A stretch of 64,000 nt of DNA. Source: Vibrio gallaecicus (GTDB taxonomy: Bacteria; Pseudomonadota; Gammaproteobacteria; Enterobacterales; Vibrionaceae). The stretch is taken from NCBI RefSeq assembly GCF_024347495.1, contig NZ_AP025491.1, forward strand, positions 434,001 through 498,000, read 5' to 3'. Position numbers and translations under genes: made by a program. Under the pieces are notes generated by a model. It had not been told where the DNA came from, did not search any database, and worked only from the letters and a program-made list of their open reading frames with translations. Every line of letters begins with the position of its first letter. Position 1 is the stretch's first letter. Positions 1-64,000 of the stretch are shown here, in pieces.

Positions 1-183
1 TAATTGGAGTTGGAATGAAGAAGATTTATTGTTTGAAGAGAAAGAGCTAGCTTTAGCAAATCACTCGAAAACTCGGGCAAAGTCCAAAGTATTGGTGGTA
101 GTTGGGCTTGGTCTAGACAATGTACGGTTGATAAACCTTATGGCTTGAGTCAGGCGCAGGTTGAACAGATAGCTTGGGATTGA
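1..183 (+). other. edge segment with two overlapping open frames entering from the left
   Basis: Two plus-strand frames are open here. One is open from base 2 and stops at 146-148; the other is open after a stop near base 36 and ends at 181-183. The second has the more protein-like composition (it ends ...QVEQIAWD). Neither start is visible and I recognise neither product. If the tRNA-Gly fragment at 234-278 is an attachment site, this segment is the outermost part of an integrated element, so it may be the end of an accessory gene. Confidence 0.3.
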
Positions 184-233
184 AAATAATGATTTTGATA
201 TGATGTGCGGTTAAAAAATTGAGAGGGTGTAAT

Positions 234-278
234 CCTTTCAAGCTGATGATACGGGTTCGATTCCCGCTGCACGCTCCA
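234..278 (+). other. 3' fragment of tRNA-Gly(UCC), candidate attachment site
   Basis: This stretch matches the known glyT-type tRNA-Gly(UCC) from the anticodon loop to the CCA end: right anticodon arm AGCTGA, T-arm GGGTTCGATTCCC, the glycine-typical discriminator T, then CCA. The acceptor, D arm and left half of the anticodon stem are absent upstream, so it cannot fold as a tRNA. The anticodon loop reads CTTTCAA rather than CTTCCAA. Tyrosine integrases commonly use the segment from anticodon loop to 3' end as attB and leave a direct repeat at the far end of the element. By that logic the element lies to the left and bases after 278 are chromosome backbone. Confidence -1.
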
Positions 279-811
279 ATTAGCTCAGTCAGAGCAATGT
301 TTAATTCCTCAATTCAGTTTCAAATAAATTTCAAACTTATCGCTTTGTCGCGATGTTTTTTCGTATCTGTTGAAAAACTATTGAGGCGTACCTTTCTTTC
401 AGGTTTGCCGCTTCTCATCAGTATCACCTTTCTTAACTTCCCATCAGGCATTTGCTGCAGATTCAACTCTATAGCATCAAAAGCTAAACTGATGGATAGA
501 GAACGGGCTTCATTAACGAACGTATCGAAAGCGATTGGCGTTTCACAAAGGGAATTATCTCAATACGATACTAATTTTATAGAAGTCACCAGGTAAATGT
601 TTCTAGAAGAAGCAAAGTCTCGGCTTGAGTTCGATGAGTTGGTGACAAATAGCTTTTTCGAGGAATGAGCTACACTCTTTTGTAAGGCTAAGTGGGTGTG
701 TATATCGTAATCAGCGATATGGCTTGAGTAATTTTGCTACTTCATTGTCAAATATGAACCCGTCGCACAATTTATATTGGGTTAGATTGCTGTAGATGAT
801 GATCTTCGTTA
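279..811. other. gene-poor region with possible gene relics
   Basis: No convincing complete gene is seen. On the minus strand, a frame open from about 560 to 320 (first ATG at 451, 43 codons) has plausible protein composition but no ribosome site. On the plus strand, a 23-codon frame at 597-668 starts behind AGGTAA and reads like a protein C-terminus (EEAKSRLEFDELV...). Both look like decayed fragments, as is common at the border of an integrated element. A D-arm-like TAGCTCAGTCAGAGCA at 280-295 follows the tRNA fragment but has no acceptor or anticodon stem. Confidence 0.35.
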
Positions 812-859
812 GTGTTCGGAAAAATCACCTGCAGCAATAAGATTTCTGAGTTGTTTTCT

Positions 860-2515
860 ATGTTAAAGCGTTTTAGCTTCAAATTATGTATATGCTTCGT
901 TAGCCTCTCATTGCTTTCGGCATGTGGCGGAGAAGATAGTAGTTCGGGAAATGGTGGTACTCCTGAACCTGCTTCCCTGACTCAAGATCAGCGTTACGAT
1001 CTTCTCTATCGTTCGACATTTGGTCCACAGCCAAACTCCTATCAAGAATTAGAAAGCTTAGGCTATATTAATTGGCTAGATAAGCAGTTTTCTGCGGTCC
1101 CAAGTTTGCACTCAACACGCCTGAAATCTTACCCACTTGAAGCTGATAAAGACACTTACAACCAAACAGATCGCGTGGCAGTTTGGTGGGATATCAGCAT
1201 TAATGCACCAGATCAATTACGACAGCGTGTCGCGTTTGCATTGAGTGAAATTTTCGTGATTTCGCGTTATGGCGCTAGCTTGGGTGGTCGTGCACTAGAG
1301 ATGACCGACTACTACGACATGCTCATCAAGCATGCTTTTGGCAATTATCGTGATCTGATTGAATCAGTGACGCTTCATGCTGCGATGGGTGATTATTTGT
1401 CAATGATGGCTAACCAAAAAGCTGATCCTGAGAACAATCGCTACCCCGATGAAAATTATGCACGAGAAGTTATGCAATTGTTTAGCATCGGGCTGTATGA
1501 ATTAAATTCCGATGGTACAGAGAAACTTGGTAGTCAAGGTCAACTGACCCCGACTTACTCGCAGGATGACATAGAAAACCTTGCACGGGTATTTACTGGT
1601 TGGCACATAGCTGAAAAATCTAGACCATCGTGGGGTTCTAAAGATGGGAATTGGTTCCTGCCAATGGTCGCTTACCCTGAACGTCATGATGATGAAGAAA
1701 AGATGGTGTTGGGCGAAGTGTTTGCGCAAGGGCAAACTGCCGAGCAAGATATGGCACAAGCCATGGACATGCTGCTTAATCACTCGAATACAGCTCCGTT
1801 AATCAGTAAGCATCTTATCCAGAGATTGGTTACTTCCAACCCTTCTCCAGCTTATGTCGCTCGAATTAGTGCACTATTCAGCGATAATGGTGAAGGCGTT
1901 AGAGGTGATCTTAAAGCGGTAATTCGCGGGATTCTAACGGACAGCGAAGCTCTTAACGGTGGTGATCGTTCACCCGTTAAGATGAAAGAACCCTTGATAG
2001 CCATGACCAATTTTTTCCGCGCATTTGAAGCAAAATCAGCTGACCCTTCAGGACGATTCCATAACTCTATCGACATGTTCAGGTCATATGGGCAGTCTCC
2101 ACTTGGTTCGCCCAGTGTGTTCAATTTCTTTTCTCCAGACTACGCCCCAAATGGTGAGATCGCTACCGCAAATGATGTTGCACCAGAGTTCGAGATACTG
2201 AGCTGGAATAATTTCATTCTCACCAATAATCAGCTTTGGAATGCAACGGGCAGAACAAATTACGAGGGTGAAGATAATCCTAAACGCATTGTCATAAATA
2301 CGGCACCTTTAGAAGCGATCGCTAATGACCACACAGCATTGATCGAAGAGCTTGAGAAGCGATTACTTTCTCAAAGAATGAGTGAGCCACTTAGATCTGT
2401 GGTATTGGAGTCTTTAGAAAGCCTTCGCGATACGCAGCAAAGTTTAAAGGTCCGCAATGCACTTTATATTGTCGTGACGAGCCAAGAGTTTCATATTGAG
2501 GAGCTAGCCCAATGA
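860..2515 (+). CDS. DUF1800 family lipoprotein
   Basis: A DUF1800 protein of about 551 residues, a family of unknown biochemical role usually encoded next to a DUF1501 protein and predicted to be exported. The N-terminus from the ATG at 860 is a lipoprotein signal: a basic start (MLKRF), a hydrophobic stretch and the lipobox LSAC with the lipidated Cys about 22 residues in, followed by a Ser/Gly-rich linker. The frame is also open from an ATG at 812, but that start would bury the signal behind 16 residues, so 860 is preferred. The family core begins at DLLYRSTFGP and includes the typical NFFSPDYAPNG segment. The stop overlaps the next start by four bases (ATGA), so the two genes are translationally coupled. 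Confidence 0.85.
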   Translation: MLKRFSFKLCICFVSLSLLSACGGEDSSSGNGGTPEPASLTQDQRYDLLYRSTFGPQPNSYQELESLGYINWLDKQFSAVPSLHSTRLKSYPLEADKDTYNQTDRVAVWWDISINAPDQLRQRVAFALSEIFVISRYGASLGGRALEMTDYYDMLIKHAFGNYRDLIESVTLHAAMGDYLSMMANQKADPENNRYPDENYAREVMQLFSIGLYELNSDGTEKLGSQGQLTPTYSQDDIENLARVFTGWHIAEKSRPSWGSKDGNWFLPMVAYPERHDDEEKMVLGEVFAQGQTAEQDMAQAMDMLLNHSNTAPLISKHLIQRLVTSNPSPAYVARISALFSDNGEGVRGDLKAVIRGILTDSEALNGGDRSPVKMKEPLIAMTNFFRAFEAKSADPSGRFHNSIDMFRSYGQSPLGSPSVFNFFSPDYAPNGEIATANDVAPEFEILSWNNFILTNNQLWNATGRTNYEGEDNPKRIVINTAPLEAIANDHTALIEELEKRLLSQRMSEPLRSVVLESLESLRDTQQSLKVRNALYIVVTSQEFHIEELAQ

Positions 2516-3822
2516 TTTCACGTCGTCAACTGTTGGCTGCTATGGCATCGACACCACTTGTTTCGATGATGGGTACCGGCTCGGCACATGCGTTGCCAAA
2601 TAATGATTACAAAGCGCTGGTTTGTGTGTTTTTGTTCGGTGGCAATGATGGCTTTAACATGCTGATGCCGAATGATAATACTCACTATGATGAATACGCT
2701 GCTGCGCGTCCAGATATTGCTATCCCTCAAGCGTCATTACTGCCTTTAGCATTGAATACAGGGTCAGAGCTGACATTAGGTTTACACCCATCCATGGTTC
2801 ATGTTCAAAGCCTGTTTGATAGTGGAAACATGATTGCCATTGCTAACAGTGGAGTCTTAATTGAACCTTCAACAAAAGTGGGGTTAAAGGACGGGACACA
2901 TGCGATGCCCCCCTTTTTGTTCTCTCACAATTCACAACAAACTGAATGGCAACGGGGTTGGTCTGGAAGTACAACAACGTTAGGTTGGGCCGGACGATTG
3001 ATGGATGTACTCAGTAGCGAGACTGACGCCATTAGCCCTACATTTAGCCTTAATGGATATGCTCAGCTACTGAACGGTAGAGATCATAGCGCTAACCTTA
3101 TTAATGCATCGTCGTTGCCAAAAGTGAATGCCATTAATAATGCCCAACGCCGTAAGAGTTTTGATCAAGTGATGAGTCTGTCTCCTTTAACTGCATTTGG
3201 GCGGGAGTTTGATCGTGTGAAGAGTGATTCAATTTCGATAAGAGATACACTTGCAACAGCAATTGATTCGATACCGGAAGAGGAACATTTCCCTGATATT
3301 TCTCTAAGCCATCAGTTACATACAGTTGCACGACTGATCAAATCGAGTGATCAGCTAGGTCACCAAAGACAAGTTTACTTTGTCGGATTAGGTGGTTTTG
3401 ATACACATGCTAACCAATTGAATGACCATGCAGAATTAATGAGCGCTTTGAGCCAGTCGCTAGCCGCGTTCAATCAATCGATGGAGGTATCAGGACTAAA
3501 CGATAAAGTAACCACCATGACAATGTCTGATTTTGGTCGACGCTTAGCGAGTAATGGGTCTGGAACCGACCATGGTTGGGCAAGCAATCACCTGGTGATG
3601 GGCGGCGCACTAAATGGCCGACAGTTATACGGACAGTGGCCATCGTTAATCCTTGATGGAGAGAATGATTTCAATAAAGGGCGAATGATCCCGACCACTT
3701 CCGTTGAGCAAATTGGTGCAACAATCGCAAAATGGATGGGAGTGAGAACGGATAGTGCAATGGATTATATATTTCCAAATTTAGCCAATTTTTCGGTCCA
3801 AGACTTAGGATTCTTAAAATAA
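2512..3822 (+). CDS. DUF1501 family protein with Tat-type signal
   Basis: DUF1501 protein of 436 residues, the usual partner of DUF1800. The fold is related to sulfatase/alkaline-phosphatase-like hydrolases, but the activity of the family is unknown. The N-terminus MISRRQLLAAM with a following hydrophobic segment and an AHA cleavage site (about residues 26-28) is a twin-arginine-type signal, so the protein is probably exported folded. The family hallmarks FLFGGNDGFNM (about 40-50), GGFDTHANQ and SDFGRRLASNGSGTDHGW are all present, with conserved Asp and His residues that could bind metal. It overlaps the DUF1800 stop by four bases. A 7-bp tandem repeat follows directly downstream. Confidence 0.87.
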   Translation: MISRRQLLAAMASTPLVSMMGTGSAHALPNNDYKALVCVFLFGGNDGFNMLMPNDNTHYDEYAAARPDIAIPQASLLPLALNTGSELTLGLHPSMVHVQSLFDSGNMIAIANSGVLIEPSTKVGLKDGTHAMPPFLFSHNSQQTEWQRGWSGSTTTLGWAGRLMDVLSSETDAISPTFSLNGYAQLLNGRDHSANLINASSLPKVNAINNAQRRKSFDQVMSLSPLTAFGREFDRVKSDSISIRDTLATAIDSIPEEEHFPDISLSHQLHTVARLIKSSDQLGHQRQVYFVGLGGFDTHANQLNDHAELMSALSQSLAAFNQSMEVSGLNDKVTTMTMSDFGRRLASNGSGTDHGWASNHLVMGGALNGRQLYGQWPSLILDGENDFNKGRMIPTTSVEQIGATIAKWMGVRTDSAMDYIFPNLANFSVQDLGFLK

Positions 3823-3826
3823 TCTA

Positions 3827-3880
3827 GGCTTATGGCTTATGGCTTATGGCTTATGGCTTATGGCTTATGGCTTATGGCTT
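3827..3880 (+). repeat. 7-bp tandem repeat (GGCTTAT), about 7.7 copies
   Basis: Seven perfect consecutive GGCTTAT units plus a partial eighth, four bases after the DUF1501 stop codon. The same unit with nearly the same copy number recurs at 59702-59754. The locus is intergenic and in a 3' position, so copy change would not alter a reading frame. Confidence 0.95.
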
Positions 3881-4106
3881 TTCAGTTTGTACTCCGAATC
3901 CCAATGATCAGTTCTGATTCTTCTTAGTTTAATTATTGAGTGCTGTTGATTATTTAAACGAAGAGTAGTAGCCTTTGGATCTAGGCAAGTTGGATGCCTG
4001 TCTCGCAAAAACGATTGTACCAACGCGTAAACATATTTAAGCAAGCATTTCACTTGTATATCACCCCGTAACCGATAGCGAGTAGGTTGAATAAACGGAG
4101 GACGAT

Positions 4107-4535
4107 ATGCGTCATCAAAACAACCCAGATCTCCAACTATGGCTTCGAGAAGCTAAAGGTTTACAAAAGTTAGCTCAGTCAGCATCGTTGGCTCATTCTT
4201 TACCTGTACTTAGGCGACTGCTTAATTCTAAGGTGTTGACTAATACCTCACTGGTTGAACTCAAGAGCAACACGAAGATTATCCAACGTAAACATTTATT
4301 ACAGATGCTCGCTGCTGAAAATGGGGCGAAATGCTGGGCTGAATTTAAACAGCACATCATTACTGCTCCAGAAGGCTCAATCCTCCCTAATAGCATTGAA
4401 TTACGTGATGCAGGCTATCCAATTCTTTGGTTCGCTAATGCGGCTGATGCCACTCTCTATGCTGACAACCATGGTGGGAAAGTCGTTAAGGTCGGCACAC
4501 AAGCGGCGGTTGCTCCACAGCAATGGGAAAGATAG
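4107..4535 (+). CDS. hypothetical protein, glyoxalase-like-associated helical segment
   Basis: A 142-residue soluble protein of unknown function. The start has a strong ribosome site (GGAGG eight bases upstream). Residues about 25-80 form a helical segment (HSLPVLRRLLN ... IIQRKHLLQMLAAENGAKCWAEFKQ) resembling the short N-terminal helical unit often found in proteins annotated as glyoxalase superfamily, where 'A...G...W..L' recurs. The remaining 60 residues are a small alpha/beta tail without recognisable catalytic residues. There is no signal peptide. It stands alone between the 7-bp repeat region and a P-loop protein. The glyoxalase link is a weak inference. Confidence 0.65.
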   Translation: MRHQNNPDLQLWLREAKGLQKLAQSASLAHSLPVLRRLLNSKVLTNTSLVELKSNTKIIQRKHLLQMLAAENGAKCWAEFKQHIITAPEGSILPNSIELRDAGYPILWFANAADATLYADNHGGKVVKVGTQAAVAPQQWER

Positions 4536-4716
4536 CGAGTTCAAGAAAAAGGTAATGAGTGTTACGTAATATCGATTAGGGAAGAGGTAGGGTTTAGCCG
4601 ATATGGCTGAAACCTATTTTCCGCTTCCCATTGTGAGTTCGTGGAGGTATCACGCAAGTTACCTTTATCTCACAGTATTCGCGCCACTCACGGATAATAC
4701 GGAAAGGATTTTGAAA

Positions 4717-5211
4717 ATGGCTAGGTTAATACTAGTTTGTGGACCTATTGGTGCTGGTAAGACAACATACTCAATATCGGTATGTGAGGAAATTGAAGCA
4801 GTTAAGTTCTCAATAGATCCATGGATGCAGACTCTATTTGCTAAAGATATGACCTCACTTGATTTCACTTTGATTATGGAACGTGTCAGTCGTTGTTATG
4901 ACCAAATATGGGAGGTGAGTGAGCAAATTTTAGCGTTAGGTGGCAATGTTGTGCTTGATTTGGGTTTTACAACAAAGGCTCAGCGCGACATCTTTGTAAA
5001 TAAAGCTAATTCGTTGAATATCAAAGTAGAAATTCACTACCTTGATGCGTTGAAAGAAACTCGAAGACAACGGATCGTAAATCGAAACGTAGAAAAAGAC
5101 CCTAAAATTTATTCCTTCGAAGTTACGGATATGATGTTTAATTTTATGGAGCCTAAGTTTGAAGTTCCTGATGACAGTGAGTTGGTGAATGGATTTAAAG
5201 TGATTATATAA
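4717..5211 (+). CDS. AAA-type P-loop kinase-like ATP-binding protein
   Basis: A 164-residue P-loop protein similar to small-molecule kinases (zeta-toxin / chloramphenicol-phosphotransferase-like AAA_33 group). The Walker A motif GPIGAGKTT lies at residues 9-17, directly after the first beta strand, as expected for a true N-terminus. A lid-like Arg-rich helix (KETRRQRIVNRN) sits at about 110-121. The frame is open further upstream, to 4603, but the ATG at 4717 has GGAAAGG nine bases before it and gives the family-typical start, so it is chosen. The substrate is unknown. The gene is isolated and has no antitoxin-like neighbour. Confidence 0.8.
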   Translation: MARLILVCGPIGAGKTTYSISVCEEIEAVKFSIDPWMQTLFAKDMTSLDFTLIMERVSRCYDQIWEVSEQILALGGNVVLDLGFTTKAQRDIFVNKANSLNIKVEIHYLDALKETRRQRIVNRNVEKDPKIYSFEVTDMMFNFMEPKFEVPDDSELVNGFKVII

Positions 5212-5303
5212 GAGGGTAGTGCATAAAAGGTTGCAAGATATTCATCTAACAACCATTTAAATATTTTCCAAACCTTTATCGTTTGTTGTAGGGAATGTTC
5301 TGA

Positions 5304-6287
5304 CTAAGCTACCAAGCTTCTCGAATCAACTTCTAATGTGCTGCCTTTAATGATTTGATAGTCTCTTACCGCTAGCCTTATTCTTCCTCGTTTTCTTTCG
5401 ATAAGGTTTGGAACTAACACACCTTCTGGTTCCAATAAGTCTGAAAGTTGTTTGCGTGCCCGGTGTATTTGAATATTAATATGGGTCTCCGCTAGTCCCA
5501 AATCTTTGGTTAATTGTTCAATTGAACGCCAACCCTGCAATGGCTCGGGAACATTGCTTTTTAGATCCTCTGCTTTATAGCGAGCGAGTATGGCTGTTAA
5601 ATAATGATGACTTCGAGTTTGGCAATTTATAGACCGCTGTGCATCTTGGATGATGAGTTCCGTTAGTTCTTCATCTTGGCTGATATTGAAGACATAGCAT
5701 AGGTTATCGGTCGGTTGCGCTTTTAGGCACATCGTTTCCATATCCTCAGTCTCTGTGCTTTTGAATAACTGCCAGGTTTTTTCCGAAAATTTAAGTTGTT
5801 CACCGTCGTTCAAGATACTGCACAAATTGTTCTCAAAATGTTCACATTGCCATTCTTGTTCATCTTGATCATAAAAGACCACCAGTTCAGGGGCCGTATC
5901 ATTGGGTAAGAAGTGGTAACGATCTAGGTAAATTGGCTTAAGGTCTGGTTCAACATAAACCTCTTGCTGCGTTGGCAGTAAAATGTCTTTTGGTGGTTCG
6001 AGACTCTCAATAATGAACGGTTCCTGTTGAGCGTTAGAAAACCAAATTTGATCATGAATATTGAGTAAATGAGGTCGATTGGCTTCTATCATTTGGCCAT
6101 TAATTCGCACGCCATTCTGGCTGAGATCACGAATAAACCACTGCTTCTGGAACTCTATAATGGCGTGTAGTCGCGAAACGTCAGGTAGATTAATGGTTGT
6201 ATTCACAGATGAAGACAGCCGACCAAACTGGTGAAACGCTTTAAGATATATCGGGTGAGTAAATCGTAGATTACTGAGATAAGCCAT
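5304..6287 (-). CDS. FHA-domain protein with C-terminal HTH
   Basis: A 327-residue cytoplasmic protein. Residues about 10-85 are a forkhead-associated domain that binds phosphothreonine peptides: GR at 22-23, SRLH at 38-41 and SQNGVRING at 56-64 are the conserved binding-loop elements. About residues 240-285 look like a DNA-binding helix-turn-helix (GWRSIEQLTKDLGLAETHINIQ, then a basic recognition-like helix), so it may be a phospho-dependent regulator. The ribosome site GAGGGA is well placed. It is the last gene of the minus-strand YcaO/TfuA cluster, whose largest member is a Ser/Thr kinase. The kinase is the obvious source of the phosphorylated ligand, which is an inference from context. 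Confidence 0.8.
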   Translation of the reverse strand: MAYLSNLRFTHPIYLKAFHQFGRLSSSVNTTINLPDVSRLHAIIEFQKQWFIRDLSQNGVRINGQMIEANRPHLLNIHDQIWFSNAQQEPFIIESLEPPKDILLPTQQEVYVEPDLKPIYLDRYHFLPNDTAPELVVFYDQDEQEWQCEHFENNLCSILNDGEQLKFSEKTWQLFKSTETEDMETMCLKAQPTDNLCYVFNISQDEELTELIIQDAQRSINCQTRSHHYLTAILARYKAEDLKSNVPEPLQGWRSIEQLTKDLGLAETHINIQIHRARKQLSDLLEPEGVLVPNLIERKRGRIRLAVRDYQIIKGSTLEVDSRSLVA

Positions 6288-6364
6288 GTGTGTCCCTCAC
6301 TATTTCAGACCTTTATAAGACGTTGCCATTCGCTTTATATTACGAGCCTTAACTTTATATGACG

Positions 6365-6709
6365 TTAAATGGTATAGCCAGTGGCATAGCTAATGGTTTC
6401 TTCAACAATTAATGCGTCTAACATTTCGAGCTGTCGTTGATAATCAGCAACATTCTGAGTAAGCGTTTCTATCGCTCGTTGGAGCCCGGTCTCTACTTGT
6501 TCTGCCGTTTCATCATTTGTTCGCCATAGGTTTTGGATATTTATTGTTTGCACATTCTCTTCTGGGAATGACTTGAGTGAGGTCAGTTGCCACTTTGTTT
6601 CACTGGCAAGTGGGGGGAAAACTAACTTCGCTAGCTCCATGAATTCCTCTTCCTGTTCACGGTCAATCTTCAAGGATGCAATAAGGGTTAATTTTCGTGT
6701 GTAGTTCAT
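6365..6709 (-). CDS. hypothetical protein of the YcaO/TfuA cluster, possible ferredoxin-like fold
   Basis: A 114-residue protein whose start codon overlaps the TfuA-like stop by four bases (ATGA), so it is translated with the cluster. The predicted pattern beta (KLTLIASLKI), helix (REQEEEFMELAKLVF), beta (WQLTSLKSF), beta (QTINIQNLWRT), helix resembles a dimeric alpha/beta-barrel (ferredoxin-like) fold of the monooxygenase/NIPSNAP type, but no family is certain. It has no Cys, which argues against it being the modified peptide substrate of the cluster. Its role is unknown: it could be an accessory enzyme or a binding protein. Confidence 0.65.
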   Translation of the reverse strand: MNYTRKLTLIASLKIDREQEEEFMELAKLVFPPLASETKWQLTSLKSFPEENVQTINIQNLWRTNDETAEQVETGLQRAIETLTQNVADYQRQLEMLDALIVEETISYATGYTI

Positions 6710-8046
6710 AAGTGATTTCCTGATTGTAGGTAAAATTGATAGTCATGCATGGTGGCGGTTTTTAATTCTTCATAGGATGTAAAACCAAGAATTGGCCACA
6801 AATCTTGAGGGTTATGCGTGGGGCTATTGGAGTGTTTGGTAGAAAAAAACCAGCCCCATAGCTGTTGTTCATTAATATTTAGTTCTGATAAAGAGAGTTG
6901 CTGAGTGTCACGTTTAAATGTGATTCGAGACTGGTAGTCTGAATAGCGCTGATTGAGCTTTAATAGATCGATGAGTTCACTATCAAAGTACTGATGGTTA
7001 TCATTTAGCCACGCGAATAGAGACTCATTGGATACGAGTGTTTCAAAATCATGAGTACTGATGTTCTGTGATGCTAACCAAGTAGCTAAATACTCAAAAT
7101 CTAAGTCTTGATTTGTGTAAGCGGATTGTTTGAATGCCAGTTCAAGTAAGGCACTCTGTTTTTGTTTATCCGAAATCGTTGGGTTGTGAATAGAGGCTGT
7201 TCTCAACGCGCTTTTTCGGGACAGAGCCTGTTGTTTCAGATCCCAAAAGCAACCATCTAACTTTAGCTCTCGATGGAGTTCTTCTGTTGTCATGAAATGT
7301 GTGGAGAGTTTTCTTTGGTGATCTAATTGAGAAACTAATCTCTCCCAAGCATCAGTCGGTATAAAACGGTGTCTATTTTCAGCTTTGAGGGGATGCAGAA
7401 GTTTTGGACGCTCAGAAAGTTGTTTGAGAAGTGTGACTGCGTCACGTTTCTTTATATCAATGGAATGATTTTCTGTAAATTCACGCAATGATTGAGCTTT
7501 GGTATCGCCCAAGTATTGTTTTGCATAGTCATGAAGTACGAAGAAAGAACGCTTTGGATAATGAAGCTGCTTTATTGAATCAATAAGATGGTCCGACTCT
7601 TGTTGGTTAAGTATGGTTCTTTCTACAGCTTGCTCTAGGGTCGCGCGAATGTTGACCATTGGAGTCGATGCCTGAGGGTAGCCAAGTTCTTTAGGTCCGT
7701 GAATCAATGCCACTTCATCATCATCTTCCAGAATACCCGCGTAGTAGCTTTCGAATACGTCACCAAAACCTTGCATTCCAAAATGTGTAAGCTCGGCAGC
7801 TCTTAGTGCACCCATGCTTGAACAACCGTACACTTTGATACCAATAGACATGGCGTAGAGTATTTCTTTGTGCCAGACAGCCGGGACATTTTCAAAGTAG
7901 CCGTCAATCAAAACAATAACATTAGGTTGGTCGTAGGTGGCTAGATAAATATCACCTTGCTTGGCGGGCGGTCGACAATCAGCCTTCAAAATATTTTTAA
8001 TGTCAGGTGCGCTAAGTGTTGGTCCTGAAAAAATAATCACACTCAT
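6706..8046 (-). CDS. TfuA-like protein, extended form
   Basis: TfuA-family protein, the usual partner of YcaO enzymes. In characterised pairs the two install backbone thioamides: methanogen McrA glycine and thioviridamide-type peptides. The N-terminal 120 residues carry the family core: IIFSGPTLS (4-12), VLIDGYFENVPAVWHKEIL (45-63) and YGCSSMGALRAAEL (73-86), then an acidic loop EDDDEVALIHGP. The protein is 446 residues, roughly 200 longer than a minimal TfuA. The helical C-terminal 300 residues are unrecognised and may bind substrate. It overlaps YcaO upstream and the 114-aa gene downstream by four bases each, consistent with fixed stoichiometry. Confidence 0.88.
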   Translation of the reverse strand: MSVIIFSGPTLSAPDIKNILKADCRPPAKQGDIYLATYDQPNVIVLIDGYFENVPAVWHKEILYAMSIGIKVYGCSSMGALRAAELTHFGMQGFGDVFESYYAGILEDDDEVALIHGPKELGYPQASTPMVNIRATLEQAVERTILNQQESDHLIDSIKQLHYPKRSFFVLHDYAKQYLGDTKAQSLREFTENHSIDIKKRDAVTLLKQLSERPKLLHPLKAENRHRFIPTDAWERLVSQLDHQRKLSTHFMTTEELHRELKLDGCFWDLKQQALSRKSALRTASIHNPTISDKQKQSALLELAFKQSAYTNQDLDFEYLATWLASQNISTHDFETLVSNESLFAWLNDNHQYFDSELIDLLKLNQRYSDYQSRITFKRDTQQLSLSELNINEQQLWGWFFSTKHSNSPTHNPQDLWPILGFTSYEELKTATMHDYQFYLQSGNHL

Positions 8047-9281
8047 GCTTGTTCTCCTGAACTTGCCAAGGCTTTGATGGCTAATGCTCGTGTTCCCATT
8101 TGATAGCCGGGCAGCTCATCAATGCCTTCTAACCCTGGAACGACTACACGGACCACTGGGATTTGAAATTCACTTTTCTCAAGGTTTACAAAGGCGGCTT
8201 GAGCGAGGTTGACTTGCTTAAGTTTGCTTGTAATCAGCTTAATGTCTTCTTTAAAGCATTGATTGCTCCAAGACTGAATATCGTTAAAGTTTCTCAGTAA
8301 ATGAGGTGGCGGGTTTAGCGGAGTTCCTTTCTCTTTTTCTGAGTCAAGACGTTGATAGGCATTGGCGTTAATATCGTCTCTAGAGCCAGAAATCATGGTT
8401 AATCGGGTTTGCGCAGCTTCTGTTAACGCCCGTAAAAGAGCAATGGATTTGCAAGGATGAGTACCTGATCCGAAAGCTGGATAGGATGGACCTTGGTCTG
8501 AGTTTTGCGATGTTTCCGAGACGATACGGCAATAAAAACTGGGTAACTCAATATCGGTTGTGATATCCCAAACTTGGACATTAACGCCCGCCTGATAATA
8601 TTGGTTGATAACCTCTAGGCAATCTTCATCATCGATTGTTTTAAGATCTAATTGATTGGTTTCTGGATGGTTCGAATAGCGTTGTTCTACTTTCCATAAC
8701 GCTAAAGCATCGCGTTCTATCGCCTCACATAGACCGTGCACTATGGCTTCATCCATGCTGTTACCTGAAGCAAGACCGTTTGAACTCATCGCGAAAGCAC
8801 CGCTGCCAGTGGGTAAAGGAAGCGTGTAGTTGCAATGCACAACCTCATAAGGAACATAAGTGGCTTGTTGAGTGAACAACTCAATTCCTTCAACCCATAG
8901 GCGTTGTTCGTGCGGAGAAAATTGGCTGAACGCTAACTTGGGCAAACCATCGACATTTAGTACTGAATACTTGTTCGATAGCTGAGAATAACTGGCTAGC
9001 TTTAGTGGTAAATCGATGTGTTCAGCGTGATAAGTCTCAATCGCTTCCATTGCTCCAGACACTTTTGCAGACATTAGATCTAAGCCTTTTCCTTGAGCAA
9101 CGGAAATGGCACAAGAATCAGGTCGACATACCGTGACAACTGGAATGCCAATACGATCCAACCCTGTAATATTGGCAACGCGGGTGATTCCCATTTCTTT
9201 AAAAAAAGGAGATATTTTGTCGAAAGTGGACTGTGGAGAACACAGACGATGCGTCCCTTTTTGGTGTCTTTTATAGCTCAT
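8043..9281 (-). CDS. YcaO-domain ATP-dependent peptide-modifying enzyme
   Basis: A 412-residue YcaO protein. YcaO enzymes activate a peptide backbone amide with ATP to form azolines, or thioamides when paired with TfuA. ATP/Mg-binding elements are visible: SGAMEAIETYHAE (75-87), the hallmark NGLASGNSMDEAIVHGLCEAIERDA (168-192, split here as GNSMDEAIVHG and LCEAIERDA) and LTEAAQTR further on. The C-terminus (ALASSGEQA) lacks the PxPxP tail typical of azoline-forming YcaOs, and no cyclodehydratase partner with E1-like domain is nearby. Both points favour thioamidation, as does the overlapping TfuA gene. The ribosome site AAGGA is seven bases before the ATG. A hairpin lies immediately upstream. 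Confidence 0.9.
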   Translation of the reverse strand: MSYKRHQKGTHRLCSPQSTFDKISPFFKEMGITRVANITGLDRIGIPVVTVCRPDSCAISVAQGKGLDLMSAKVSGAMEAIETYHAEHIDLPLKLASYSQLSNKYSVLNVDGLPKLAFSQFSPHEQRLWVEGIELFTQQATYVPYEVVHCNYTLPLPTGSGAFAMSSNGLASGNSMDEAIVHGLCEAIERDALALWKVEQRYSNHPETNQLDLKTIDDEDCLEVINQYYQAGVNVQVWDITTDIELPSFYCRIVSETSQNSDQGPSYPAFGSGTHPCKSIALLRALTEAAQTRLTMISGSRDDINANAYQRLDSEKEKGTPLNPPPHLLRNFNDIQSWSNQCFKEDIKLITSKLKQVNLAQAAFVNLEKSEFQIPVVRVVVPGLEGIDELPGYQMGTRALAIKALASSGEQA

Positions 9282-9306
9282 TCATTGTCCTTCCATGACA
9301 AAGAGT

Positions 9307-9332
9307 AGGAGCCAAGTGATGGTTTGGCTCCT
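9307..9332 (-). other. intercistronic hairpin upstream of the YcaO gene
   Basis: Perfect 9-bp inverted repeat AGGAGCCAA / TTGGCTCCT with an 8-base loop, in the 68-bp gap between the 305-residue gene and the YcaO start. There is no T-run on either side, so it is unlikely to be a full terminator. It may be an mRNA processing or stability element that sets different levels for the upstream and downstream halves of the operon. Confidence 0.6.
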
Positions 9333-9349
9333 TTCGTATTAACTGCGTC

Positions 9350-10267
9350 TTATTTCAAGAAGCTTTGCAGATTGGCAACGGTACAAACTGTGCCAACAAG
9401 TAGGCTTTCTTCCTGTAAATCCTTAGGGTTAACAGCCCCTACTTGAACTCCAGCATCACGATAATAGCGAGCCAGTGATTGTGCGGTTAGCGTGTCACTG
9501 TTTTGCTTTATCGTGTCTAAATAAGGTATGAGATCATCTTGGTGACGATGAATACTGGCTTTTAATTCCTCGATCGTTTCTTGTAATTGATTGAGGTCGT
9601 CTTCTGCACCATGTTCGAGGTTCAATGTCTCTAAACTATTCAAGTTATCTAGGCTCAAATAGTGAATGTGATATGGGTAAAATTGATTGTCATCTCTGAC
9701 CAAAAGTGGATTCACATAGGAAACGATATAGAGGTTCTCAGGAACGGGTTGTTTAAGTTGTTTGACCTCTGATAAAGGAACGTGGTCATTAACGAACTTT
9801 ATGATTGGTGCGGTAGAGTTCGGGTCTAATTTGCTGATAGGGGTGTCTCTAGCGACATCAAGCTGGGGCGATTCACGTAAAGGAGCTCGTAATCGATTAA
9901 GCTGTAAAACGCGCAGGTCGAGTAGGTAACCTGGCTCCAAATCGGTAATGTTAACATCAGGTGGACATTGAGCATTACTTAGGTTCCAAGGTAAGACTTT
10001 AGTCAGCGCTGGTCCCATTATATTGATTTGTTGGAGCTTTTGATCCTCGACTTTAGAACCAAAAAAGAAATGGTAATCGGATGGGCTGTAGCACCATTCA
10101 ATGCATTTCATCGCATCAGAAGTATAGTCTTTGTGATTGATCAGCGTTGCCTGGTGACCATTTTGCCTAATCACATAAATATCTTGTGAACGTAGGGTAA
10201 GTTGTCCTTGATCATCGATGTAAGGGCTCAGTCTTTTTTGAAGCTCTTCTATGGATGGATTGTTCAT
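9350..10267 (-). CDS. hypothetical protein between kinase and YcaO genes
   Basis: A 305-residue cytoplasmic protein with no family I recognise. The ribosome site AAAAGGAC is well placed, and the gene starts 15 bases after the kinase stop, so they are co-transcribed. The first 90 residues look alpha/beta with a WCY segment and several aromatic residues. About residues 215-270 are a strongly charged helix (likely coiled coil) rich in Glu, Gln and Leu, and the C-terminus is a short hydrophobic segment. There is no signal peptide or transmembrane helix. Given its position it could be a leader-peptide-binding or scaffold component of the YcaO/TfuA machinery, or an adaptor for the kinase. That is a guess from context only. 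Confidence 0.65.
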   Translation of the reverse strand: MNNPSIEELQKRLSPYIDDQGQLTLRSQDIYVIRQNGHQATLINHKDYTSDAMKCIEWCYSPSDYHFFFGSKVEDQKLQQINIMGPALTKVLPWNLSNAQCPPDVNITDLEPGYLLDLRVLQLNRLRAPLRESPQLDVARDTPISKLDPNSTAPIIKFVNDHVPLSEVKQLKQPVPENLYIVSYVNPLLVRDDNQFYPYHIHYLSLDNLNSLETLNLEHGAEDDLNQLQETIEELKASIHRHQDDLIPYLDTIKQNSDTLTAQSLARYYRDAGVQVGAVNPKDLQEESLLVGTVCTVANLQSFLK

Positions 10268-10282
10268 ATTTTGTCCTTTTAA

Positions 10283-13200
10283 TTATAAATAACCTAGCGC
10301 TTTTGCATTTGTTAGTGCGTTTTCTACCAATTGTTGATGGTATTCGTGGTTGCTTCTATCGTTGATTATTTCCTTCAGTGGATTAACGACGGAATGAGGA
10401 AGGGCATGTTGGCTGCTATCTAGCAACGTTGTGACCACGGCAATGATGCGCTCTTGAGCGCTATCTCTTTTTTTGTCGGGTTGAGCGTGAGCGAGTAGTT
10501 CAAGTTCAATGAGCAAAGCTAGCCACTGTAGCGGGAATGGAAACTCATTGGATAACGCCTTCCAAATCTGGTTACTTTCTTCAATGAACGTTTGAGAACC
10601 AGAAAAATCGTCTTGTTTATAAGTGAGCCAAGCTTCATTTGCACTGGCGATAGCGACGTAGTCATCCATTCCAGACTCTCGAGCATAGAAGAGGGCTTGC
10701 TTTAAATAAATACGGGTATTATCGATGTCGCCTTGCAGTCGGAAAAGCACAACAAGATAGGCAAGGCAACGGGTTTTAAGTGTCGTATCAGCTTTTTCGT
10801 TGGCGTGTTCTAGTGCCGCTAAAAGATGCTGTTTCGCCGTGGAATACTGTTGGCTGAACAAGCATGTAAACCCTAAACTAAATAAGCAGTGTGTTTGCAG
10901 TGGATGATCATCTGTTTTTAATGAGGCATCGTAAGCTTGTTGAGCTAAGTCGATTTGTTCCTGGCTCAGATCGTAACGATTGTTCCGTAATTCAAATTGT
11001 AGTTTTGCGTCATAAAACTGAGCCTGTGAGAGCGGATCGTTAAAGTGGTCAAGGTGTGCTTCGATAACATGGAGTACGTTCTGCATCTCTGGCAATTTAT
11101 TGCGCCAGTAATAAATATATAACTGACACAGTTGGATGGTTAACCAAGTGTTATACCAGCGCGTGTTCTTAACAGTATTGGTATTCAGCAGTGTTTCAGC
11201 CTGCTCATAGCTTTTTAGCGCCTGAGCATGTAAATGATGGGTTTCTAAAGATTTACCATACTTAACATGCAAACTTGCACTGACTAAAGCATCGCCTAGC
11301 TTGTTCTCTTGAAGAGCATCTAAGTAGTAAGCTCGTGCTTCGTCGTGTTTGGCCAAACGGATTAAGTTATCACCAAGACCAACAAGTGCTGATAGTTTAT
11401 CCGAATTAAAACGATCCTCTTCATTCTCGTGTAATGATATTTTTAGCGATTTTTCAAAGTATTGAATAGCATCATCTACCATGGATGCTTGGGCTGCCTG
11501 CTCTCCGGCTTTTAAGTAATAAGGTGTAGCTCTACTTGGTGAAAGTGTCTTTGCCCAGTGATCCCCAATTAAAGCTGAAGGGTAAGCTGTTTCGGCAATG
11601 TTAGCTTCCATAGCATTGGCGAGCTGTTGATGACTTTTGTGCTGTGTCGTTGAACTTTCATAAATGGCATCACGTATCAGAGCATGTTTGAATTGATACT
11701 GACTCCCTTCAACACTGCGTTGTATAAATATAATATTGGTTCGTTGCAGTTCATCTAAATCTGCTTGAATTTGACCTGTATTTTTATCTGAAGCTTGCTG
11801 AATTAACTTATTACTGAAAGTTCGACCTATGGCAGCTGCAAGCTGTGCTGTGTCTTTTGCAAAGGTCAGGTCATTGAGTTTTTGTTGCAAGGAGCTTCTA
11901 AGGTTTTCTGGCACGTGCGATTCGGGCTCTGATACAACGAAGTCAATATGACCATTCACTTTCTTAACAAGCCCATTTTTTTGTGCATAGAGCACCAATT
12001 CTTCAAGAAAGAGTGGGTTCCCGTCGCTTCTTGTGGTGAGCAGTTGTTTCACTCTGTCGCTAATGGGCATGTTATCGAATAAATGTTCAATTAAATGATG
12101 GCATTCTATCGGTGAGATAGAACTGAGCTCTATCTCAAAAATCTTCGCCTGCTTGAATTCATCTGGGTGCTGTGTTCGTGAAGTGCTTAGCCAGCGAAAG
12201 GGCTGACTCATGTAATTCGAGCTTTCAACTAAATAGCGAATAAACTCTAACGTAGTAGCATCAGACCAATGGAGATCTTCACAAACAAATAGGCATGATC
12301 CCTTACCATTTGCTTCTTGACCTTCACTACAGGCTAACTGTAGGAGGTGGGATAAAGTTAAAAAAAGATACGACTTCTGTTGGCTAAGCGAAAGATTAGA
12401 GATGGATTTCTGGAATTCTTTTTCACTGTGACGAGATAATTTTAAGTAAGGCTGTAACCATGCCCATAGAATGGCGGAACCTCTTTCTTTTTCCAAAGGT
12501 GAAAGTGATAGCGAATCTATTACATGTTTATAATTGTACTCAGCATGTTCACCATTTAGGTCGAAATGGACCGAAAAAAAGTTGAGTAAGGGATAAAGAG
12601 CATTGGTTTGAAATTCTGGTAGACACTGTAGAGGAAAGACATTGGTATGACTTAAACACTCTTTTAGCTCAAGCAGTAAACGAGACTTACCGATACCAGC
12701 TTCACCGTAAATATGAAAGAGTTGATACTGACCGTAAGGACGATTTAAAAGCAAAAGTTTCTCAAGGATTTCTTGACGACCAAAAATCGCATTGTTTGAT
12801 TGTGATTTACGTAAAAATGAGAAGGCTTCAGATAAACGTTCACCTTTAAGCCTGTATCCATAAGGTGCCGCGGGTGTTGAATCGTTCCTAATTGGCTCAA
12901 ATAAAAGTTGATGACTGAGCATGTCTTTAAACAGAGGCGAACAAGCTATTTCCTCTGGTTGAGCATTTCGCGCCAGAGCCATAGCTTCGGTTGAAACGCG
13001 ACCTTCTGGTATTGCTCCATCAATACTTCTCATCATCCCTTTAGACAGGCCTATTCTAAGTTCGAATTTAATGTCATGCAGTTCACTGAGCGATGCTTGC
13101 TTAGAATGAAGATTGTTCCATATATCCAGCGCAGCTCTTGCACTGAGTCGGCTATCGTTATCACTGACTACTGGGTAGCCAAAATAAAATAGCGTTGTAT

Positions 13201-14359
13201 CACCAACGGTTCCAACCTGAGTGGCTCCATAGCGAAGTGCGATATCTACACACTGGTGGTGATGATCTGATAAAAGCATCTCGGCGATGTCTTGCTTATC
13301 GTGTGCGGACTTGTTGGAGTTAGTTCTGTCTTCCGAGAGAATGATACACAGTGCGGTGATTTCCTTGCGCTCCGTGAATTGTGATCTCGTGGATGATAAA
13401 AAACCAGTTTGAGTTATTGATTCTTGCTGTAACGACAAAGCTTGTGTTGATGGGGCGCGCGATGCAGTTGGCACTAGGTCTGAAAAATTGAATCTACGAA
13501 ATTCACGATATAAATCAATAGTGTTGCCAGGGCGTTCTAACGCTTTCTTATGCAGTACTCGTCTAAAGAACTGTGCAGAGTGATGCCCAGCAAGGGTTCC
13601 TAAAGGGATGTTGGCAGCGCTAAGTTGATGATAAAAAATTGATGCAGCACTGTTGCCTTTGATCGTGGGAGTGCCGGTGAGGCATTCTAGAAATACGAGT
13701 CCCCAAGCGTAAACGTCGGTTTGGGGTAAAGATGGCTCGCCTCTTAATTGTTCAGGCGCACTGTATTGAGGTGTACCCAGAGTTTCATCATTCAATGTTA
13801 ATGTTTGGAAGTCAGAATGTTTCCCATCATTTTTGAGCGTACTGATCCCGAAATCGAGGATTTTTACATGCTGCTTTGCACCTACGTTGAAAAGCATTAT
13901 GTTAGCGGGTTTTATATCTCTATGGATGATGCCAAGTTCATGCGCATGAGCTAATGCATCAAGTACACAAGCCATAATTTCAGCGGCTTCAGCTGGAGCT
14001 ATTTGACCTTGAGAGTCGATATATTCCTTTAATGTTGTACCATCAACAAATTCGTATACAGCGTATAGAAGGCACTCGCCTTGCTGACCTTTGTCTAGGA
14101 GAGATACGATATTGGGGTGGTTGAGTCGACGAACCAAATCGCATTCACGTTTAAAACGAGCAATTTTTTTCTGTCTTTTCTGAGGGCATTCAGTTCCTGT
14201 TAATGTAAGAAACTTTATCGCGACGACTTTTTCAGTGCTGAGTTGCAGCGCTTTATAGACTTTTCCGAATCCACCTTCGCCTATTTGCTCTAGTAAAATG
14301 TAATGCTGGGAGTGAAAGCGTGCTTCTATTGTGTCCGTCGTGTCTTCTTTTTGAATCAT
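10283..14359 (-). CDS. Ser/Thr kinase / cyclase-homology / ATPase / TPR protein (TOMM kinase-cyclase type)
   Basis: A protein of 1358 residues with four parts. First, a Hanks-type kinase: Gly loop GEGGFGKV about 27-34, HRDIKPAN 146-153, DFG 170-172, SAPEQ. Second, a class III cyclase-homology domain about 325-500: GDTTLFYFGYPV is recognisable, but the first metal-site strand reads CIILSEDRTN without the usual Asp, so it is probably not catalytic. Third, a STAND-type ATPase with Walker A GEAGIGKSR and Walker B LFVCEDLHW. Fourth, a long TPR array. Size and domain order match the 'TOMM system kinase/cyclase fusion protein' family (about 1350 residues) found beside thiazole/oxazole-modified peptide clusters. 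The start at 14359 has a GTAGG-like site; an ATG seven codons upstream (14380) has none. Confidence 0.85.
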   Translation of the reverse strand: MIQKEDTTDTIEARFHSQHYILLEQIGEGGFGKVYKALQLSTEKVVAIKFLTLTGTECPQKRQKKIARFKRECDLVRRLNHPNIVSLLDKGQQGECLLYAVYEFVDGTTLKEYIDSQGQIAPAEAAEIMACVLDALAHAHELGIIHRDIKPANIMLFNVGAKQHVKILDFGISTLKNDGKHSDFQTLTLNDETLGTPQYSAPEQLRGEPSLPQTDVYAWGLVFLECLTGTPTIKGNSAASIFYHQLSAANIPLGTLAGHHSAQFFRRVLHKKALERPGNTIDLYREFRRFNFSDLVPTASRAPSTQALSLQQESITQTGFLSSTRSQFTERKEITALCIILSEDRTNSNKSAHDKQDIAEMLLSDHHHQCVDIALRYGATQVGTVGDTTLFYFGYPVVSDNDSRLSARAALDIWNNLHSKQASLSELHDIKFELRIGLSKGMMRSIDGAIPEGRVSTEAMALARNAQPEEIACSPLFKDMLSHQLLFEPIRNDSTPAAPYGYRLKGERLSEAFSFLRKSQSNNAIFGRQEILEKLLLLNRPYGQYQLFHIYGEAGIGKSRLLLELKECLSHTNVFPLQCLPEFQTNALYPLLNFFSVHFDLNGEHAEYNYKHVIDSLSLSPLEKERGSAILWAWLQPYLKLSRHSEKEFQKSISNLSLSQQKSYLFLTLSHLLQLACSEGQEANGKGSCLFVCEDLHWSDATTLEFIRYLVESSNYMSQPFRWLSTSRTQHPDEFKQAKIFEIELSSISPIECHHLIEHLFDNMPISDRVKQLLTTRSDGNPLFLEELVLYAQKNGLVKKVNGHIDFVVSEPESHVPENLRSSLQQKLNDLTFAKDTAQLAAAIGRTFSNKLIQQASDKNTGQIQADLDELQRTNIIFIQRSVEGSQYQFKHALIRDAIYESSTTQHKSHQQLANAMEANIAETAYPSALIGDHWAKTLSPSRATPYYLKAGEQAAQASMVDDAIQYFEKSLKISLHENEEDRFNSDKLSALVGLGDNLIRLAKHDEARAYYLDALQENKLGDALVSASLHVKYGKSLETHHLHAQALKSYEQAETLLNTNTVKNTRWYNTWLTIQLCQLYIYYWRNKLPEMQNVLHVIEAHLDHFNDPLSQAQFYDAKLQFELRNNRYDLSQEQIDLAQQAYDASLKTDDHPLQTHCLFSLGFTCLFSQQYSTAKQHLLAALEHANEKADTTLKTRCLAYLVVLFRLQGDIDNTRIYLKQALFYARESGMDDYVAIASANEAWLTYKQDDFSGSQTFIEESNQIWKALSNEFPFPLQWLALLIELELLAHAQPDKKRDSAQERIIAVVTTLLDSSQHALPHSVVNPLKEIINDRSNHEYHQQLVENALTNAKALGYL

Positions 14360-14772
14360 GTACCTACTCTTGAATGCCATCGTTAGGAATATCAGTCTAG
14401 TACTTCAGGATGAGTATCGATATTTATTATCACTAGTTTTGATGGATTCTTCATATTGTATTCATCAATGTTTATATTTCCGTGACTTGGGTTGTATTCT
14501 TTCTTAGGGGGAGTTCAGTAGAGCGTGATGCGGTAAAGAGCGGTTAGTCATTTTAACCATGAATAAACGCGAATGCCTTGCTGTATTAAGACGTCTATTG
14601 CTAACTGCCTTTTAGGCTAAACAGGCTAAACAGGCTAAACAGGCTAAACAGGTTAAACAGAGTAATAGAGTAAGTTGATTAGGGTAATCGGCTCCCCAGT
14701 TTTATCGAAGCACGTTGTTTTGATATCAATAATATTCTGGGTAGCCTTAGGGTACTTAATAGGTTGAGAGTG
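14360..14772. other. spacer between the two halves of the YcaO cluster
   Basis: About 410 bases between the FAD-oxidase stop and the kinase start, the only large gap in the minus-strand cluster. It contains the 9-bp tandem repeat at 14614-14660 and AT-rich DNA that could hold a second promoter for the kinase-to-FHA half. I see no convincing small ORF and no clear terminator. Confidence 0.5.
14614..14660 (+). repeat. 9-bp tandem repeat (AGGCTAAAC), 5 copies
   Basis: Four perfect AGGCTAAAC units, a fifth with one change (AGGTTAAAC) and a two-base remnant. It is intergenic, inside the spacer that separates the precursor/oxidase half from the kinase/YcaO half of the cluster. Confidence 0.93.
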
Positions 14773-16506
14773 TCAGTAAATCGTTTTTCGTGACCGCAAA
14801 TGGTTATAACCTATATCTGAGCCTGGTTGGACGTCTTGGCAAAGACCACTGTATTTTTCTTTGGTCTGAATTAACGATTGATAATGTTGTTGAAAATACT
14901 CTCGTGTTGGGATTGAGCTGTCTTTGAAGCTGATAAATGCGCCTCTAGTACCACATATATGAGTGTCTCGACAGACTTCCATCCAATCTAAAGCTCGGTT
15001 CACATAATTGTATACAGGGTTATGTTGACCTTTTTCAACTTCGTATACTTTTTCGTTCCACCAAGTTTGGTATTGGATTGTGTATTGGGAAGTTGCATAG
15101 GGAAAAGCGACACGCTTACTGGCTGTTTCGTTGGTGTCTTTTGCATAAAATGGCCCTGAAATAGCGCCTAGGGTGACGTAACAGAACAGTCCTAGTGACT
15201 CATTGTCCTCGAAAACTAGGGTCGACGTTAATGATTGGATCAATTGCTCCTTACCAAGGTCACCGAGCCCCTTTTCTGCTACGACTTTCGATGTGATTTT
15301 GTGTGGGGCTGGGGAATCAAAATCAGGGGTAAATGGTTTACTTTGATTGGGAGCCGACGATAAGCGCCTCACATCGTACAGTGAGTTTCTCGCCCAGTGC
15401 CCCATTAATGAAGAATCATAACGGTGTTTACTGTCAGTGCCCGTAATCTTAAGTCTACCCGTTGAAAAGTTTTGTTTAGCAAACTGTTTTAGTTTCTCTT
15501 CGCTACCATCCCAGTATCCGTACATAGTACAGGGGTGCTGGAGATCTCTAATGCACTCTTTTTCGGTAATGAACGTGGAGGGGATCGCGTTGATTTTTAG
15601 GTTAGTTCCAACTAACTCGACAGTGCTTTTATCGTTAATTGTGTTTTCCCATTGTTCTAAAACGCTGTAAGTTGATGCCTGTCCTGTATCTACTTCTTGT
15701 GTATTCCAATCCAATTCAAAACGATGAATTTCATCAGGGATCTCAAAAGCTCGCAGTGTAAACTCTAGAACAATGCCATAACTCAGAGCTCCACCGCCAC
15801 GAAGCGCCCAGAGCAGATCTGAATAATGTTCTTCGTTCACAACCACCAATTCTCCGCTTTCTAATAAGACCCTTGCCTCAATCAAATGTTCACAACACAT
15901 GCCGTGCAAGCGAGTCCATGGTCCCCAACCTCCACCTTGAATATACCCAGCCAGCCCAACCGTCGCACAAGTACCATGAGGTATGGTTAGTGCAGGGCGT
16001 GTGCCATTTTCTGTGTCGGCTAAAATAGGCACCAGTTGGTAGAAGCGATAACCGGCACCAACACGAATCAGATAACCTTTGGAGTCTTGCTTCACGCTAA
16101 TTCTCTTTAATCCACTTAAATCCAATAGAACAACATCATTCCCCGTACATTCTCCTTCGTGATCATGTCCCCCAGATCGTATTTTAACGGGTAAGTTAAA
16201 CTTCACTGCTAATTGATAGGCTGTGATCACGTCTGACTCACTCTTGCACATGACAATCACTGATGGGTAAGCAATAAGCCGAGTATTAAAGATAAGTGTT
16301 TGAGCTTGATATTTACTTAACCCAGGGCTCTGGGAAGGTTGGGAACGATGTGACCCTAAAATCTGGTTTTTATCAACACCAAGTTGGGATAATTGATAGG
16401 CATAGCGCGCAGCGTTGTTTTTATATATTGCCATGAGACGTTGTGCTTCTAGTAATTGCTCATGCGGTGTATCTGATAAATCGAATTGTGTATTCATATC
16501 GTCCAT
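14773..16506 (-). CDS. FAD-dependent oxidase, bicovalent-flavin BBE type
   Basis: A 577-residue FAD-binding-4 (PCMH) oxidase with a berberine-bridge-type C-terminal region. The FAD domain spans about 75-255: RSGGHDHEG with His114, and GGGWGPWTRLHGMCC with Cys204/205, occupy the two positions that carry FAD bicovalently (8-alpha-His, 6-S-Cys) in the glucooligosaccharide-oxidase/BBE group. The C-terminal YFQQHYQSLIQTKEKYS corresponds to the BBE tail. There is no export signal, unlike many family members, so it is cytoplasmic. It overlaps the thiamine-diphosphate enzyme stop by 13 bases (AGGA six bases before ATG). The substrate is unknown; co-translation with a decarboxylase and the small peptide suggests peptide tailoring or supply of a small acyl group. 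Confidence 0.82.
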   Translation of the reverse strand: MDDMNTQFDLSDTPHEQLLEAQRLMAIYKNNAARYAYQLSQLGVDKNQILGSHRSQPSQSPGLSKYQAQTLIFNTRLIAYPSVIVMCKSESDVITAYQLAVKFNLPVKIRSGGHDHEGECTGNDVVLLDLSGLKRISVKQDSKGYLIRVGAGYRFYQLVPILADTENGTRPALTIPHGTCATVGLAGYIQGGGWGPWTRLHGMCCEHLIEARVLLESGELVVVNEEHYSDLLWALRGGGALSYGIVLEFTLRAFEIPDEIHRFELDWNTQEVDTGQASTYSVLEQWENTINDKSTVELVGTNLKINAIPSTFITEKECIRDLQHPCTMYGYWDGSEEKLKQFAKQNFSTGRLKITGTDSKHRYDSSLMGHWARNSLYDVRRLSSAPNQSKPFTPDFDSPAPHKITSKVVAEKGLGDLGKEQLIQSLTSTLVFEDNESLGLFCYVTLGAISGPFYAKDTNETASKRVAFPYATSQYTIQYQTWWNEKVYEVEKGQHNPVYNYVNRALDWMEVCRDTHICGTRGAFISFKDSSIPTREYFQQHYQSLIQTKEKYSGLCQDVQPGSDIGYNHLRSRKTIY

Positions 16507-18266
16507 GACGGTTCCTCAACTGAAGTATGCTGCGCGTTGTTAATTGGGCACTCGTTAATATCTTGCTCGGTGACCGACCCAGCGATGGATCGAGTCTCAG
16601 GTGCTGAATCGGGTTTGTTTATGTCGACTTGCACTAAAGTGGGCTGAGTGGATTCAACCGATATTTTGTCAAGAACACCGTCTAAATCCCCGATAGTTTC
16701 AACATGCAAATATGCAGTGTTAAACGCCTCTGCTAGCGCTTTATAATTCCATGATGGAAGACCGTTAAAAGGGGCAAGTTGGTCGCCTGATGTTAATGCA
16801 CAGCTATCAACAGATGATTGTTCAATGGCATAAACATCGTTTGTCATAACAAAAACTACGCTATTAGAATGATGTTTGGATAGCGTGGACAGGGCTTGGC
16901 ACATCATCATTAGCCCGCCGTCTCCAGTAACCACAATACTTTGGCGTTGGCTCGCCATAGAAATACCAAGGGCGCAGCCAGTTTCATGACCGATTGATCC
17001 CCATGCGTCGTCACAGATAAAATGGCTTTCATTAAATCCGGACAAACGCGCAGCCATATTTAGCGATGAACTTTCACCTAATATGAGGTTACTGTTTTGG
17101 ATAGTATCGTTATGCTCAAGTGCCCGTTGATAGGCTGAAAAAAAAACTTCATAAGTGATTTTTTCATGATGTTCGGGGAAAGGAAGTCGATTATCGTTAA
17201 GTAACGTAGAACACCAGTTAGTAATTGGAGAAGGCGACTTGAAGCCATAGGTCAACTGGTCAATAGTATCGACTAAACTAACCTGCAAATAAGGGTCATT
17301 CTTTTCGCCTAGTGCATCATTCATATTCACTCTGATGAGTTGATTTTGTTTGTGTTGAAGCAGGGAGAGGTAATCGTCAGTGAACATAGCGCCTAACGCT
17401 AGAATAAAGTCAGCCTCTTCGATTATGTCTAGGGTAGCTTGGCTGGACGCCTCTCCAGAATATGTTCCAATAAAATTCTCTTTTCCTACTCCATGAGCTT
17501 CACTTATCAGTGATTTCGCTAGGGTAGTGGTCGTATACGGAATATTTAATGTTTCGATGAGTGTCGTGATTTCTTGCTGGAGACCAAGACGCGAGAGCTC
17601 TATCCCGAGCATAAGCAGCGGGCGTTTTGCTTGGCGCAGCTGGTGCTCTATTGCGGTTATTAAATTTGTTTGCATCGCTTTGGAAGGAGCAAGCGTGATT
17701 TGTGACAATGGCTGACGTGGGGGCGGTACTAATTCTCCCCAGACGTTTTGCCAGGCTTCAAGGTATATTGGACGTCGGTGTAGCAGAGCGGCTTCTAAGG
17801 CGCTATCGATTTGTGCTGGAGCACTAACATGGTGACTAAGTATTTCCGCAGCAATGGTAACGTGTTCAAAAATGGTTTTGTCACAATCGGGATTGCCAAT
17901 TGAGTGGTGAAACTGTGCGTGGGTTTGTTGTAGTACTTTTCTATCATTTAATGAGGGGCTGGCTGTGATAACAACGATTGGGTTTCGTTCAACGTAGGCA
18001 CCAGCGATGGCATTTAATACATTAAAAGTGCCGACTCCATATTGGACTGAGACCGCACCAATACCTTTGAAGCGCGCATATCCGTCTGCAGCATAACCTG
18101 CGCCGAGTTCAGTTATGTCACCAACGGCGTCAATACCCTCGAAACGTTCTAAGGCTGTTATAAATTCTTCTACATAGTCGCCAGGCACTTGAAAGATTTT
18201 ATCAAGGTTTAGCTCTTTAAGACGTAACAACAAGTAATCGGCAACACTGATCCATTGAGTATTCAT
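16494..18266 (-). CDS. thiamine-diphosphate-dependent 2-oxoacid decarboxylase (PDC/IPDC type)
   Basis: A 590-residue ThDP enzyme of the pyruvate/indolepyruvate decarboxylase group. The N-terminal PYR domain has the activating Glu in ITELGAGYAADGYAR (about 47-61) and the HH pair in QFHHSIG (about 113-119) characteristic of decarboxylases rather than acetolactate synthases. The C-terminal PP domain has VVTGDGGLMMM and the downstream ND..AIEQ stretch for Mg-diphosphate. The last 30 residues extend past the usual end. It overlaps the 66-codon gene upstream by four bases and the FAD oxidase downstream by 13. The 2-oxoacid used is unknown. A dedicated decarboxylase is an unusual partner for a YcaO cluster. 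Confidence 0.86.
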   Translation of the reverse strand: MNTQWISVADYLLLRLKELNLDKIFQVPGDYVEEFITALERFEGIDAVGDITELGAGYAADGYARFKGIGAVSVQYGVGTFNVLNAIAGAYVERNPIVVITASPSLNDRKVLQQTHAQFHHSIGNPDCDKTIFEHVTIAAEILSHHVSAPAQIDSALEAALLHRRPIYLEAWQNVWGELVPPPRQPLSQITLAPSKAMQTNLITAIEHQLRQAKRPLLMLGIELSRLGLQQEITTLIETLNIPYTTTTLAKSLISEAHGVGKENFIGTYSGEASSQATLDIIEEADFILALGAMFTDDYLSLLQHKQNQLIRVNMNDALGEKNDPYLQVSLVDTIDQLTYGFKSPSPITNWCSTLLNDNRLPFPEHHEKITYEVFFSAYQRALEHNDTIQNSNLILGESSSLNMAARLSGFNESHFICDDAWGSIGHETGCALGISMASQRQSIVVTGDGGLMMMCQALSTLSKHHSNSVVFVMTNDVYAIEQSSVDSCALTSGDQLAPFNGLPSWNYKALAEAFNTAYLHVETIGDLDGVLDKISVESTQPTLVQVDINKPDSAPETRSIAGSVTEQDINECPINNAQHTSVEEPSWTI

Positions 18267-18463
18267 GATTGACTCCCTTCATAAGCACATTCTGTGACTT
18301 TATTGAGTGTGTCGGAGGAAGTATTCAACTGGTCAATTGAAGCTTTAACCGAACAATTCCATGCTCTGCAATCAACGGAGAAATGGTTGGCTTTCCATTC
18401 ATGCCAAGCTCCTCCAAATGGATCAATTCCCCCAACGATAGCAATATCAAGATCATCATTCAT
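18263..18463 (-). CDS. candidate RiPP precursor peptide
   Basis: A 66-residue peptide encoded first in the operon, ending in a four-base overlap with the decarboxylase start. The N-terminus MNDDLDIAIVGG resembles a double-glycine leader (acidic/hydrophobic stretch before GG at 11-12). The remainder holds a second GG (17-18), three Trp, three Cys (32, 37, 59) and a Ser/Thr-rich tail, that is, the residues YcaO-type enzymes modify. The ATG at 18463 is used; AAAGGA lies 14 bases upstream, a long spacing, and a TTG at 18487 would extend it by eight residues. It has no resemblance to any enzyme I know. Precursor status is inferred from size, position and composition; no C39 peptidase-exporter is visible in the window. 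Confidence 0.6.
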   Translation of the reverse strand: MNDDLDIAIVGGIDPFGGAWHEWKANHFSVDCRAWNCSVKASIDQLNTSSDTLNKVTECAYEGSQS

Positions 18464-19008
18464 TTCGATTCTATCCGTCCTTTTCAATGAACATCAAAAT
18501 GTACAGCAGGCGTTTTGTTATTCCATTACACCTTATTACAGCTTGGGGAATGTGAGGTTCAGGTTGCAATTTTTGAGGAGAGGAGAGGAGGATAACAAGC
18601 CAAGTAAACTTGCTGAATTCATGGCTACCAATCTCATTAAAGGATTAAAGGATTAAAGGATTAAAGGATTAAAGGATTAAAGCGACAAAGCAACGAAGCA
18701 GAAAAGCAGAAAGCACCTTAGTCTCTGAATCGTGATGTGTAATATCGTGTAATAGTTCTGAAGATTATCGGACGGTATATTCCTTGAAAGCGCGAACAAT
18801 GTACGTTTCCTAAAGGTTAGACGGTCTGCTAATAGCTAGACCAACAAGGAACACAATGTCTCGTGAACCTGACCCTATTAAATGCGATGAAGACGATTTG
18901 AACCAGATCTACAGTATTCGGTTGTCTTTTTATAAGCCATCGTGTCTGCGCAATATCAGCAAAGGGATAAGGTTTTTTGATCAACGGAGCTATATCAAGG
19001 AATCTCGA
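18464..19008. other. divergent intergenic region upstream of the YcaO operon
   Basis: About 545 bases between the minus-strand operon head and the signal peptide of the collar-domain protein. It contains a purine-rich GAGGAGAGGAGAGGAGG tract at about 18572-18590, the 8-bp tandem repeat at 18636-18682, and an open stretch from an ATG at 18856 (good AAGGA site) that runs in frame into the downstream gene. The operon promoter must lie here, but I could not assign -35/-10 boxes with confidence. Confidence 0.5.
18636..18682 (+). repeat. 8-bp tandem repeat (ATTAAAGG), 5.9 copies
   Basis: Five perfect ATTAAAGG units and a seven-base partial sixth. It lies about 170 bases upstream of the start of the candidate precursor gene, in the region that should hold the operon promoter, so copy-number change could alter promoter spacing. 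Confidence 0.93.
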
Positions 19009-19758
19009 ATGCGCATCAATAAATGGATATTTAAGCTAACACCAATAGCTGTAATGATTGGCATGTTCTCGCCTGGAAGTGCATCGGCGGGATGCAGCTC
19101 TGAACCATATATAGGGTCTATGTGTGTGACGGCTGCAAGTTACTGTCCCTCTTCCTATTATATGCAAGCAGACGGCGCACTTTTATATATCGATGACTAC
19201 ACAGCATTGTTCTCTCTTCTGGGGACTAATTTCGGTGGAGATGGCAGAGTCAATTTTAAGTTGCCAGATATGAGAGGTCGTACTGCGGTTGGTGTAGGTA
19301 CTGGCCCTAGTTTAAGTTTGATTCAACTTGGGGAAATGGGAGGGCATGAATCAATCCACCTCACGGAAGATAATTTACCGGCCCATACTCATAACGTTGG
19401 TAATGGCGTAGTAATGAATGTAAGCAATGCTAATGTCGATGTCGCCGTGGAAATTCCTCTATTTGCTGATCGTGGAACGAGTAATCAAGTACCAGCGAGC
19501 GGAGAAACTTTCTTGCACACGGTAGGTAAAGATAATGTGAGTGCTAATGAAGACGCTAAGATCTATGGGAACGGAGAGAGTGCGCAAGGGGCACATTTGG
19601 TTGGCACAGGTGCGGGTAAGTTACAGTTCAATCAAAACAACTTCATAACAGGTAAGGTTGATTCAACAGGAAAGGATGAGAAGCTTACAAACCGACAACC
19701 TTACGTTGGCTTAACTCATTGTATTGCGGTATTTGGGCTTTATCCTCCTAGACCGTAA
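19009..19758 (+). CDS. exported phage tail-collar-domain (microcystin-dependent-protein-like) protein
   Basis: About 249 residues from the ATG at 19009 (AAGGA seven bases upstream). There is a clear signal peptide, MRINKW then a hydrophobic core ending SASA, followed by a tail-collar domain: IGSMCVTAASYCPSSYYMQADG, LFSLLGTNFGGDGR, LPDMRGRTAVGVG and LPAHTHN are the family landmarks (the first is split IGSMCVTAASYC / PSSYYMQADG). Family members occur in phage tails and as free-standing bacterial proteins of unknown role. A second ATG at 18856 in frame, also with an AAGGA site, would add 51 residues ahead of the signal. It may be a leader ORF or relic. No phage genes are adjacent. Confidence 0.8.
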   Translation: MRINKWIFKLTPIAVMIGMFSPGSASAGCSSEPYIGSMCVTAASYCPSSYYMQADGALLYIDDYTALFSLLGTNFGGDGRVNFKLPDMRGRTAVGVGTGPSLSLIQLGEMGGHESIHLTEDNLPAHTHNVGNGVVMNVSNANVDVAVEIPLFADRGTSNQVPASGETFLHTVGKDNVSANEDAKIYGNGESAQGAHLVGTGAGKLQFNQNNFITGKVDSTGKDEKLTNRQPYVGLTHCIAVFGLYPPRP

Positions 19759-19807
19759 CTATTTTTTAGTTCAGATTAGTATAGCGCTCAGATTTGTACA
19801 CTTCATA

Positions 19808-20593
19808 TTAGTTGCTTTCTGATAAGTAAGTTTTCATGTTGCGGGCTATAATTTCATCCCGAATTTTACCTATGGCTTTCCACATTTTTTGGACTAACTC
19901 AGGGTTCTCTTTTGTGAATTTATGACTGAAGATGAGATAGTAATATTTTGTTGAGATAGGGGGAGTGATTTTTTCGATATTAGACAGTTCATTTTCTTTA
20001 ATGTAACTGTCGGCTATGTTGCTTTGAATGGCAACCGCGGCGATTCGTCTTTTCTTCAACATCGCGAACAATTGATCGGTACTTTCCATTTCAAGCGTGC
20101 TTATTTCATTTTTTTTCAATTTATTGATGATTGAAAAGCCGTTGTGAGCTCCAACAGGTCTATTCCCCACAGATTCTAGCTTTGTACCATCCCACTTTAC
20201 TTCTTGCTCTTTCAGCTTATAAAAAAAGTAATCCAATGTTGCGATGCGTAATGTGCTATCAACTTGTCCGTCTTTTACCGGATAATCCGCATACTTAGCA
20301 CGTTTCTGGTTGTAAGAAAAAATGAACCCACCATCCACCTGGTTGGCTTTCATATGATGAAGTACTCTTTTACCCGGCAGTCTTATATATTCGATGTTAA
20401 CGTTTAGTGTAGTCGCGGCGTGCTCTAGAATATCTATAGATAAACCAGGTGGTTTTGCAACAGAAGTACCATTGCCCATTTGAAATGGAAAGGATTCAAT
20501 GTCTGAGTAAGCAAGCTTTATCGTCTTTATTGAGGAGGCATGTGCAGCAATAGGATTCAGAAACATGACTAGTATTAAGAAGAGATAATGCAT
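19808..20593 (-). CDS. periplasmic solute-binding protein, family 3
   Basis: A 261-residue exported protein with a signal peptide (hydrophobic residues 2-18, AHA cleavage site) and a type 3 solute-binding domain. Landmarks are IKLAYSDIESFPF, PGLSIDILEHAATTLNV and the hinge segment ESVGNRPVGAHNGFSIINKL, then AMLKKRRIAAVAI. Vibrios carry many such lone proteins without permease genes, some acting as sensors or amino-acid binders. No transporter is next to it, so the ligand is unknown. The spacing to the TonB cluster (505 bases with a repeat) suggests independent transcription. Confidence 0.8.
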   Translation of the reverse strand: MHYLFLILVMFLNPIAAHASSIKTIKLAYSDIESFPFQMGNGTSVAKPPGLSIDILEHAATTLNVNIEYIRLPGKRVLHHMKANQVDGGFIFSYNQKRAKYADYPVKDGQVDSTLRIATLDYFFYKLKEQEVKWDGTKLESVGNRPVGAHNGFSIINKLKKNEISTLEMESTDQLFAMLKKRRIAAVAIQSNIADSYIKENELSNIEKITPPISTKYYYLIFSHKFTKENPELVQKMWKAIGKIRDEIIARNMKTYLSESN

Positions 20594-20920
20594 TGGTTCT
20601 TTCCCTAGATTTAATCTATGTATGTCAGTATAGAGTGTTTATATTGCAATATAGTTATACCAATTTAAGCACTGCTTCCCCAAGATACCCCTCATAGTTT
20701 ATTAATCTACATTACTCAGTGGTATCTCTAGTATTGATGGGGTTAATGTATTAATCGCTATAGTAAATATTATTTGTAATGAAATGAAGCGAATAGTGGA
20801 TTTTTGTTGCTCTCGAAACATCCATAAATGTTATCTGTATGCCTATCTACATTGTTGTGTAAATGTACTCGAAGATAAACCTTTGAACTACTTGAATTAC
20901 TACTTGGGCATTGTAAGGCT
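20594..20920. other. AT-rich intergenic region
   Basis: No gene seen. It is the likely promoter region of the minus-strand solute-binding protein near 20600-20650, followed by AT-rich DNA up to the 8-bp repeat array. Confidence 0.5.
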
Positions 20921-21000
20921 AGTTCATTAGTTCATTAGTTCATTAGTTCATTAGTTCATTAGTTCATTAGTTCATTAGTTCATTAGTTCATTAGTTCATT
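20921..21000 (+). repeat. 8-bp tandem repeat (AGTTCATT), exactly 10 copies
   Basis: Ten perfect consecutive AGTTCATT units with no interruption, about 100 bases downstream of the TPR gene stop. This is the longest and purest array in the window. Perfect homogeneity implies recent expansion or active slippage. Confidence 0.97.
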
Positions 21001-21098
21001 AACTGGATGATTTGGCTACATTGCTCAGCCACTTTATGTAAGCTCGACGACTTTACCGAAAATTTGGATGTTGTCGTTTGAATTTTGTTTTCACATGC

Positions 21099-22280
21099 TT
21101 ACTGCTGGGCATCATCCAAGTAGGCGATTTGCGCGAGCCATTGTTTGGCTGAACTATCGAATTTCCCACCTACTAAAGATGTGAGCAATGGTTTGGCTTC
21201 GTTATATTGGTGCAACTCAAAATGAGCAATTGCTTGTAAGAGTTGCCACCGTTTGTTTTTAGGCTCAAGAGTAAGAAGCTTATTTATTAGAGAGATAGCT
21301 TGCTCCCAACTCTGTTCTGCATAGGCTAATTGAGCTCTTGTTGCCAATGAGCTCTGGCTAGAAAGTGACTCTAGAAGTTGCATCGCTTCGTGTTGTTGGC
21401 GTGATCGCAGTAAAGCATGTAGCTTTAAAGTATTAGCCTTATCTTTATATTTTGCTGATGGCGTATAGCCATTAAGTGTCTGGTAAGCCAAGGCTGGAGT
21501 GTCAGTACCTAGCTGTAGCTGTGCTAATAAAATGCGCTGTTGCTCCGAGAGTTTTCCTAAATTATTAACGACAGAAAGAGCCGTGATCGCCTGACGCTTT
21601 TCTCCGTGTTGGACACTGGATTGTGCCAATCGAGACCAGTACTTGTCTTGATTAGGGTAGAGCGCTGTCACCTTGAGCAGCAAAGCCCGTTCCTTGCCAA
21701 AAGCTTCAAGTCGTTGGTAGCTGGCAAGCAGAAGTTGATAATGCTGTTGTGTTGCATCTAACCTTATTGCTTCTTTCATTATCATTACAGTTTGTTGCCA
21801 TTGCTCAATGTGATAAGCACTGTGCCCGGCAATGGTGTAAATAGCTGCGGTTTGTGATGCCGTGAGTGTGGGCTTTAAGGCGACGGATTCAGAAACATGC
21901 AAGTCTCGCCATGTATTGAATCTATCCAACGCATCAAAGTAACGCTGGTTTTGGTAGTTAAGCTGTACAGAAAGGCGTAAAAGTTGCTCTTTGTTAGCAA
22001 GATTTTCCGTGATCTTTAAAAGTTCATTCGTTCTATCAAGTGCGCATCTTACCATTTCAAGCTTTAAACAAGCCTGCAAATAAAGGCTCTTAGTAAGCTC
22101 TTTAGTTTCTGAATTTTCAGCTTGATGGTTATCGTGGAATCGAGCAAAACTATCGATACTTATGCTGTCACGTTCGAGAAAGTGGCTGAGTTTTTGGTAA
22201 CGCTCAAAAGTTTTAATGTCTACTTCTGCATGCGTCATGTAGCTAACCAAAGCTAACCATAGTAGGGCGAATTTTTTCAT
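21099..22280 (-). CDS. TPR protein of the TonB cluster
   Basis: A 393-residue tetratricopeptide protein with a signal peptide (KKFALLWLALVSYMTHA), so periplasmic. Repeated helical pairs with A/L/Y spacing typical of TPRs run from about 70 to the C-terminus. A TPR gene in this position, last in the order DUF3450-TtpC-ExbB-ExbD-TonB-TPR, is found in Vibrio TonB2-type clusters, where the protein is thought to assist TonB function. It begins four bases after the TonB stop, so it is co-translated. The specific role is not known. Confidence 0.82.
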   Translation of the reverse strand: MKKFALLWLALVSYMTHAEVDIKTFERYQKLSHFLERDSISIDSFARFHDNHQAENSETKELTKSLYLQACLKLEMVRCALDRTNELLKITENLANKEQLLRLSVQLNYQNQRYFDALDRFNTWRDLHVSESVALKPTLTASQTAAIYTIAGHSAYHIEQWQQTVMIMKEAIRLDATQQHYQLLLASYQRLEAFGKERALLLKVTALYPNQDKYWSRLAQSSVQHGEKRQAITALSVVNNLGKLSEQQRILLAQLQLGTDTPALAYQTLNGYTPSAKYKDKANTLKLHALLRSRQQHEAMQLLESLSSQSSLATRAQLAYAEQSWEQAISLINKLLTLEPKNKRWQLLQAIAHFELHQYNEAKPLLTSLVGGKFDSSAKQWLAQIAYLDDAQQ

Positions 22281-22284
22281 AATA

Positions 22285-22944
22285 TTAGCCCTCTAGGCTG
22301 TAATTGACAGTGACTTGCTGCCATTGTTCACCAGATTGTGGTGGCACAAACTTCCAACGCATGACGGATCTTAACGACGAACGAAGGAAAACCCCTTTAG
22401 GTATCTCTTCAATAACCTCATATTGGATCGCTTCGCCTTGCTGATTAATTAATAAAGAGAAAGTGATGTGACCTTCTATTCCGTTACGTTTTGCTTTTGT
22501 AGGATACTTTGGTGGAATTTGGTAAGTCGGCTTTGCCATTACCACGTTCGACTGAAAATCACTTCCTTGTTGTACTCCTTGCCCAGAAAAAGAAAAATCA
22601 AACGTTAGGTGGATATCAATTTCATCACTTGGCTTAAATGTCACTTCTGGCAGTGTTACTAAGCTCTCAATATCTGGTATAGCAAAATTAATTAAAGCAG
22701 GGCGGCTAGGCGCGGAAGTCGGGGCAGAGGTTGCAACAATGGGCTTGCTTATAGCCGGTTCCTCTTGCTTTTTCTGAGAGGAAATTGTTTGAACATACGT
22801 TGTATGTAATGGACGAACTTTTTGATTTTTGTGTGTTGAGATTAATACGTGCAAAAGAGCGACCAACAACATGTTGATGAGTAAAGTCATCAGTAAAATA
22901 GCGAGCAACTTTGCTTTACTAGTCTTGGGTAGCGATAGCAACAT
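22285..22944 (-). CDS. tonB: TonB energy transducer (TonB2/TonB3 type)
   Basis: A 219-residue TonB. A single N-terminal transmembrane anchor (about 13-35) is followed by a short periplasmic linker and the C-terminal TonB domain: PPKYPTKAKRNGIEGHITFSLLI and VMRWKFVPP (the first split as PPKYPTKAKRNG / IEGHITFSLLI). It lacks the long Pro-Lys-rich spacer of E. coli TonB, as do Vibrio TonB2/TonB3. It transmits proton-motive force from ExbB-ExbD to outer-membrane receptors. It overlaps the ExbD gene by 26 bases. Next to a receptor-ABC-protease operon with its own Fur box, it probably serves that receptor in particular. Confidence 0.9.
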   Translation of the reverse strand: MLLSLPKTSKAKLLAILLMTLLINMLLVALLHVLISTHKNQKVRPLHTTYVQTISSQKKQEEPAISKPIVATSAPTSAPSRPALINFAIPDIESLVTLPEVTFKPSDEIDIHLTFDFSFSGQGVQQGSDFQSNVVMAKPTYQIPPKYPTKAKRNGIEGHITFSLLINQQGEAIQYEVIEEIPKGVFLRSSLRSVMRWKFVPPQSGEQWQQVTVNYSLEG

Positions 22945-23323
22945 TAGTTAGCCCTGATAAGCGCAGTGTGTCAATTACGGAGATAAGTGTACCGGTATCT
23001 AAGCTTCGGTCGGCATTGATAATGGCATTCGTCGTTTTGTTACCTAATAACTGGGCTTTTACTTGAAACTGCAATTGGCTTAGGTTGATGTTTTGTCCGT
23101 TAAACCAAATATTGTGCTCGCGATCGACACTGACAGTGAGTGTTTTTGATTCGGATTTTAATGTAGAACTAGAGGCGCTAGGTCTATCCACTTCTATGGC
23201 TGATTCCTTTTGGAAGTTGGCCGATAAAATAAAGAAGATCAGAAGGATAAACACGACGTCAATCAACGGAGTCAGGTCGACTTGAGGTGATTCCTCTCTA
23301 TCGGTGAAAGATTTAATTTTCAT
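22919..23323 (-). CDS. exbD: ExbD/TolR family proton-channel protein
   Basis: A 134-residue ExbD. The N-terminus has the family signature PQVDLTPLIDVVFILLIFF with the conserved membrane Asp (about residue 21) that carries protons, one transmembrane helix, and a periplasmic domain with a final DTLRLSGLTNVAIATQ helix-strand typical of ExbD. It forms the motor with the ExbB encoded just upstream (11-base overlap) and drives TonB. Confidence 0.92.
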   Translation of the reverse strand: MKIKSFTDREESPQVDLTPLIDVVFILLIFFILSANFQKESAIEVDRPSASSSTLKSESKTLTVSVDREHNIWFNGQNINLSQLQFQVKAQLLGNKTTNAIINADRSLDTGTLISVIDTLRLSGLTNVAIATQD

Positions 23324-23825
23324 GAAATTTCCATTTATTAGAATAGTGGTCGAGGAGCTTTTGATGCTGTCTTTTTAGGTTATAAGCCAAGTACATACCT
23401 GATAGGGCGGCAAGCAAGCCAGCTAAAGTCGTTAGCATAGCTTGGCTAATACCATTCGAGACGGCGCTGAGTACATCGTTACTATTGAGTTGCTCAAAAC
23501 AAGCCATCATTCCATCGACTGTGCCAAGCAGGCCAAGCATTGGAAGAATGCGAACAAATAAGCGAATTTCGTTAAGCCCTACGCTGAGGTACTGGCTAAT
23601 TTGGTTTACCCAACCCTGCCGTAAATAGTTACGTTCAGTTGAACTAATGTTGGCGTACTGAGTCAGTATTACTTCAATTTGCGAAGATAAATCGATATGT
23701 TTCAGCGAACGCAGACGTGAATAGCACTGAATGATTAGCCCCCACATTACAAGCGATATAAAACCAATAAACCACATGATAGGGTGGTCTATTGGTAAGC
23801 GAGCATTGATGAGTTGTTCTAACAT
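23313..23825 (-). CDS. exbB: ExbB/MotA-TolQ family motor protein
   Basis: A 170-residue short ExbB. Three membrane segments are visible: about 18-34, and the two long helices containing RILPMLGLLGTVDGMM and SQAMLTTLAGLLAALSGMYLAY, with the conserved LGLLGTV and TTLAG proton-path motifs. The short form without extended periplasmic region is typical of ExbB2/ExbB3 in Vibrio systems that also carry TtpC. It overlaps TtpC by seven bases and ExbD by 11. Confidence 0.9.
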   Translation of the reverse strand: MLEQLINARLPIDHPIMWFIGFISLVMWGLIIQCYSRLRSLKHIDLSSQIEVILTQYANISSTERNYLRQGWVNQISQYLSVGLNEIRLFVRILPMLGLLGTVDGMMACFEQLNSNDVLSAVSNGISQAMLTTLAGLLAALSGMYLAYNLKRQHQKLLDHYSNKWKFHEN

Positions 23826-25168
23826 GGCTCACGCTTTCCGTAGCGAATATCGACCACTAAACTGGTGACTTGGTATTCTAGAATTTCGGCAAGTTGTTGT
23901 GCTTGGTTTTTAACTAAGCAATGGATGATAAGTAAAGGTACAGCCACAAGAAGCCCTAGTTTGGTTGTGAGTAGTGCCTCGGCAATGCCGCCAGAAAGTA
24001 GATCCCCATCTGTTACGCCCTGAGCTGTGATCACCGAAAACGTCTCGATCATGCCGCCAACGGTACCTAATAACCCCATAAGAGGGGCAATGGCTGCCAA
24101 TACTGCTAATGTTCCTATACCTTTGTGTAACCAAGGCATTTCACGACTGACATTTGCATCAACCACGTCTTCCATTTCTTGCTCGGTCGCGCACTCTTTA
24201 AGCTGAATGAGTACTCGTCCTAGAATGTTCCCATTTGAGAGGGCACTTAGCCTACTGGCTTGGTGGGTTACCGCTCTTTTCTCTTTAGTCAGCGTAATGA
24301 GGCGAACCAAGCCGATAGAAAATCCAATCACTGCAATGAAGGTAATAAGTAAACCAATAATGCCAGCTGGCTTGTAAGATTCGTACCACTTAGGCTGTTT
24401 TGCCGATGCGATAAAACCCAAACCAAAGTTAGGGTCGATAACCCATTGATCTGGTGTGCGGTTAAATTGGGGTTGTGGTGTGATTTGTTGCCATTGCTGA
24501 CGGGCTCCCTCAAAGCTCAACCAGCCGAAGTCTTTGGATAATTGGCTAAATGCCCCGATTTGCTGAATTGAAGCACGTTCAACTTTACCGCTAGGCAATA
24601 ATATATCGCCTATATATTCTCTTGGTTCACTCGATTCCGAAATTTGCTGAATCATCGCAAGCCAAAGCGTGTTAATTGTTGTGATATTGAAATCACTTTT
24701 TTCTATCGGCTTAGGCATACGGTTATTAAACCAAGTCGCCAAAGGTTGATTATTCGCGATAAAGTTATTTTGCTGAGCAGACGTCAGGTCTATTACTTCA
24801 ATGATCCCAGATCGAGCGGCTTCAACTTGTTTTTGCTTGTCTCGTAATTTTTGTTGCAGCCTAAGAATATCTTCTTCAAGTCGTGCATTGTTTTCGTTGA
24901 GTTCATTTAATTTAAATTGCTGTGAACTGACTTGTTCATTGACTTCGGATAACTGGCTTTGTTTACGAGATTTTAGTTGTTCATAACGTTGAACATCATC
25001 TTTGTTACTGCGCTCAACACGTTCAAAGATACCTTGCAGCGTTTCGCTAGGGCTGTTGTTTGGTAACGTTGTGGTACTGGCTCCTATCGCGGAACCGACA
25101 TTGAACACCCCTATTAGGCATACAGTTAATAGAAATGAAGAGCAGGACTTCGAAGAGTATGTATTCAT
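23819..25168 (-). CDS. ttpC: TtpC, long MotA/TolQ/ExbB-family protein of the TonB2-type complex
   Basis: A 449-residue TtpC-like protein. It has a signal-like N-terminus, then a long periplasmic region with a coiled coil (about 50-120, Gln/Glu/Leu-rich), and a C-terminal ExbB-type module with transmembrane helices and LAAIAPLMGLLGTVGGMIETF plus EALLTTKLGLLVAVPLL. TtpC was defined in Vibrio as a fourth component essential for TonB2 and TonB3 function, possibly bridging the wider periplasm. It lies three bases after the DUF3450 stop. Confidence 0.88.
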   Translation of the reverse strand: MNTYSSKSCSSFLLTVCLIGVFNVGSAIGASTTTLPNNSPSETLQGIFERVERSNKDDVQRYEQLKSRKQSQLSEVNEQVSSQQFKLNELNENNARLEEDILRLQQKLRDKQKQVEAARSGIIEVIDLTSAQQNNFIANNQPLATWFNNRMPKPIEKSDFNITTINTLWLAMIQQISESSEPREYIGDILLPSGKVERASIQQIGAFSQLSKDFGWLSFEGARQQWQQITPQPQFNRTPDQWVIDPNFGLGFIASAKQPKWYESYKPAGIIGLLITFIAVIGFSIGLVRLITLTKEKRAVTHQASRLSALSNGNILGRVLIQLKECATEQEMEDVVDANVSREMPWLHKGIGTLAVLAAIAPLMGLLGTVGGMIETFSVITAQGVTDGDLLSGGIAEALLTTKLGLLVAVPLLIIHCLVKNQAQQLAEILEYQVTSLVVDIRYGKREPC

Positions 25169-25170
25169 GA

Positions 25171-25914
25171 CTATTGCGCCTTTGGAAGTGTGATAACTGG
25201 ATAAGTGCCGCCATCATTGAGAGTGATGAGAGCTTGTTCAATCTGCGCAGTTTCGTTAGCCCCTAGTGCTCCCCATTTCTGATCATCTGCGAGCCACACC
25301 CCTGCAGTTAAGGTATCCAGCGACAAATAGTAATAGCCTAAACGTCCAACTCTGATGAATTGAACTTCTTGAGTTGGGGTCAAGCGACCAAACCAAGTTT
25401 TTACTTGAGTCCCGTATTGGATCTCTGTCTGATACGCGATCAGAATACGTTCAAGTTTTTCGGCTTCACTCATTTGCGGGTTATCTAAATCTAAATTGAG
25501 GCGTTCAACACGCTCAAGCCTTTGTCGTTTATCAAATGGTAGGTCGGTTCTTACTAAGTCTTCTAAGGTCGTGACCATCTTTTCCAATAGAGGGTACAAA
25601 TTCACTTTTGTTTGGCGAATGTTACTCATTTCACTCTCTAACTCATCAACAACACTTTCTAATTGCTCTAGCTGTCTTTGAAGTTGGCTTTGATAGCGCG
25701 TTTGTAGCCTTATCTCATGATCCAAGTTTCTTGTTATTTCACGTTGAAGCTGAGTTTGGTCGTCGATTGCTTCTACGTGCTTCTGAATCGTGGAAGATGA
25801 TTCAATATAACCTGTTTGTTTTTGAATCTTATGACTAGTTGTTGATTCTGCAAAAGATGCATTTTGCAGTGATATTGAGAATATTACTAAAGGTATAAAT
25901 CGAAATGGAATCAT
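25171..25914 (-). CDS. DUF3450 periplasmic coiled-coil protein
   Basis: A 247-residue exported protein with a signal peptide (about 1-22) and a long coiled coil (about 45-115) rich in Gln, Glu, Leu and Arg, followed by a small globular DUF3450 region (YQTEIQYGTQVKTWFG, GRLGYYYLSLDTLTAGVW). DUF3450 proteins precede ttpC in Vibrio TonB2/3 loci; their role is not established. It is the first gene of the minus-strand TonB operon. A Fur-box-like sequence lies about 60 bases upstream of its start. Confidence 0.87.
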   Translation of the reverse strand: MIPFRFIPLVIFSISLQNASFAESTTSHKIQKQTGYIESSSTIQKHVEAIDDQTQLQREITRNLDHEIRLQTRYQSQLQRQLEQLESVVDELESEMSNIRQTKVNLYPLLEKMVTTLEDLVRTDLPFDKRQRLERVERLNLDLDNPQMSEAEKLERILIAYQTEIQYGTQVKTWFGRLTPTQEVQFIRVGRLGYYYLSLDTLTAGVWLADDQKWGALGANETAQIEQALITLNDGGTYPVITLPKAQ

Positions 25915-25972
25915 CAGTCTTATTGCTATAGTTGGTTGGTGCTATTCTTGAGAGCAACACTAAAAACCAGAG

Positions 25973-25989
25973 AATGATAATCGTTTTTA
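25973..25989 (-). promoter_or_regulatory. Fur-box-like site for the TonB operon
   Basis: AATGATAATCGTTTTTA matches the left and centre of the Fur consensus (AATGATAATC) with a weaker right half. It sits about 60 bases upstream of the DUF3450 start, in promoter position, and mirrors the perfect site in front of the divergent receptor gene. Confidence 0.6.
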
Positions 25990-26399
25990 TTTATAAAGAA
26001 AGAGATATTTTTAAAGTTGTGGATACTTTTGTTGTTTAACTATTTGATTAATAATTAAATAAAAATTATTTATATTGATTTTGTTTTAAGGGGGATGGAA
26101 ATTTATTTTTAATAACGCCAACCTTCATTTTATCGATTGCCTTAACAAAAGTGAATTTTTTATAAAAAATCATTGTTAACAATTTGTTTGTAATAAAGTG
26201 TGTACGATATTTTATTCTAAATAGGATTAGTTATCACTTAGATCCTTATGTATAAAGGTTTTGGAAGGGTTACTGATATTCCATAACCTCTCTGAATGTT
26301 AATATTCTATTAATAAAACGGATATTGCAGTGCATTATTCTAAGGTAATAGGTTTCCATAGTGGGATTTACTTACTGAATGACTTATTGTTAGTATTAA

Positions 26400-26414
26400 T
26401 GATAATTATTATCA
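26400..26414 (+). promoter_or_regulatory. Fur box for the receptor operon (perfect 7-1-7)
   Basis: TGATAATTATTATCA is a perfect 7-1-7 inverted repeat identical to the core Fur consensus. It ends 15 bases before the receptor ATG, so Fur-iron binding would block transcription start or early elongation. Iron starvation should induce the operon. Confidence 0.88.
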
Positions 26415-26429
26415 CTTAGAACTTTTGAA

Positions 26430-28775
26430 ATGCACACCTTTAATAAAACTATCCTCGCCGTGACCATTGCGTCGCTCTGTTCTGTGTCCAGCGTTTATGC
26501 AGAAACAGAAAAACCATCGAATACTCAAACTGATCTTACCGTTAATGTAACCGATACGAGAGATGATGATCTTTCAACTAAACAGACGCTTGATGCTGAT
26601 GATATTAAAGATACACCGTCATCAAACGGGAACTTAACGGACTATTTAAAAGATAACCCAAATGTGCGTTTTGCTGGTGGTGATTTAGATGGCTTACAAG
26701 GTGGTGAAATTAAGCCAAGTTCAATTTCGATTAACGGTGCCGACTCAGAACAAACAGCCTACCTATTAGACGGTATAAACATTAATAATGATATTGACCC
26801 AGGTCACCAGTTGTTTGATGGCTCAATGGCAGTTAACCCGAATAAAAGTTCAGAACAGGCTTATTACTTTGATGCCAACCTTTTAACTGGTGTTACTGCT
26901 TACACAAGTGATGTTCCTGTGAGTTTAGGTGGCTTTACCGGTGGTGCAGTGGTCGCGGAAACTCGCCATTATAGCGGCGAAAACCGAGTGAAGTTACGCT
27001 ATCGTGGTACACAATCTGATTGGGCTTCAGTTCATATCGATGACCATGTAAAAGCAGCGACTGAAGCTTTAGAGCCAACAGGTTCAGAAGCCACTTATCA
27101 ACCTAAATACAAAAAGAATTTCTTCAGTCTAATGGCGGAGCAATCTCTGACAGATGATATAGGGATGGTGCTTGGATTCAGCCGTCGAGATTCTGATATT
27201 CAACAAACCCGACTTTTAAACCCGACAGGGGAAAGAGATAGAGAAGATCAGACTCGACGTTCAGATAACTTTCTCGCGAACTTTAATTGGGTGCCTGATG
27301 TTAACCGAAGCTTAGAGTTTGGCTTACGCTTGTCTGATTATAGTGAAGGTAAGTACTTTGCGACAAATACGGAAGGTGATGTTACAGATACTCACTTAGC
27401 TTATGGCTCTACAGTTAAGTGGACGCAAAAACTAGGTGCTGGCTCCTTCTCGGCAACGGCGGCCTACGATAAGTTCAAAGATGAACGAGATTCTTCATCA
27501 AACACTGCCAACGTTTATATCGAATTTGATCCTGCGTTTGAGTTCTACGAAGGAGGCTATGGTGATAGCCAAATGACTCAGCAAAATATCAACCTGCTAT
27601 TAGCGTATGACTTCGATCGTATTGATGTCGGACCTACGTCACATCTTATATCTTTGGGCGCGGATTATCGAAAAACTGATTTCGAATTCAATCGCGACCA
27701 TGATGTTAACATCAATACAGCAATGACTTGGGGTGGTGTTGAGATTGGTCAATCAAGCGAGACGTTGAACGCAGGTAGTGTTAGTACTGATCACCAAGAC
27801 TACGCTATATATGTCGAAGACCAAATTCAAATTGGTAACCTGACACTTCGCCCTGGTATTCGAATTGACCGAGATGATTTCTTAGAAAACACTAACATAG
27901 CGCCGCGATTTGTATCGTCGCTACAGGTGGCACGTGACACAAATGTGAGTTTTGGTATAAACCGATACTACGGTCGTTCGTTTGCCTCTATGAAATTAGC
28001 AGGAGAAGTTCAAGAACTTAATAACGATACATCACGCGATTACGCTTCAATCGATGGTTTAAAGACACCTCATGCTGATGAAGTCACTTTTGGTATCACG
28101 CAAAACGTATCGAATTTTGTGCTTTCTGCAAGTTACGTCAATAGAGATTATAAGAATCGAATTGTAACGGAAGAGCTGAGAACAGCAGGTTCCAAAGTGG
28201 TCTCTTACGTTAACACTGAAAGCTACAGTGCTGATGTTTATACCATTCAAGCAAGCAATATTAAACCATGGGTTCTAGGACCGACTTACTGGACTACTAC
28301 CTTAGCTGCCGACTGGACTACAACCGACTATTCAACTGTAGCAAGTGGTTATAACGCTAACGAGCTTATCTACCTTGACGGTAAGTTGATGACTCGGGCG
28401 GAAGCACAAGAGAAAGTAAACAGCAATGGTGAGGAGTGGATTGTTCGCTTAGGACTAGATATGGAAGTGCCAACGTACAATATAGCTTGGGCAAACAAAA
28501 TCTACATAAAGGCTCCAGTGAAAGATACTGAGTATTCTACGGATGCGGCTGATGGTAAAGAAATGTACTACAGCTACGATCACGGAACGCAAACCCAGTG
28601 GGATACTCGACTTCGTTACCAGCCAAGCCTTTATGGAACTCACTCGGCTTACGTTCAAGTTGATATTCTCAATTTACTAGATGATGTTCGTCAAAAAGGT
28701 ATCTTTAGCACAGCAAGTAATGCAACCTTCTCCCCAGGTCGTGAGTTCTGGCTTGAGCTAGGTTACGAATTCTAA
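26430..28775 (+). CDS. TonB-dependent outer-membrane receptor (FusA/YddB-like)
   Basis: A 781-residue TonB-dependent transporter. It has a signal peptide (about 1-24, VYA cleavage site), a TonB-box-like LTVNVTDT shortly after it, a plug domain (about 45-160; NGNLTDYLKDNPNV, SISINGADSEQTAYLLDGININ split as SISINGADSEQ / TAYLLDGININ) and a 22-strand barrel ending FWLELGYEF with the terminal Phe. Size and operon partners match YddB (E. coli) and FusA (Pectobacterium), the latter importing whole plant ferredoxin. The ligand here is unknown; an iron-containing protein or peptide is the best guess. Controlled by the Fur box ending 15 bases upstream. Confidence 0.88.
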   Translation: MHTFNKTILAVTIASLCSVSSVYAETEKPSNTQTDLTVNVTDTRDDDLSTKQTLDADDIKDTPSSNGNLTDYLKDNPNVRFAGGDLDGLQGGEIKPSSISINGADSEQTAYLLDGININNDIDPGHQLFDGSMAVNPNKSSEQAYYFDANLLTGVTAYTSDVPVSLGGFTGGAVVAETRHYSGENRVKLRYRGTQSDWASVHIDDHVKAATEALEPTGSEATYQPKYKKNFFSLMAEQSLTDDIGMVLGFSRRDSDIQQTRLLNPTGERDREDQTRRSDNFLANFNWVPDVNRSLEFGLRLSDYSEGKYFATNTEGDVTDTHLAYGSTVKWTQKLGAGSFSATAAYDKFKDERDSSSNTANVYIEFDPAFEFYEGGYGDSQMTQQNINLLLAYDFDRIDVGPTSHLISLGADYRKTDFEFNRDHDVNINTAMTWGGVEIGQSSETLNAGSVSTDHQDYAIYVEDQIQIGNLTLRPGIRIDRDDFLENTNIAPRFVSSLQVARDTNVSFGINRYYGRSFASMKLAGEVQELNNDTSRDYASIDGLKTPHADEVTFGITQNVSNFVLSASYVNRDYKNRIVTEELRTAGSKVVSYVNTESYSADVYTIQASNIKPWVLGPTYWTTTLAADWTTTDYSTVASGYNANELIYLDGKLMTRAEAQEKVNSNGEEWIVRLGLDMEVPTYNIAWANKIYIKAPVKDTEYSTDAADGKEMYYSYDHGTQTQWDTRLRYQPSLYGTHSAYVQVDILNLLDDVRQKGIFSTASNATFSPGREFWLELGYEF

Positions 28776-28852
28776 TCACTTCTTTTTAATTTTTTGATAA
28801 TAGGTAACCAGTGGTTTTCAGCTACTGGTTGCCTTGTCGTTTTTGGTGAAAT

Positions 28853-30556
28853 ATGTCTAACCCATCCCCTTTGTCTCTAAAAGACAAATCCTTCCTTTCT
28901 CAAGTATGGTCGCTAGCACATCCGTACTGGAGCAGCGACGAGAAACGTATTGCTTGGCTGCTTCTCGGCTTTGTTGTTGGTTTGAACTATTTGATCGTTG
29001 AAGTCGCGGTTCTTTACAGCAATTGGAACCGTGATTTTTTCAACCTAATGCAAAATGAAGAATGGCATAACTTTTGGAATATGCTGGGTCAATTTGTGCT
29101 TATTATGGTTGTGTATACCGTCATTGATTTAGCCGAGGAATATCTGCGTAGAACCTTGCGTATTCGCTGGCGTCGTTGGCTTACTCATACTTTCCTAGAA
29201 AAGTGGTTAGGCGGAAAACGCTTGTACCGCCATCAACTCAGTTACGCAGACAGTGATAACCCAGATCAGCGAATCTCGCAGGATGTAAAAGATTTCTGTG
29301 ATAAAACGTTGAAGATGGGGTTGGGGTTACTTCGCACTGTAACCAGTTTATTTTCGTTTGTAGTCATTCTCTGGAATTTGTCTGGGAGCCTAACGTTTGA
29401 GTTTGCTGGTAGTGAGTGGGTGATTCCTGGATACATGGTGTGGGTTGCGATTGTTTATTCCATTATTGGTACTTGGTTGACTCACAAAATTGCCAAGCGT
29501 TTGGTACCACTGAACTTTGAACAAGAAAAAAGTGAAGCCGACTTTCGTTTCCACTTAATGCGTGTACGAGAGCATGCGGAATCTATTGCTTTACAACGTG
29601 GCGAACTAGCAGAAAACAGCCGCACACAAACCTTATTCGGCAAGGTTTGGGACAACTGGCAACAGCTTACTGGCATGAAGCTAAAATATGGTGCGTTTAC
29701 CAGTGGCTACAATGAGGTTGCGCGAATTTTCCCATACTTGGTTGCTTCACCAAGATTGATGAGTGGTGCGTTACAACTTGGCGATATGATGCAAACTGCA
29801 ACGGGTTTTTATCGTGTTCAAGAAGCCTTCAGTTGGTTTGTCGACTCTTATGAAGAACTTTCAGATTGGCGCGCCGTCACCGACCGATTAATCACATTCC
29901 ACGCTCAATTAGAAGCGTTACCAAATGCAAATTCATTACCACGATCAGAGAAGCCAGAGTGGCGTGATCTCAATTTGTATTCACCTGAACAACAGCCGTT
30001 ACTTTCTGAACAAAGTGGTGCTATTTCTCAAAGTATCATCATTAAAGGTGTGTCTGGAGGCGGGAAAAGTACCTTTATTCGCTCGTTAGCAGGGCTGTGG
30101 CCTTATCAAAATGGTGAGATCAGCATGCCTGACGACAGCGAATGTATGTTTATTCCACAAAAACCGTATCTGCCTAATGCGACTCTGCGTGACATTCTTT
30201 TGTATCCGAACTGCAATTCAGTATCTGATGAAGAGTTGTCGGAAGCGTTAACGCTCGCAGGTATTGCTAAGTTCAGTGATCAAATCGATATGCAAAATAA
30301 CTGGCAGCAAAATGTCTCAGGTGGTGAGCTTCAGAAAATCATGCTGGCACGCAGTTTGGTTCAAAAGCCGCAATGGCTTTTCTTGGATGAAGCAATGTCG
30401 GCGCTCGATCCTGAAAGCTACCGCTCAATTCGTGAAGTAATGAAGGTGCAACTCCCAGATAGCTATATCGTCGAAGTCTCACATCGCGAGAGTCACGAAG
30501 AAGAGCAAAACCAACTTATTTTATGCACACAAACACAATCGTTTAAATATTTATGA
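28853..30556 (+). CDS. YddA/FusD-like ABC transporter (membrane-ATPase fusion)
   Basis: A 567-residue half-transporter of the SbmA/BacA-like YddA family (E. coli YddA is 561). Five to six transmembrane helices lie in the first 330 residues, with the family segment SYADSDNPDQRISQDVKDFC (residues about 139-158). The ATPase domain has Walker A GVSGGGKST, signature VSGGELQK and Walker B WLFLDEAMSALD. In the Fus system the homologue FusD is proposed to move material across the inner membrane after proteolysis. The gene follows the receptor by 77 bases and overlaps the protease start by four, so all three are one operon. Confidence 0.88.
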   Translation: MSNPSPLSLKDKSFLSQVWSLAHPYWSSDEKRIAWLLLGFVVGLNYLIVEVAVLYSNWNRDFFNLMQNEEWHNFWNMLGQFVLIMVVYTVIDLAEEYLRRTLRIRWRRWLTHTFLEKWLGGKRLYRHQLSYADSDNPDQRISQDVKDFCDKTLKMGLGLLRTVTSLFSFVVILWNLSGSLTFEFAGSEWVIPGYMVWVAIVYSIIGTWLTHKIAKRLVPLNFEQEKSEADFRFHLMRVREHAESIALQRGELAENSRTQTLFGKVWDNWQQLTGMKLKYGAFTSGYNEVARIFPYLVASPRLMSGALQLGDMMQTATGFYRVQEAFSWFVDSYEELSDWRAVTDRLITFHAQLEALPNANSLPRSEKPEWRDLNLYSPEQQPLLSEQSGAISQSIIIKGVSGGGKSTFIRSLAGLWPYQNGEISMPDDSECMFIPQKPYLPNATLRDILLYPNCNSVSDEELSEALTLAGIAKFSDQIDMQNNWQQNVSGGELQKIMLARSLVQKPQWLFLDEAMSALDPESYRSIREVMKVQLPDSYIVEVSHRESHEEEQNQLILCTQTQSFKYL

Positions 30557-33378
30557 AGATTAACAAAATACTGATATTGGCAAGCGCGGCACTTTTAGGT
30601 GCTTGTCAGGTGATTACACCGACTAAAAGTGTAGATTCGACTTTGGACCTATCTCAGACGTTGAGTTTTGACAGCAACGTAGAAGTCGGCAAGCTTGAAA
30701 ATGGCTTGAGCTATTACATTGCTGAAAATACTAATCCTGAATCGCGAGTTTATGTCCGCTTGGTCGTTAATGCTGGTTCAATGAGCGAAGACGATGATCA
30801 AAGAGGTGTCGCTCATATCGTTGAACATATGGCTTTTAATGGCACAAAACATTATCCCGGGAATGAAGTCATTAAAGTGCTGGAAGAAGCGGGAATGAAA
30901 TTTGGTGTCGACATCAATGCGTTTACCGACTTTGAAAATACGGTTTACACCCTTAACTTGCCGAGTAACGATCCGGAAACTCTTGAATTGGTGATGGATG
31001 TACTTTCTGATTGGGCAAGTAATGTCACTATGCTCAAAGGGGATTTAGATGCAGAACGTGGCATTGTTTTGGAGGAGTGGCGTGCTCGATTAGGTCCAAT
31101 GTTAAGGTTAGGTGATAAGAAAAGTGCGATTGAAATGGCTGGTTCACGCTATGTTATGCGTGACCCAATTGGTGACCCTCACACTATTAAAAATGTATCA
31201 AAGTATCGAGTTGCGGACTTTTATACTAAATGGTATCGCCCAGACAATATGTCGGTTGTGGTCGTTGGCGATGTTCAAACTGAACAAATCAAACAGCTAA
31301 TTACTCGTAAATTAGGTGATGCCAAAGCGCCTGATTCACCGTTAGAGACCGTTGATTACAGTATCCCACTAGTGGAAGGCTGGCGTAGTGAAGTGGTATC
31401 AGAAGAGGGGTACTCATCGCCATCTGTGGAGGTCAGCTTTTTCTCAACTTTCGAACCAGATCTTAGCTACGCTCGCTACCAACAGGATCTTGCTCATCAA
31501 ATAGCGACGCGTCTGCTCAATGTTCGTCTTCAACGTTGGGAACAAGATGAAGATAACGTGGTCAACGCAGCAAACTTTTACTCGTCAAATGTAGGTAGAG
31601 AAACATCACAAGCGGTGTTCTCTTTACAACTTGTTGAAGGGCAGTATGAGCAGGCAACACAAGGATTGTTCCAGTTTGTTGCTCAGCTCACTCAGCACGG
31701 CTTTTCTGAACAGGAAGTGCGCGGAGAAATCAGTCGTCTTAAAGGTGTTATTGACCGAAACCAAGACAAAAAAAATTACAGTATCGACCTTGCTGGAGAC
31801 CTTATGGTATCAGCCGCTAGCAAACAGATATTGATAGATAAAGAGCAAGCTTATCAGCTTAACAAATACTTTTTAGACCGTATCAACGTTAAGCAAGTGA
31901 ATGAGGCTTTCCGACGAGCCATACAACCTAAATCGCGTTTAGTTTTGTTAACTCAACCAACTAAGAAGCGACAACCTAAATTGGCGACTGAGTGGATTGA
32001 GAGTGAATGGCAGTCGAACATGCTTAGCAAACAGCCGCAATGGGTTATCGATGACAGCCAAGCTGTATTGCCAGTTGTTGACCCAAAGTTAGGGACACTC
32101 AAGCAAGAGAAAAAGTGGGCGGAACATCGTATTACTGAATATCGCTTGAGCAATGGAAGTAAACTTGTCTATCGTTATAGCGACAGCAACCCTGGTCAAG
32201 TCCATTTTAAGGCGTTAACTGAAGGCGGTTTACGCTCAATTCCTCAACAAGATTATCAAGCTCTAAAAACTGCGATCAGTCTAGTGGATGATACGGGAGT
32301 CGGTATTGTCCCACAGGCTGATATTCAAACCATCTTCCGTGGTAACCCTGTAGTGATGTCGACACTGGTTGGAGATTACCAACAAGGCTTCTCTGGTTGG
32401 GCGAAGACCGACAGTTTTGAAAAGATGTTAAAGCTATTTCATTTAAAATTGGCGGCAAGTCCAGTATCGGAAAAATCACTAAAAGAGTACCAAGTTGAGA
32501 TGGAGCAGCGTTTAACTGGCAGCCAGTTTGACGGTGCCGATCGCTTTGTTAGAAAGGTCTCGGAGCTACGCTTTCCTGACATTCCGACAGTGTATAGCGA
32601 TAATGGTGAACAAGCGGGATCCTATACGACACAAGGGCTTAGTGATGTTTATCAAGAATACATCGCTGGTAAAACGGATTACACCTATTTTGTCGTGGGC
32701 GATATTACCGCTGATCAACTTGAACAACTTGCCGCGCGCTATTTATCCTCGGTTGAGGTGAAAGAGCCTTCGAGAGATCACTACGAGTTAAGAGCATCGT
32801 CGCCAGAAGTGCGTTACAGCAAAGCCGATTCTAAAGAGCCGAGAGCAGAAGTTGAGATCTACTTAGTTCAAGATTCTCAGTGGCGACCAGATAATGCTTA
32901 CTACTTGGAGTTGAGCGGCGAGTTAGTTCAAGAGCAGTTACGCTTGAAGCTTCGAGAGCAGGCATCGGGAGTTTATGGTGTGGCGAGTTGGTTTTGGCAA
33001 GATAATTACAGCTCGCAAGCCGAAGGTCGAATTTTGTTTACTTGCGCACCGGAGCGAGTTGATGAATTAATATCACTGACGCATTCAGTGCTGAATTCAG
33101 TTGCAATTCAAGGAGCCGATGAACAAGTGCTTGAGAATAAATTAGTTCAACGTGACGACCAAATTGACCGTTACCTGCGTTCAGATCTAGGTATGTTAAA
33201 TGCGATGGAACAATCTTATCTACTGACGGATAGCCCGCGCTTAATTCAAGCTCAGCGCCGAGCGAACAGTGAGGCAAACAAGTTGATAATTGATGGAGTT
33301 ATGCGTCAGTTTTTAACTCAGGCTAATCGTTTTGAGGCTGTGCTGCTACCTGAATTGGCTGCGGATAAGTCAAACTAA
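30553..33378 (+). CDS. M16 family zinc protease, PqqL/FusC-like, lipoprotein form
   Basis: A 941-residue two-lobed M16 metalloprotease. The zinc motif HIVEH is at residues 88-92 with a third ligand candidate Glu168 (DAERGIVLEEW). The second lobe lacks the motif, as expected. E. coli PqqL (931 residues) and FusC, which cuts imported ferredoxin in the periplasm, are the closest functional models. Unlike a soluble periplasmic protease it begins MKINKILILASAALLGAC, a lipobox with Cys18, and position 2 of the mature protein is Gln, so sorting to the outer membrane is likely. That would place it near the receptor exit. It overlaps the ABC gene by four bases. Confidence 0.88.
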   Translation: MKINKILILASAALLGACQVITPTKSVDSTLDLSQTLSFDSNVEVGKLENGLSYYIAENTNPESRVYVRLVVNAGSMSEDDDQRGVAHIVEHMAFNGTKHYPGNEVIKVLEEAGMKFGVDINAFTDFENTVYTLNLPSNDPETLELVMDVLSDWASNVTMLKGDLDAERGIVLEEWRARLGPMLRLGDKKSAIEMAGSRYVMRDPIGDPHTIKNVSKYRVADFYTKWYRPDNMSVVVVGDVQTEQIKQLITRKLGDAKAPDSPLETVDYSIPLVEGWRSEVVSEEGYSSPSVEVSFFSTFEPDLSYARYQQDLAHQIATRLLNVRLQRWEQDEDNVVNAANFYSSNVGRETSQAVFSLQLVEGQYEQATQGLFQFVAQLTQHGFSEQEVRGEISRLKGVIDRNQDKKNYSIDLAGDLMVSAASKQILIDKEQAYQLNKYFLDRINVKQVNEAFRRAIQPKSRLVLLTQPTKKRQPKLATEWIESEWQSNMLSKQPQWVIDDSQAVLPVVDPKLGTLKQEKKWAEHRITEYRLSNGSKLVYRYSDSNPGQVHFKALTEGGLRSIPQQDYQALKTAISLVDDTGVGIVPQADIQTIFRGNPVVMSTLVGDYQQGFSGWAKTDSFEKMLKLFHLKLAASPVSEKSLKEYQVEMEQRLTGSQFDGADRFVRKVSELRFPDIPTVYSDNGEQAGSYTTQGLSDVYQEYIAGKTDYTYFVVGDITADQLEQLAARYLSSVEVKEPSRDHYELRASSPEVRYSKADSKEPRAEVEIYLVQDSQWRPDNAYYLELSGELVQEQLRLKLREQASGVYGVASWFWQDNYSSQAEGRILFTCAPERVDELISLTHSVLNSVAIQGADEQVLENKLVQRDDQIDRYLRSDLGMLNAMEQSYLLTDSPRLIQAQRRANSEANKLIIDGVMRQFLTQANRFEAVLLPELAADKSN

Positions 33379-33414
33379 TAATTCAAATAAATATCTACGT
33401 CACGCAAGCGTTTT

Positions 33415-33447
33415 AATCATTCTACATATGAGTAACGTAGAATGATT
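33415..33447 (+). other. inverted repeat after the M16 protease gene
   Basis: AATCATTCTAC and its perfect complement GTAGAATGATT (11 bp) flank an 11-base loop. There is no following T-run, so it is more likely an mRNA-stabilising or processing hairpin than a terminator. It would protect the receptor-ABC-protease message from the downstream 158-residue gene. Confidence 0.6.
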
Positions 33448-33483
33448 AGCGCTAGTGTGTGACTTATTTATCGGACAATAAAG

Positions 33484-33960
33484 ATGAAAAAACAGTTATT
33501 ACTCGGGTTACTTTCCATATGTACTTTTAATGCCGTCGCCGGTTTGGAGTTAGCGAATACTTATCAAGATTGGGAACATTATGAATCGAAGAGTTTCGAT
33601 ACGGGCGAAGCGGTGATTCTTGGGGTCTCTAGTGTTAAGAGTGATGGTAATACGGAAACTGTCGCATTGCGATGTACAACAGAGGGCGTGAACCTACTGT
33701 TTTTTAATGGTTTACCAAGGCAAGAGCTGGGTTATTCTGCAAGCGCATCATTTAAGAATGCTGAAACGTTCACAATGGATGTTTGGATCAAAGGTAAAAC
33801 ACATTGGGCAACGGTACCATTAGACTTACTGGAGTCGTTTTATAGCGCAGAATTCTTGAAGGTGGAACTGCAAGGTGATGGGGAAGAAGTTGAGCAGATC
33901 GCTGTCTCGTTACGAGGCTTTAAAACGATGTATCAGACATTACTGCCAAGCTGCAAATAG
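33484..33960 (+). CDS. hypothetical exported protein, last gene of the Fus-like operon
   Basis: A 158-residue protein with a clean signal peptide (MKKQLLLGLLSICTFNAVAG, cleavage about residue 19). The mature part is mostly beta, with two Cys (in VALRCTTEG and at the C-terminus PSCK) that could form a disulfide. The layout (TMDVWIKGKTHWATVPLDLL) is reminiscent of small periplasmic beta-sandwich proteins such as the VasI type, but this is not firm. It follows the protease with a hairpin between and ends at a strong terminator, so it is probably part of the same import system. Confidence 0.65.
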   Translation: MKKQLLLGLLSICTFNAVAGLELANTYQDWEHYESKSFDTGEAVILGVSSVKSDGNTETVALRCTTEGVNLLFFNGLPRQELGYSASASFKNAETFTMDVWIKGKTHWATVPLDLLESFYSAEFLKVELQGDGEEVEQIAVSLRGFKTMYQTLLPSCK

Positions 33961-33980
33961 TTTAACGTTTTAGATGATTT

Positions 33981-34009
33981 AGCATATCAAGCGCTTGATA
34001 TGCTTTTTT
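33981..34009 (+). terminator. rho-independent terminator of the receptor operon
   Basis: AGCATATCAAGC followed by its exact complement GCTTGATATGCT (24-base perfect palindrome), then a run of six T. It sits 21 bases after the stop of the 158-residue gene. Confidence 0.9.
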
Positions 34010-34077
34010 AATCAATTTTCATTATACCTTTGCTCAAATATCACGTTTTTAGATTTTGTTTATCTACTTGTAACTTC

Positions 34078-34956
34078 TTATATTTTAGCTGCATTTCTTA
34101 TTGAAAGGGCTTGTGGGTTCTTCTGTTTTGCTGGGTAGCGCAGTGCGTGTCTTATTACCCATTTGACTTCATCGGAGGCTCCTTGTTCGAGCCAACTCTC
34201 GCATAATGTGAAGATGATCTTTGGATGATCTTTTGCAATATCCCCAAGATGATTCGCGACACTTCTTCTCACAAATAGTGATTCGTCATCTTTCAATGCT
34301 TCAATAAATGGAAGCGTTGGTTGGGGGTTAATGACGAAAGATTGGATTCTCTTTCCCCATGGTAATTTGGGTCTGGTGCCTTCCGTACATAGTCGCCTTA
34401 TATTTGGGCAGTTATCATTTAGTCTTTTTTCGAGGTGCGCTAACGTTCGATCTTGCTGTTCAATGAGGAAGCGGCGAATGGCGAATTCAGCTGTAAAACG
34501 TTTAGTGAGCTTAAACATCGCATTCATCGAGACATCAAAAGGATCTTCCCCACCATTATTTTCTTTATCAAGTCCGTACTCTGAAATGAAAAAGCTATGA
34601 GGCAGATAAAAGAAACCAGAGAGACCAAACTCTTCGGTAAACGCTTCTTCCGGGGTGAGTGAGTTCATTATAATAGTTATAGCTTGGGTGTAATTCTGAG
34701 GAAGATTCGATTTCAAAGCCACGGCAACATGCTTTCCTCTTTCCATCAATGAAAGTGCTTCTAAACCTGATTTAGCCTGAGTACAAAAGGCATCAACATT
34801 AAACTGGCGATAGACGTAAACAATATTGAGAGCTAAACACTCAATAGCTGGATCATTAATTAACAGCTTTAGTGGCACACCTTTGGTAATGGCTTTTGGC
34901 GCGTCGGGAATGATGGGTGATCGGATCATGTGGGGTAAACCTTTGAGAGTTATCAT
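34078..34956 (-). CDS. DNA alkylation repair protein, AlkC-like HEAT-repeat family
   Basis: A 292-residue all-helical protein of the AlkC/AlkD superfamily. The segment RPKLPWGKRIQSFVINP is the typical AlkC-like junction, and the following SLFVRRSVANHLGDIAKDHP is an alkylation-repair HEAT repeat. These proteins are DNA glycosylases that excise 3-methyl purines without base flipping. The gene is monocistronic and carries no visible Ada or LexA site. Starts at 34956 or nine codons later (MIRSP) are both possible. Confidence 0.8.
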   Translation of the reverse strand: MITLKGLPHMIRSPIIPDAPKAITKGVPLKLLINDPAIECLALNIVYVYRQFNVDAFCTQAKSGLEALSLMERGKHVAVALKSNLPQNYTQAITIIMNSLTPEEAFTEEFGLSGFFYLPHSFFISEYGLDKENNGGEDPFDVSMNAMFKLTKRFTAEFAIRRFLIEQQDRTLAHLEKRLNDNCPNIRRLCTEGTRPKLPWGKRIQSFVINPQPTLPFIEALKDDESLFVRRSVANHLGDIAKDHPKIIFTLCESWLEQGASDEVKWVIRHALRYPAKQKNPQALSIRNAAKI

Positions 34957-35026
34957 CTAATGAAAGGCAGCGTCTATTGGCTACCTTTATTCCTTTTATC
35001 TAGAATTTTAGTATTAATGATTGCCC

Positions 35027-35344
35027 TTATTTGTAGGTCACTAAAGAAGCGTAAGTTTCCATTTCTTCTTCAGGGTTATAGTCAGATAGATCCATTATTG
35101 AGAAAAACTTTGCTGCCGCTTCGCAGCTTTGTTCTTTTTCTATGACATCTTCCATGTCTTCTTGGCTACGAAACTTCACTATATCTAAATAAGTTCCATC
35201 TCCTTTCCTAACAAGCTCACGGCGCAATATCCCTGTGTGATTAGCGACAAAATCCTTTTGGAAATTGGCAGATGCATTTAATAAGTCGGTTTCTGTGAAT
35301 CCTTGCGCGAGTGTTATAGGTGCAAAAATAGTAATAGCTGACAT
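35027..35344 (-). CDS. hypothetical small dimeric alpha/beta-barrel-like protein
   Basis: A 105-residue cytoplasmic protein. Its pattern of strand (AITIFAPITLA), helix, strand (RRELVRKGDGTYLDIVKF) and helix (EDMEDVIEKEQ) fits the antibiotic-biosynthesis-monooxygenase / dimeric ferredoxin-like fold, but catalytic identity is unknown. It is divergent from the WYL regulator across a 74-base gap that contains a perfect palindrome, so it is probably the regulator's target. Confidence 0.65.
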   Translation of the reverse strand: MSAITIFAPITLAQGFTETDLLNASANFQKDFVANHTGILRRELVRKGDGTYLDIVKFRSQEDMEDVIEKEQSCEAAAKFFSIMDLSDYNPEEEMETYASLVTYK

Positions 35345-35389
35345 AGTATTTCCTTGTCTAGTGTGGTTGTTGTATTCAGTGTATTTATA

Positions 35390-35412
35390 AATATGACAAT
35401 TTCTGTCATATT
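35390..35412. promoter_or_regulatory. palindromic operator between WYL regulator and its divergent neighbour
   Basis: AATATGACA and TGTCATATT are perfect 9-bp arms around ATTTC. The site lies six bases upstream of the WYL regulator ATG and within the promoter region of the divergent 105-residue gene, so the regulator probably binds here to control both. Confidence 0.65.
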
Positions 35413-35418
35413 AAATGA

Positions 35419-36147
35419 ATGACTAATACTAATACTCGAATTAAGCGACTAGAAAAGCTGGCAGCCGATCTCAAACAAGATCATCTTTGTACTCAGAAAG
35501 AACTGGCTATTCTCCACGGCGTGAGTGAACGTACAATTGCGAGAGACATCCAGCTGTTAAGAGATCAAGGAGTTCCTATTGATGCTGATCGCGGGCGAGG
35601 AGGAGGAGTACGGGTAGACCGAAATTGGGGCGTTGGTCGGTTGAATCTTAGTTATATTGAAGCTGTTGAATTGATGATAAGTATGGCGATAGCCGAACAA
35701 ATGGGGTCACCGCTTTTCTTGACAAATCTTGCGGCGATTAAGAGGCAGCTAGAAGCATCTTTATCACCTGATAAACGTCGAAAAGTGAGTGGGTTAAAAT
35801 CAAGAATACTGATTGGGGAGACGGCATCAACCGACGTACAGGGCGGTTTTACAATGACTGATTTAACCGTGCAGCAACAGCTGCAGCAGGGCTTCCTTGA
35901 GAGAACTTCTTTACGTATAAACTACCGATCAGAGAATGGTGATGTTACTCAGCGGGAGATCGAGCCTCATTACTTATTGCTCAACTACCCAATTTGGTAT
36001 GTCTTGGCTTATGATCACTTGAGAGATGCGCCTCGCACCTTTCGCTGTGATCGCATTTTATCTACAACGTCGACAACCAACCAATTTAAATTACTCGATA
36101 AGACATATTTTCAGCAGATCTTGGAGTGGCACAAATCCGCTAAGTAG
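35419..36147 (+). CDS. HTH-WYL transcriptional regulator (YafY/DeoR-like)
   Basis: A 242-residue regulator. The N-terminal helix-turn-helix is at about 5-60 (CTQKELAILHGVSERTIARDI) and the WYL ligand-sensing domain at about 140-235 (LRINYRSENGD, EPHYLLLNYPIWYVLAYD; here the WYL signature reads IWYVLAY). No Shine-Dalgarno sequence is visible before the ATG, and the palindromic operator sits only six bases upstream, so the message may be leaderless. The ligand is unknown. The divergent 105-residue gene is the likely target. Confidence 0.85.
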   Translation: MTNTNTRIKRLEKLAADLKQDHLCTQKELAILHGVSERTIARDIQLLRDQGVPIDADRGRGGGVRVDRNWGVGRLNLSYIEAVELMISMAIAEQMGSPLFLTNLAAIKRQLEASLSPDKRRKVSGLKSRILIGETASTDVQGGFTMTDLTVQQQLQQGFLERTSLRINYRSENGDVTQREIEPHYLLLNYPIWYVLAYDHLRDAPRTFRCDRILSTTSTTNQFKLLDKTYFQQILEWHKSAK

Positions 36148-36301
36148 CTTGGCGGGATTTGGTGGAAATAGTTTGGTGGAAGTAGCTTGGTTGTTGAGTG
36201 AGCATTAATAAGGTTCACCTGATATGAACCTTATTAATGAGTAAATTACGGCTTTAGAGTTTTGATAGGAGTGAAAGCTTTGCGGCTTGTTCACCTATAT
36301 T

Positions 36302-36835
36302 CTAATTTCCTAAAAAGACTGCCCCATAAACCAATCCACTTGAAATAACCCATGTAGGGTGAATCTTGAGCTTTTCTAATGTCACCGCGGCGAAAACGAA
36401 CAATAAAACAAAATGGGTAATTCCGGCACCAACCCCTGATACCACTAACTTATAAGACAAGATAGCCATAAGCGCAGCAATCACCGGTAAAACCCATGCA
36501 CTCAATGCTTTTACTTTTGGCGCATTTCTGTATTTATAGAGAATACTCATAGCGATAATCATAATTAAGATAGTTGGCGCTGCTGTAGCAAACACGGCTA
36601 TGAAAGCCCCAAAAATGCCACCCACTTCGTAACCAATGTAGCCTGCCATCTTAGTGGCAATTGGGCTTGGTAAGGCATTTCCTAATGCTAGAACTTCTGC
36701 AAACCTTGTTGCATCCATCCAACCATATTGGCCAACCACCTGTGCTTCAATTAGAGGAATAATGGCAGGACCACCGCCATAACCCACAATGTTAGGTATA
36801 AAGAAAGCGAGGAAAATATCAATATAGAGCTGCAT
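36302..36835 (-). CDS. chromate transporter, short CHR half (second)
   Basis: A 177-residue membrane protein of the CHR family. It contains GYGGGPAIIPLIEAQ (about 18-32) and LALGNALPSPIATKMAGYIGYEVGG (split as LALGNALPSPIATK / MAGYIGYEVGG), the N-terminal CHR landmarks, and four to six transmembrane helices. Short CHR proteins work as pairs in opposite membrane orientation. This gene starts two bases after its partner's stop. The physiological substrate is inferred from the family only; a GntR regulator next door suggests a metabolite-controlled rather than chromate-controlled role. Confidence 0.85.
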   Translation of the reverse strand: MQLYIDIFLAFFIPNIVGYGGGPAIIPLIEAQVVGQYGWMDATRFAEVLALGNALPSPIATKMAGYIGYEVGGIFGAFIAVFATAAPTILIMIIAMSILYKYRNAPKVKALSAWVLPVIAALMAILSYKLVVSGVGAGITHFVLLFVFAAVTLEKLKIHPTWVISSGLVYGAVFLGN

Positions 36836-36837
36836 AT

Positions 36838-37407
36838 TTATCCTTCCTTTTCATTGGTTTTAAGTTCGATTTTTTTCTCTGGTTTTACTAATACACCGGC
36901 GAGCACAGCCGCAACAATTAGTCCAGGGTGGACATTAAATACAAGTATAAGTACCAAAGAGGCTATGGATAGTAATCCGGTCGCTACGGCTCCTACCGCC
37001 TTATGTCCCTTCAAGAAAAAGTCATAACATAACTTTGCCATCATCCAAGTCACAATCGGAACTACGCCCATCGCCATGCCAGCTACCCATGGGGTATCGC
37101 GATATTCGTTAACTAAGCCAAGCCCTGCGATCATGACAATGATCAAAGGAATGATGGTAGCAACCACAGCATTTATACATCCGGTAATGCCTCCTACTTT
37201 ATAGCCGATGTATCCCGCCATTTTGGTCGCAATAGGACCTGGTAGAGTGTTGCCAATCGCCAGTACATTGCTGAATTCATCATCGGGCATCCATTGGTAG
37301 TTTTCGACGACTTCCTTATGAACCAATGGAATCATGGTTGGTCCGCCGCCAAATCCAAAAATACCGATACGGAAGAAGGCATTGAATAAGTCTCTTTGTG
37401 TTTTCAT
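36838..37407 (-). CDS. chromate transporter, short CHR half (first)
   Basis: About 189 residues, paralogous to the downstream half: GFGGGPTMIPLVHKE and LAIGNTLPGPIATKMAGYIG occur at matching positions. The ATG at 37407 has GGGAAG five bases upstream; a TTG four codons earlier overlaps that site and is not used here. Together the two genes encode a two-subunit CHR transporter. It is divergent from a GntR/FCD regulator, with a 24-bp perfect palindrome in the gap. Confidence 0.85.
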   Translation of the reverse strand: MKTQRDLFNAFFRIGIFGFGGGPTMIPLVHKEVVENYQWMPDDEFSNVLAIGNTLPGPIATKMAGYIGYKVGGITGCINAVVATIIPLIIVMIAGLGLVNEYRDTPWVAGMAMGVVPIVTWMMAKLCYDFFLKGHKAVGAVATGLLSIASLVLILVFNVHPGLIVAAVLAGVLVKPEKKIELKTNEKEG

Positions 37408-37522
37408 GATTCTTCCCAATAAGCGGTAATGGATCTTACATGGTGAGTCTCGTGGTTACTGGTTACCGACGATAAAAATTTTTCCATGGTCATTCATGTC
37501 ATCCTTGCGATTATGTGTCTCA

Positions 37523-37546
37523 TTTAAAATAATCGATTATTTTAAA
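37523..37546. promoter_or_regulatory. 24-bp perfect palindrome, candidate GntR operator
   Basis: TTTAAAATAATC and its exact complement GATTATTTTAAA abut with no spacer. The site sits about 115 bases upstream of the chr genes and 65 bases upstream of the GntR gene. A palindrome this long by chance is unlikely even in AT-rich DNA, so it is a strong candidate for the shared operator. Confidence 0.75.
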
Positions 37547-37610
37547 ATTATTCAACAAATTAATCATATGAGTTAAAATAGTCAACAGTAGTGATTAAGG
37601 GAATGAAATA

Positions 37611-38270
37611 ATGTCTCAGACCAAAAGTTCGATAATTTATAAGAAAATAAAACAAGACCTTACAGATGGTGTATATCCTGCTGGTGAAAATCTGAAAATT
37701 TCCCATTTAAAAGAGGTTTATAATGTTAGCTTGACGCCTTTAAGAGAAGCCTTGAGCCAGCTAGCAGCACAAGGGATGCTTGATCAAGAAAATAATAAAG
37801 GCTTTTCAATTCCCAACCTAAGTTATTCAGACATTCTTGATATCAAGCACACTCGTATCCTTGTTGAGACAGAGGCTCTTTGTTTATCACTTAAAAATGG
37901 TGACATGGACTGGGAAGCAAGCTTAGTCGCTGCACATCACAAGTTATCTCGGTTGAGCTTGTCATTGAAAGATCTTGAAGCGTGGAGCGAGGCTCATGAA
38001 GAGTTTCACGCAATTTTACTGTCGGGAAGTCAGTCGAACTACTTAATTGATTTTTCGATACGACTGAACCTAGCATTGGATAAATATCGACGTATTGCAG
38101 AGCCTGATCAAAATATCCGAGAGAAATTAGATGCTCAACACGATGAGCTATTACAACTGGCTTTAAACCGAAATATCGATAAAGCCGTTGAAGTATTGAC
38201 TTCTCATATCACTTTATCGTGCCAATCGGCGATTGATTTATTGGTCTCTCAAGAACCTATACACATTTAA
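37611..38270 (+). CDS. GntR family regulator, FCD type
   Basis: A 219-residue regulator. The winged helix is at about 5-70 (KKIKQDLTDGVYPAGENLKI and VSLTPLREALSQLAAQGML), and the FCD ligand domain at about 80-210 with His and Asp residues (AHEEFHAILLSGS, HDELLQLALNRN) that usually bind a metal and a small organic acid. It is divergent from the chromate-type transporter pair and so probably represses it. Its 3' end overlaps the convergent umuC stop by 14 bases. Confidence 0.87.
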   Translation: MSQTKSSIIYKKIKQDLTDGVYPAGENLKISHLKEVYNVSLTPLREALSQLAAQGMLDQENNKGFSIPNLSYSDILDIKHTRILVETEALCLSLKNGDMDWEASLVAAHHKLSRLSLSLKDLEAWSEAHEEFHAILLSGSQSNYLIDFSIRLNLALDKYRRIAEPDQNIREKLDAQHDELLQLALNRNIDKAVEVLTSHITLSCQSAIDLLVSQEPIHI

Positions 38271-39516
38271 TGGTTGGTAGGTCTCGCCACTTGGTGGTGT
38301 ATTGCGGCGTTAACATTTCACGTCGCATCCCCCATTTATGCTCAATACCTTGGGCACCTAAAAAAAGTGTGTTGCTGCCATATTTTTTATTGAGCCCATC
38401 AAATACCGCCATAAGTTCATTATTATTTGGGTTTTCATTGAATAAATCTTTTTGTTCATGGCGACCATCAACTAGGTCAATCAACCCAACTCCAATTCTG
38501 TAGTATCGAACTCCTTCCTTGAATAACTCTAACGCTAATGTATTCGCTGCTTGAGTGATTTGAGTGACGTCTGCGGTTGCGTACGGAAAGCGGTGGATAG
38601 CTCTAAAACTGGCTGGTTGATTATCAAAAGGGGAGCTGGCAGCAAAGCAAAACATGACTTTGCATAGAGAGCCTTGAGCTCGCACTTTTTGAGAGGCGAT
38701 ACCTGCGTGTTTGCTTAATGCTTGCTGTAAGGAAGTGAGATCAAGAATACGCTCTCCAACACTTCGAGTGGAATACACTTGTTTCTTATCTGCGCGAGCA
38801 GTATCCCAACCTTTACATGCTTGCCCATTGAGTTCTCGAACGGTCCTTTCGATTTCAATATTGAAATTTTTTCGGATAAGACCGATAGGCACTTGGGTTA
38901 AATCAAAAGCTGAGTTAATACCCATCACCTTCATTTTCTTAGAAAGCTTACGCCCAATTCCCCATACTTCACCAACCTCAACTTTTGCCAGTACGGCTTG
39001 ACGGTCTCGGTCATTATCGAGAACGCAGACACCGTTGAATCCCTGGATCTTTTTCGCAGCATGATTGGCAACTTTCGCTAAAGTAAGTGTGGGCCCGACC
39101 CCAACGCAAACAGGTAAGCGACACTCTTTCCAGACAGCTCGTCTAATCAGCATACCTTGCTCTCGTAAACAGGGAATGGCGGGGAAGCTATGAACGAAAG
39201 AAAGGAAAGACTCGTCAATGCTATAGATATGTTGTTCAGGCGCAAAGCGTCCTATCACCTCCATCATTTTGGCGGATAAATCTGAATACAATTCATAGTT
39301 AGAAGATAGGGTTATGACGTTTTTTTCTTCGCATAAAGCTTTGACTTTAAAATATGGTTGGAATTTTGGAATGCCTGCTTCTTTAGCTTGTCTGTTTGCC
39401 GCTACGACGCAGCCATCATTATTAGATAGCACGACAATTGGTTTACCTCGCCAATCAGGGCGGAAAACTTGCTCTGCACTGCAATAAAAAGAATTAGCAT
39501 CAACAAGAGCAAACAT
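38257..39516 (-). CDS. umuC: DNA polymerase V catalytic subunit
   Basis: A 419-residue Y-family polymerase for error-prone translesion synthesis. Catalytic residues are visible: Asp6 in FALVDANSFY and Asp101-Glu102 in YSIDESFLSF. The little finger follows about residue 230, and the C-terminal DUF4113 segment (GAQGIEHKWGMRREMLTP) is complete. The ATG shares its first base with the last base of the umuD stop codon, so the pair is translationally coupled. LexA-controlled via the box upstream of umuD. Confidence 0.95.
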   Translation of the reverse strand: MFALVDANSFYCSAEQVFRPDWRGKPIVVLSNNDGCVVAANRQAKEAGIPKFQPYFKVKALCEEKNVITLSSNYELYSDLSAKMMEVIGRFAPEQHIYSIDESFLSFVHSFPAIPCLREQGMLIRRAVWKECRLPVCVGVGPTLTLAKVANHAAKKIQGFNGVCVLDNDRDRQAVLAKVEVGEVWGIGRKLSKKMKVMGINSAFDLTQVPIGLIRKNFNIEIERTVRELNGQACKGWDTARADKKQVYSTRSVGERILDLTSLQQALSKHAGIASQKVRAQGSLCKVMFCFAASSPFDNQPASFRAIHRFPYATADVTQITQAANTLALELFKEGVRYYRIGVGLIDLVDGRHEQKDLFNENPNNNELMAVFDGLNKKYGSNTLFLGAQGIEHKWGMRREMLTPQYTTKWRDLPTIKCV

Positions 39517-39923
39517 TAACTTTCACTCAGAAGGTGGCTAGGACGATGGCAGCGGATAGAACGTATTACCACGCCTTCAACCGTAAAATTATCAAAGTCG
39601 TTAATGACAACAGGTAAGACTTTGTCATTCGCTGACATGAGTAAACGGCGGCGAATGTCTAACTGCTTACACACGAACTCTCCGTTGAAGTTCGCCACAA
39701 TAATATCGTTATGCGTAGCTGTGACATATCTATCTACGATGAGTAAATCACCATCAAATATGCCTACACCCTCCATGGAATCGCCACAGGCTTTACCAAT
39801 AAAAGTGGAACTAGGATGTTCAACAAGCAATTGATCTAAGTTGCAGGGTAACTGTGCGTATTCGGCGGCAGGGCTTTCAAAGCCAGTGATACCAGCGCTC
39901 GCAGAAATAGGGATAATATTCAT
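39516..39923 (-). CDS. umuD: DNA polymerase V regulatory subunit, LexA-like autoprotease
   Basis: A 135-residue UmuD. The catalytic dyad is Ser49 (ACGDSMEG) and Lys86 (EFVCKQLD); the self-cleavage bond is Ala10-Gly11 (SASAGITGFESPA). The N-terminal arm before the site is short compared with E. coli UmuD (24 residues). RecA filaments stimulate cleavage to give UmuD', which joins UmuC. A perfect LexA box lies 11 bases upstream of the start. Confidence 0.95.
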   Translation of the reverse strand: MNIIPISASAGITGFESPAAEYAQLPCNLDQLLVEHPSSTFIGKACGDSMEGVGIFDGDLLIVDRYVTATHNDIIVANFNGEFVCKQLDIRRRLLMSANDKVLPVVINDFDNFTVEGVVIRSIRCHRPSHLLSES

Positions 39924-39934
39924 AAGTACAACTA

Positions 39935-39950
39935 CTGTTTATTTATACAG
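39935..39950 (-). promoter_or_regulatory. LexA (SOS) box upstream of umuDC
   Basis: CTGT-N8-ACAG with an AT-rich centre (TTATTTAT), identical to the enterobacterial/vibrio LexA consensus ends. It is placed 11 bases upstream of the umuD ATG. Confidence 0.92.
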
Positions 39951-40082
39951 TTTAATTTTGAGCGTAAATTAGAATAAATACAAGTGAATCTCTCTTATCG
40001 AGGTGAGTTATTGAGAATAACGTTCCCCAAACCTTCTATCACCATCAAGAAATCGAATATCATCGTTGTTAAGATTTAAATT

Positions 40083-40100
40083 GTTATGTTATAACGTAAC
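40083..40100 (+). promoter_or_regulatory. Zur-box-like palindrome upstream of zur
   Basis: GTTATGTTATAACGTAAC is an 18-bp near-perfect palindrome (one mismatched pair) containing the TGTTATAAC core typical of gammaproteobacterial Zur sites. It lies 43 bases before the zur start, so autoregulation of the zur-gamma-CA-CobW locus is likely. Confidence 0.7.
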
Positions 40101-40143
40101 CGTGATGGGACGTGACAAAGTGAATTCGAGAAAAGTGAGTTGA

Positions 40144-40596
40144 ATGAGCACAATTAACACGATTATTAATCATGTAGAGAAAAGCTGTAAGACTCGCGGT
40201 AAGCAGCTCACATCGAAACGTAAGTTAGTGCTACGGGCTTTGGTGCATGCTAATAAGGCTTTATCTGCCTATGAGCTGGTGGATTATTGCAACGAACATT
40301 TTTCTCAGAGTATTCAAGCAATGTCCGTTTATCGCATATTAGATTTTCTAGAGGGTGAACACTTCGCCCATAAGCTTAAAGTGTCTAATAAATACATTGT
40401 CTGTTCTCATATTCTTTGCGATCACGCACACGGTGTTCCTCAATTTTTTATCTGCTCTAAGTGCAACAAAATCAGTGAGCAAATAATCGATCCTACAATG
40501 ATTTCCGGGCTTAGATCTCATGCAGAACAAGAAGGTTTCACAATCATTAGTCCACAACTTGAAATTAATTGTATTTGTGATGAATGCGCCAAATAG
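40144..40596 (+). CDS. zur: zinc uptake regulator Zur (Fur family)
   Basis: A 150-residue Fur-family repressor. It has a winged helix in the N-terminal half (ALSAYELVDYCNEH, MSVYRILDFLEGEHFAHKL) and a C-terminal metal domain with CSHILCDHAHG, FFICSKCNK and CICDECAK. The two CxxC pairs are the structural zinc site, and the HAH segment belongs to the sensory site. Zur type rather than Fur is chosen for the N-terminal sequence and for the zinc-related neighbours. With zinc it represses uptake and zinc-sparing genes. A 6-bp repeat separates it from the gamma-carbonic-anhydrase gene. Confidence 0.88.
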   Translation: MSTINTIINHVEKSCKTRGKQLTSKRKLVLRALVHANKALSAYELVDYCNEHFSQSIQAMSVYRILDFLEGEHFAHKLKVSNKYIVCSHILCDHAHGVPQFFICSKCNKISEQIIDPTMISGLRSHAEQEGFTIISPQLEINCICDECAK

Positions 40597-40610
40597 CTCT
40601 TAAGCTAATC

Positions 40611-40642
40611 CCTAAACCTAAACCTAAACCTAAACCTAAACC
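40611..40642 (+). repeat. 6-bp tandem repeat (CCTAAA), 5 copies
   Basis: Five perfect CCTAAA units and a two-base remnant, 14 bases after the zur stop and 59 bases before the gamma-carbonic-anhydrase start. The unit resembles a eukaryotic telomere repeat, which is probably coincidence. Confidence 0.92.
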
Positions 40643-40700
40643 CTGCCAGTCGAACAAACTTTAAATGTGTCTTGCTAGACATGAATAATGAGAAATAAAT

Positions 40701-41261
40701 ATGTTAAGAAGAAACCCTAGTGGGCATATGCCTGAGGTGTCAGAAGCGGCGTTTGTTGATCCAACAGCCATCGTTTGTGGCAAGGTAATTATTGAAGATA
40801 ACGTTTTTATTGGTCCTTATGCCGTTATTCGTGCGGATGAAGTGAATGAACAAGGCGACATGGAAGCTATCGTGATTAAACGTGGAACCAATATTCAAGA
40901 TGGTGTGGTTATTCACTCTAAAGCCGGAGCTGCCGTCACTATTGGTGAGCGTTCATCTATTGCTCATCGCTCTATCATCCATGGTCCATGTGAAGTCAGC
41001 GATGACGTATTCATTGGCTTCAATTCAGTTGTGTTTAATGCCTTGATTGGAATGGGATGCGTGATTCGTCATAACTGTGTGGTGGATGGCTTAGACTTAC
41101 CAGAGAACTTTCACGTTCCCCCTATGACGAATATAGGGGCTGGTTTTGATTTGAATAATATTTCAAAAGTACCACCGGAATACTCTGCGTTTTCAGAGTC
41201 AGTGGTGTCAGCAAACCATACGCTTGTTCAAGGTTATAGGAGGATCACCAATGAGCTTTGA
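40701..41261 (+). CDS. gamma-class carbonic-anhydrase-like hexapeptide-repeat protein
   Basis: A 186-residue left-handed beta-helix protein. Hexapeptide repeats run from about residue 20 to 145. The three zinc-ligand His positions of gamma carbonic anhydrases are present: VVIHSKAG and the AHRSIIHG pair spaced five apart. A role as zinc-enzyme, perhaps a zinc-sparing alternative using another metal, fits its place between zur and a CobW GTPase. It overlaps the CobW start by 11 bases. Confidence 0.85.
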   Translation: MLRRNPSGHMPEVSEAAFVDPTAIVCGKVIIEDNVFIGPYAVIRADEVNEQGDMEAIVIKRGTNIQDGVVIHSKAGAAVTIGERSSIAHRSIIHGPCEVSDDVFIGFNSVVFNALIGMGCVIRHNCVVDGLDLPENFHVPPMTNIGAGFDLNNISKVPPEYSAFSESVVSANHTLVQGYRRITNEL

Positions 41262-42258
41262 TGATCAGCCTATTTTAGGGGTGCCAACGAATATCATCAC
41301 TGGGTTTCTCGGTGTAGGAAAAACGACAGCTATTCTAAACCTTATGGCTAATAAACCGGATAATGAACGTTGGGCTGTACTCGTTAATGAATTTGGTGAA
41401 ATTGGCGTTGATGGTAGCTTGCTCCAAGGCAATAAAAACGAAGAAGCAAAAGTGTTTATTCGTGAAGTACCAGGTGGGTGTATGTGCTGCGCTGCTGGTC
41501 TACCTATGCAAATTGCCTTGAATCAGCTGCTGATGGAAGCGAAGCCGGATCGCTTATTAATTGAACCTACAGGGCTTGGTCACCCAAAAGAAGTTCTTCA
41601 GGTTCTTTCGACAGAACATTATCAGAAAGTACTTTCTTTGCAGAAGAATATAACGCTGGTGGATGCGCGCAAGCTTTCAGACAACCTTTATACTGCTAAT
41701 GAAACGTTCAACCAGCAAATTGCTATTGCCGATACGGTGGTGGGGAATAAGCTTGATTTGTACCAAGAGGGTGATACCGAAAAACTACAAGCGTATGTGG
41801 CAGCGATGGGTAGCCCAAACTCTAAGATAATATTTGCAGAGCATGGTGTGATTTCATTTTCTGAGTTCGAAGGCAATACTGGCATTTATATGAACCCTCC
41901 ACATCATCACCATCATGGGCACAGTAAGCCTCTCGCTTCAGAAGCTCCTATGCCAGAAAGTGGAGTGATCAAAGCCATTAATGAAGGTGAGGGGTTTAAG
42001 AGTGTAGGCTGGCGCTTTTCTGCTGATAAAGTTTTTGACCGAGCTAAGCTTATTTTGCTATTGGTTGAATTAAACGTGGAGCGTATGAAAGCGGTATTTA
42101 TCACTGATAGTGGTATTGCTGGTTATAATTTGACACCTGATGGTCTAACTGAAATTGAACTTGATGAATGTGCGGAAAGTAGAATTGAGCTTATCTCACA
42201 TGCCATAGATGACGGCTTAGAATCAAAGTTACTAAGTTGTGTTCAGGCAGCATGGTAA
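41251..42258 (+). CDS. CobW/COG0523 family GTPase, putative zinc metallochaperone
   Basis: A 335-residue G3E GTPase. Walker A GFLGVGKTT is at about 18-26, the metal motif GGCMCCAAG (CxCC) at about 77-85, the guanine-specificity NKLD further on, a His-rich loop (HHHHHGH) in the middle, and the CobW C-terminal domain. The ATG at 41251 has AGGAGG seven bases upstream and gives the true N-terminus; an in-frame ATG at 41224 lies inside the preceding gene. COG0523 proteins under Zur control deliver zinc to essential enzymes during starvation, possibly here the carbonic anhydrase. Confidence 0.88.
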   Translation: MSFDDQPILGVPTNIITGFLGVGKTTAILNLMANKPDNERWAVLVNEFGEIGVDGSLLQGNKNEEAKVFIREVPGGCMCCAAGLPMQIALNQLLMEAKPDRLLIEPTGLGHPKEVLQVLSTEHYQKVLSLQKNITLVDARKLSDNLYTANETFNQQIAIADTVVGNKLDLYQEGDTEKLQAYVAAMGSPNSKIIFAEHGVISFSEFEGNTGIYMNPPHHHHHGHSKPLASEAPMPESGVIKAINEGEGFKSVGWRFSADKVFDRAKLILLLVELNVERMKAVFITDSGIAGYNLTPDGLTEIELDECAESRIELISHAIDDGLESKLLSCVQAAW

Positions 42259-42313
42259 GTCGGTTGGCTAGAGTCTCAAAATGGGAATTGCTAGTGGGAA
42301 CTTATTTAAAGAC

Positions 42314-42342
42314 AATCATGCCTTTCATAGAGAGGCATGATT
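42314..42342 (+). terminator. probable terminator after the CobW gene
   Basis: AATCATGCCT and AGGCATGATT (10-bp perfect stem, 9-base loop) followed by GATTTT, 55 bases after the stop. The T-run is short, so termination may be partial. Confidence 0.7.
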
Positions 42343-42418
42343 GATTTTGAGCCGGTTTAAAATGCTTCTACTTAAGCGTTATTATTTGAAATGAAAGCTA
42401 TCACTTAAGAGTCACTTT

Positions 42419-42763
42419 TTAGAAGCCATATTTTGTTTTGATTGGTTCACATACCTGAGTGTATTTTTCGTCGGCCTTCGCTTGCCCTGCAAACTCAACC
42501 ATAGCTTCCGAATAACCCATTGCTGTACCGAATTCTTCCATAATAAATGGGTCATTTTTAACGCTCTCTGAACGTCCCTTAGACAGTTCGACAATAAATC
42601 GAGCGTAATCTTGGTCTTTATCTAAGCCAGCAGCCCAGCCAAAGCAATGCGCTGCATCTTGCTTGGGAAATTCATTAAAGTCTTCACCATTAACTTCTGC
42701 TGTTGCTGTACCTGCTATTAATGCTGCGAACAGTGAAAGGCTTACTAATATTTTCTTCATCAT
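42419..42763 (-). CDS. hypothetical small exported protein
   Basis: A 114-residue protein with a signal peptide (KKILVSLSLFAALIAGTATA, cleavage about residue 22). The mature part is helical and acidic with two Cys (AAHCFGWAAG and YTQVCEPIK), spaced to form one disulfide. I do not recognise the family. Small secreted helical two-Cys proteins of this kind are common in vibrios. It stands alone and is convergent with the zinc locus. Confidence 0.7.
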   Translation of the reverse strand: MMKKILVSLSLFAALIAGTATAEVNGEDFNEFPKQDAAHCFGWAAGLDKDQDYARFIVELSKGRSESVKNDPFIMEEFGTAMGYSEAMVEFAGQAKADEKYTQVCEPIKTKYGF

Positions 42764-42946
42764 TTAATCTCTAATTCATTACCTGCCGCTATAGTGGCTT
42801 ACTACTAATGAATGAAAAGTGAATACTTTGTTCATATATCTATGTTTATACTTGCTTCAAATTCTCATATGTATTGTTATTGAGAATAAGACTGATGGTA
42901 TTTTAGAAGCAGAGCTCCGTGGTGGGGTTAATTATTTAGAGGAAGT

Positions 42947-43453
42947 ATGGAAGTCTCCCTGAAACGAATTGAATTAAATGATAGGCATATATTGGAGAAT
43001 CTATTTCCTTATTATGTTTACGATATGTCTGAATATATGGGCTGGAGCCCGAATTCGGATGGTTTGTACGCTTTTAAACCTACTTCGCTAGACCCTTATT
43101 GGTCTCAAGCTAACCACATCCCTTATTTTATCTATGTAGATAAAGAACTCGCTGGTTTTGTTTTACTTCGTGATTATCCTGATAAATCAGAGGTATATGA
43201 TATTGATCAATTCTTTGTGTTACGTAAATTCAAAGGGAAGGGAGTTGGAAAAAGGGCATTGGCTGAACTTTTTGGCTGCTATCCAGGTAAGTGGCAAATT
43301 CGTGTTCTAAAAGAAAACACAGCCGCATTGACGTTTTGGCTTTCGGCCGTAATGAATGTTGTTGATAATGATTATGAACTTTCTTTAGATATTGATGTGG
43401 ACTTAGAAATGCATTTTATACGTTTTGAAAGTCAGTTAAATCAGGCTGACTAA
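42947..43453 (+). CDS. GNAT family N-acetyltransferase
   Basis: A 168-residue GNAT protein. The acetyl-CoA-binding strand and loop are visible in IDQFFVLRKFKGKGVGKRAL (about 88-107; pattern R/K-x-x-G-x-G), preceded by the beta-bulge strand PYFIYVDKELAGFVLLRD (split as PYFIYVDKE / LAGFVLLRD). The GAGGAAG-like site upstream of the ATG supports the start. The substrate is unknown and the gene has no operon partners. Confidence 0.82.
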   Translation: MEVSLKRIELNDRHILENLFPYYVYDMSEYMGWSPNSDGLYAFKPTSLDPYWSQANHIPYFIYVDKELAGFVLLRDYPDKSEVYDIDQFFVLRKFKGKGVGKRALAELFGCYPGKWQIRVLKENTAALTFWLSAVMNVVDNDYELSLDIDVDLEMHFIRFESQLNQAD

Positions 43454-43586
43454 GAGTTTATTTGGTTTTAAAAAATCGAAATAGAATTTAAAGCATTATG
43501 GGCTAGGCTAATGACAGTTCAAATTGCCAATTTCGTTAAATTAATAATGTCGCTCATGTAGAGAAGATACCTTGTAGGAGATTAAA

Positions 43587-44102
43587 ATGAAAAAGATAGC
43601 CGTTTTTGGTAAACCAGGCAGTGGAAAATCGACAATAAGCAAGGCTCTTACAATAGCGACTGATATTCCTCTTCACCAGTTGGACTCTATTGTTTATAAC
43701 GTTGACGGTACGCTTGTGGATAGACAGGTATACGATGATGCACATAATAATATATTGAGTTCAGAACGCTGGATTATTGATGGGTTTGGTCCTATCGGCT
43801 CATTTTATAAACGCTTAGAAGAAGCGGACACTTTGATTTATATCGATCTACCATACCCCGTTAGCTACTGGTTTGTTACAAAGCGATGCCTGAAAGGAGT
43901 GTTTATCAAACCGGAAGGTTGGCCTGATGGAAGCTCGGTTTTGAAAGGCACTTTAGAGAGTTATAAAACCTTAAAGATGTGCCCTAAATTTTGGAATGAT
44001 CAGTTTATATCTAAACTAAAAGAAACCTCAGAGGATAAGGATATTTACGTCATTAAAACAGTAAACGAATTGAACACTTTCGTTCGGGACCATGTGCAAT
44101 AG
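43587..44102 (+). CDS. P-loop nucleoside-kinase-like protein (DNA topology modulation FlaR family)
   Basis: A 171-residue P-loop protein. Walker A GKPGSGKST is at residues 8-16; the following HQLDSIVYN resembles the LD.. element of the FlaR/adenylate-kinase-like 'topology modulation' family; SERWIIDGFG and DTLIYIDLPYP are later family features. The name of this family is historical, and a small-molecule kinase role is more likely. An AGGAG site precedes the ATG. Confidence 0.8.
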   Translation: MKKIAVFGKPGSGKSTISKALTIATDIPLHQLDSIVYNVDGTLVDRQVYDDAHNNILSSERWIIDGFGPIGSFYKRLEEADTLIYIDLPYPVSYWFVTKRCLKGVFIKPEGWPDGSSVLKGTLESYKTLKMCPKFWNDQFISKLKETSEDKDIYVIKTVNELNTFVRDHVQ

Positions 44103-44125
44103 CCTAGTTATTCATCTAATGACTG

Positions 44126-44833
44126 TTACCATGGGATCTCTTCGCCATTAAAGCTGAAAAACTTTCCTGTATCAGACGCGTCTTTATCATCTAATAATTC
44201 GAGTAACTGACGTGCGACATATTCGGCGCTAAACAGTTTTCCAGGTTTAACGTTTCGTTGAAATGGTTTGGAAAGCTCCGTGTCAGTAGTTCCAGGGTGG
44301 AAGGATAAAACGCAGCAATGCTGGGATTTATATTTCCACTCAATACTGATGGTCTTAATCGCCATATTCAGTGCGGCTTTAGAGCAACGGTAGCTTATCC
44401 ACCCTCCAATATTATTGTCTTCGATACTGCCAATCCTTGCAGATAAAGAAACGAAAAAGGTGTTGCGCTTCGATTTTAGGTGCTTAATAAAATACTTGCT
44501 AAGTAAAATCGTAGGCACCACATTTGTATCAAGATTGTGGTGGAAAAATTCAGGATTAAATTCGCTTACCGATTTCTCGGGCTTTTTATTTGTGGTATGC
44601 AAACTACCAATGGCATTGATTAACAAATCAAGGTCGGTGATTTGGTTGGCTAATTCGAAAATATCTGATTCAGATGATGCATCTACCCGAAACCATTTTA
44701 TATTATCGTTTGTAATTTGAGGCTCGCTCGAGTGGTAGGTCGCATAAATTTGACTTTTAGGCTTGCTAGCCAATAGCTGCTTGATAAGAGCTTGCCCAAT
44801 TCCTCCAGAACCGCCAACAACAAGAATTTTCAA
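44126..44833 (-). CDS. short-chain dehydrogenase/reductase (C-factor-like)
   Basis: A 235-residue SDR. The nucleotide-binding glycines are in VVGGSGGIGQAL (5-16), and the catalytic Tyr and Lys in WISYRCSKAAL (YxxxK), with Ser in FFVSLSARIG upstream. Length and the C-terminal LDDKDASDTGKFFSFNGEEIPW region (split as LDDKDASDTG / KFFSFNGEEIPW) match the CsgA/C-factor-like subgroup. The reaction is not predictable. Monocistronic. Confidence 0.87.
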   Translation of the reverse strand: MKILVVGGSGGIGQALIKQLLASKPKSQIYATYHSSEPQITNDNIKWFRVDASSESDIFELANQITDLDLLINAIGSLHTTNKKPEKSVSEFNPEFFHHNLDTNVVPTILLSKYFIKHLKSKRNTFFVSLSARIGSIEDNNIGGWISYRCSKAALNMAIKTISIEWKYKSQHCCVLSFHPGTTDTELSKPFQRNVKPGKLFSAEYVARQLLELLDDKDASDTGKFFSFNGEEIPW

Positions 44834-44985
44834 AGTCCGTCACCTATTTTTCAGCCTAAGTTTATGATGTAGTACGGCTGTAATTGATAAGGCGATCTCT
44901 TTACTTTGATAAAAGCTAAGATAAAATGCTCATCATTCAATCACCCGAAATGGCAACGTTTCACAAAGAAGAAAAGGAGGAACTT

Positions 44986-45066
44986 ATGATTTTGTGGTGC
45001 TTTAGCTACCCACGCCTATTTGGTATTAACGTTCGCTCAAGAGTTACTGATATCGCGTTGCGATAA
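44986..45066 (+). CDS. 26-codon leader peptide upstream of the ABC-F gene
   Basis: ATG with a near-perfect ribosome site (AAGGAGG five bases upstream), 26 codons and TAA. The peptide starts MILWCFSYPRLFG and ends VRSRVTDIALR. The ORF covers the first arm of the hairpin set at 45032-45168. Short, well-initiated ORFs in this position in front of ABC-F and erm genes act as sensors: a drug-stalled ribosome on the leader refolds the RNA and opens the downstream start. That function is inferred here from layout. Confidence 0.72.
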   Translation: MILWCFSYPRLFGINVRSRVTDIALR

Positions 45067-45168
45067 TCTCGACTTGAGCGAATAATTAATTTAGACGGAT
45101 ACCGTCACTCAAGCTCGAAGAATTATTGTCAACACTGACAACGGCGTCTTGCGCCCAAAATTCTTGAG
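45032..45168 (+). promoter_or_regulatory. candidate translational attenuator of the ABC-F gene
   Basis: Four complementary segments are visible: 1 = TTCGCTCAAG (45032-45041, inside the leader ORF); 2 = CTTGAGCGAA (45073-45082), exact complement of 1; 3 = CTCAAG (45108-45113); 4 = CTTGAG (45163-45168), complement of 3, with an added AAGAATT/AATTCTT pairing (45118-45124 / 45159-45165). Segment 2 can also pair with 3. Segment 4 includes the GAG that would be the Shine-Dalgarno sequence for ATG 45175. So 1:2 plus 3:4 hides the start, and stalling over 1 allows 2:3 and frees it. Extra small hairpins lie at 45126-45141 and 45143-45155. Confidence 0.72.
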
Positions 45169-45174
45169 AATATT

Positions 45175-46980
45175 ATGAGTACATTTTTAACTGCACAATC
45201 CCTAACACTTTCACACACTTCTACCCCTCTATTTAAAGAGCTGACTTTTACTGTAAACCGTGGCGATAAGATTGGTCTTATTGGACATAATGGTTGTGGA
45301 AAGAGTTCACTACTTAAACTACTTGATAAGCAAAATGAGCCTAGTGAAGGCTATATTTCTACGGCTAAACATTGCTTGATGAGTTACGTTGAGCAGCATA
45401 TCCCTAATGAAATACAGTCAAAAACGGTTTTAGATGCGTTAGCTGAAACTCTAACCGAAGATGAGTACTGGCGAGCTGAACTTCTTTTAACAGAGTTAGG
45501 CTTTGCAGTTTCAGATTGGCAGATGCCGGTTTCCAATTGTAGTGGTGGCCAGCAAGTTAGGCTTTTATTGGCAAGAGCGATTATAAACGAGCCAGATTTA
45601 TTATTGCTTGATGAACCTAGTAACCACTTAGACTTACCTTCACTTATGTGGTTAGAACAATTCTTATCACAATGGAAAGGGTCTTTTGTACTGGTTTCTC
45701 ATGACCAAATGTTACTCGATTCGGTAACCAATACGACCTGGATCATGCGAGATCAATCGCTTCATCATTTTGCTTTACCTTGCTCGCAAGCAAGAGAAAA
45801 ATTGAGAAAAAAAGATGAACAAGATAAGGCTCGTCGTTCAAATGAACAAAAAGAAATCGATCGTATAGAGAAAAGTGCCAAAAGGTTAGCGAATTGGGGT
45901 CATGTTTACGATAACGAGGATTTAGCTCGCAAAGCTAAAACCATGTTTGCTCGAAAAGAGCGTTTGGAAGAGGAACAAACAGAATTAACAGAAGGCGTTC
46001 CGTGGCGATTGAATCTTCAAGGGGATGCTTTACCAGCGAACCGCTTAGTGGAAATTGCTCCATTTTCAGTTAAACCACCGCAAAGCCAATCTGTATTGTT
46101 TGATATGGCAGAAATGCGTATCAAAAGTGGCGATAGAATTGCAGTTCTAGGGAGTAACGGTTGTGGAAAATCGACATTACTGAACCTGTTATACAGGCTG
46201 TATCTTTTAAAAGAAGATGATGAAGCGAGCCTAGAAAATTATGCGGAGCCAGTGACTTTTCATGACCGCTGCCATTTAGGTTATTACGATCAATCACTGA
46301 AACAACTTGATGATCAAGATACTCTGACAGATGCCTTGGGTCAGTTTGCTTCCATAAGCAATGAGCAAACTAAGAGGGCGCTCATTAGTGCTGGATTCAA
46401 GTTTTCTAGACATGAGCAGAAAGTCGAGTCCCTAAGTGGTGGAGAAAGGGCACGTCTTCTATTTGTTGGTTTAACACTCGCAAGATATCACTTAGTGTTT
46501 TTAGATGAACCGACTAACCACTTGGATATGGAAGGGAAAGAGGAGCTTATTGAAACGCTCAATGAGTTTAAAGGGGCAACTGTGTTAGTCAGTCATGATC
46601 GCAGTTTGATAGAGCAAAGCTGTAATCGATTTTGGTTTATTCAAAACGGAAGCTTAACCGAATTCTCAACAGCTGAAGAGATATATCTAAAAATAGCTGA
46701 AAGCTCCGAATCTCCCCAATCTTCTGACAATCCAGAAATACTAGGAGGTTCAGTTGGGCAATCTAGTGGTAACAATTGGAACAACCTGCATTCGGATGTA
46801 GAAATTTCAAATAGTGATATATCAGCTGAAGAGCTATCAAAGGAGGAGCAACTTTTGGAACGTTTGATTGTTTTAGAATCATTGCTCACGGATGACCTTC
46901 AAAGAAAGCCTAAACATCAAAAGCCAAGTCTACAAAATCAATGGCGTGATGAAATGACTGAGATTAATAGGCAACTTTAG
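45175..46980 (+). CDS. ABC-F family ATPase, putative antibiotic-resistance type
   Basis: A 601-residue protein with two ABC ATPase domains and no membrane segments, the ABC-F pattern. Domain 1 has Walker A GHNGCGKSS and signature CSGGQQVRL with LLLLDEPSNHLD; domain 2 has GSNGCGKST, LSGGERARL and VFLDEPTNHLD. The linker between them is charged and helical (about 205-275), the part that reaches the peptidyl-transferase centre in ribosome-protection members. A variable Ser-rich segment (about 505-555) precedes a final helical tail. The upstream leader ORF and alternating hairpins suggest induction by a ribosome-targeting drug. Alternatively it may be a housekeeping translation factor. Confidence 0.85.
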   Translation: MSTFLTAQSLTLSHTSTPLFKELTFTVNRGDKIGLIGHNGCGKSSLLKLLDKQNEPSEGYISTAKHCLMSYVEQHIPNEIQSKTVLDALAETLTEDEYWRAELLLTELGFAVSDWQMPVSNCSGGQQVRLLLARAIINEPDLLLLDEPSNHLDLPSLMWLEQFLSQWKGSFVLVSHDQMLLDSVTNTTWIMRDQSLHHFALPCSQAREKLRKKDEQDKARRSNEQKEIDRIEKSAKRLANWGHVYDNEDLARKAKTMFARKERLEEEQTELTEGVPWRLNLQGDALPANRLVEIAPFSVKPPQSQSVLFDMAEMRIKSGDRIAVLGSNGCGKSTLLNLLYRLYLLKEDDEASLENYAEPVTFHDRCHLGYYDQSLKQLDDQDTLTDALGQFASISNEQTKRALISAGFKFSRHEQKVESLSGGERARLLFVGLTLARYHLVFLDEPTNHLDMEGKEELIETLNEFKGATVLVSHDRSLIEQSCNRFWFIQNGSLTEFSTAEEIYLKIAESSESPQSSDNPEILGGSVGQSSGNNWNNLHSDVEISNSDISAEELSKEEQLLERLIVLESLLTDDLQRKPKHQKPSLQNQWRDEMTEINRQL

Positions 46981-47060
46981 TACGAGAAATACGAAGTGTG
47001 TTTCTCCATTAAGATCTTAGAAGAGAGCCGATAATTTAGTTACTGTGGTTCTAACTTATG

Positions 47061-47090
47061 GGGTGCTCATTAGATTAATCTGAGCATCCC
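47061..47090 (+). other. stem-loop between ABC-F and convergent lipoprotein gene
   Basis: GGGTGCTCA and TGAGCATCCC pair (9 bp with one G-T) around an 11-base loop, about 80 bases after the ABC-F stop and 37 bases after the convergent gene. It lacks a clear T-run, so it is a probable but unproven bidirectional terminator. Confidence 0.5.
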
Positions 47091-47127
47091 ATACATGAAC
47101 ATTCACTTCATGCGTTAAGTTCTGCCT

Positions 47128-48315
47128 TTAAACGGGTTGTTTGACAGTAGCTCGTTTACCTAGCCAGTACCCAATACCTAAAGGAGCAAAGAAAACGATA
47201 AGAATGAACAAGATAAAGTAAATGAGCACGCCTCTGATCAGATCCATTAATTTATCAATGGCAAGTACAACGACATCTTGAGAGACGCGATCCAAATCTT
47301 GAGTAAATTGCGCTCGTTCTTTTGAAACAATATCTGCAATTTCTATCCGCTCACTTGCAATCATTTTAATCAGAGCTTCGCGTTCACGAGTCACCATTTC
47401 CTCTAATGCAATACGCTCCAAAGTTAGCTTGTCTAATTTTTGGTCCGTTTTAACACTCAACTCATTGATTAATGGCTGCATTTCAGCCGACATCATCTCG
47501 GCTAGGTTCTGCATATATTCAGGATTGTTTTCAATGAAATCTTGAAGCGATGAAGATGTATCGCGTAAATTAGCTAACGTTAATGACAAGTCTTCACCTG
47601 TAAGGCTGCTATTAAGAGCAACGAGTTCTGCCTTCCATGAGATCAACTTAGGTGTTTGCTCTGCCATTAGGCTTAAACGGTCAGAGGCATCACCCATCGC
47701 TTCAGGCATTGTTCCCAAAGTTTGAACAGCATCGGTTCCGCTTTTACCTGTGTAAGCTAACCAATCACGGTAAGCTGGTACGCGCTTAAATGAAATGTCT
47801 CTAAATGGATTGTCTTCTACAAACTGTTCGACAAATGTCGCACTCAGCTTGAAGTCATTACTTGTCAATATAGATTTAGCCAATGATTTAGCTTGTTTAC
47901 TAAGGGATATAGAGGTTTCTTTTATATCCTCACTTTTAAACAAATCTTCTCCAGAACCCGCCACATAGAAGCGTTCCATCTGTGCTGCAAATACCCAAGT
48001 ATCAATTAATGCTGCAATGGGGGAAGTTTGGTATGCCGCAGCTTGTAAGCCTTGTTCAGAATGTATTTTCCATAACAGAACATAAGATTGATGAAGGGTG
48101 TCAGAACCTGAATATAGCTGTGCGGTTTGATCCGCTGCATTCTCAACTTGAGTGAAAAAAGACTTTGTGTATTCACGAGTCATAATTCGGGCGTTGAGCT
48201 GTTGTTCAGTTAAAGGTGTAGTTTGACTATCAAGCTTGATTTCTAATAAGGAGCAACCACTTAGAGCAATAGAGAATAGTACGAATACCATTCTATGGGA
48301 GAGACAACGAAACAT
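47128..48315 (-). CDS. hypothetical lipoprotein with coiled coil and C-terminal transmembrane helix
   Basis: A 395-residue protein of unknown function. The N-terminus is a lipoprotein signal (VFVLFSIALSGC, Cys about 21). The body is helical; about 285-345 is a long, charged coiled coil (repeated E-R-E..I patterns), and the last 30 residues contain one transmembrane helix (VLIYFILFILIVFFAPLGIG, about 360-380) with a basic C-terminus. A protein held by lipid at one end and a helix at the other could span or brace the envelope. It is sometimes labelled chemotaxis-related because of the coiled coil, but no MCP signalling hairpin is present. Confidence 0.7.
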   Translation of the reverse strand: MFRCLSHRMVFVLFSIALSGCSLLEIKLDSQTTPLTEQQLNARIMTREYTKSFFTQVENAADQTAQLYSGSDTLHQSYVLLWKIHSEQGLQAAAYQTSPIAALIDTWVFAAQMERFYVAGSGEDLFKSEDIKETSISLSKQAKSLAKSILTSNDFKLSATFVEQFVEDNPFRDISFKRVPAYRDWLAYTGKSGTDAVQTLGTMPEAMGDASDRLSLMAEQTPKLISWKAELVALNSSLTGEDLSLTLANLRDTSSSLQDFIENNPEYMQNLAEMMSAEMQPLINELSVKTDQKLDKLTLERIALEEMVTREREALIKMIASERIEIADIVSKERAQFTQDLDRVSQDVVVLAIDKLMDLIRGVLIYFILFILIVFFAPLGIGYWLGKRATVKQPV

Positions 48316-48489
48316 AACAACCTCGAATGAAATAAAATCGCCCGGATTGTAAGGATGGATAGTCAGAGGAGTGTCAAAAGTTGATGGTTAAATGGGTTAT
48401 GAAGGCTTTTATTTATGAAAGATAGCTAGCTTTATGAAATATTCGAAAGCAAACAACCTATTTGAGGCTGTTTGCTTCATTTCAGTTAA

Positions 48490-49710
48490 CTAATGAATGA
48501 AGTCATTAATATCAAAATCGAATTCAGATGGAGATATCGCCCTTACGATCGTTAAGTCACTTTTCGCGAGATCTTTGAATTCAATTTCTGTGAAATGCTT
48601 ATGTTTAATTGAATAGAAGCTTTTCACAATGGGTTTTTTACTGTGTTTTTGGTTAGATTCCCAGACTATTGCTGCTCGCCCATTACTGAGCTCTACAAGT
48701 GACGCTACTGGGTACACGCCTAAACAGTTAATAAATTGGTAAACGAGGTTGCTATCTAGGTGATTAGGAGTCATCCCAAGAAGAATCTTGAAAGCTTCTT
48801 GTGGGCTCATACTTTTTTTGTACACTCGATCAGCCGTTAGCGCATCGAATATATCGACAATTGAACTCATACGGCCATGTACCGGAAGTTGATCGCCAGC
48901 TAAGCCTTTAGGGTAGCCATTGCCATCCAATTTTTCATGATGCATCAAGCACACATCTCGGCTAATAACCGAAAGCCCCTTGATATTTTTGATTAAATCT
49001 AAAGCATAGGTTTGATGCATTTTCATATGCTCAAACTCTTCAGCTGTTAATTTAGCTGGTTTGTGTAGAACTTTGTCGTCGACTTTTACTTTACCGATAT
49101 CATGAATAATACCGCCAATTGCAAACTGCTTCAGTTCGGCTTCTGAATAGCCTAAGTAGCGTGCAAAAGTAACAAGTAATGTCGAAACGCTAACAGAGTG
49201 TTCAAGTAAGTATTCATCTTTTGAACGAAGTGCAGACACCAAGCGAATCGCGTCTTTATCCGTTAGTGTGAAGCTAATAAGGTCATCAGCCCAAGCGTCA
49301 AATTCATCCACACTAAATGCTTGGCCATCAAAAGCTTTGTTTATGACTTTACTGGCAATGCCTTTTGCTTCTTCTACCAACGAACGAGCGGCAGTTGTGC
49401 CTTTGACATTGTTTTTTCTTCTGTTTCGCAAGCTTTGGGTCGATTCTGTAATCGGTTTAGCTGGCTGGCTATCTTCAGTGGCGATAGTGGTCAGTGTAGA
49501 AAAATCAATTTTGCTGTCTGATAGACCTTCATCGACCCACACAAACTTTATATTATTTTTCAATAAGCTTTGAATGCCAGCTTCGCTTGATACACGTCCT
49601 GCATTCGTTAAGTTGATGCGGGTATTATTTTCTATACCTGTAACAAACATCCCAATCGAAATTTCAGATATTTGAACTTTAATAGAGCTTTCAGGTGAGT
49701 GCTTATGCAT
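48490..49710 (-). CDS. HD-GYP domain c-di-GMP phosphodiesterase
   Basis: A 406-residue cytoplasmic protein. The N-terminal DUF3391 region (KVQISEISIGMFVTGIE, 11-27) is followed by an HD-GYP domain: His171, the HD pair at 203-204 in IIHDIGKVKV, HHEKLDGNGYP at 257-267 and DALTADRVYKK. All metal and substrate residues are intact, so it should hydrolyse c-di-GMP to GMP or pGpG. A diguanylate cyclase lies just upstream on the same strand, so the pair may balance one c-di-GMP pool. Confidence 0.9.
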   Translation of the reverse strand: MHKHSPESSIKVQISEISIGMFVTGIENNTRINLTNAGRVSSEAGIQSLLKNNIKFVWVDEGLSDSKIDFSTLTTIATEDSQPAKPITESTQSLRNRRKNNVKGTTAARSLVEEAKGIASKVINKAFDGQAFSVDEFDAWADDLISFTLTDKDAIRLVSALRSKDEYLLEHSVSVSTLLVTFARYLGYSEAELKQFAIGGIIHDIGKVKVDDKVLHKPAKLTAEEFEHMKMHQTYALDLIKNIKGLSVISRDVCLMHHEKLDGNGYPKGLAGDQLPVHGRMSSIVDIFDALTADRVYKKSMSPQEAFKILLGMTPNHLDSNLVYQFINCLGVYPVASLVELSNGRAAIVWESNQKHSKKPIVKSFYSIKHKHFTEIEFKDLAKSDLTIVRAISPSEFDFDINDFIH

Positions 49711-50108
49711 ATTATTGGTTGACCATACTAAGACTACAAAATATTAACTTAATTCGGAGATTAAAGTCACCAAATAGGAATGTCACACCGCTATTAATGC
49801 GAGGCGATGAGCCAGGTGATTAATAACTATAATATTACTGACAGATATATTGATTATAACCTTTTATTCTCGTCACCAAAACTAGTGTTTAGAGCATAGG
49901 TGCTTGTTACATAAGTATAGACCTAGGATTCGTTTCCGTGAGAAATAACCATTTTAGGCTGTGAATCTTCAAGAAAAGACACTATTAATCAACATTTATT
50001 TAATTAATTGAAACATAGAAAGAGTTGATTCTTAGCTGCTAGCCGTAGCCAAAAACTAAATTGTAGAGTGACTATTTTTAAATAGCTTTTTAAATAGCAG
50101 GAGAAGTG
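49711..50108. other. AT-rich intergenic region upstream of HD-GYP gene
   Basis: About 400 bases containing the HD-GYP promoter on the minus strand and, at its right end, the ribosome site of the 33-codon plus-strand ORF. No c-di-GMP riboswitch signature, repeat or tRNA was seen. A TTAATTAATT run is near 50000. Confidence 0.5.
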
Positions 50109-50210
50109 ATGAGAGAGGATAAAGACATCAGAGAAGATTCTATTACGCTTAGGTGGTTTGGTAAAAAAGACGATGTATCTCAGGTAAAGCGGTACACCGT
50201 CAAATTGTAA
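50109..50210 (+). CDS. candidate 33-residue small protein
   Basis: ATG with an AGGAGA site at the right spacing, 33 codons, TAA. The peptide is charged and hydrophilic (MREDKDIREDSITLRWFGKK...), without signal or membrane segment. It lies on the plus strand, 10 bases from the end of the convergent diguanylate cyclase gene. I do not recognise it. The good ribosome site and natural codon choice support expression, but length alone allows chance. Confidence 0.45.
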   Translation: MREDKDIREDSITLRWFGKKDDVSQVKRYTVKL

Positions 50211-50220
50211 GACTTAAGAT

Positions 50221-51999
50221 CTAAACTTTATTCGTTTTGATAGGTTCCACATTTTCGGAGTCAAATAGTTCTTTAGTAACAGAAGGTTCTTTAGAGTCAA
50301 AAACTTCTGCGACTGGTTCTAGTTGTGCTGATTGATTCTCCAACTTTTCAGGCTTGTAGCAGGTATGTATAGCTTGGCTACGTCCATTATCTTTAGCTTG
50401 GTATAAAGCCGTGTCAGCTGCTTTAACTAAATCCAGCGTTGAAGCGTTTAAGTCTGGATAAGTGGTTACTCCAATGGATACACCAAGCTGACCTAAAGAT
50501 AATCCCTTCATATCTAAGTGCAGTTCACGAATTGATTTAACAATCAGGTTGGCAAGTTCCATAGATTCTTTATTGTCACAATCTGGGCTAAGTACCGCGA
50601 GCTCTTCGCCTCCTAAGCGACAGGCAACATGGTTTTCACCAATCACTCGTTTCAGAAGGTTAGACACTTCTTTTAGAACATAATCACCAGCATCATGACC
50701 AAAATTATCGTTGAAGCGTTTGAAGTGATCTAAGTCGAGCATTAATAATGAAAGAGGTTGGTTTAGCTGGCTCGATTTATTCCATTCAGTCTCAATTGCT
50801 TCTTCAAAATAACGGCGATTAAATAATCCAGTTAAAGGATCGCTTAGCGCTTGAGAACGCAGTTTTTCTTGTAAGCTTAAGTTTGCAAGCGCTAAACCTA
50901 GGTGTTCGGCAATGGTGAATGCCAGTTGTTTGGTTTCTTCATTGATAGATTCTGTTTGATGTCCAAAATATAAATGGAACATGCCAACAGTATTACCGTG
51001 AGCTGTTAAAGGTAGACAAAGTGTGACACCTGAATCTTCGCACTGACTCATGTGGTTACAAGGTAGGTGGTGGTGATCATCATGAGATAAATGGTGCTTA
51101 CCTTTACGTAAAGCCCAGCAGTCATGTGGTGCATAAGTTAAGTTTGCCGGCCAAGAACCTCCCCAATCTAGTTTCACTTCTAGTTGGTTACGCGATTCAC
51201 GCATAATTGAAACACAGCCATTAATATTACCTAGTATACGAGGAATGATATCAGCGACCACAGTTTGCGCCTCACTCACGTTATTACACGCTGCGAGCAT
51301 ATTGGCTAACCTGTGGAGCAGCTCAATTTCTTGAGTACTTTTTCTTATTCTATCTTCTTGTTTATCTCGCTCTTTATTGACTATGAGAAACACTTTTCGA
51401 TTGCTGTACCAAGACGAAAACATAAGAACAATGAGGGAGCAGCCCATCAAAGCTGCAACTATGTATTGAAGATCTTTAGCCATTGCATAGAGAGTTGTCA
51501 TTGGCATGGCAAGGCGCAAAACATAGATGGAGTCATGGTCATGAGCATCCATATGGAAATCAATTTTCTTAGCTACGTATAAAAGCTCTTGATTCAAGGT
51601 GGGGCTATAGCGTTTTGATAACCCACTTTCTCCGGTAAGGGCTGACTTTATTTCTACCCTTTGACTATGGTCATCAAGCTCAGAAAGTTCACGAAAATTG
51701 AGCTGTGAATCACCAAGCACTTTCCCTGAACTGTGGATAACGGTAAAGCGTCGACCAAAATTAGCTTGGGATAAAGAGCTCAGATACTCATCTATCTCAA
51801 TGGCTTCCATATCATAGAGGTCTAAGTGATCTTGCTGCATTTGGTATGCCACATCATCGACTAGGCTGAACATGTAACCGCTGACTATCTTTGTTAACCA
51901 GTCATCCAATGTGCGGTTATAAAAATACCCACCCACAACCATAGAAATCGCCAGTGCCGCGATAGGGAAATATTGAAATTGACCAAATGATTTTTTCAT
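50221..51999 (-). CDS. membrane diguanylate cyclase with GAF and GGDEF domains
   Basis: About 592 residues from the ATG at 51999 (GGAG five bases upstream; a start 16 codons earlier has no such site). There is a transmembrane helix at about 10-28, a periplasmic sensor region, a second helix at about 185-205, a short coiled coil, a GAF-like domain (about 230-375), then GGDEF (about 385-545) with GGEEL at 463-467, an active form. The inhibitory RxxD site is absent: the aligned residues read GENH. So product inhibition through the I-site is not expected. The Glu/Ser-rich tail of 50 residues is unstructured. Makes c-di-GMP in response to an envelope signal. Confidence 0.88.
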   Translation of the reverse strand: MKKSFGQFQYFPIAALAISMVVGGYFYNRTLDDWLTKIVSGYMFSLVDDVAYQMQQDHLDLYDMEAIEIDEYLSSLSQANFGRRFTVIHSSGKVLGDSQLNFRELSELDDHSQRVEIKSALTGESGLSKRYSPTLNQELLYVAKKIDFHMDAHDHDSIYVLRLAMPMTTLYAMAKDLQYIVAALMGCSLIVLMFSSWYSNRKVFLIVNKERDKQEDRIRKSTQEIELLHRLANMLAACNNVSEAQTVVADIIPRILGNINGCVSIMRESRNQLEVKLDWGGSWPANLTYAPHDCWALRKGKHHLSHDDHHHLPCNHMSQCEDSGVTLCLPLTAHGNTVGMFHLYFGHQTESINEETKQLAFTIAEHLGLALANLSLQEKLRSQALSDPLTGLFNRRYFEEAIETEWNKSSQLNQPLSLLMLDLDHFKRFNDNFGHDAGDYVLKEVSNLLKRVIGENHVACRLGGEELAVLSPDCDNKESMELANLIVKSIRELHLDMKGLSLGQLGVSIGVTTYPDLNASTLDLVKAADTALYQAKDNGRSQAIHTCYKPEKLENQSAQLEPVAEVFDSKEPSVTKELFDSENVEPIKTNKV

Positions 52000-52282
52000 T
52001 GTTTCTCCGTAAACAACTTGCTTTACTTTTCGAAAGGTAAAAGCCAAAACAGATTAACCCTTTAATATGTAGTGATTTGGGTTGCACTTACCTCATTAAA
52101 GTTTAGACATGTTGTACGAAATATTATGACTTCATGGGAGATGCTTTTAATTTATGTGCACTTGGTTCAATAAGTGCCGAATTTCAATCACGTGACAAAA
52201 TTTAGACGCTGACAGTGAAAGTTGGTATTTGATAAAGGGAAAGAGCGTAAATAACCCGAGATAGGGTAGAAAGGTGAAAGCA

Positions 52283-52310
52283 AAAAAATACCGCCAATGA
52301 GGCGGTACTT
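52283..52310 (-). terminator. terminator of the SEC-C protein gene
   Basis: On the minus strand GTACCGCC-TCAT-TGGCGGTAT followed by a run of seven T, immediately after the stop codon. A classic rho-independent terminator. Confidence 0.88.
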
Positions 52311-52318
52311 CTGAATAA

Positions 52319-52651
52319 TTAAGCGCAGCACTTCTTATATTTTTTACCACTCCCACAGTTGCATGGGTCGTTTCGGTTTGGCATTTTTTCAAACGTAGTT
52401 GTTTTTGGTTTATTCAGAAGAATATCAAGCTCAAGTGTGTTTTCTTCCTGATCTGCGTCAACCGTAATTTCTGCGATAACAGAATGCGCAGAAACCAACA
52501 GCTCAAGTTCAGCTTTACGTTCTTCAGATTGCACAGTAATTGAAATTGGTGCTTTGTCTGTTCCGGCTTTCACATCTCGGTTCACGTTATAACCTGCAAG
52601 TACGTGATTTTGCCTAGTTTCAATTCGGCCTTTAAAAAACAATTTTGACAT
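52319..52651 (-). CDS. SWIM/SEC-C metal-binding motif protein, PBPRA1643 family
   Basis: A 110-residue protein whose C-terminus NDPCNCGSGKKYKKCC is a SEC-C zinc-binding motif (CxC...CC), as at the end of SecA. The N-terminal 85 residues are a small beta-rich domain specific to this family in Photobacterium and Vibrio. Role unknown, possibly a ribosome- or SecB-associated zinc protein. It ends at a strong terminator. Confidence 0.87.
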   Translation of the reverse strand: MSKLFFKGRIETRQNHVLAGYNVNRDVKAGTDKAPISITVQSEERKAELELLVSAHSVIAEITVDADQEENTLELDILLNKPKTTTFEKMPNRNDPCNCGSGKKYKKCCA

Positions 52652-52972
52652 TTTGGTCTCGCTAAGAATAGAACAGCGTAATAAGAGCGGGGATTATACG
52701 CATCTATTGAAATTGATAAAGGTATGCTTGAAATAATGTGCTCGTTTCCTTCCATCGGTTAACACTCAAACCCTGAGCGTAGCTTCTTTTAGATCGTTTA
52801 AAGCTAAATAAGTGGGTTTACGTTACCAAGATTAATGGATTTAACCGGATACCACTCATGCATCATTTCTATCTAATAGTGTGATTTAATTCATAAAAAT
52901 AATGAGCCTCATACATGTTGCATTAAATTGATGGGATGATATTCATAGTTTTATAAATTAAAGAGAAATTAT
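52652..52972. other. divergent intergenic region
   Basis: About 320 bases between the SEC-C protein and the chemoreceptor, divergent promoters expected. I see no repeat, small ORF, riboswitch or distinctive operator in it. Confidence 0.5.
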
Positions 52973-54886
52973 ATGCATATTATAGGTGGTTTTAAGGGAA
53001 AGCTTTTTGTTGCTGTAACCTTCTTACTGGCAGCTTCATTAGTGGTGTCTAACGTTCTATCTTATAAGCAGGTTTCAACATCGATTCATGATCGAGTCAA
53101 TGAATATTCAATGCTTAAGATTGAAACGACGAGTGACACTATTGAAACTTGGTTGAATACGATTAAATCAGGATTAACAGCTAATGCACCTGATTTTGCG
53201 AATCAACACAATGACGAAACAATATTGTCGATGCTAAGACCCATCGCTAATACATCATTAGCGACTGATATTTTTGTAGGTTTTGAAGATGGTAGGGCGT
53301 ACAGCAACGCAAGTGGTAAGCGTGATTTAGCGACATATGACCCTCGTGAACGAGGTTGGTACCAGTTAGCTAAGCAAAAAAGAGGAATGATTGTGACGGG
53401 TATTTATCAAGATGCCCTAACTAAAAAATTATTAGTGAGCATTGCTGAACCTTTCTATTCTGCAGGTCAATTAAAAGGTGTACTACTGGCGGATATAGAG
53501 CTGGACTTGCTTGCTGATTTGGTTCAAAAAGCCCCTTTCCCTGGTGCCTTCATGGGCATCTACGATGACACGAGTTTGACGATTGCATCTAATGGTGAAG
53601 TGGATGTGCCGGGCGAGACTAAATTATACGATTTCGACAGCTTACGCCCGCTTACGGATATTCTGTTGTCTCAGCCATCAGGAAAGGCTGACTATAGCCT
53701 GAATGGTGTTGAGAAGGTCGCATTCTTTAAAACTATCAATGTAGATGAAAACAACGGCTGGCATTTGATGGTTGGGGTTGATAAGTCAGTGGCATACGCA
53801 GGAGTAGATGCTGCTTTAGAAGAGTCGTTGTATACCTCGGCGCTATTACTTGTTAGCTCGTTTTTGCTGTTTTTTATTATTTTTAATATTACTTACCGAC
53901 CAATCTTAGCGTTGAAAAGTACAGTGGTGGATCTGTCTAAAGGTAATGGTGATCTGACTCGTCGATTAGAGGTAAATACTAATGATGATTTAGGGGAGAT
54001 AGCGCAGGCTGTGAATACCTTTATCGGGAATTTGCAAGTAATGATGTTAGATGTGTCTAAATCTTCGAAACAGATTTCTAATAATATTGAGCAGTTAACA
54101 AATCAGACTTTGAGTAATGACCAAGTATTATCATCGCATGTAATGGAAACGACTCAGGTAGTGACCGCGATTAATGAAATGAATTCAACGGCTGAAAGTG
54201 TTGCTCAAAGTGCTTCTCAGACGGCTGGGTTCACTCAATCGACAAATGATGAAGCAGCGCAATCTAAACTTGTTGTGGCGAACTCAGTGACAAGTGTGGC
54301 TGATTTAATCACAGAAGTTGAGACAATGGCTGCTAGCATTCAATCAATGAACCAAGATTCGCAAAAAATCAGCTCAGTTTTGAGTGTTATTGGTGAAATC
54401 GCTGACCAAACGAATTTATTAGCGCTTAATGCTGCGATAGAAGCCGCACGAGCTGGAGAGCAAGGAAGAGGTTTTGCCGTTGTTGCGGATGAAGTTCGAG
54501 CTCTAGCGGCAAGAACTCAGCACAGTACGTCTGAAATTAATAACATGCTTGCTGATCTAAACGAAGGGACAAAAACAGTCGTTAAAGCGATGGATGAAAC
54601 TAAATCACGTTGTGAGCAAACAGCAGAAGCGACCAAGAATGTGAATGTTAGCTTAGATGTCATGGTTAGTTCGATTACCCATATCAATGATTTGGGCTTG
54701 GAAATAGCTACGGCTGCTGAGGAGCAAAGCGCAGTGACTGATGAAGTTAGTCGTAATATGGCAACGATCCAAAGTATGGTGAATGAATTAACCAATAATA
54801 GTACTCAAACTATGGAAAGTACCCAGAATCTAACGCAAAGTAACAAGCAGCTATCGGCACTTGTAGAGCAATTTAAGCTGCAATAG
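52973..54886 (+). CDS. methyl-accepting chemotaxis protein, dCache type
   Basis: A 637-residue chemoreceptor. Transmembrane helix 1 is at about 9-30; a large periplasmic dCache sensor (about 35-275) contains the typical [14 protein letters not shown] and [12 protein letters not shown]; transmembrane helix 2 is at about 283-303 (rich in F/I); HAMP about 305-360; and the signalling hairpin ([38 protein letters not shown]) at about 470-510. dCache domains bind amino acids, amines or organic acids, but the ligand cannot be read from sequence. No CheR-tether pentapeptide is at the C-terminus. Ends at a terminator. Confidence 0.92.
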
Positions 54887-54957
54887 TTTCGATGCGATTC
54901 TCCTATATTACTTAGCAAATAAATTTCTAAGTAAGAAAAACGTCCAGTAATTAAATT

Positions 54958-54985
54958 GGTCAGTGGCTTAGGTCACTGGCCTTCT
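54958..54985 (+). terminator. rho-independent terminator of the chemoreceptor gene
   Basis: GGTCAGTG and CACTGGCC (8-bp stem with one G-T, 8-base loop) followed by TTCTTTT, 72 bases after the stop. Confidence 0.82.
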
Positions 54986-55434
54986 TTTAATGGTTTGTAG
55001 GAAATTGGTTATCTTATTCGGTCAATAAAAATGAATGCGTGAGTAAGGCTCGGTGAATCTACTTTTTAACGAACACCTCATGCCAAGTTGTGGTTTTCTG
55101 CATCTTCTATACTGAGTTTGTTTTTCAAATATGAGGGATTAAAAATAGAGTATTTCAACAATGAAATTGCCTATTGCTTAAGGAGAAGGAGTGTAGCGAG
55201 ATTGACCTAATGAAGTTCAAAATACTTAGAGTACGAATAAATACAGTGGAAGCTTATTTATAGTGGTTTGGGTGGTTTTTCATCTGTTTGGGTGGTTTTT
55301 ATACATAGGTATCGTTTGCATAGTAAAGTCGTCTTGATGGGGGGATTATCCTTAATAGGTAAATAATATTTTCTACTGGAAATTAATATCGATGCTGATA
55401 TTATGACGCCCCTCACACACTACGTGAGCGTTTT
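54986..55434. other. promoter region of the BCCT gene with 15-bp direct repeat
   Basis: About 450 bases without a gene. GTTTGGGTGGTTTTT occurs twice in direct orientation (55266-55280 and 55285-55299) with start-to-start spacing of 19 bases, nearly two helical turns, 135 bases upstream of the BCCT start. This suggests cooperative regulator sites. A further AAGGAGAAGGAG tract at about 55180 precedes no long ORF. Confidence 0.55.
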
Positions 55435-57015
55435 ATGCTAACTGATGCATGCCAAATTGGCGAAGAAATACCTGAAAAAAACAAAGCTTCAAACCGTCTT
55501 CTAGACATCAAACTTGTCCCAGCACTGACTATTGGTTTTATTAGCCTTTTCTTGCTTGCGGCGATCATTGATCTTCCTCGTTTTACGACCCTAATTCAAA
55601 GCTTATTTTCAATTGCCGCTGAACAGTTCGGATACTTTTGGCAGTGGTTGATGGTGGCTAATTTTGCCGTGGCACTTTGTGTCGCAGCCTCCCGTTATGG
55701 CAAAACCCGTATGGGAACCCAATCAAAACCAACCATTGGCACTTTTCGCTGGCTAGCGATGATAATGTGTACCTTACTTGCTGGTGGTGGCGTGTTCTGG
55801 TCAGCTGCTGAACCTATCTACCACTTTATTACTCCTTCGCCTAGTTTTGGTGATGTTGCCGGTTCAACGGCAGAGGCCGTAGTACCCGCTCTCAGCCAAA
55901 GCTTTTTACACTGGGGCTTTCTAGCTTGGTCTGTTTTGGGTACGTTGGCGACTATCGTTTTAATGTATGCACACCATAACCATGGCATTAAGCTACGCCC
56001 AAGAGCGTTGTTATTCCCATTGGTTGGTGATCGTTTAGAAAATCACTGGCTAGGGGCAATGATTGATGCATGTTCAATTATTGCAGTCGCGGCAGGTACA
56101 ATCGGACCAATTGGCTTCTTAGCTTCTCAAATGGGATACAGTTTAGAAGTGCTGACCGGTCTGAAGAATGATATGAACTCGCAGCTCATGATTTTGGCGG
56201 TAGTGGTTTCTATTTGTGCAATTTCAGCAGCGTCAGGCATGGATAAAGGTCTACAGTGGTTAAGTCGTCTAAACGTGATTGGTGCATTTGCATTGCTTGT
56301 TGCGATTTTGATTCTGGGTCCTACTACTTTTATCTTTGAACAATTTGGTTTAGCTTTCGCAAGCTACCTACAAGATATGCCTAACATGAGTGTAACGAGC
56401 AGTAATGCTGGTTGGAACTTGTGGTGGACTTGGTTCTTCTGGGGTTGGTTCATCGGCTTTGCTCCAATGATGGCAATTTTTATTGCACGTATCTCTGAAG
56501 GTCGAACTATCCGCGAGCTGATTTTAGCAGTAGCGGTTGGCGCTCCAATTGTAACGAACTTTTGGTTCTCAGTGCTTGGCGGAACCGGCATATTCTTAGA
56601 GCTTGAATCCCCTGGAATCATCTCTGGCGCACTTGCTGATGGCGGTTTACCTGCAGTATTACTTGCTTCATTACAGCAACTGCCTTTTAGCGAAATTTTA
56701 CTTCCTGCGTTTCTAGTACTTACAACAACCTTCGTTGTAACAACGGGTGACTCAATGGCGTATTCTATTGCTATGGTGGTATCTGGTGATAACGAACCAG
56801 ATCGCAAGCAACGCCTTTTCTGGGCTGTGATTATGGGCTGTGTAGCGGGTGTGCTTTTAGTAGCCGGTGATGGTGGCTTAAATGCATTACAGTCATTCAT
56901 CGTAATTACAGCTGTGCCTGTTTCTTTGATTATCGCAGTGACCTTATTAACAGGTCCTATAGCGGCAGTTAAGATGGCAAAAGCACAAGCTCAACGACAG
57001 GTAGCAACTGCTTAA
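55435..57015 (+). CDS. BCCT family transporter (betaine/choline/carnitine type)
   Basis: A 526-residue membrane protein with 12 predicted helices. The family signature is intact: WWTWFFWGWFIGFAPMMAIF (about 322-341) and RISEGRTIREL right after, the Trp-rich substrate box of helix 8. An Ala-rich, slightly basic C-terminus could sense osmotic stress. BCCT carriers import glycine betaine, choline, DMSP or related solutes with Na+ or H+ and are numerous in vibrios. The substrate here is not assignable. Direct repeats upstream may be regulator sites. Confidence 0.9.
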   Translation: MLTDACQIGEEIPEKNKASNRLLDIKLVPALTIGFISLFLLAAIIDLPRFTTLIQSLFSIAAEQFGYFWQWLMVANFAVALCVAASRYGKTRMGTQSKPTIGTFRWLAMIMCTLLAGGGVFWSAAEPIYHFITPSPSFGDVAGSTAEAVVPALSQSFLHWGFLAWSVLGTLATIVLMYAHHNHGIKLRPRALLFPLVGDRLENHWLGAMIDACSIIAVAAGTIGPIGFLASQMGYSLEVLTGLKNDMNSQLMILAVVVSICAISAASGMDKGLQWLSRLNVIGAFALLVAILILGPTTFIFEQFGLAFASYLQDMPNMSVTSSNAGWNLWWTWFFWGWFIGFAPMMAIFIARISEGRTIRELILAVAVGAPIVTNFWFSVLGGTGIFLELESPGIISGALADGGLPAVLLASLQQLPFSEILLPAFLVLTTTFVVTTGDSMAYSIAMVVSGDNEPDRKQRLFWAVIMGCVAGVLLVAGDGGLNALQSFIVITAVPVSLIIAVTLLTGPIAAVKMAKAQAQRQVATA

Positions 57016-57152
57016 GTTAGCCCTGTTCATGATATAAGCTAAAACTTAGTGATATTTCAGCCGAGCTAAAAAACTTAACCACTGAATGGAAATGATGTAC
57101 ATGAAATGTGTATTATCACTCTTCATTTGGTGGTTTTTTAATGGGAGAAACC

Positions 57153-57563
57153 ATGACAAGCTCTATTAAACAGCAAATTGGAAACATCGCTTTAGTCGTC
57201 GATAGCTATGATGACGCTATCGCTTTTTATACTAAAAAGCTTCAGTTTGAATTAGTGGAAGATACTGACTTAGGCGGCGGAAAACGTTGGGTGCAAGTTT
57301 CACCACCGAATGGTAATGGAACAAACTTGTTATTGGCTCAAGCGAGTACTTATGAGCAAAATGCTGCAGTTGGTAATCAAACTGGTGGGCGAGTGTTCCT
57401 ATTCTTGCAAACCAATGATTTTTGGCGAGACTACAATGACATGAAATCTAAAGGTGTCATTTTCAATGAAGAGCCAAGAGTTGAAGAATACGGAACGGTA
57501 GTCGTGTTTCAAGATTTGTATGGTAATAAGTGGGACCTGCTTCAGCTGAATAGATCAAATTAG
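57153..57563 (+). CDS. VOC (glyoxalase/dioxygenase) superfamily protein
   Basis: A 136-residue VOC protein. Paired beta-alpha-beta-beta-beta modules: QIGNIALVVDSYDDAIAFYT, with a later VVFQDLYGNKWDLLQ. The Glu/Asp metal ligands of the fold are partly recognisable. The ATG at 57153 follows GGGAGAAACC and gives the usual short N-terminus; an ATG 15 codons upstream is less likely. Substrate unknown; many such proteins give resistance to small electrophiles or drugs. Confidence 0.82.
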   Translation: MTSSIKQQIGNIALVVDSYDDAIAFYTKKLQFELVEDTDLGGGKRWVQVSPPNGNGTNLLLAQASTYEQNAAVGNQTGGRVFLFLQTNDFWRDYNDMKSKGVIFNEEPRVEEYGTVVVFQDLYGNKWDLLQLNRSN

Positions 57564-57660
57564 GTTTGTGCATACCGTTTCGGTGAAGTTAATCATCTAC
57601 AGATAGCAGTCTGAACCGCTTTCGACTACTATACGGCAATTGAGTATTATGTAGTTTAAT

Positions 57661-57951
57661 ATGAGCATAGAAGTTAAGAATATTACCGAACCTGAAGTGA
57701 CTTGTGGAAACTGCCAAGCTTGCTGTTGTCGTTTAGAAGTGATGATCATTACTGATACAGGTGTACCGGAAGAACACATCGCATTTGATGAGTGGGGCGG
57801 GGAAACCATGCTTCGACTTGATGATGGTTGGTGCTCGGCATTAGATCGTGAAACATTAATGTGTTCTATTTACGAAAACCGCCCTTGGATTTGTCGAGAA
57901 TTCGAAATGGGTTCCTATGAGTGCGTTGTTGAACGTACTGAGAATATGTAA
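57661..57951 (+). CDS. YkgJ family Cys-cluster protein
   Basis: A 96-residue protein with the Fe-S/zinc cluster signature of YkgJ: CGNCQACCC near residue 15-23, WCSALD, MCSIYENRPWICREFEMG. All eight conserved Cys are present. Function in the family is unknown, presumably metal cluster binding. No convincing Shine-Dalgarno sequence is seen. It stands alone. Confidence 0.85.
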   Translation: MSIEVKNITEPEVTCGNCQACCCRLEVMIITDTGVPEEHIAFDEWGGETMLRLDDGWCSALDRETLMCSIYENRPWICREFEMGSYECVVERTENM

Positions 57952-58036
57952 TCGAGCTTTTTAGAGTTCGTTTAAGCATTTCATAGCCAACGTATCATGC
58001 TCTAACGTTGTTCTACTCGACTTGATTGAATTCTAC

Positions 58037-58552
58037 TTAGTCTAGTCCTCTAATCTGTTTTATCTCGTTGCTTGCTATCCCTAAAGATTCTAAAAACTCT
58101 TGGTGAGCATCGGGTTCCATTCGTTCAAATTGTTTATGCCAATTTGCCATGTCTTCTTCATTCATTCCCGAAGATCTCATTATCTGAACCCAACGTTCTT
58201 TCGTTACGCTCGTATGCTTAGCTAATTCTGGCAGCCCTAATAACATCACAATGGCTTTTTGTTGTTGTCTGAGCCGCTGCACTTCTTGTTCAAGAGATCG
58301 AAATTGCTCTTGCAGTATGGACTCCTGAGTTTTTTCATCCTTACTTGTGATTAGGGGAGCGATATCATTGATAGGCACACCAAAAGATCGGTAAGCAATG
58401 ATGGAATCAAGAATTTGTGACTCTTTATCGCCATACCAGCGGTAGCCATTTTCAGAACGATATGATGGTGTCAGCAGCCCAGCTTTTTCATAATACAAAA
58501 TGGTTGTTCGAGAAACTTGATGCTTTTTAGCAAGTTGCGTCACAGTGAGCAT
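58037..58552 (-). CDS. MerR family transcriptional regulator
   Basis: A 171-residue MerR protein. The winged HTH is at 1-70 (LTVTQLAKKHQVSRTTILYYE, GLLTPSYRSENGYRWY), followed by a dimerisation coiled coil (about 85-120) and a short helical effector region. There are no Cys in the C-terminal part, so it is not a metal sensor; it resembles drug or redox types of the TipA-like/BmrR-like shape without their ligand domain. No obvious target is next to it. Confidence 0.85.
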   Translation of the reverse strand: MLTVTQLAKKHQVSRTTILYYEKAGLLTPSYRSENGYRWYGDKESQILDSIIAYRSFGVPINDIAPLITSKDEKTQESILQEQFRSLEQEVQRLRQQQKAIVMLLGLPELAKHTSVTKERWVQIMRSSGMNEEDMANWHKQFERMEPDAHQEFLESLGIASNEIKQIRGLD

Positions 58553-58841
58553 ATTATCCTTATTAATATATTTATAAGTAGATGTTAGTTATAAGCGATG
58601 ATACTAGAAATGTAAAAATGCTTACTGATTATCACTAATCGGCAGTGGTGCTTCTTTGAATGATGAAAATTTTGAACTGGCGAAGCAGAATGAAACTTTC
58701 ATAAAAATAAGCAAGTTAGCAAATAAATAGGATACTAAAGCCTATATTAATCAAAGATTGAACAAAATATCTAATCTTGTTGTGTAATTTTTTTCTTTGT
58801 TATCGGTTCATATAGAGAATAGTCGACGAAGGAATATCAAC

Positions 58842-59579
58842 ATGAATAGAGCAAACAAACTGAAATGTAGCTTACTAGGTTTAGCTATTACACCTTTCAT
58901 GGTTGTAGCTGATGAGCAATATTACGATTATGGATTTATCGGGCTAAGTGGTTCATATGGTGAGTCTGTTTTTTCTGATGAAGATGAAGCGAGCATTAGC
59001 CCTGAGCCCAATCTTTTTTACAACGGTAAGTATGGCTTTGTAGATGGCAGCTTAGTGAATGTATCAGTGTTGCCTTATGTGGGCATTTCTGGGCAGTGGC
59101 GGTTTGCAGAGGTGTCTGATGATTTTGAAGATATCCCGACAGGAATACAAGATAGAGATGGCAGCGGGGAACTTGGGTTTACCGTTGGTACGGTTGGCGC
59201 AAGAATCACATTTCTACATGATGTCTCTAGCGTGCATGATGGCTATGAAGTGCAAGCGCATCTAGGTAGAAGCTTCGATACACCAATCCAAAATTTGACT
59301 TTAACACCTTATGTTGAAGTGGATTACCGTGATAAAAAGCTATCTCAGCACTTGTATAACATCTCTGCGGCGGAATCTGCCGCTTCTGGGCTCAGTGCTC
59401 ATAATTCAGGTTCTTCATGGGTGTATCAAGGTGGTTTGATTGGGATTTATACCTTTGCACCTAAATGGCTTGCATTAGCTAAGTTTGAGCTAGAGTCTCA
59501 TGATTCTGACAGCCCTTTAGTTCAGCGTGATCTTGGTTGGGCAATGAGCTTAGGCGTGGCTTATAAGTTTACGGATTAA
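58842..59579 (+). CDS. MipA/OmpV family outer-membrane protein
   Basis: About 245 residues from the ATG at 58842 (AAGGA eight bases before); an upstream in-frame ATG at 58797 is discounted. The signal peptide (about 1-22) ends near VVAD. The mature protein is a short beta barrel with alternating strands and the family pattern SLVNVSVLPYVGISGQWRF, LGRSFDTPIQN and LGVAYKFTD at the C-terminus. MipA/OmpV proteins may aid murein scaffolds or act as porins; the role in vibrios is not settled. Confidence 0.82.
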   Translation: MNRANKLKCSLLGLAITPFMVVADEQYYDYGFIGLSGSYGESVFSDEDEASISPEPNLFYNGKYGFVDGSLVNVSVLPYVGISGQWRFAEVSDDFEDIPTGIQDRDGSGELGFTVGTVGARITFLHDVSSVHDGYEVQAHLGRSFDTPIQNLTLTPYVEVDYRDKKLSQHLYNISAAESAASGLSAHNSGSSWVYQGGLIGIYTFAPKWLALAKFELESHDSDSPLVQRDLGWAMSLGVAYKFTD

Positions 59580-59662
59580 CTCCTGAGAATATGTGTTGAA
59601 TGAGCAGAGCGCACAAGGCATGAGTCGTGCGATTTAGCTGGCTTCCGGTGATATAAAAAATG

Positions 59663-59699
59663 AAAGGGCAGTTTACTGATAAGAAGTAAACTGCCCTTT
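59663..59699. terminator. bidirectional terminator between MipA and pseudouridine synthase genes
   Basis: AAAGGGCAGTTTACT and its perfect complement (15-bp stem) flank a 7-base loop (GATAAGA), with A- and T-rich ends on both sides. It serves convergent genes. The 7-bp GGCTTAT array begins two bases later. Confidence 0.88.
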
Positions 59700-59701
59700 A
59701 T

Positions 59702-59754
59702 GGCTTATGGCTTATGGCTTATGGCTTATGGCTTATGGCTTATGGCTTATGGCT
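59702..59754 (+). repeat. 7-bp tandem repeat (GGCTTAT), about 7.6 copies
   Basis: Seven perfect GGCTTAT units and a partial one, immediately after a strong terminator and 22 bases before the end of the convergent pseudouridine-synthase gene. Same unit and orientation as the array at 3827-3880. Confidence 0.95.
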
Positions 59755-59776
59755 CAAAGCTCAAAACGAAAAGTGA

Positions 59777-61495
59777 TTAGAACTTCGCGGCTACTTCAAA
59801 TTCCATCGCTTCGCCCGTTGATGGGTGGGTAAACTTTAAGTATCCAGCATGCAGATATAAGCGATCACGTTTAAAGCCATACAAATCATCGCCAGTAATC
59901 GGCAGACCTAAGCCATTTACATGGGCGCAATGGACTCGCAATTGGTGGGTTCGCCCCGTTTTCGGGTAAAGGTGCACTTTTGTTGTTGGAGGCATTGTTG
60001 CTTTATTCCTAGCAACCACTTCCCATTTTGTTTCCGCTGTGCGTCCGTGCTGGTGGCAAACGAGTTGTCTTGGTCTGTCTGTCATATCACCGCGCAGAGG
60101 TAAATTAATCGTGCCAGAATCATTTTCAATTAACCCATCAATAAGAGCGGTGTAACGTTTTTCTACCGTGCGGTCGATAAACTGCTTCTGTATATGTTTA
60201 TTTGCTTCAGCAGTCAGAGCCAATACAAGTAAGCCTGAAGTCGACATATCTAGCCTATGAACAATCAAAGGGCCCGTTGCTTTTGGGTAAAGAGCTTTAA
60301 CGCGAGTATAGATAGAATCTTCAATAAACTTACCCGGCACAGAAAGGAACTCCTCGGGTTTATTGACGACAATAAAATCCGTATCTTCATAGATGATATC
60401 AAAGGTTTTCCCTACGGATGGCGTCACTATAAGTGGGTTTTCATCCAACTCTACTCCTTCAAGCATATGTTCCAGTATTTCAAAGCACTTACTTTGGCAC
60501 ACTGGGTATAGGTTTTTGTGCTGTCTCACTTCCGCCTGCGGTGGTGTACCCCACCAAAACTCAGTTAATGCAACTGGCGTGAGGTTATGTTGAAAGGCGT
60601 AATTTAGTAATTTGGGGCAACAGCAGTCTCCAGTGCCAGGAATAGCAGTTTGTCCGTTAAGTGATCGTTCATTAGGTGATTGCTCATCTAGTACTTGCCC
60701 ACTGAGTAACTTATCGAGGGACTTTATATGACCATATTGATTATGGAACTGGTAGTCTGCTAATCGAGCATGATCTAATGATTGCTCCAATTTCTCTCTT
60801 GCTTCCTCAATAGAGCTGATAGCAAGTTTTTGATCTTCTAACTGCGTTTTAGCATGCTCAATTTGATTGTTAAGCTGCGTTTTTAGCGATTTTAATTCAC
60901 GCTTCTCTTGGCTACTTTGAATGCCTAATTGCCTAATGAGCTCGGCAAGTTCGGGTTCTGAGAGGTCTTGCTCAGCCTGTTTTCGAGTCGCTTTTCTAAG
61001 GGTTTTACTTTCAGATATTTGTTGCTGTTTTTGTTTTAATGCGAGTTCAGCTTGAACTTGGGTTGTTTTCAGTTGGTCGACGAGCTGTGCAAGAATCCCC
61101 TGCTTCTCTAGGTTATCGAGTTGTTCCGTTAACTTCACCAAGCTTTCAAAATGATGTTGATGTTCTTGTTGAAACTTTATTGCATCAAAAATGGCAGGAA
61201 CAAATGGTATGTCATTTAATCGGTCACTTAGCTGAGGCTGTAAATCTAACCCTGAAAACGCAGAGAGATAACCTAATTCACCTTGTGTATTACGAACAAC
61301 TAACACAGCGTATAAATTACCAATAGCACTGTCATCTACGCTGATCGCAGTAAGACGGTCCTGCAACATAGACGCTGCAATATTGGCAATAGGGTGGGGG
61401 GTATAGTAATAAGGAAAAGTGAAACGCTTTGGCAACGTGAAATGACTGCTTAAAGGCAGAGGAATAAAGCAGTTCATTGGTTTAGGCATCGACAT
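59777..61495 (-). CDS. large RluA-family RNA pseudouridine synthase
   Basis: A 572-residue protein. The C-terminal 220 residues are an RluA-type catalytic domain with the active Asp in IVHRLDMSTSGLLVLAL (HRLD), FIVVNKPEEFLSVPG and TGRTHQLRVHCAH. The N-terminal half is an extra domain with a coiled coil (about 130-250, Gln/Leu/Glu-rich) and a Cys-rich loop (GDCCCPKLLNYAF; PVCQSKCFEIL) that may bind zinc. This long form is seen in vibrios and related bacteria; it differs from plain RluA/C/D of about 220-330 residues. The target RNA position is unknown. Confidence 0.88.
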   Translation of the reverse strand: MSMPKPMNCFIPLPLSSHFTLPKRFTFPYYYTPHPIANIAASMLQDRLTAISVDDSAIGNLYAVLVVRNTQGELGYLSAFSGLDLQPQLSDRLNDIPFVPAIFDAIKFQQEHQHHFESLVKLTEQLDNLEKQGILAQLVDQLKTTQVQAELALKQKQQQISESKTLRKATRKQAEQDLSEPELAELIRQLGIQSSQEKRELKSLKTQLNNQIEHAKTQLEDQKLAISSIEEAREKLEQSLDHARLADYQFHNQYGHIKSLDKLLSGQVLDEQSPNERSLNGQTAIPGTGDCCCPKLLNYAFQHNLTPVALTEFWWGTPPQAEVRQHKNLYPVCQSKCFEILEHMLEGVELDENPLIVTPSVGKTFDIIYEDTDFIVVNKPEEFLSVPGKFIEDSIYTRVKALYPKATGPLIVHRLDMSTSGLLVLALTAEANKHIQKQFIDRTVEKRYTALIDGLIENDSGTINLPLRGDMTDRPRQLVCHQHGRTAETKWEVVARNKATMPPTTKVHLYPKTGRTHQLRVHCAHVNGLGLPITGDDLYGFKRDRLYLHAGYLKFTHPSTGEAMEFEVAAKF

Positions 61496-61706
61496 TAAAA
61501 ATAACTCAAATCGCGAAGTTAGCTAGAGCAGTATTGTTGACGAATTTGAAAGGAATGAGAAGCCAAAAATCTAGGTTCATGATAATTGGCCTCTGTTATT
61601 AATCGGCTTTTGTTAGCAAATGGATTCTTGTCCCTAACCTTATCCTGGTGAGGAGCTAAATCTTAGTTAAGCAAGATCTAGAGTCGAGACAAAAACTTAA
61701 ACGAGT

Positions 61707-62327
61707 TTAAGCAGAATGTTCTATCTCGATTGCATTCGCTTTATGATAAGTCGCATGCGACTGTATTTGCTTAGCGTACAGCTCAATATTTGGATAAAGG
61801 TGCATCGAACCATTGGCTTCTAGAATTTCGATAATGAATGACATCATGAAATCTGCGCCAGTTAATTGCTCTGCAACTAAATATGTCTTCCCTTCAAGAG
61901 AGTCATTCACATATGACATCACTTTTGAGGTTTCAATATCAGCATAGTCATTAAGAAAGTTTGTTTCACAGCCATCTTTGAGTACAAATACTTTTAACAA
62001 CAGAGGCAAAATGCCTGAGCTTTCTGCAAAGTGAAGCCATTGAGAATATTCCACATACTCTGATGTCCCGCGGTTTGGTGAAAATTTGCCCGCGCCATAT
62101 TTATCAATTAGGTATTCTGTGATTGCCCCTGATTCCGTAATAACAACGCCGTTGTCTTCAATTACAGGGGATTTACCCAATGGGTGTACTGCTTTTAGTT
62201 CTGGTGGCGCTAGAAACGTGACACTGTCTCTTTGGTAAGGTTTGATTTGGTAGTCAACGCCGAGTTCTTCCAAAAGCCAAATGATTCGTTTTGATCGCGA
62301 TTTGTTCAGGTGGTGTAATGTAATCAT
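61707..62327 (-). CDS. glutathione S-transferase
   Basis: A 206-residue GST. The thioredoxin-like N-terminal domain is at 1-80 (LHHLNKSRSKRIIWLLEELGVDY, split as LHHLNKSRSKRI / IWLLEELGVDY; GKSPVIEDNG; ITESGAITEYLID), where the glutathione-binding SxAI element reads ESGAI. A helical C-terminal domain follows. It is the gene after the MDR reductase on the same strand, 34 bases apart, so probably in one operon for detoxification of electrophiles. Confidence 0.87.
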   Translation of the reverse strand: MITLHHLNKSRSKRIIWLLEELGVDYQIKPYQRDSVTFLAPPELKAVHPLGKSPVIEDNGVVITESGAITEYLIDKYGAGKFSPNRGTSEYVEYSQWLHFAESSGILPLLLKVFVLKDGCETNFLNDYADIETSKVMSYVNDSLEGKTYLVAEQLTGADFMMSFIIEILEANGSMHLYPNIELYAKQIQSHATYHKANAIEIEHSA

Positions 62328-62361
62328 GTGTTGTCTTCTTATATTCGTTAGCGATTAGAAT

Positions 62362-63393
62362 TTACTTTGCTTCGTTGGTTTTAATTACAAGCTTTCCGAA
62401 GTTTTTACCTTCTAATAAACCCATGAAAGATTCAGGTGCATTTTCTAGCCCGTCAATCATGTGTTCACGATAATGAATTTTTCCTTGTGCAAGCCACTCA
62501 GTCATTTGGGTTGCAAATTCATTGTAGCGATGTGCGTAGTCATCAAAAATAATGAAGCCTTGCATCTTAATTCGTTTAATAAGTAGAGTTGCAACAAGGC
62601 TAGACATGCGATCAGGTCCTTCAGGTAATGATGTCGCATTGTATTGAGAGATAAGACCACAAACTGGAATACGTGCGCCTGTATTTAATAAAGGCATTAC
62701 AGCATCAAAGACTTTGCCACCGACATTTTCAAAGTACACATCTATGCCTTTATCACATGCCGCTTCTAGTTGTTGTGCGAAGTCATCCGCTTTGTGGTCG
62801 ATACACTCATCAAACCCTAGAACTTCTTTAGCGTAACGACATTTTTCTTCACCACCAGCGACACCAATAACACGACAACCTTTTAGCTTACCAATTTGAC
62901 CAACCGTTGCTCCAACAGCTCCTGTTGCGGCAGCCACGACCAATGTATCACCTTGCTTTGGTTGACCAATATCTAGCAGACCCATGTAAGCGGTGAAACC
63001 AGGCATACCCATAATGCCAAGTGCGTATGACGGGTGAGAAGGTTGCTTACCTAGTTTGATAAGTCCTTCACCATCAGAAACACCGAAATCTTGCCAACCG
63101 GTGTAAGCGAGTACCCATTCTCCTGCTTCATAATCTGCATGCAGTGATTCCTCTACTTGGCAAACTGTCGCACCAACCATTACCTTATTAATAGCCACAG
63201 GGTCTGCGTAAGATTTTGCATCACTCATTCGCCCGCGCATGTATGGGTCTAGAGAAAGGTAAATACTGCGTAGTAACACTTCACCTGATTGAATACTTGG
63301 AGCAGTAATACTTTCTAATCGGAAGTTTGATTGGGTAGGTGCACCTTGTGGGCGAGATGCTAAAACGATTTGTCGGTTGGTTTGTTCAGTCAT
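62362..63393 (-). CDS. NADP-dependent MDR oxidoreductase (CurA/leukotriene B4 12-hydroxydehydrogenase-like)
   Basis: A 343-residue zinc-free medium-chain dehydrogenase. DPYMRGRMSDAKSY (about 48-61) and GMPGFTAYMGLLDIGQPK (about 128-145) are family landmarks, and the NADP-binding loop is AAATGAVGATVGQIGKL. These enzymes reduce alpha,beta-unsaturated ketones. With the GST downstream and a TetR regulator upstream, it fits an electrophile-stress operon. A palindromic operator lies 23 bases upstream of the start. Confidence 0.9.
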   Translation of the reverse strand: MTEQTNRQIVLASRPQGAPTQSNFRLESITAPSIQSGEVLLRSIYLSLDPYMRGRMSDAKSYADPVAINKVMVGATVCQVEESLHADYEAGEWVLAYTGWQDFGVSDGEGLIKLGKQPSHPSYALGIMGMPGFTAYMGLLDIGQPKQGDTLVVAAATGAVGATVGQIGKLKGCRVIGVAGGEEKCRYAKEVLGFDECIDHKADDFAQQLEAACDKGIDVYFENVGGKVFDAVMPLLNTGARIPVCGLISQYNATSLPEGPDRMSSLVATLLIKRIKMQGFIIFDDYAHRYNEFATQMTEWLAQGKIHYREHMIDGLENAPESFMGLLEGKNFGKLVIKTNEAK

Positions 63394-63415
63394 TGGATGT
63401 CCTATAAATTATAAT

Positions 63416-63430
63416 TAGACCAGTCGTCTA
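63416..63430 (-). promoter_or_regulatory. TetR-type operator upstream of the MDR/GST operon
   Basis: TAGAC-CAGTC-GTCTA, a perfect 5-5-5 inverted repeat of the form typical for NemR/AcrR-like TetR repressors (TAGACC...GTCTA). It lies between the TetR gene stop and the MDR start, so the adjacent TetR protein is the likely binder and electrophiles the likely inducers. Confidence 0.72.
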
Positions 63431-63534
63431 GTGGTTGTTCCTAAAAAATCCGCCAAGTATTTTTTTGTAAATAGCAGTGGCGGAATGTAGTCGTTATAAG
63501 CTGAAGTATGTTTTTTATATTCAGCTTACTTTTA

Positions 63535-64000
63535 TTAGATTGATTCGTGTAACAGCTTTTCTGTTGTGCGAAGAGCTAACTCTAAACTCTGCGTATTTTG
63601 GTTTAACTTGCTCAGTAAACTTGACCCTAACCATAAGGCATAGAGGGTTTGAGCTGTTTCCTGGCTATCTTTGACGCGTATTGAGCCATCTTGTACACCC
63701 GACTCGATGCACTCCTGAAGTGCAAAGGTGATCTGATCTGCACCTTGCAATAATGCCTTACGCATAGAGTCGGATAAATCCGATACTTCAGCGCTTAACT
63801 TAACGACTAAACATTTGTGGGCGTTACATGTCCCAGAGTTAACTGTAAGCCATTGAGTAAAATAATGGTTAAGACGTTGGTAATCTGAGCCATCACCATG
63901 AATCAAAATAGATTCAATACGAGTCATATATTGCTCGAAGTAATCTAAGATCAGTGCTTCACCAAATTGTTCTTTGGATTTGAAGTAATGGTAAAAAGAT
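63535..64000 (-). CDS. TetR family regulator, partial (5' end outside window)
   Basis: About 155 C-terminal residues of a TetR repressor that runs off the right edge. The frame continues upstream through SFYHYFKSKEQFGEALI, the classic end of the TetR HTH, so the DNA-binding domain is truncated by the window, not by mutation. The ligand domain has Cys residues (TCNAHKCLVV; ECIESG), in keeping with electrophile sensing by thiol modification as in NemR. It is upstream of, and on the same strand as, the MDR/GST genes, with the operator in between. Confidence 0.88.
   Translation of the reverse strand, partial: SFYHYFKSKEQFGEALILDYFEQYMTRIESILIHGDGSDYQRLNHYFTQWLTVNSGTCNAHKCLVVKLSAEVSDLSDSMRKALLQGADQITFALQECIESGVQDGSIRVKDSQETAQTLYALWLGSSLLSKLNQNTQSLELALRTTEKLLHESI

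Follow-up and report, generated by a model that had tools for sequence, protein, structure and literature searches.

A recurrent kinase, d305, YcaO and TfuA gene set in marine Gammaproteobacteria: a candidate regulatory system with a possible protein substrate for YcaO-TfuA

YcaO and TfuA are encoded adjacently in thioamidated RiPP clusters such as those of thioviridamide and thiovarsolin, and the survey that mined such clusters, in the part available, counts over a thousand proteobacterial YcaO-TfuA clusters (PMC8120280). Thioamidation is also found outside RiPP clusters. E. coli YcaO, which acts without TfuA, thioamidates the folded protein uL16, and the accessible text of that study suggests structured proteins as targets of further YcaOs (PMC13063428). 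The McrA glycine thioamidation pair (TIGR03266/NF033432) likewise has a protein, not a peptide, as its substrate. TOMM kinase/cyclase systems (TIGR03903) carry a precursor family beside the kinase. In the PknH-EmbR relay of mycobacteria, a Ser/Thr kinase works with an FHA regulator. Here, we describe a locus of Vibrio gallaecicus that shares features with each of these systems. The window, which is the whole stretch of 64,000 nucleotides analysed, carries the following features.

5304 to 6287, minus strand: FHA regulator, 327 aa (FHA domain PF00498, 43 bits)
6365 to 6709, minus strand: b114, 114 aa, accessory protein with no assigned function (at 6 of 20 core loci)
6706 to 8046, minus strand: TfuA, 446 aa, extended at the C-terminus by about 230 aa (PF07812, 156 bits)
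8043 to 9281, minus strand: YcaO, 412 aa (PF02624, 251 bits)
9350 to 10267, minus strand: d305, 305 aa, family without known function; putative YcaO-TfuA substrate or partner
9359 to 9385, minus strand: d305 C-terminal tail CTVANLQSF, residues 295-303, proposed modification site (pattern search)
10283 to 14380, minus strand: KinCyc, 1365 aa, with Ser/Thr kinase, pseudo-cyclase, AAA_16 (STAND-like) ATPase and TPR
14773 to 16506, minus strand: FAD-linked oxidase, 577 aa, second unit (PF01565 FAD_binding_4, 86 bits)
16494 to 18266, minus strand: ThDP-dependent decarboxylase-like enzyme, 590 aa, three-domain, second unit (Pfam/NCBIfam)
18263 to 18463, minus strand: 66-codon ORF, almost certainly an internally deleted flavin amine oxidase relic (alignment to the oxidase of genome G152)
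18525 to 18540, minus strand: direct repeat TGTAATAAGGTGTAAT, which may serve the second unit as operator (one of two exact genome-wide matches)
18738 to 18753, plus strand: direct repeat TGTAATATCGTGTAAT, which may serve the divergent collar gene as operator (second of the two exact matches in the genome)
18856 to 19758, plus strand: tail-collar-domain protein, putative regulon member (PF07484)

The nine ORFs of the block described in the initial annotation are all present on the minus strand at these coordinates, and its motif calls (FHA, TfuA, YcaO, kinase, FAD oxidase and ThDP enzyme) are backed by Pfam/NCBIfam matches. b114, d305 and the 66-codon ORF had no Pfam/NCBIfam match at E<=0.01. 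The genes had been thought to be mostly joined by overlaps; this holds for four of the eight junctions (4, 4, 13 and 4 bases), and the other four are gaps of 15, 68, 77 and 392 bases. The 392-base gap divides the block into two adjoining units, a KinCyc-d305-YcaO-TfuA core and a cassette of the 66-codon ORF and the ThDP and FAD genes, the latter very probably separate from the YcaO core.

Recurrence of YcaO, TfuA and kinase/cyclase in other genomes had been proposed as a test of the locus, and such recurrence was found. The order KinCyc-d305-YcaO-TfuA occurs in 20 loci (the window, L013-L020, L023-L028 and L031-L035) of five genus-level groups, namely Vibrio, Photobacterium, Pseudoalteromonas, Marinomonas and one Alteromonadaceae MAG. 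Of these loci, 9 came from a YcaO search and 11 from a d305 search, and the counts are not independent because several loci are near-copies (L013/L014, L018-L020 and L025/L031). d305 (E<=0.001) is present in 9 of the 227 genomes of the genus, and these are the same 9 that have this YcaO type. Gene content, synteny and co-occurrence are thus directly supported. No description of the core set was found in the open-licence literature searched; the main text of PMC8120280 mentions neither Vibrio, Photobacterium, Pseudoalteromonas and Marinomonas nor a kinase. The decarboxylase/oxidase pair, which had been counted in the set, does not belong to it: in the fetched stretches, an intact ThDP gene is at 1 of the 20 core loci and a FAD gene at 3.

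KinCyc shares its architecture with the TOMM kinase/cyclase proteins. It matches kinase, AAA_16 and TPR models, and it scores 618.1 bits against TIGR03903 (TOMM_kin_cyc), below the cut-off of 705.75. VAIK, HRD and DFG patterns are in every full-length KinCyc row, except that the HRD pattern is missed in L035, and the kinase part is active-looking by sequence. The first cyclase metal-binding Asp, at the position that we take it to occupy, is missing in all 21 aligned rows, among them L101 and the V. penaeicida loci in duplicate. The Pfam cyclase model does not match KinCyc, yet it matches kinase-less relatives. For these two reasons, we regard this part as a pseudo-cyclase. The kinase/cyclase fusion of the initial annotation is corrected on these points: its cyclase part is read as a pseudo-cyclase, and its TIGR03903 score is under the cut-off. 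Fusion to a pseudo-cyclase, ATPase and TPR also sets this kinase apart from PknH.

The FHA protein has its FHA domain first, followed by a C-terminal region with the secondary structure b-b-b-a-a-a-b-b, which would fit a winged helix. In a structural match list that covered mainly residues 1-99, EmbR ties with others for the best match to the FHA domain. In EmbR, however, the FHA domain is at the C-terminal end (residues 289-382), whereas in the window protein the DNA-binding-like part comes last. An FHA gene, linked to the Ser/Thr kinase, is at 13 of the 20 core loci. None was found in the fetched stretches of L016, L017, L025, L027 (a 4.8-kb contig), L031 and L035, and L028 has a 101-aa fragment only; in G127, the genome of L017, FHA was found at a second locus. 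G125 also has KinCyc with FHA but no YcaO, as does G259 on a 16.8-kb contig; the G259 protein passes the TIGR03903 cut-off, and an FHA gene adjoins. Kinase and FHA protein are likely to form a regulatory module.

The YcaO and TfuA genes are adjacent with a 4-base overlap, and their best NCBIfam models are those of the McrA pair. YcaO scores 250.5 bits against TIGR03266 (cut-off 365) and TfuA scores 223.1 bits against NF033432 (cut-off 235.2), so both are under the curated cut-offs; the window pair further differs in being bacterial and in having a kinase alongside. The match of YcaO to the E. coli-type model NF040716 is weak (27 bits), and the candidate substrate of this YcaO, unlike uL16, would be encoded beside the enzyme. 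The closest solved relative of YcaO is MJ1094 (6pe3), and the match of TfuA to 6xp8 is confined to positions 4-213. Unlike the YcaOs of TOMM systems, this YcaO is TfuA-linked and scores 113.3 bits against the SagD-type model TIGR03604, under the cut-off of 219.25. An azoline, not a thioamide, might be formed at the tail Cys295 of d305, which is invariant in 23 of 23 d305 rows; however, the characterised TfuA cases in the available text of PMC8120280 and PMC13063428 are thioamide-forming pairs, and YcaO scores higher on the McrA model than on the SagD model, although under both cut-offs. Azoline formation is accordingly quite improbable.

A thioamidated RiPP cluster would have a small precursor gene that is conserved with the enzymes. 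Relatives of the 1090 small ORFs in 21 loci were confined to at most 3 of 10 clades each; two ORFs reach 3 clades, and the sole real gene of these encodes a glyoxalase-family protein. b114 in L023/L024 escaped the screen, from which ORFs with more than 35% overlap with large ORFs were excluded; a separate search recovered it there. NCBIfam, whose library perhaps lacks the TOMM precursor model, gave no precursor match for the 66-codon ORF, b114 or the 9 d305 rows of alignment A1. Whereas YcaO-TfuA RiPP clusters have a precursor peptide, none was found here, where the genes are accompanied instead by a kinase and a protein with a conserved tail, of a family 242-347 aa in length.

The initial annotation had taken the 66-codon ORF for a precursor gene, with a thioamidated peptide tailored by the ThDP and FAD enzymes as the product. 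The ORF is real, overlaps the ThDP gene by 4 bases and lies close to YcaO and TfuA. Its sequence, however, aligns in blocks to a 605-aa flavin amine oxidase of the Vibrio genome G152 (46.8% over 47 aa, E 1e-10), where the intact oxidase gene is followed by ThDP and FAD genes and the core genes had no match at the thresholds used. This alignment directly supports relic status, and the ORF is almost certainly an internally deleted amine oxidase. Among similar-length proteins, it has a single homologue, 95% identical, in a search that could not list the long oxidase. The region is cut down to other short relics in G039 and G192, where YcaO-TfuA remain open. The cassette is also found without YcaO: the ThDP enzyme has a 59% homologue in G152, and FAD oxidase homologues are at YcaO-free loci in G152 and G125. 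The tailored 66-mer has next to no probability left and was rejected.

The remaining candidate is d305. A search of 5.8 billion proteins gave 23 clusters, including that of the window. d305 matched no family at a meaningful E-value, no recognition-element family was detected in it, and it had no PDB match at E<=0.001; its AF2 model has a pLDDT of 80.7. The tail motif C-x-[VI]-x-N-[LV]-x-[ST]-[FM] is in 23 of 23 locus rows and in 22 of the 23 rows of alignment A4, in which P0023 has Ala in place of Ser/Thr. The mean top-residue frequency is 0.79 in the tail, 0.44 in the whole protein and 0.36 in the linker before the tail, which varies from 9 to 36 residues. Tail conservation is therefore directly observed. 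AF2 models the tail as a strand plus helix (pLDDT 68-74), which counts towards a docking motif rather than a substrate. The second locus of G127 is KinCyc-d305-FHA without YcaO-TfuA, and its d305 keeps the tail (CMVANLMSFL), as it should if YcaO-TfuA acted in trans on a second substrate. The d305 tail is the best candidate for the YcaO-TfuA substrate, an assignment made tentatively from sequence.

The same protein can be read differently. d305 may be a non-substrate adaptor or recognition partner of YcaO-TfuA or KinCyc, whose tail docks, with the pair modifying KinCyc or a protein encoded elsewhere. d305 adjoins KinCyc also without YcaO (L101), and the segments of d305 that begin at residues 88-89 and 111-112 match or exceed the tail in conservation (0.79-0.82); in addition, YcaOs often require partner proteins, according to the part available of PMC5589413. 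This is a possibility to take seriously, if somewhat doubtful, as no recognition-element family was detected in d305 and no other shared target was seen among the neighbouring genes examined. L092, L093, L120 and L121 have related YcaO-TfuA pairs but no d305 in the stretch, which also weighs against d305 as the substrate. Alternatively, d305 could be an unusually long RiPP precursor, the C-terminal end of which is modified and cleaved off to act as a signal or metabolite that the TPR of KinCyc may sense. The brief conserved C-terminus, which follows a linker of variable length, would suit this, as would the TPR matches, and in RRNPP systems TPR receptors bind peptide pheromones. Most RiPP cores vary, however, and the putative d305 'core' hardly does; nor was a protease or exporter conserved with the core in the loci mapped or in the 10 neighbours scanned. 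A long precursor is thus unlikely.

TGTAAT-N4-TGTAAT has exactly two exact matches in the 5.1-Mb genome, both between the cassette and the divergent collar gene; a collar-gene homologue is likewise divergent to the region in L013 and L014. At <=1 mismatch, the repeat has 31 matches in 23 kinase/FHA loci, 27 of them intergenic, whereas shuffles gave 3.9 on average (maximum 7) and the reversed pattern gave 2. This enrichment is directly observed, and 22 of the 31 fall in 20 loci not used for spotting the motif. On the other side, L015, L016, L033, L034, L035 and L101 lack the repeat at <=1 mismatch; of the 26 exact matches in the 9 core genomes, 14 are outside the loci, and the reversed control pattern has 11 in these genomes. 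The repeat, enriched at kinase/FHA loci across genera, is a candidate operator, and it is reasonably probable that FHA is the protein that binds it.

We propose that KinCyc signals to the FHA regulator, which would bind the TGTAAT-N4-TGTAAT repeats and so switch variable effector genes. The adjacent YcaO, together with TfuA, would modify the backbone of the conserved d305 tail on its flexible linker, a thioamide being the likeliest product, and the modified tail would gate or complete the kinase complex. The small-molecule cassette, originally an amine oxidase, a ThDP enzyme and a FAD oxidase, would be one regulated output of the signalling module, decaying in the window. Here the phospho-relay, the operator binding, and the modification of d305 with its effect are what we infer. 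Kinase/FHA signalling with a dedicated d305 modified by YcaO-TfuA, together with a separate regulated cassette, is plausible as a whole, at slightly less than an even chance. The stricter proposal, regulatory backbone thioamidation in marine Gammaproteobacteria, in which YcaO-TfuA switches d305 through its tail and the regulon is reached through the repeats, is speculative and rather unlikely as it stands.

The case cautions against naming any small ORF beside YcaO a precursor. Whether YcaOs outside RiPP clusters act on structured proteins is a question raised recently in the accessible text of PMC13063428, and the module offers a specific candidate: d305 has a defined tail, its gene lies next to that of the enzyme, and the two co-occur in the same 9 of 227 genomes. 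Should d305 turn out not to be the substrate, the module still makes up, with its regulator and the candidate operator, a regulatory system for which no description was found. If the proposal is true, signal transduction would join antibiotics, the ribosome and McrA as a setting of peptide-bond thioamidation.

A core of four genes, KinCyc (a Ser/Thr kinase/pseudo-cyclase/ATPase/TPR protein), d305 (305 aa), YcaO and TfuA, recurs in a fixed order. With the window YcaO as query, 10 of 227 genomes of the genus gave matches (E ≤ 1e-20), and nine of these carry KinCyc-d305-YcaO-TfuA in the same order. The tenth, G105, has two more distant YcaO-TfuA loci (L021 and L022), at which KinCyc and d305 matches were absent. 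These two loci of a Vibrio genome lie about 45 kb apart and are of a different, long-branched YcaO-TfuA type. A profile search with d305 gave 13 named loci, two of which (L029 and L030, from V. penaeicida) were already in the genus-search set and were counted once. The remaining 11, from Photobacterium, Pseudoalteromonas, Marinomonas and an Alteromonadaceae MAG, have the identical gene order; because they came from the d305 search, d305-less loci outside the genus could not show among them. The core order was found in 20 of 20 loci, nine via the YcaO search and 11 via the d305 search. KinCyc and YcaO frames are broken in L026, KinCyc is partial in L027 (a 4.8-kb contig), and in L032 d305 and YcaO are separated by two genes, one of the glyoxalase and one of the subtilase family. 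Within the fetched stretches, an FHA regulator gene was present at 13, the accessory gene b114 at six, the FAD oxidase gene at three and an intact ThDP (decarboxylase-like) gene at one of the 20 core loci. Genus-wide, KinCyc matches (E ≤ 1e-100) were found in the nine core genomes and in G125. The recurrence of the YcaO/TfuA/kinase-cyclase set, part of the larger combination that the initial annotation had put forward as a candidate undescribed system, is real, with 20 loci.

The minus-strand genes and their claimed domains were found where the initial annotation had placed them. Its description of a mostly overlapping block was correct for four of the eight junctions (4, 4, 13 and 4 bases); the block falls into two parts at a gap of 392 bases that separates KinCyc from the FAD gene. 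YcaO had a single match in the genome (two contigs, 5.13 Mb). Other features in and around the block are as follows.

812-3822: DUF1800 and DUF1501 genes, adjoining each other, upstream of the block
14605-14665: short tandem array in a promoter gap, 9-base unit, about five copies
18628-18691: short tandem array in a promoter gap, 8-base unit, about six copies

The second unit consists of a 66-codon ORF, ThDP and FAD. In G152, a genome in which YcaO (E ≤ 1e-20), d305 (E ≤ 0.001) and KinCyc (E ≤ 1e-100) matches are all absent, there is a flavin amine oxidase of 605 aa (PF01593, 84 bits), whose best NCBIfam model, VioA, scores 92 bits where the cut-off is 600. ThDP (58.6%) and FAD (59.5%) come directly after it in the gene order. 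Three parts of this amine oxidase, residues 1-11, 478-492 and about 561-600, align with the 66-codon ORF. The ORF is an amine oxidase gene after internal deletions, which left it in frame and still overlapping ThDP by 4 bases. The 66-mer had been read as a RiPP precursor; this piecewise alignment to the 605-aa protein rules it out, and the reading of a RiPP made from it is refuted. In G039 and G192, the region has shrunk to ORFs of 70 and 82 codons, next to which the FAD gene is intact, and ThDP C-terminal sequence is still within the 70-codon ORF. Judged by its enzyme families, the cassette is probably an amino-acid oxidase/decarboxylase/oxidase pathway, one that is decaying in this clade.

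A repeat, TGTAAT-N4-TGTAAT, is a candidate operator. Its two exact copies in the V. gallaecicus genome (window 18525-18540 and 18738-18753) lie between the cassette and the divergent tail-collar-domain gene. Of the 26 exact matches that the nine core genomes contain, 12 fall inside the 20-kb loci, and the reversed control pattern gave 11 matches in the same genomes.

Exact TGTAAT-N4-TGTAAT matches in the nine core genomes (inside locus/total)
G000: 2/2
G039: 4/4
G192: 3/5
G115: 1/1
G117: 1/2
G127: 1/7
G201: 0/3
G001: 0/1
G116: 0/1

Ten genomes without core or KinCyc gave 5 repeat matches vs 5 for the reversed control, and G125 gave 3 vs 1. With at most one mismatch, 31 matches (27 intergenic) were found in 23 kinase/FHA loci (442 kb); shuffles gave 3.9 on average (7 at most) and the reversed pattern gave 2. 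Nine of the 31 are in the window, L013 and L014, the loci that had served to discover the motif, and the remaining 22 come from the other 20 loci. Twelve true control loci gave one match, and six KinCyc loci had none at this threshold. Sites precede the FAD gene and a 696-aa gene of G125, FHA in G259, choloylglycine-hydrolase-family genes of V. penaeicida and a flavin amine oxidase of G127, and were also found in Photobacterium, Pseudoalteromonas and Marinomonas loci. Among six further G127 sites, three precede a GH18 protein and two proteins that score just below the aegerolysin cut-off; a fourth is inside an ORF, a fifth lies between divergent genes shared with G001, and the last is ahead of a 91-codon ORF of no family. 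The repeat tracks KinCyc/FHA, not YcaO. Downstream of FHA, genes for lipoprotein-like and collagen-repeat proteins stand behind the repeats in L013 (17182-19211) and L014 (17725-19370). Beside KinCyc/FHA in two genomes, proteins with an SCIGCH motif, which we read as haem-c-like, are encoded (L091 4602-6692 and L066 1245-3113); the L091 protein had no Pfam family, and the parts scanned had no NCBIfam family.

YcaOs 42-50% identical to that of the window occur in myxobacteria, Azospirillum and Paracoccus, among the 120 of 7266 matches listed. At two annotated plasmid loci, where d305 was sought by tail pattern only, YcaO adjoins TfuA, and a cyclase/AAA or cyclase/TPR gene is nearby. The d305-linked YcaOs cluster in a 50-row tree, which does not prove a single clade. 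In Azospirillum lipoferum (L120 3232-9979), YcaO-TfuA is near a cyclase/AAA gene that an IS5 transposase appears to interrupt; a Crp/Fnr gene and two genes of the ribbon-helix-helix type are also present. In G319 (L092 328-6334), a kinase-less SAM/cyclase/ATPase/TPR gene that keeps the metal Asp in its cyclase is directly followed by YcaO and TfuA; d305 gave no match at this locus. In Pseudoalteromonas sp. SMS1, a classical TOMM locus may adjoin the core: the stretch beside it (L028 13929-20728) encodes a protein of 689 aa whose YcaO domain is SagD-like (182 bits, cut-off 219), together with an FHA fragment and the C-terminal portion of another TOMM_kin_cyc-like protein, the second at this locus.

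Many proteobacterial YcaO-TfuA clusters are counted in PMC8120280, whose main text lacks the terms Vibrio, kinase, Pseudoalteromonas, Marinomonas, Photobacterium and Gammaproteobacteria. McrA is treated in PMC5589413. A kinase/FHA precedent is reported for mycobacteria. No description of the KinCyc-d305-YcaO-TfuA set was found in the open-licence papers searched; as far as searched, this recurring core is undescribed.

Pfam and NCBIfam searches gave no family for d305, and its AF2 model (pLDDT 80.7) had no convincing match among solved structures. A search of 5.8 billion proteins gave 23 clusters, the named ones all from Vibrio, Photobacterium or Marinomonas. Among the 227 genomes of the genus, the d305 profile matched in the nine core genomes and in no other. 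The C-terminal tail C-x-[VI]-x-N-[LV]-x-[ST]-[FM] plus 1-6 residues ends 23 of 23 locus rows (21 distinct; L029, L030 and L101 included) and is present in 22 of 23 rows of the d305 alignment, the exception (P0023) having Ala for Ser/Thr. The preceding linker is 9-36 residues long, disregarding a value of 172 for L027, which is a regular-expression artefact. On DNA, the tail pattern matched the d305 gene of each of the nine core genomes and, in G127, a second d305 (L101), whose locus is KinCyc-d305-FHA; YcaO-TfuA was absent from the 20-kb stretch around it. Two other d305 segments match the tail in conservation. That the gene is dedicated, that its conserved tail follows a variable linker and that a second copy lacks an enzyme pair of its own would suit an enzyme substrate, and the same features would also be compatible with a docking protein. 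In PMC13063428, E. coli YcaO is shown to act on folded uL16, and further structured-protein substrates are raised as a possibility. Putative modification of d305 at its tail by YcaO-TfuA is our leading, though unproven, mechanism.
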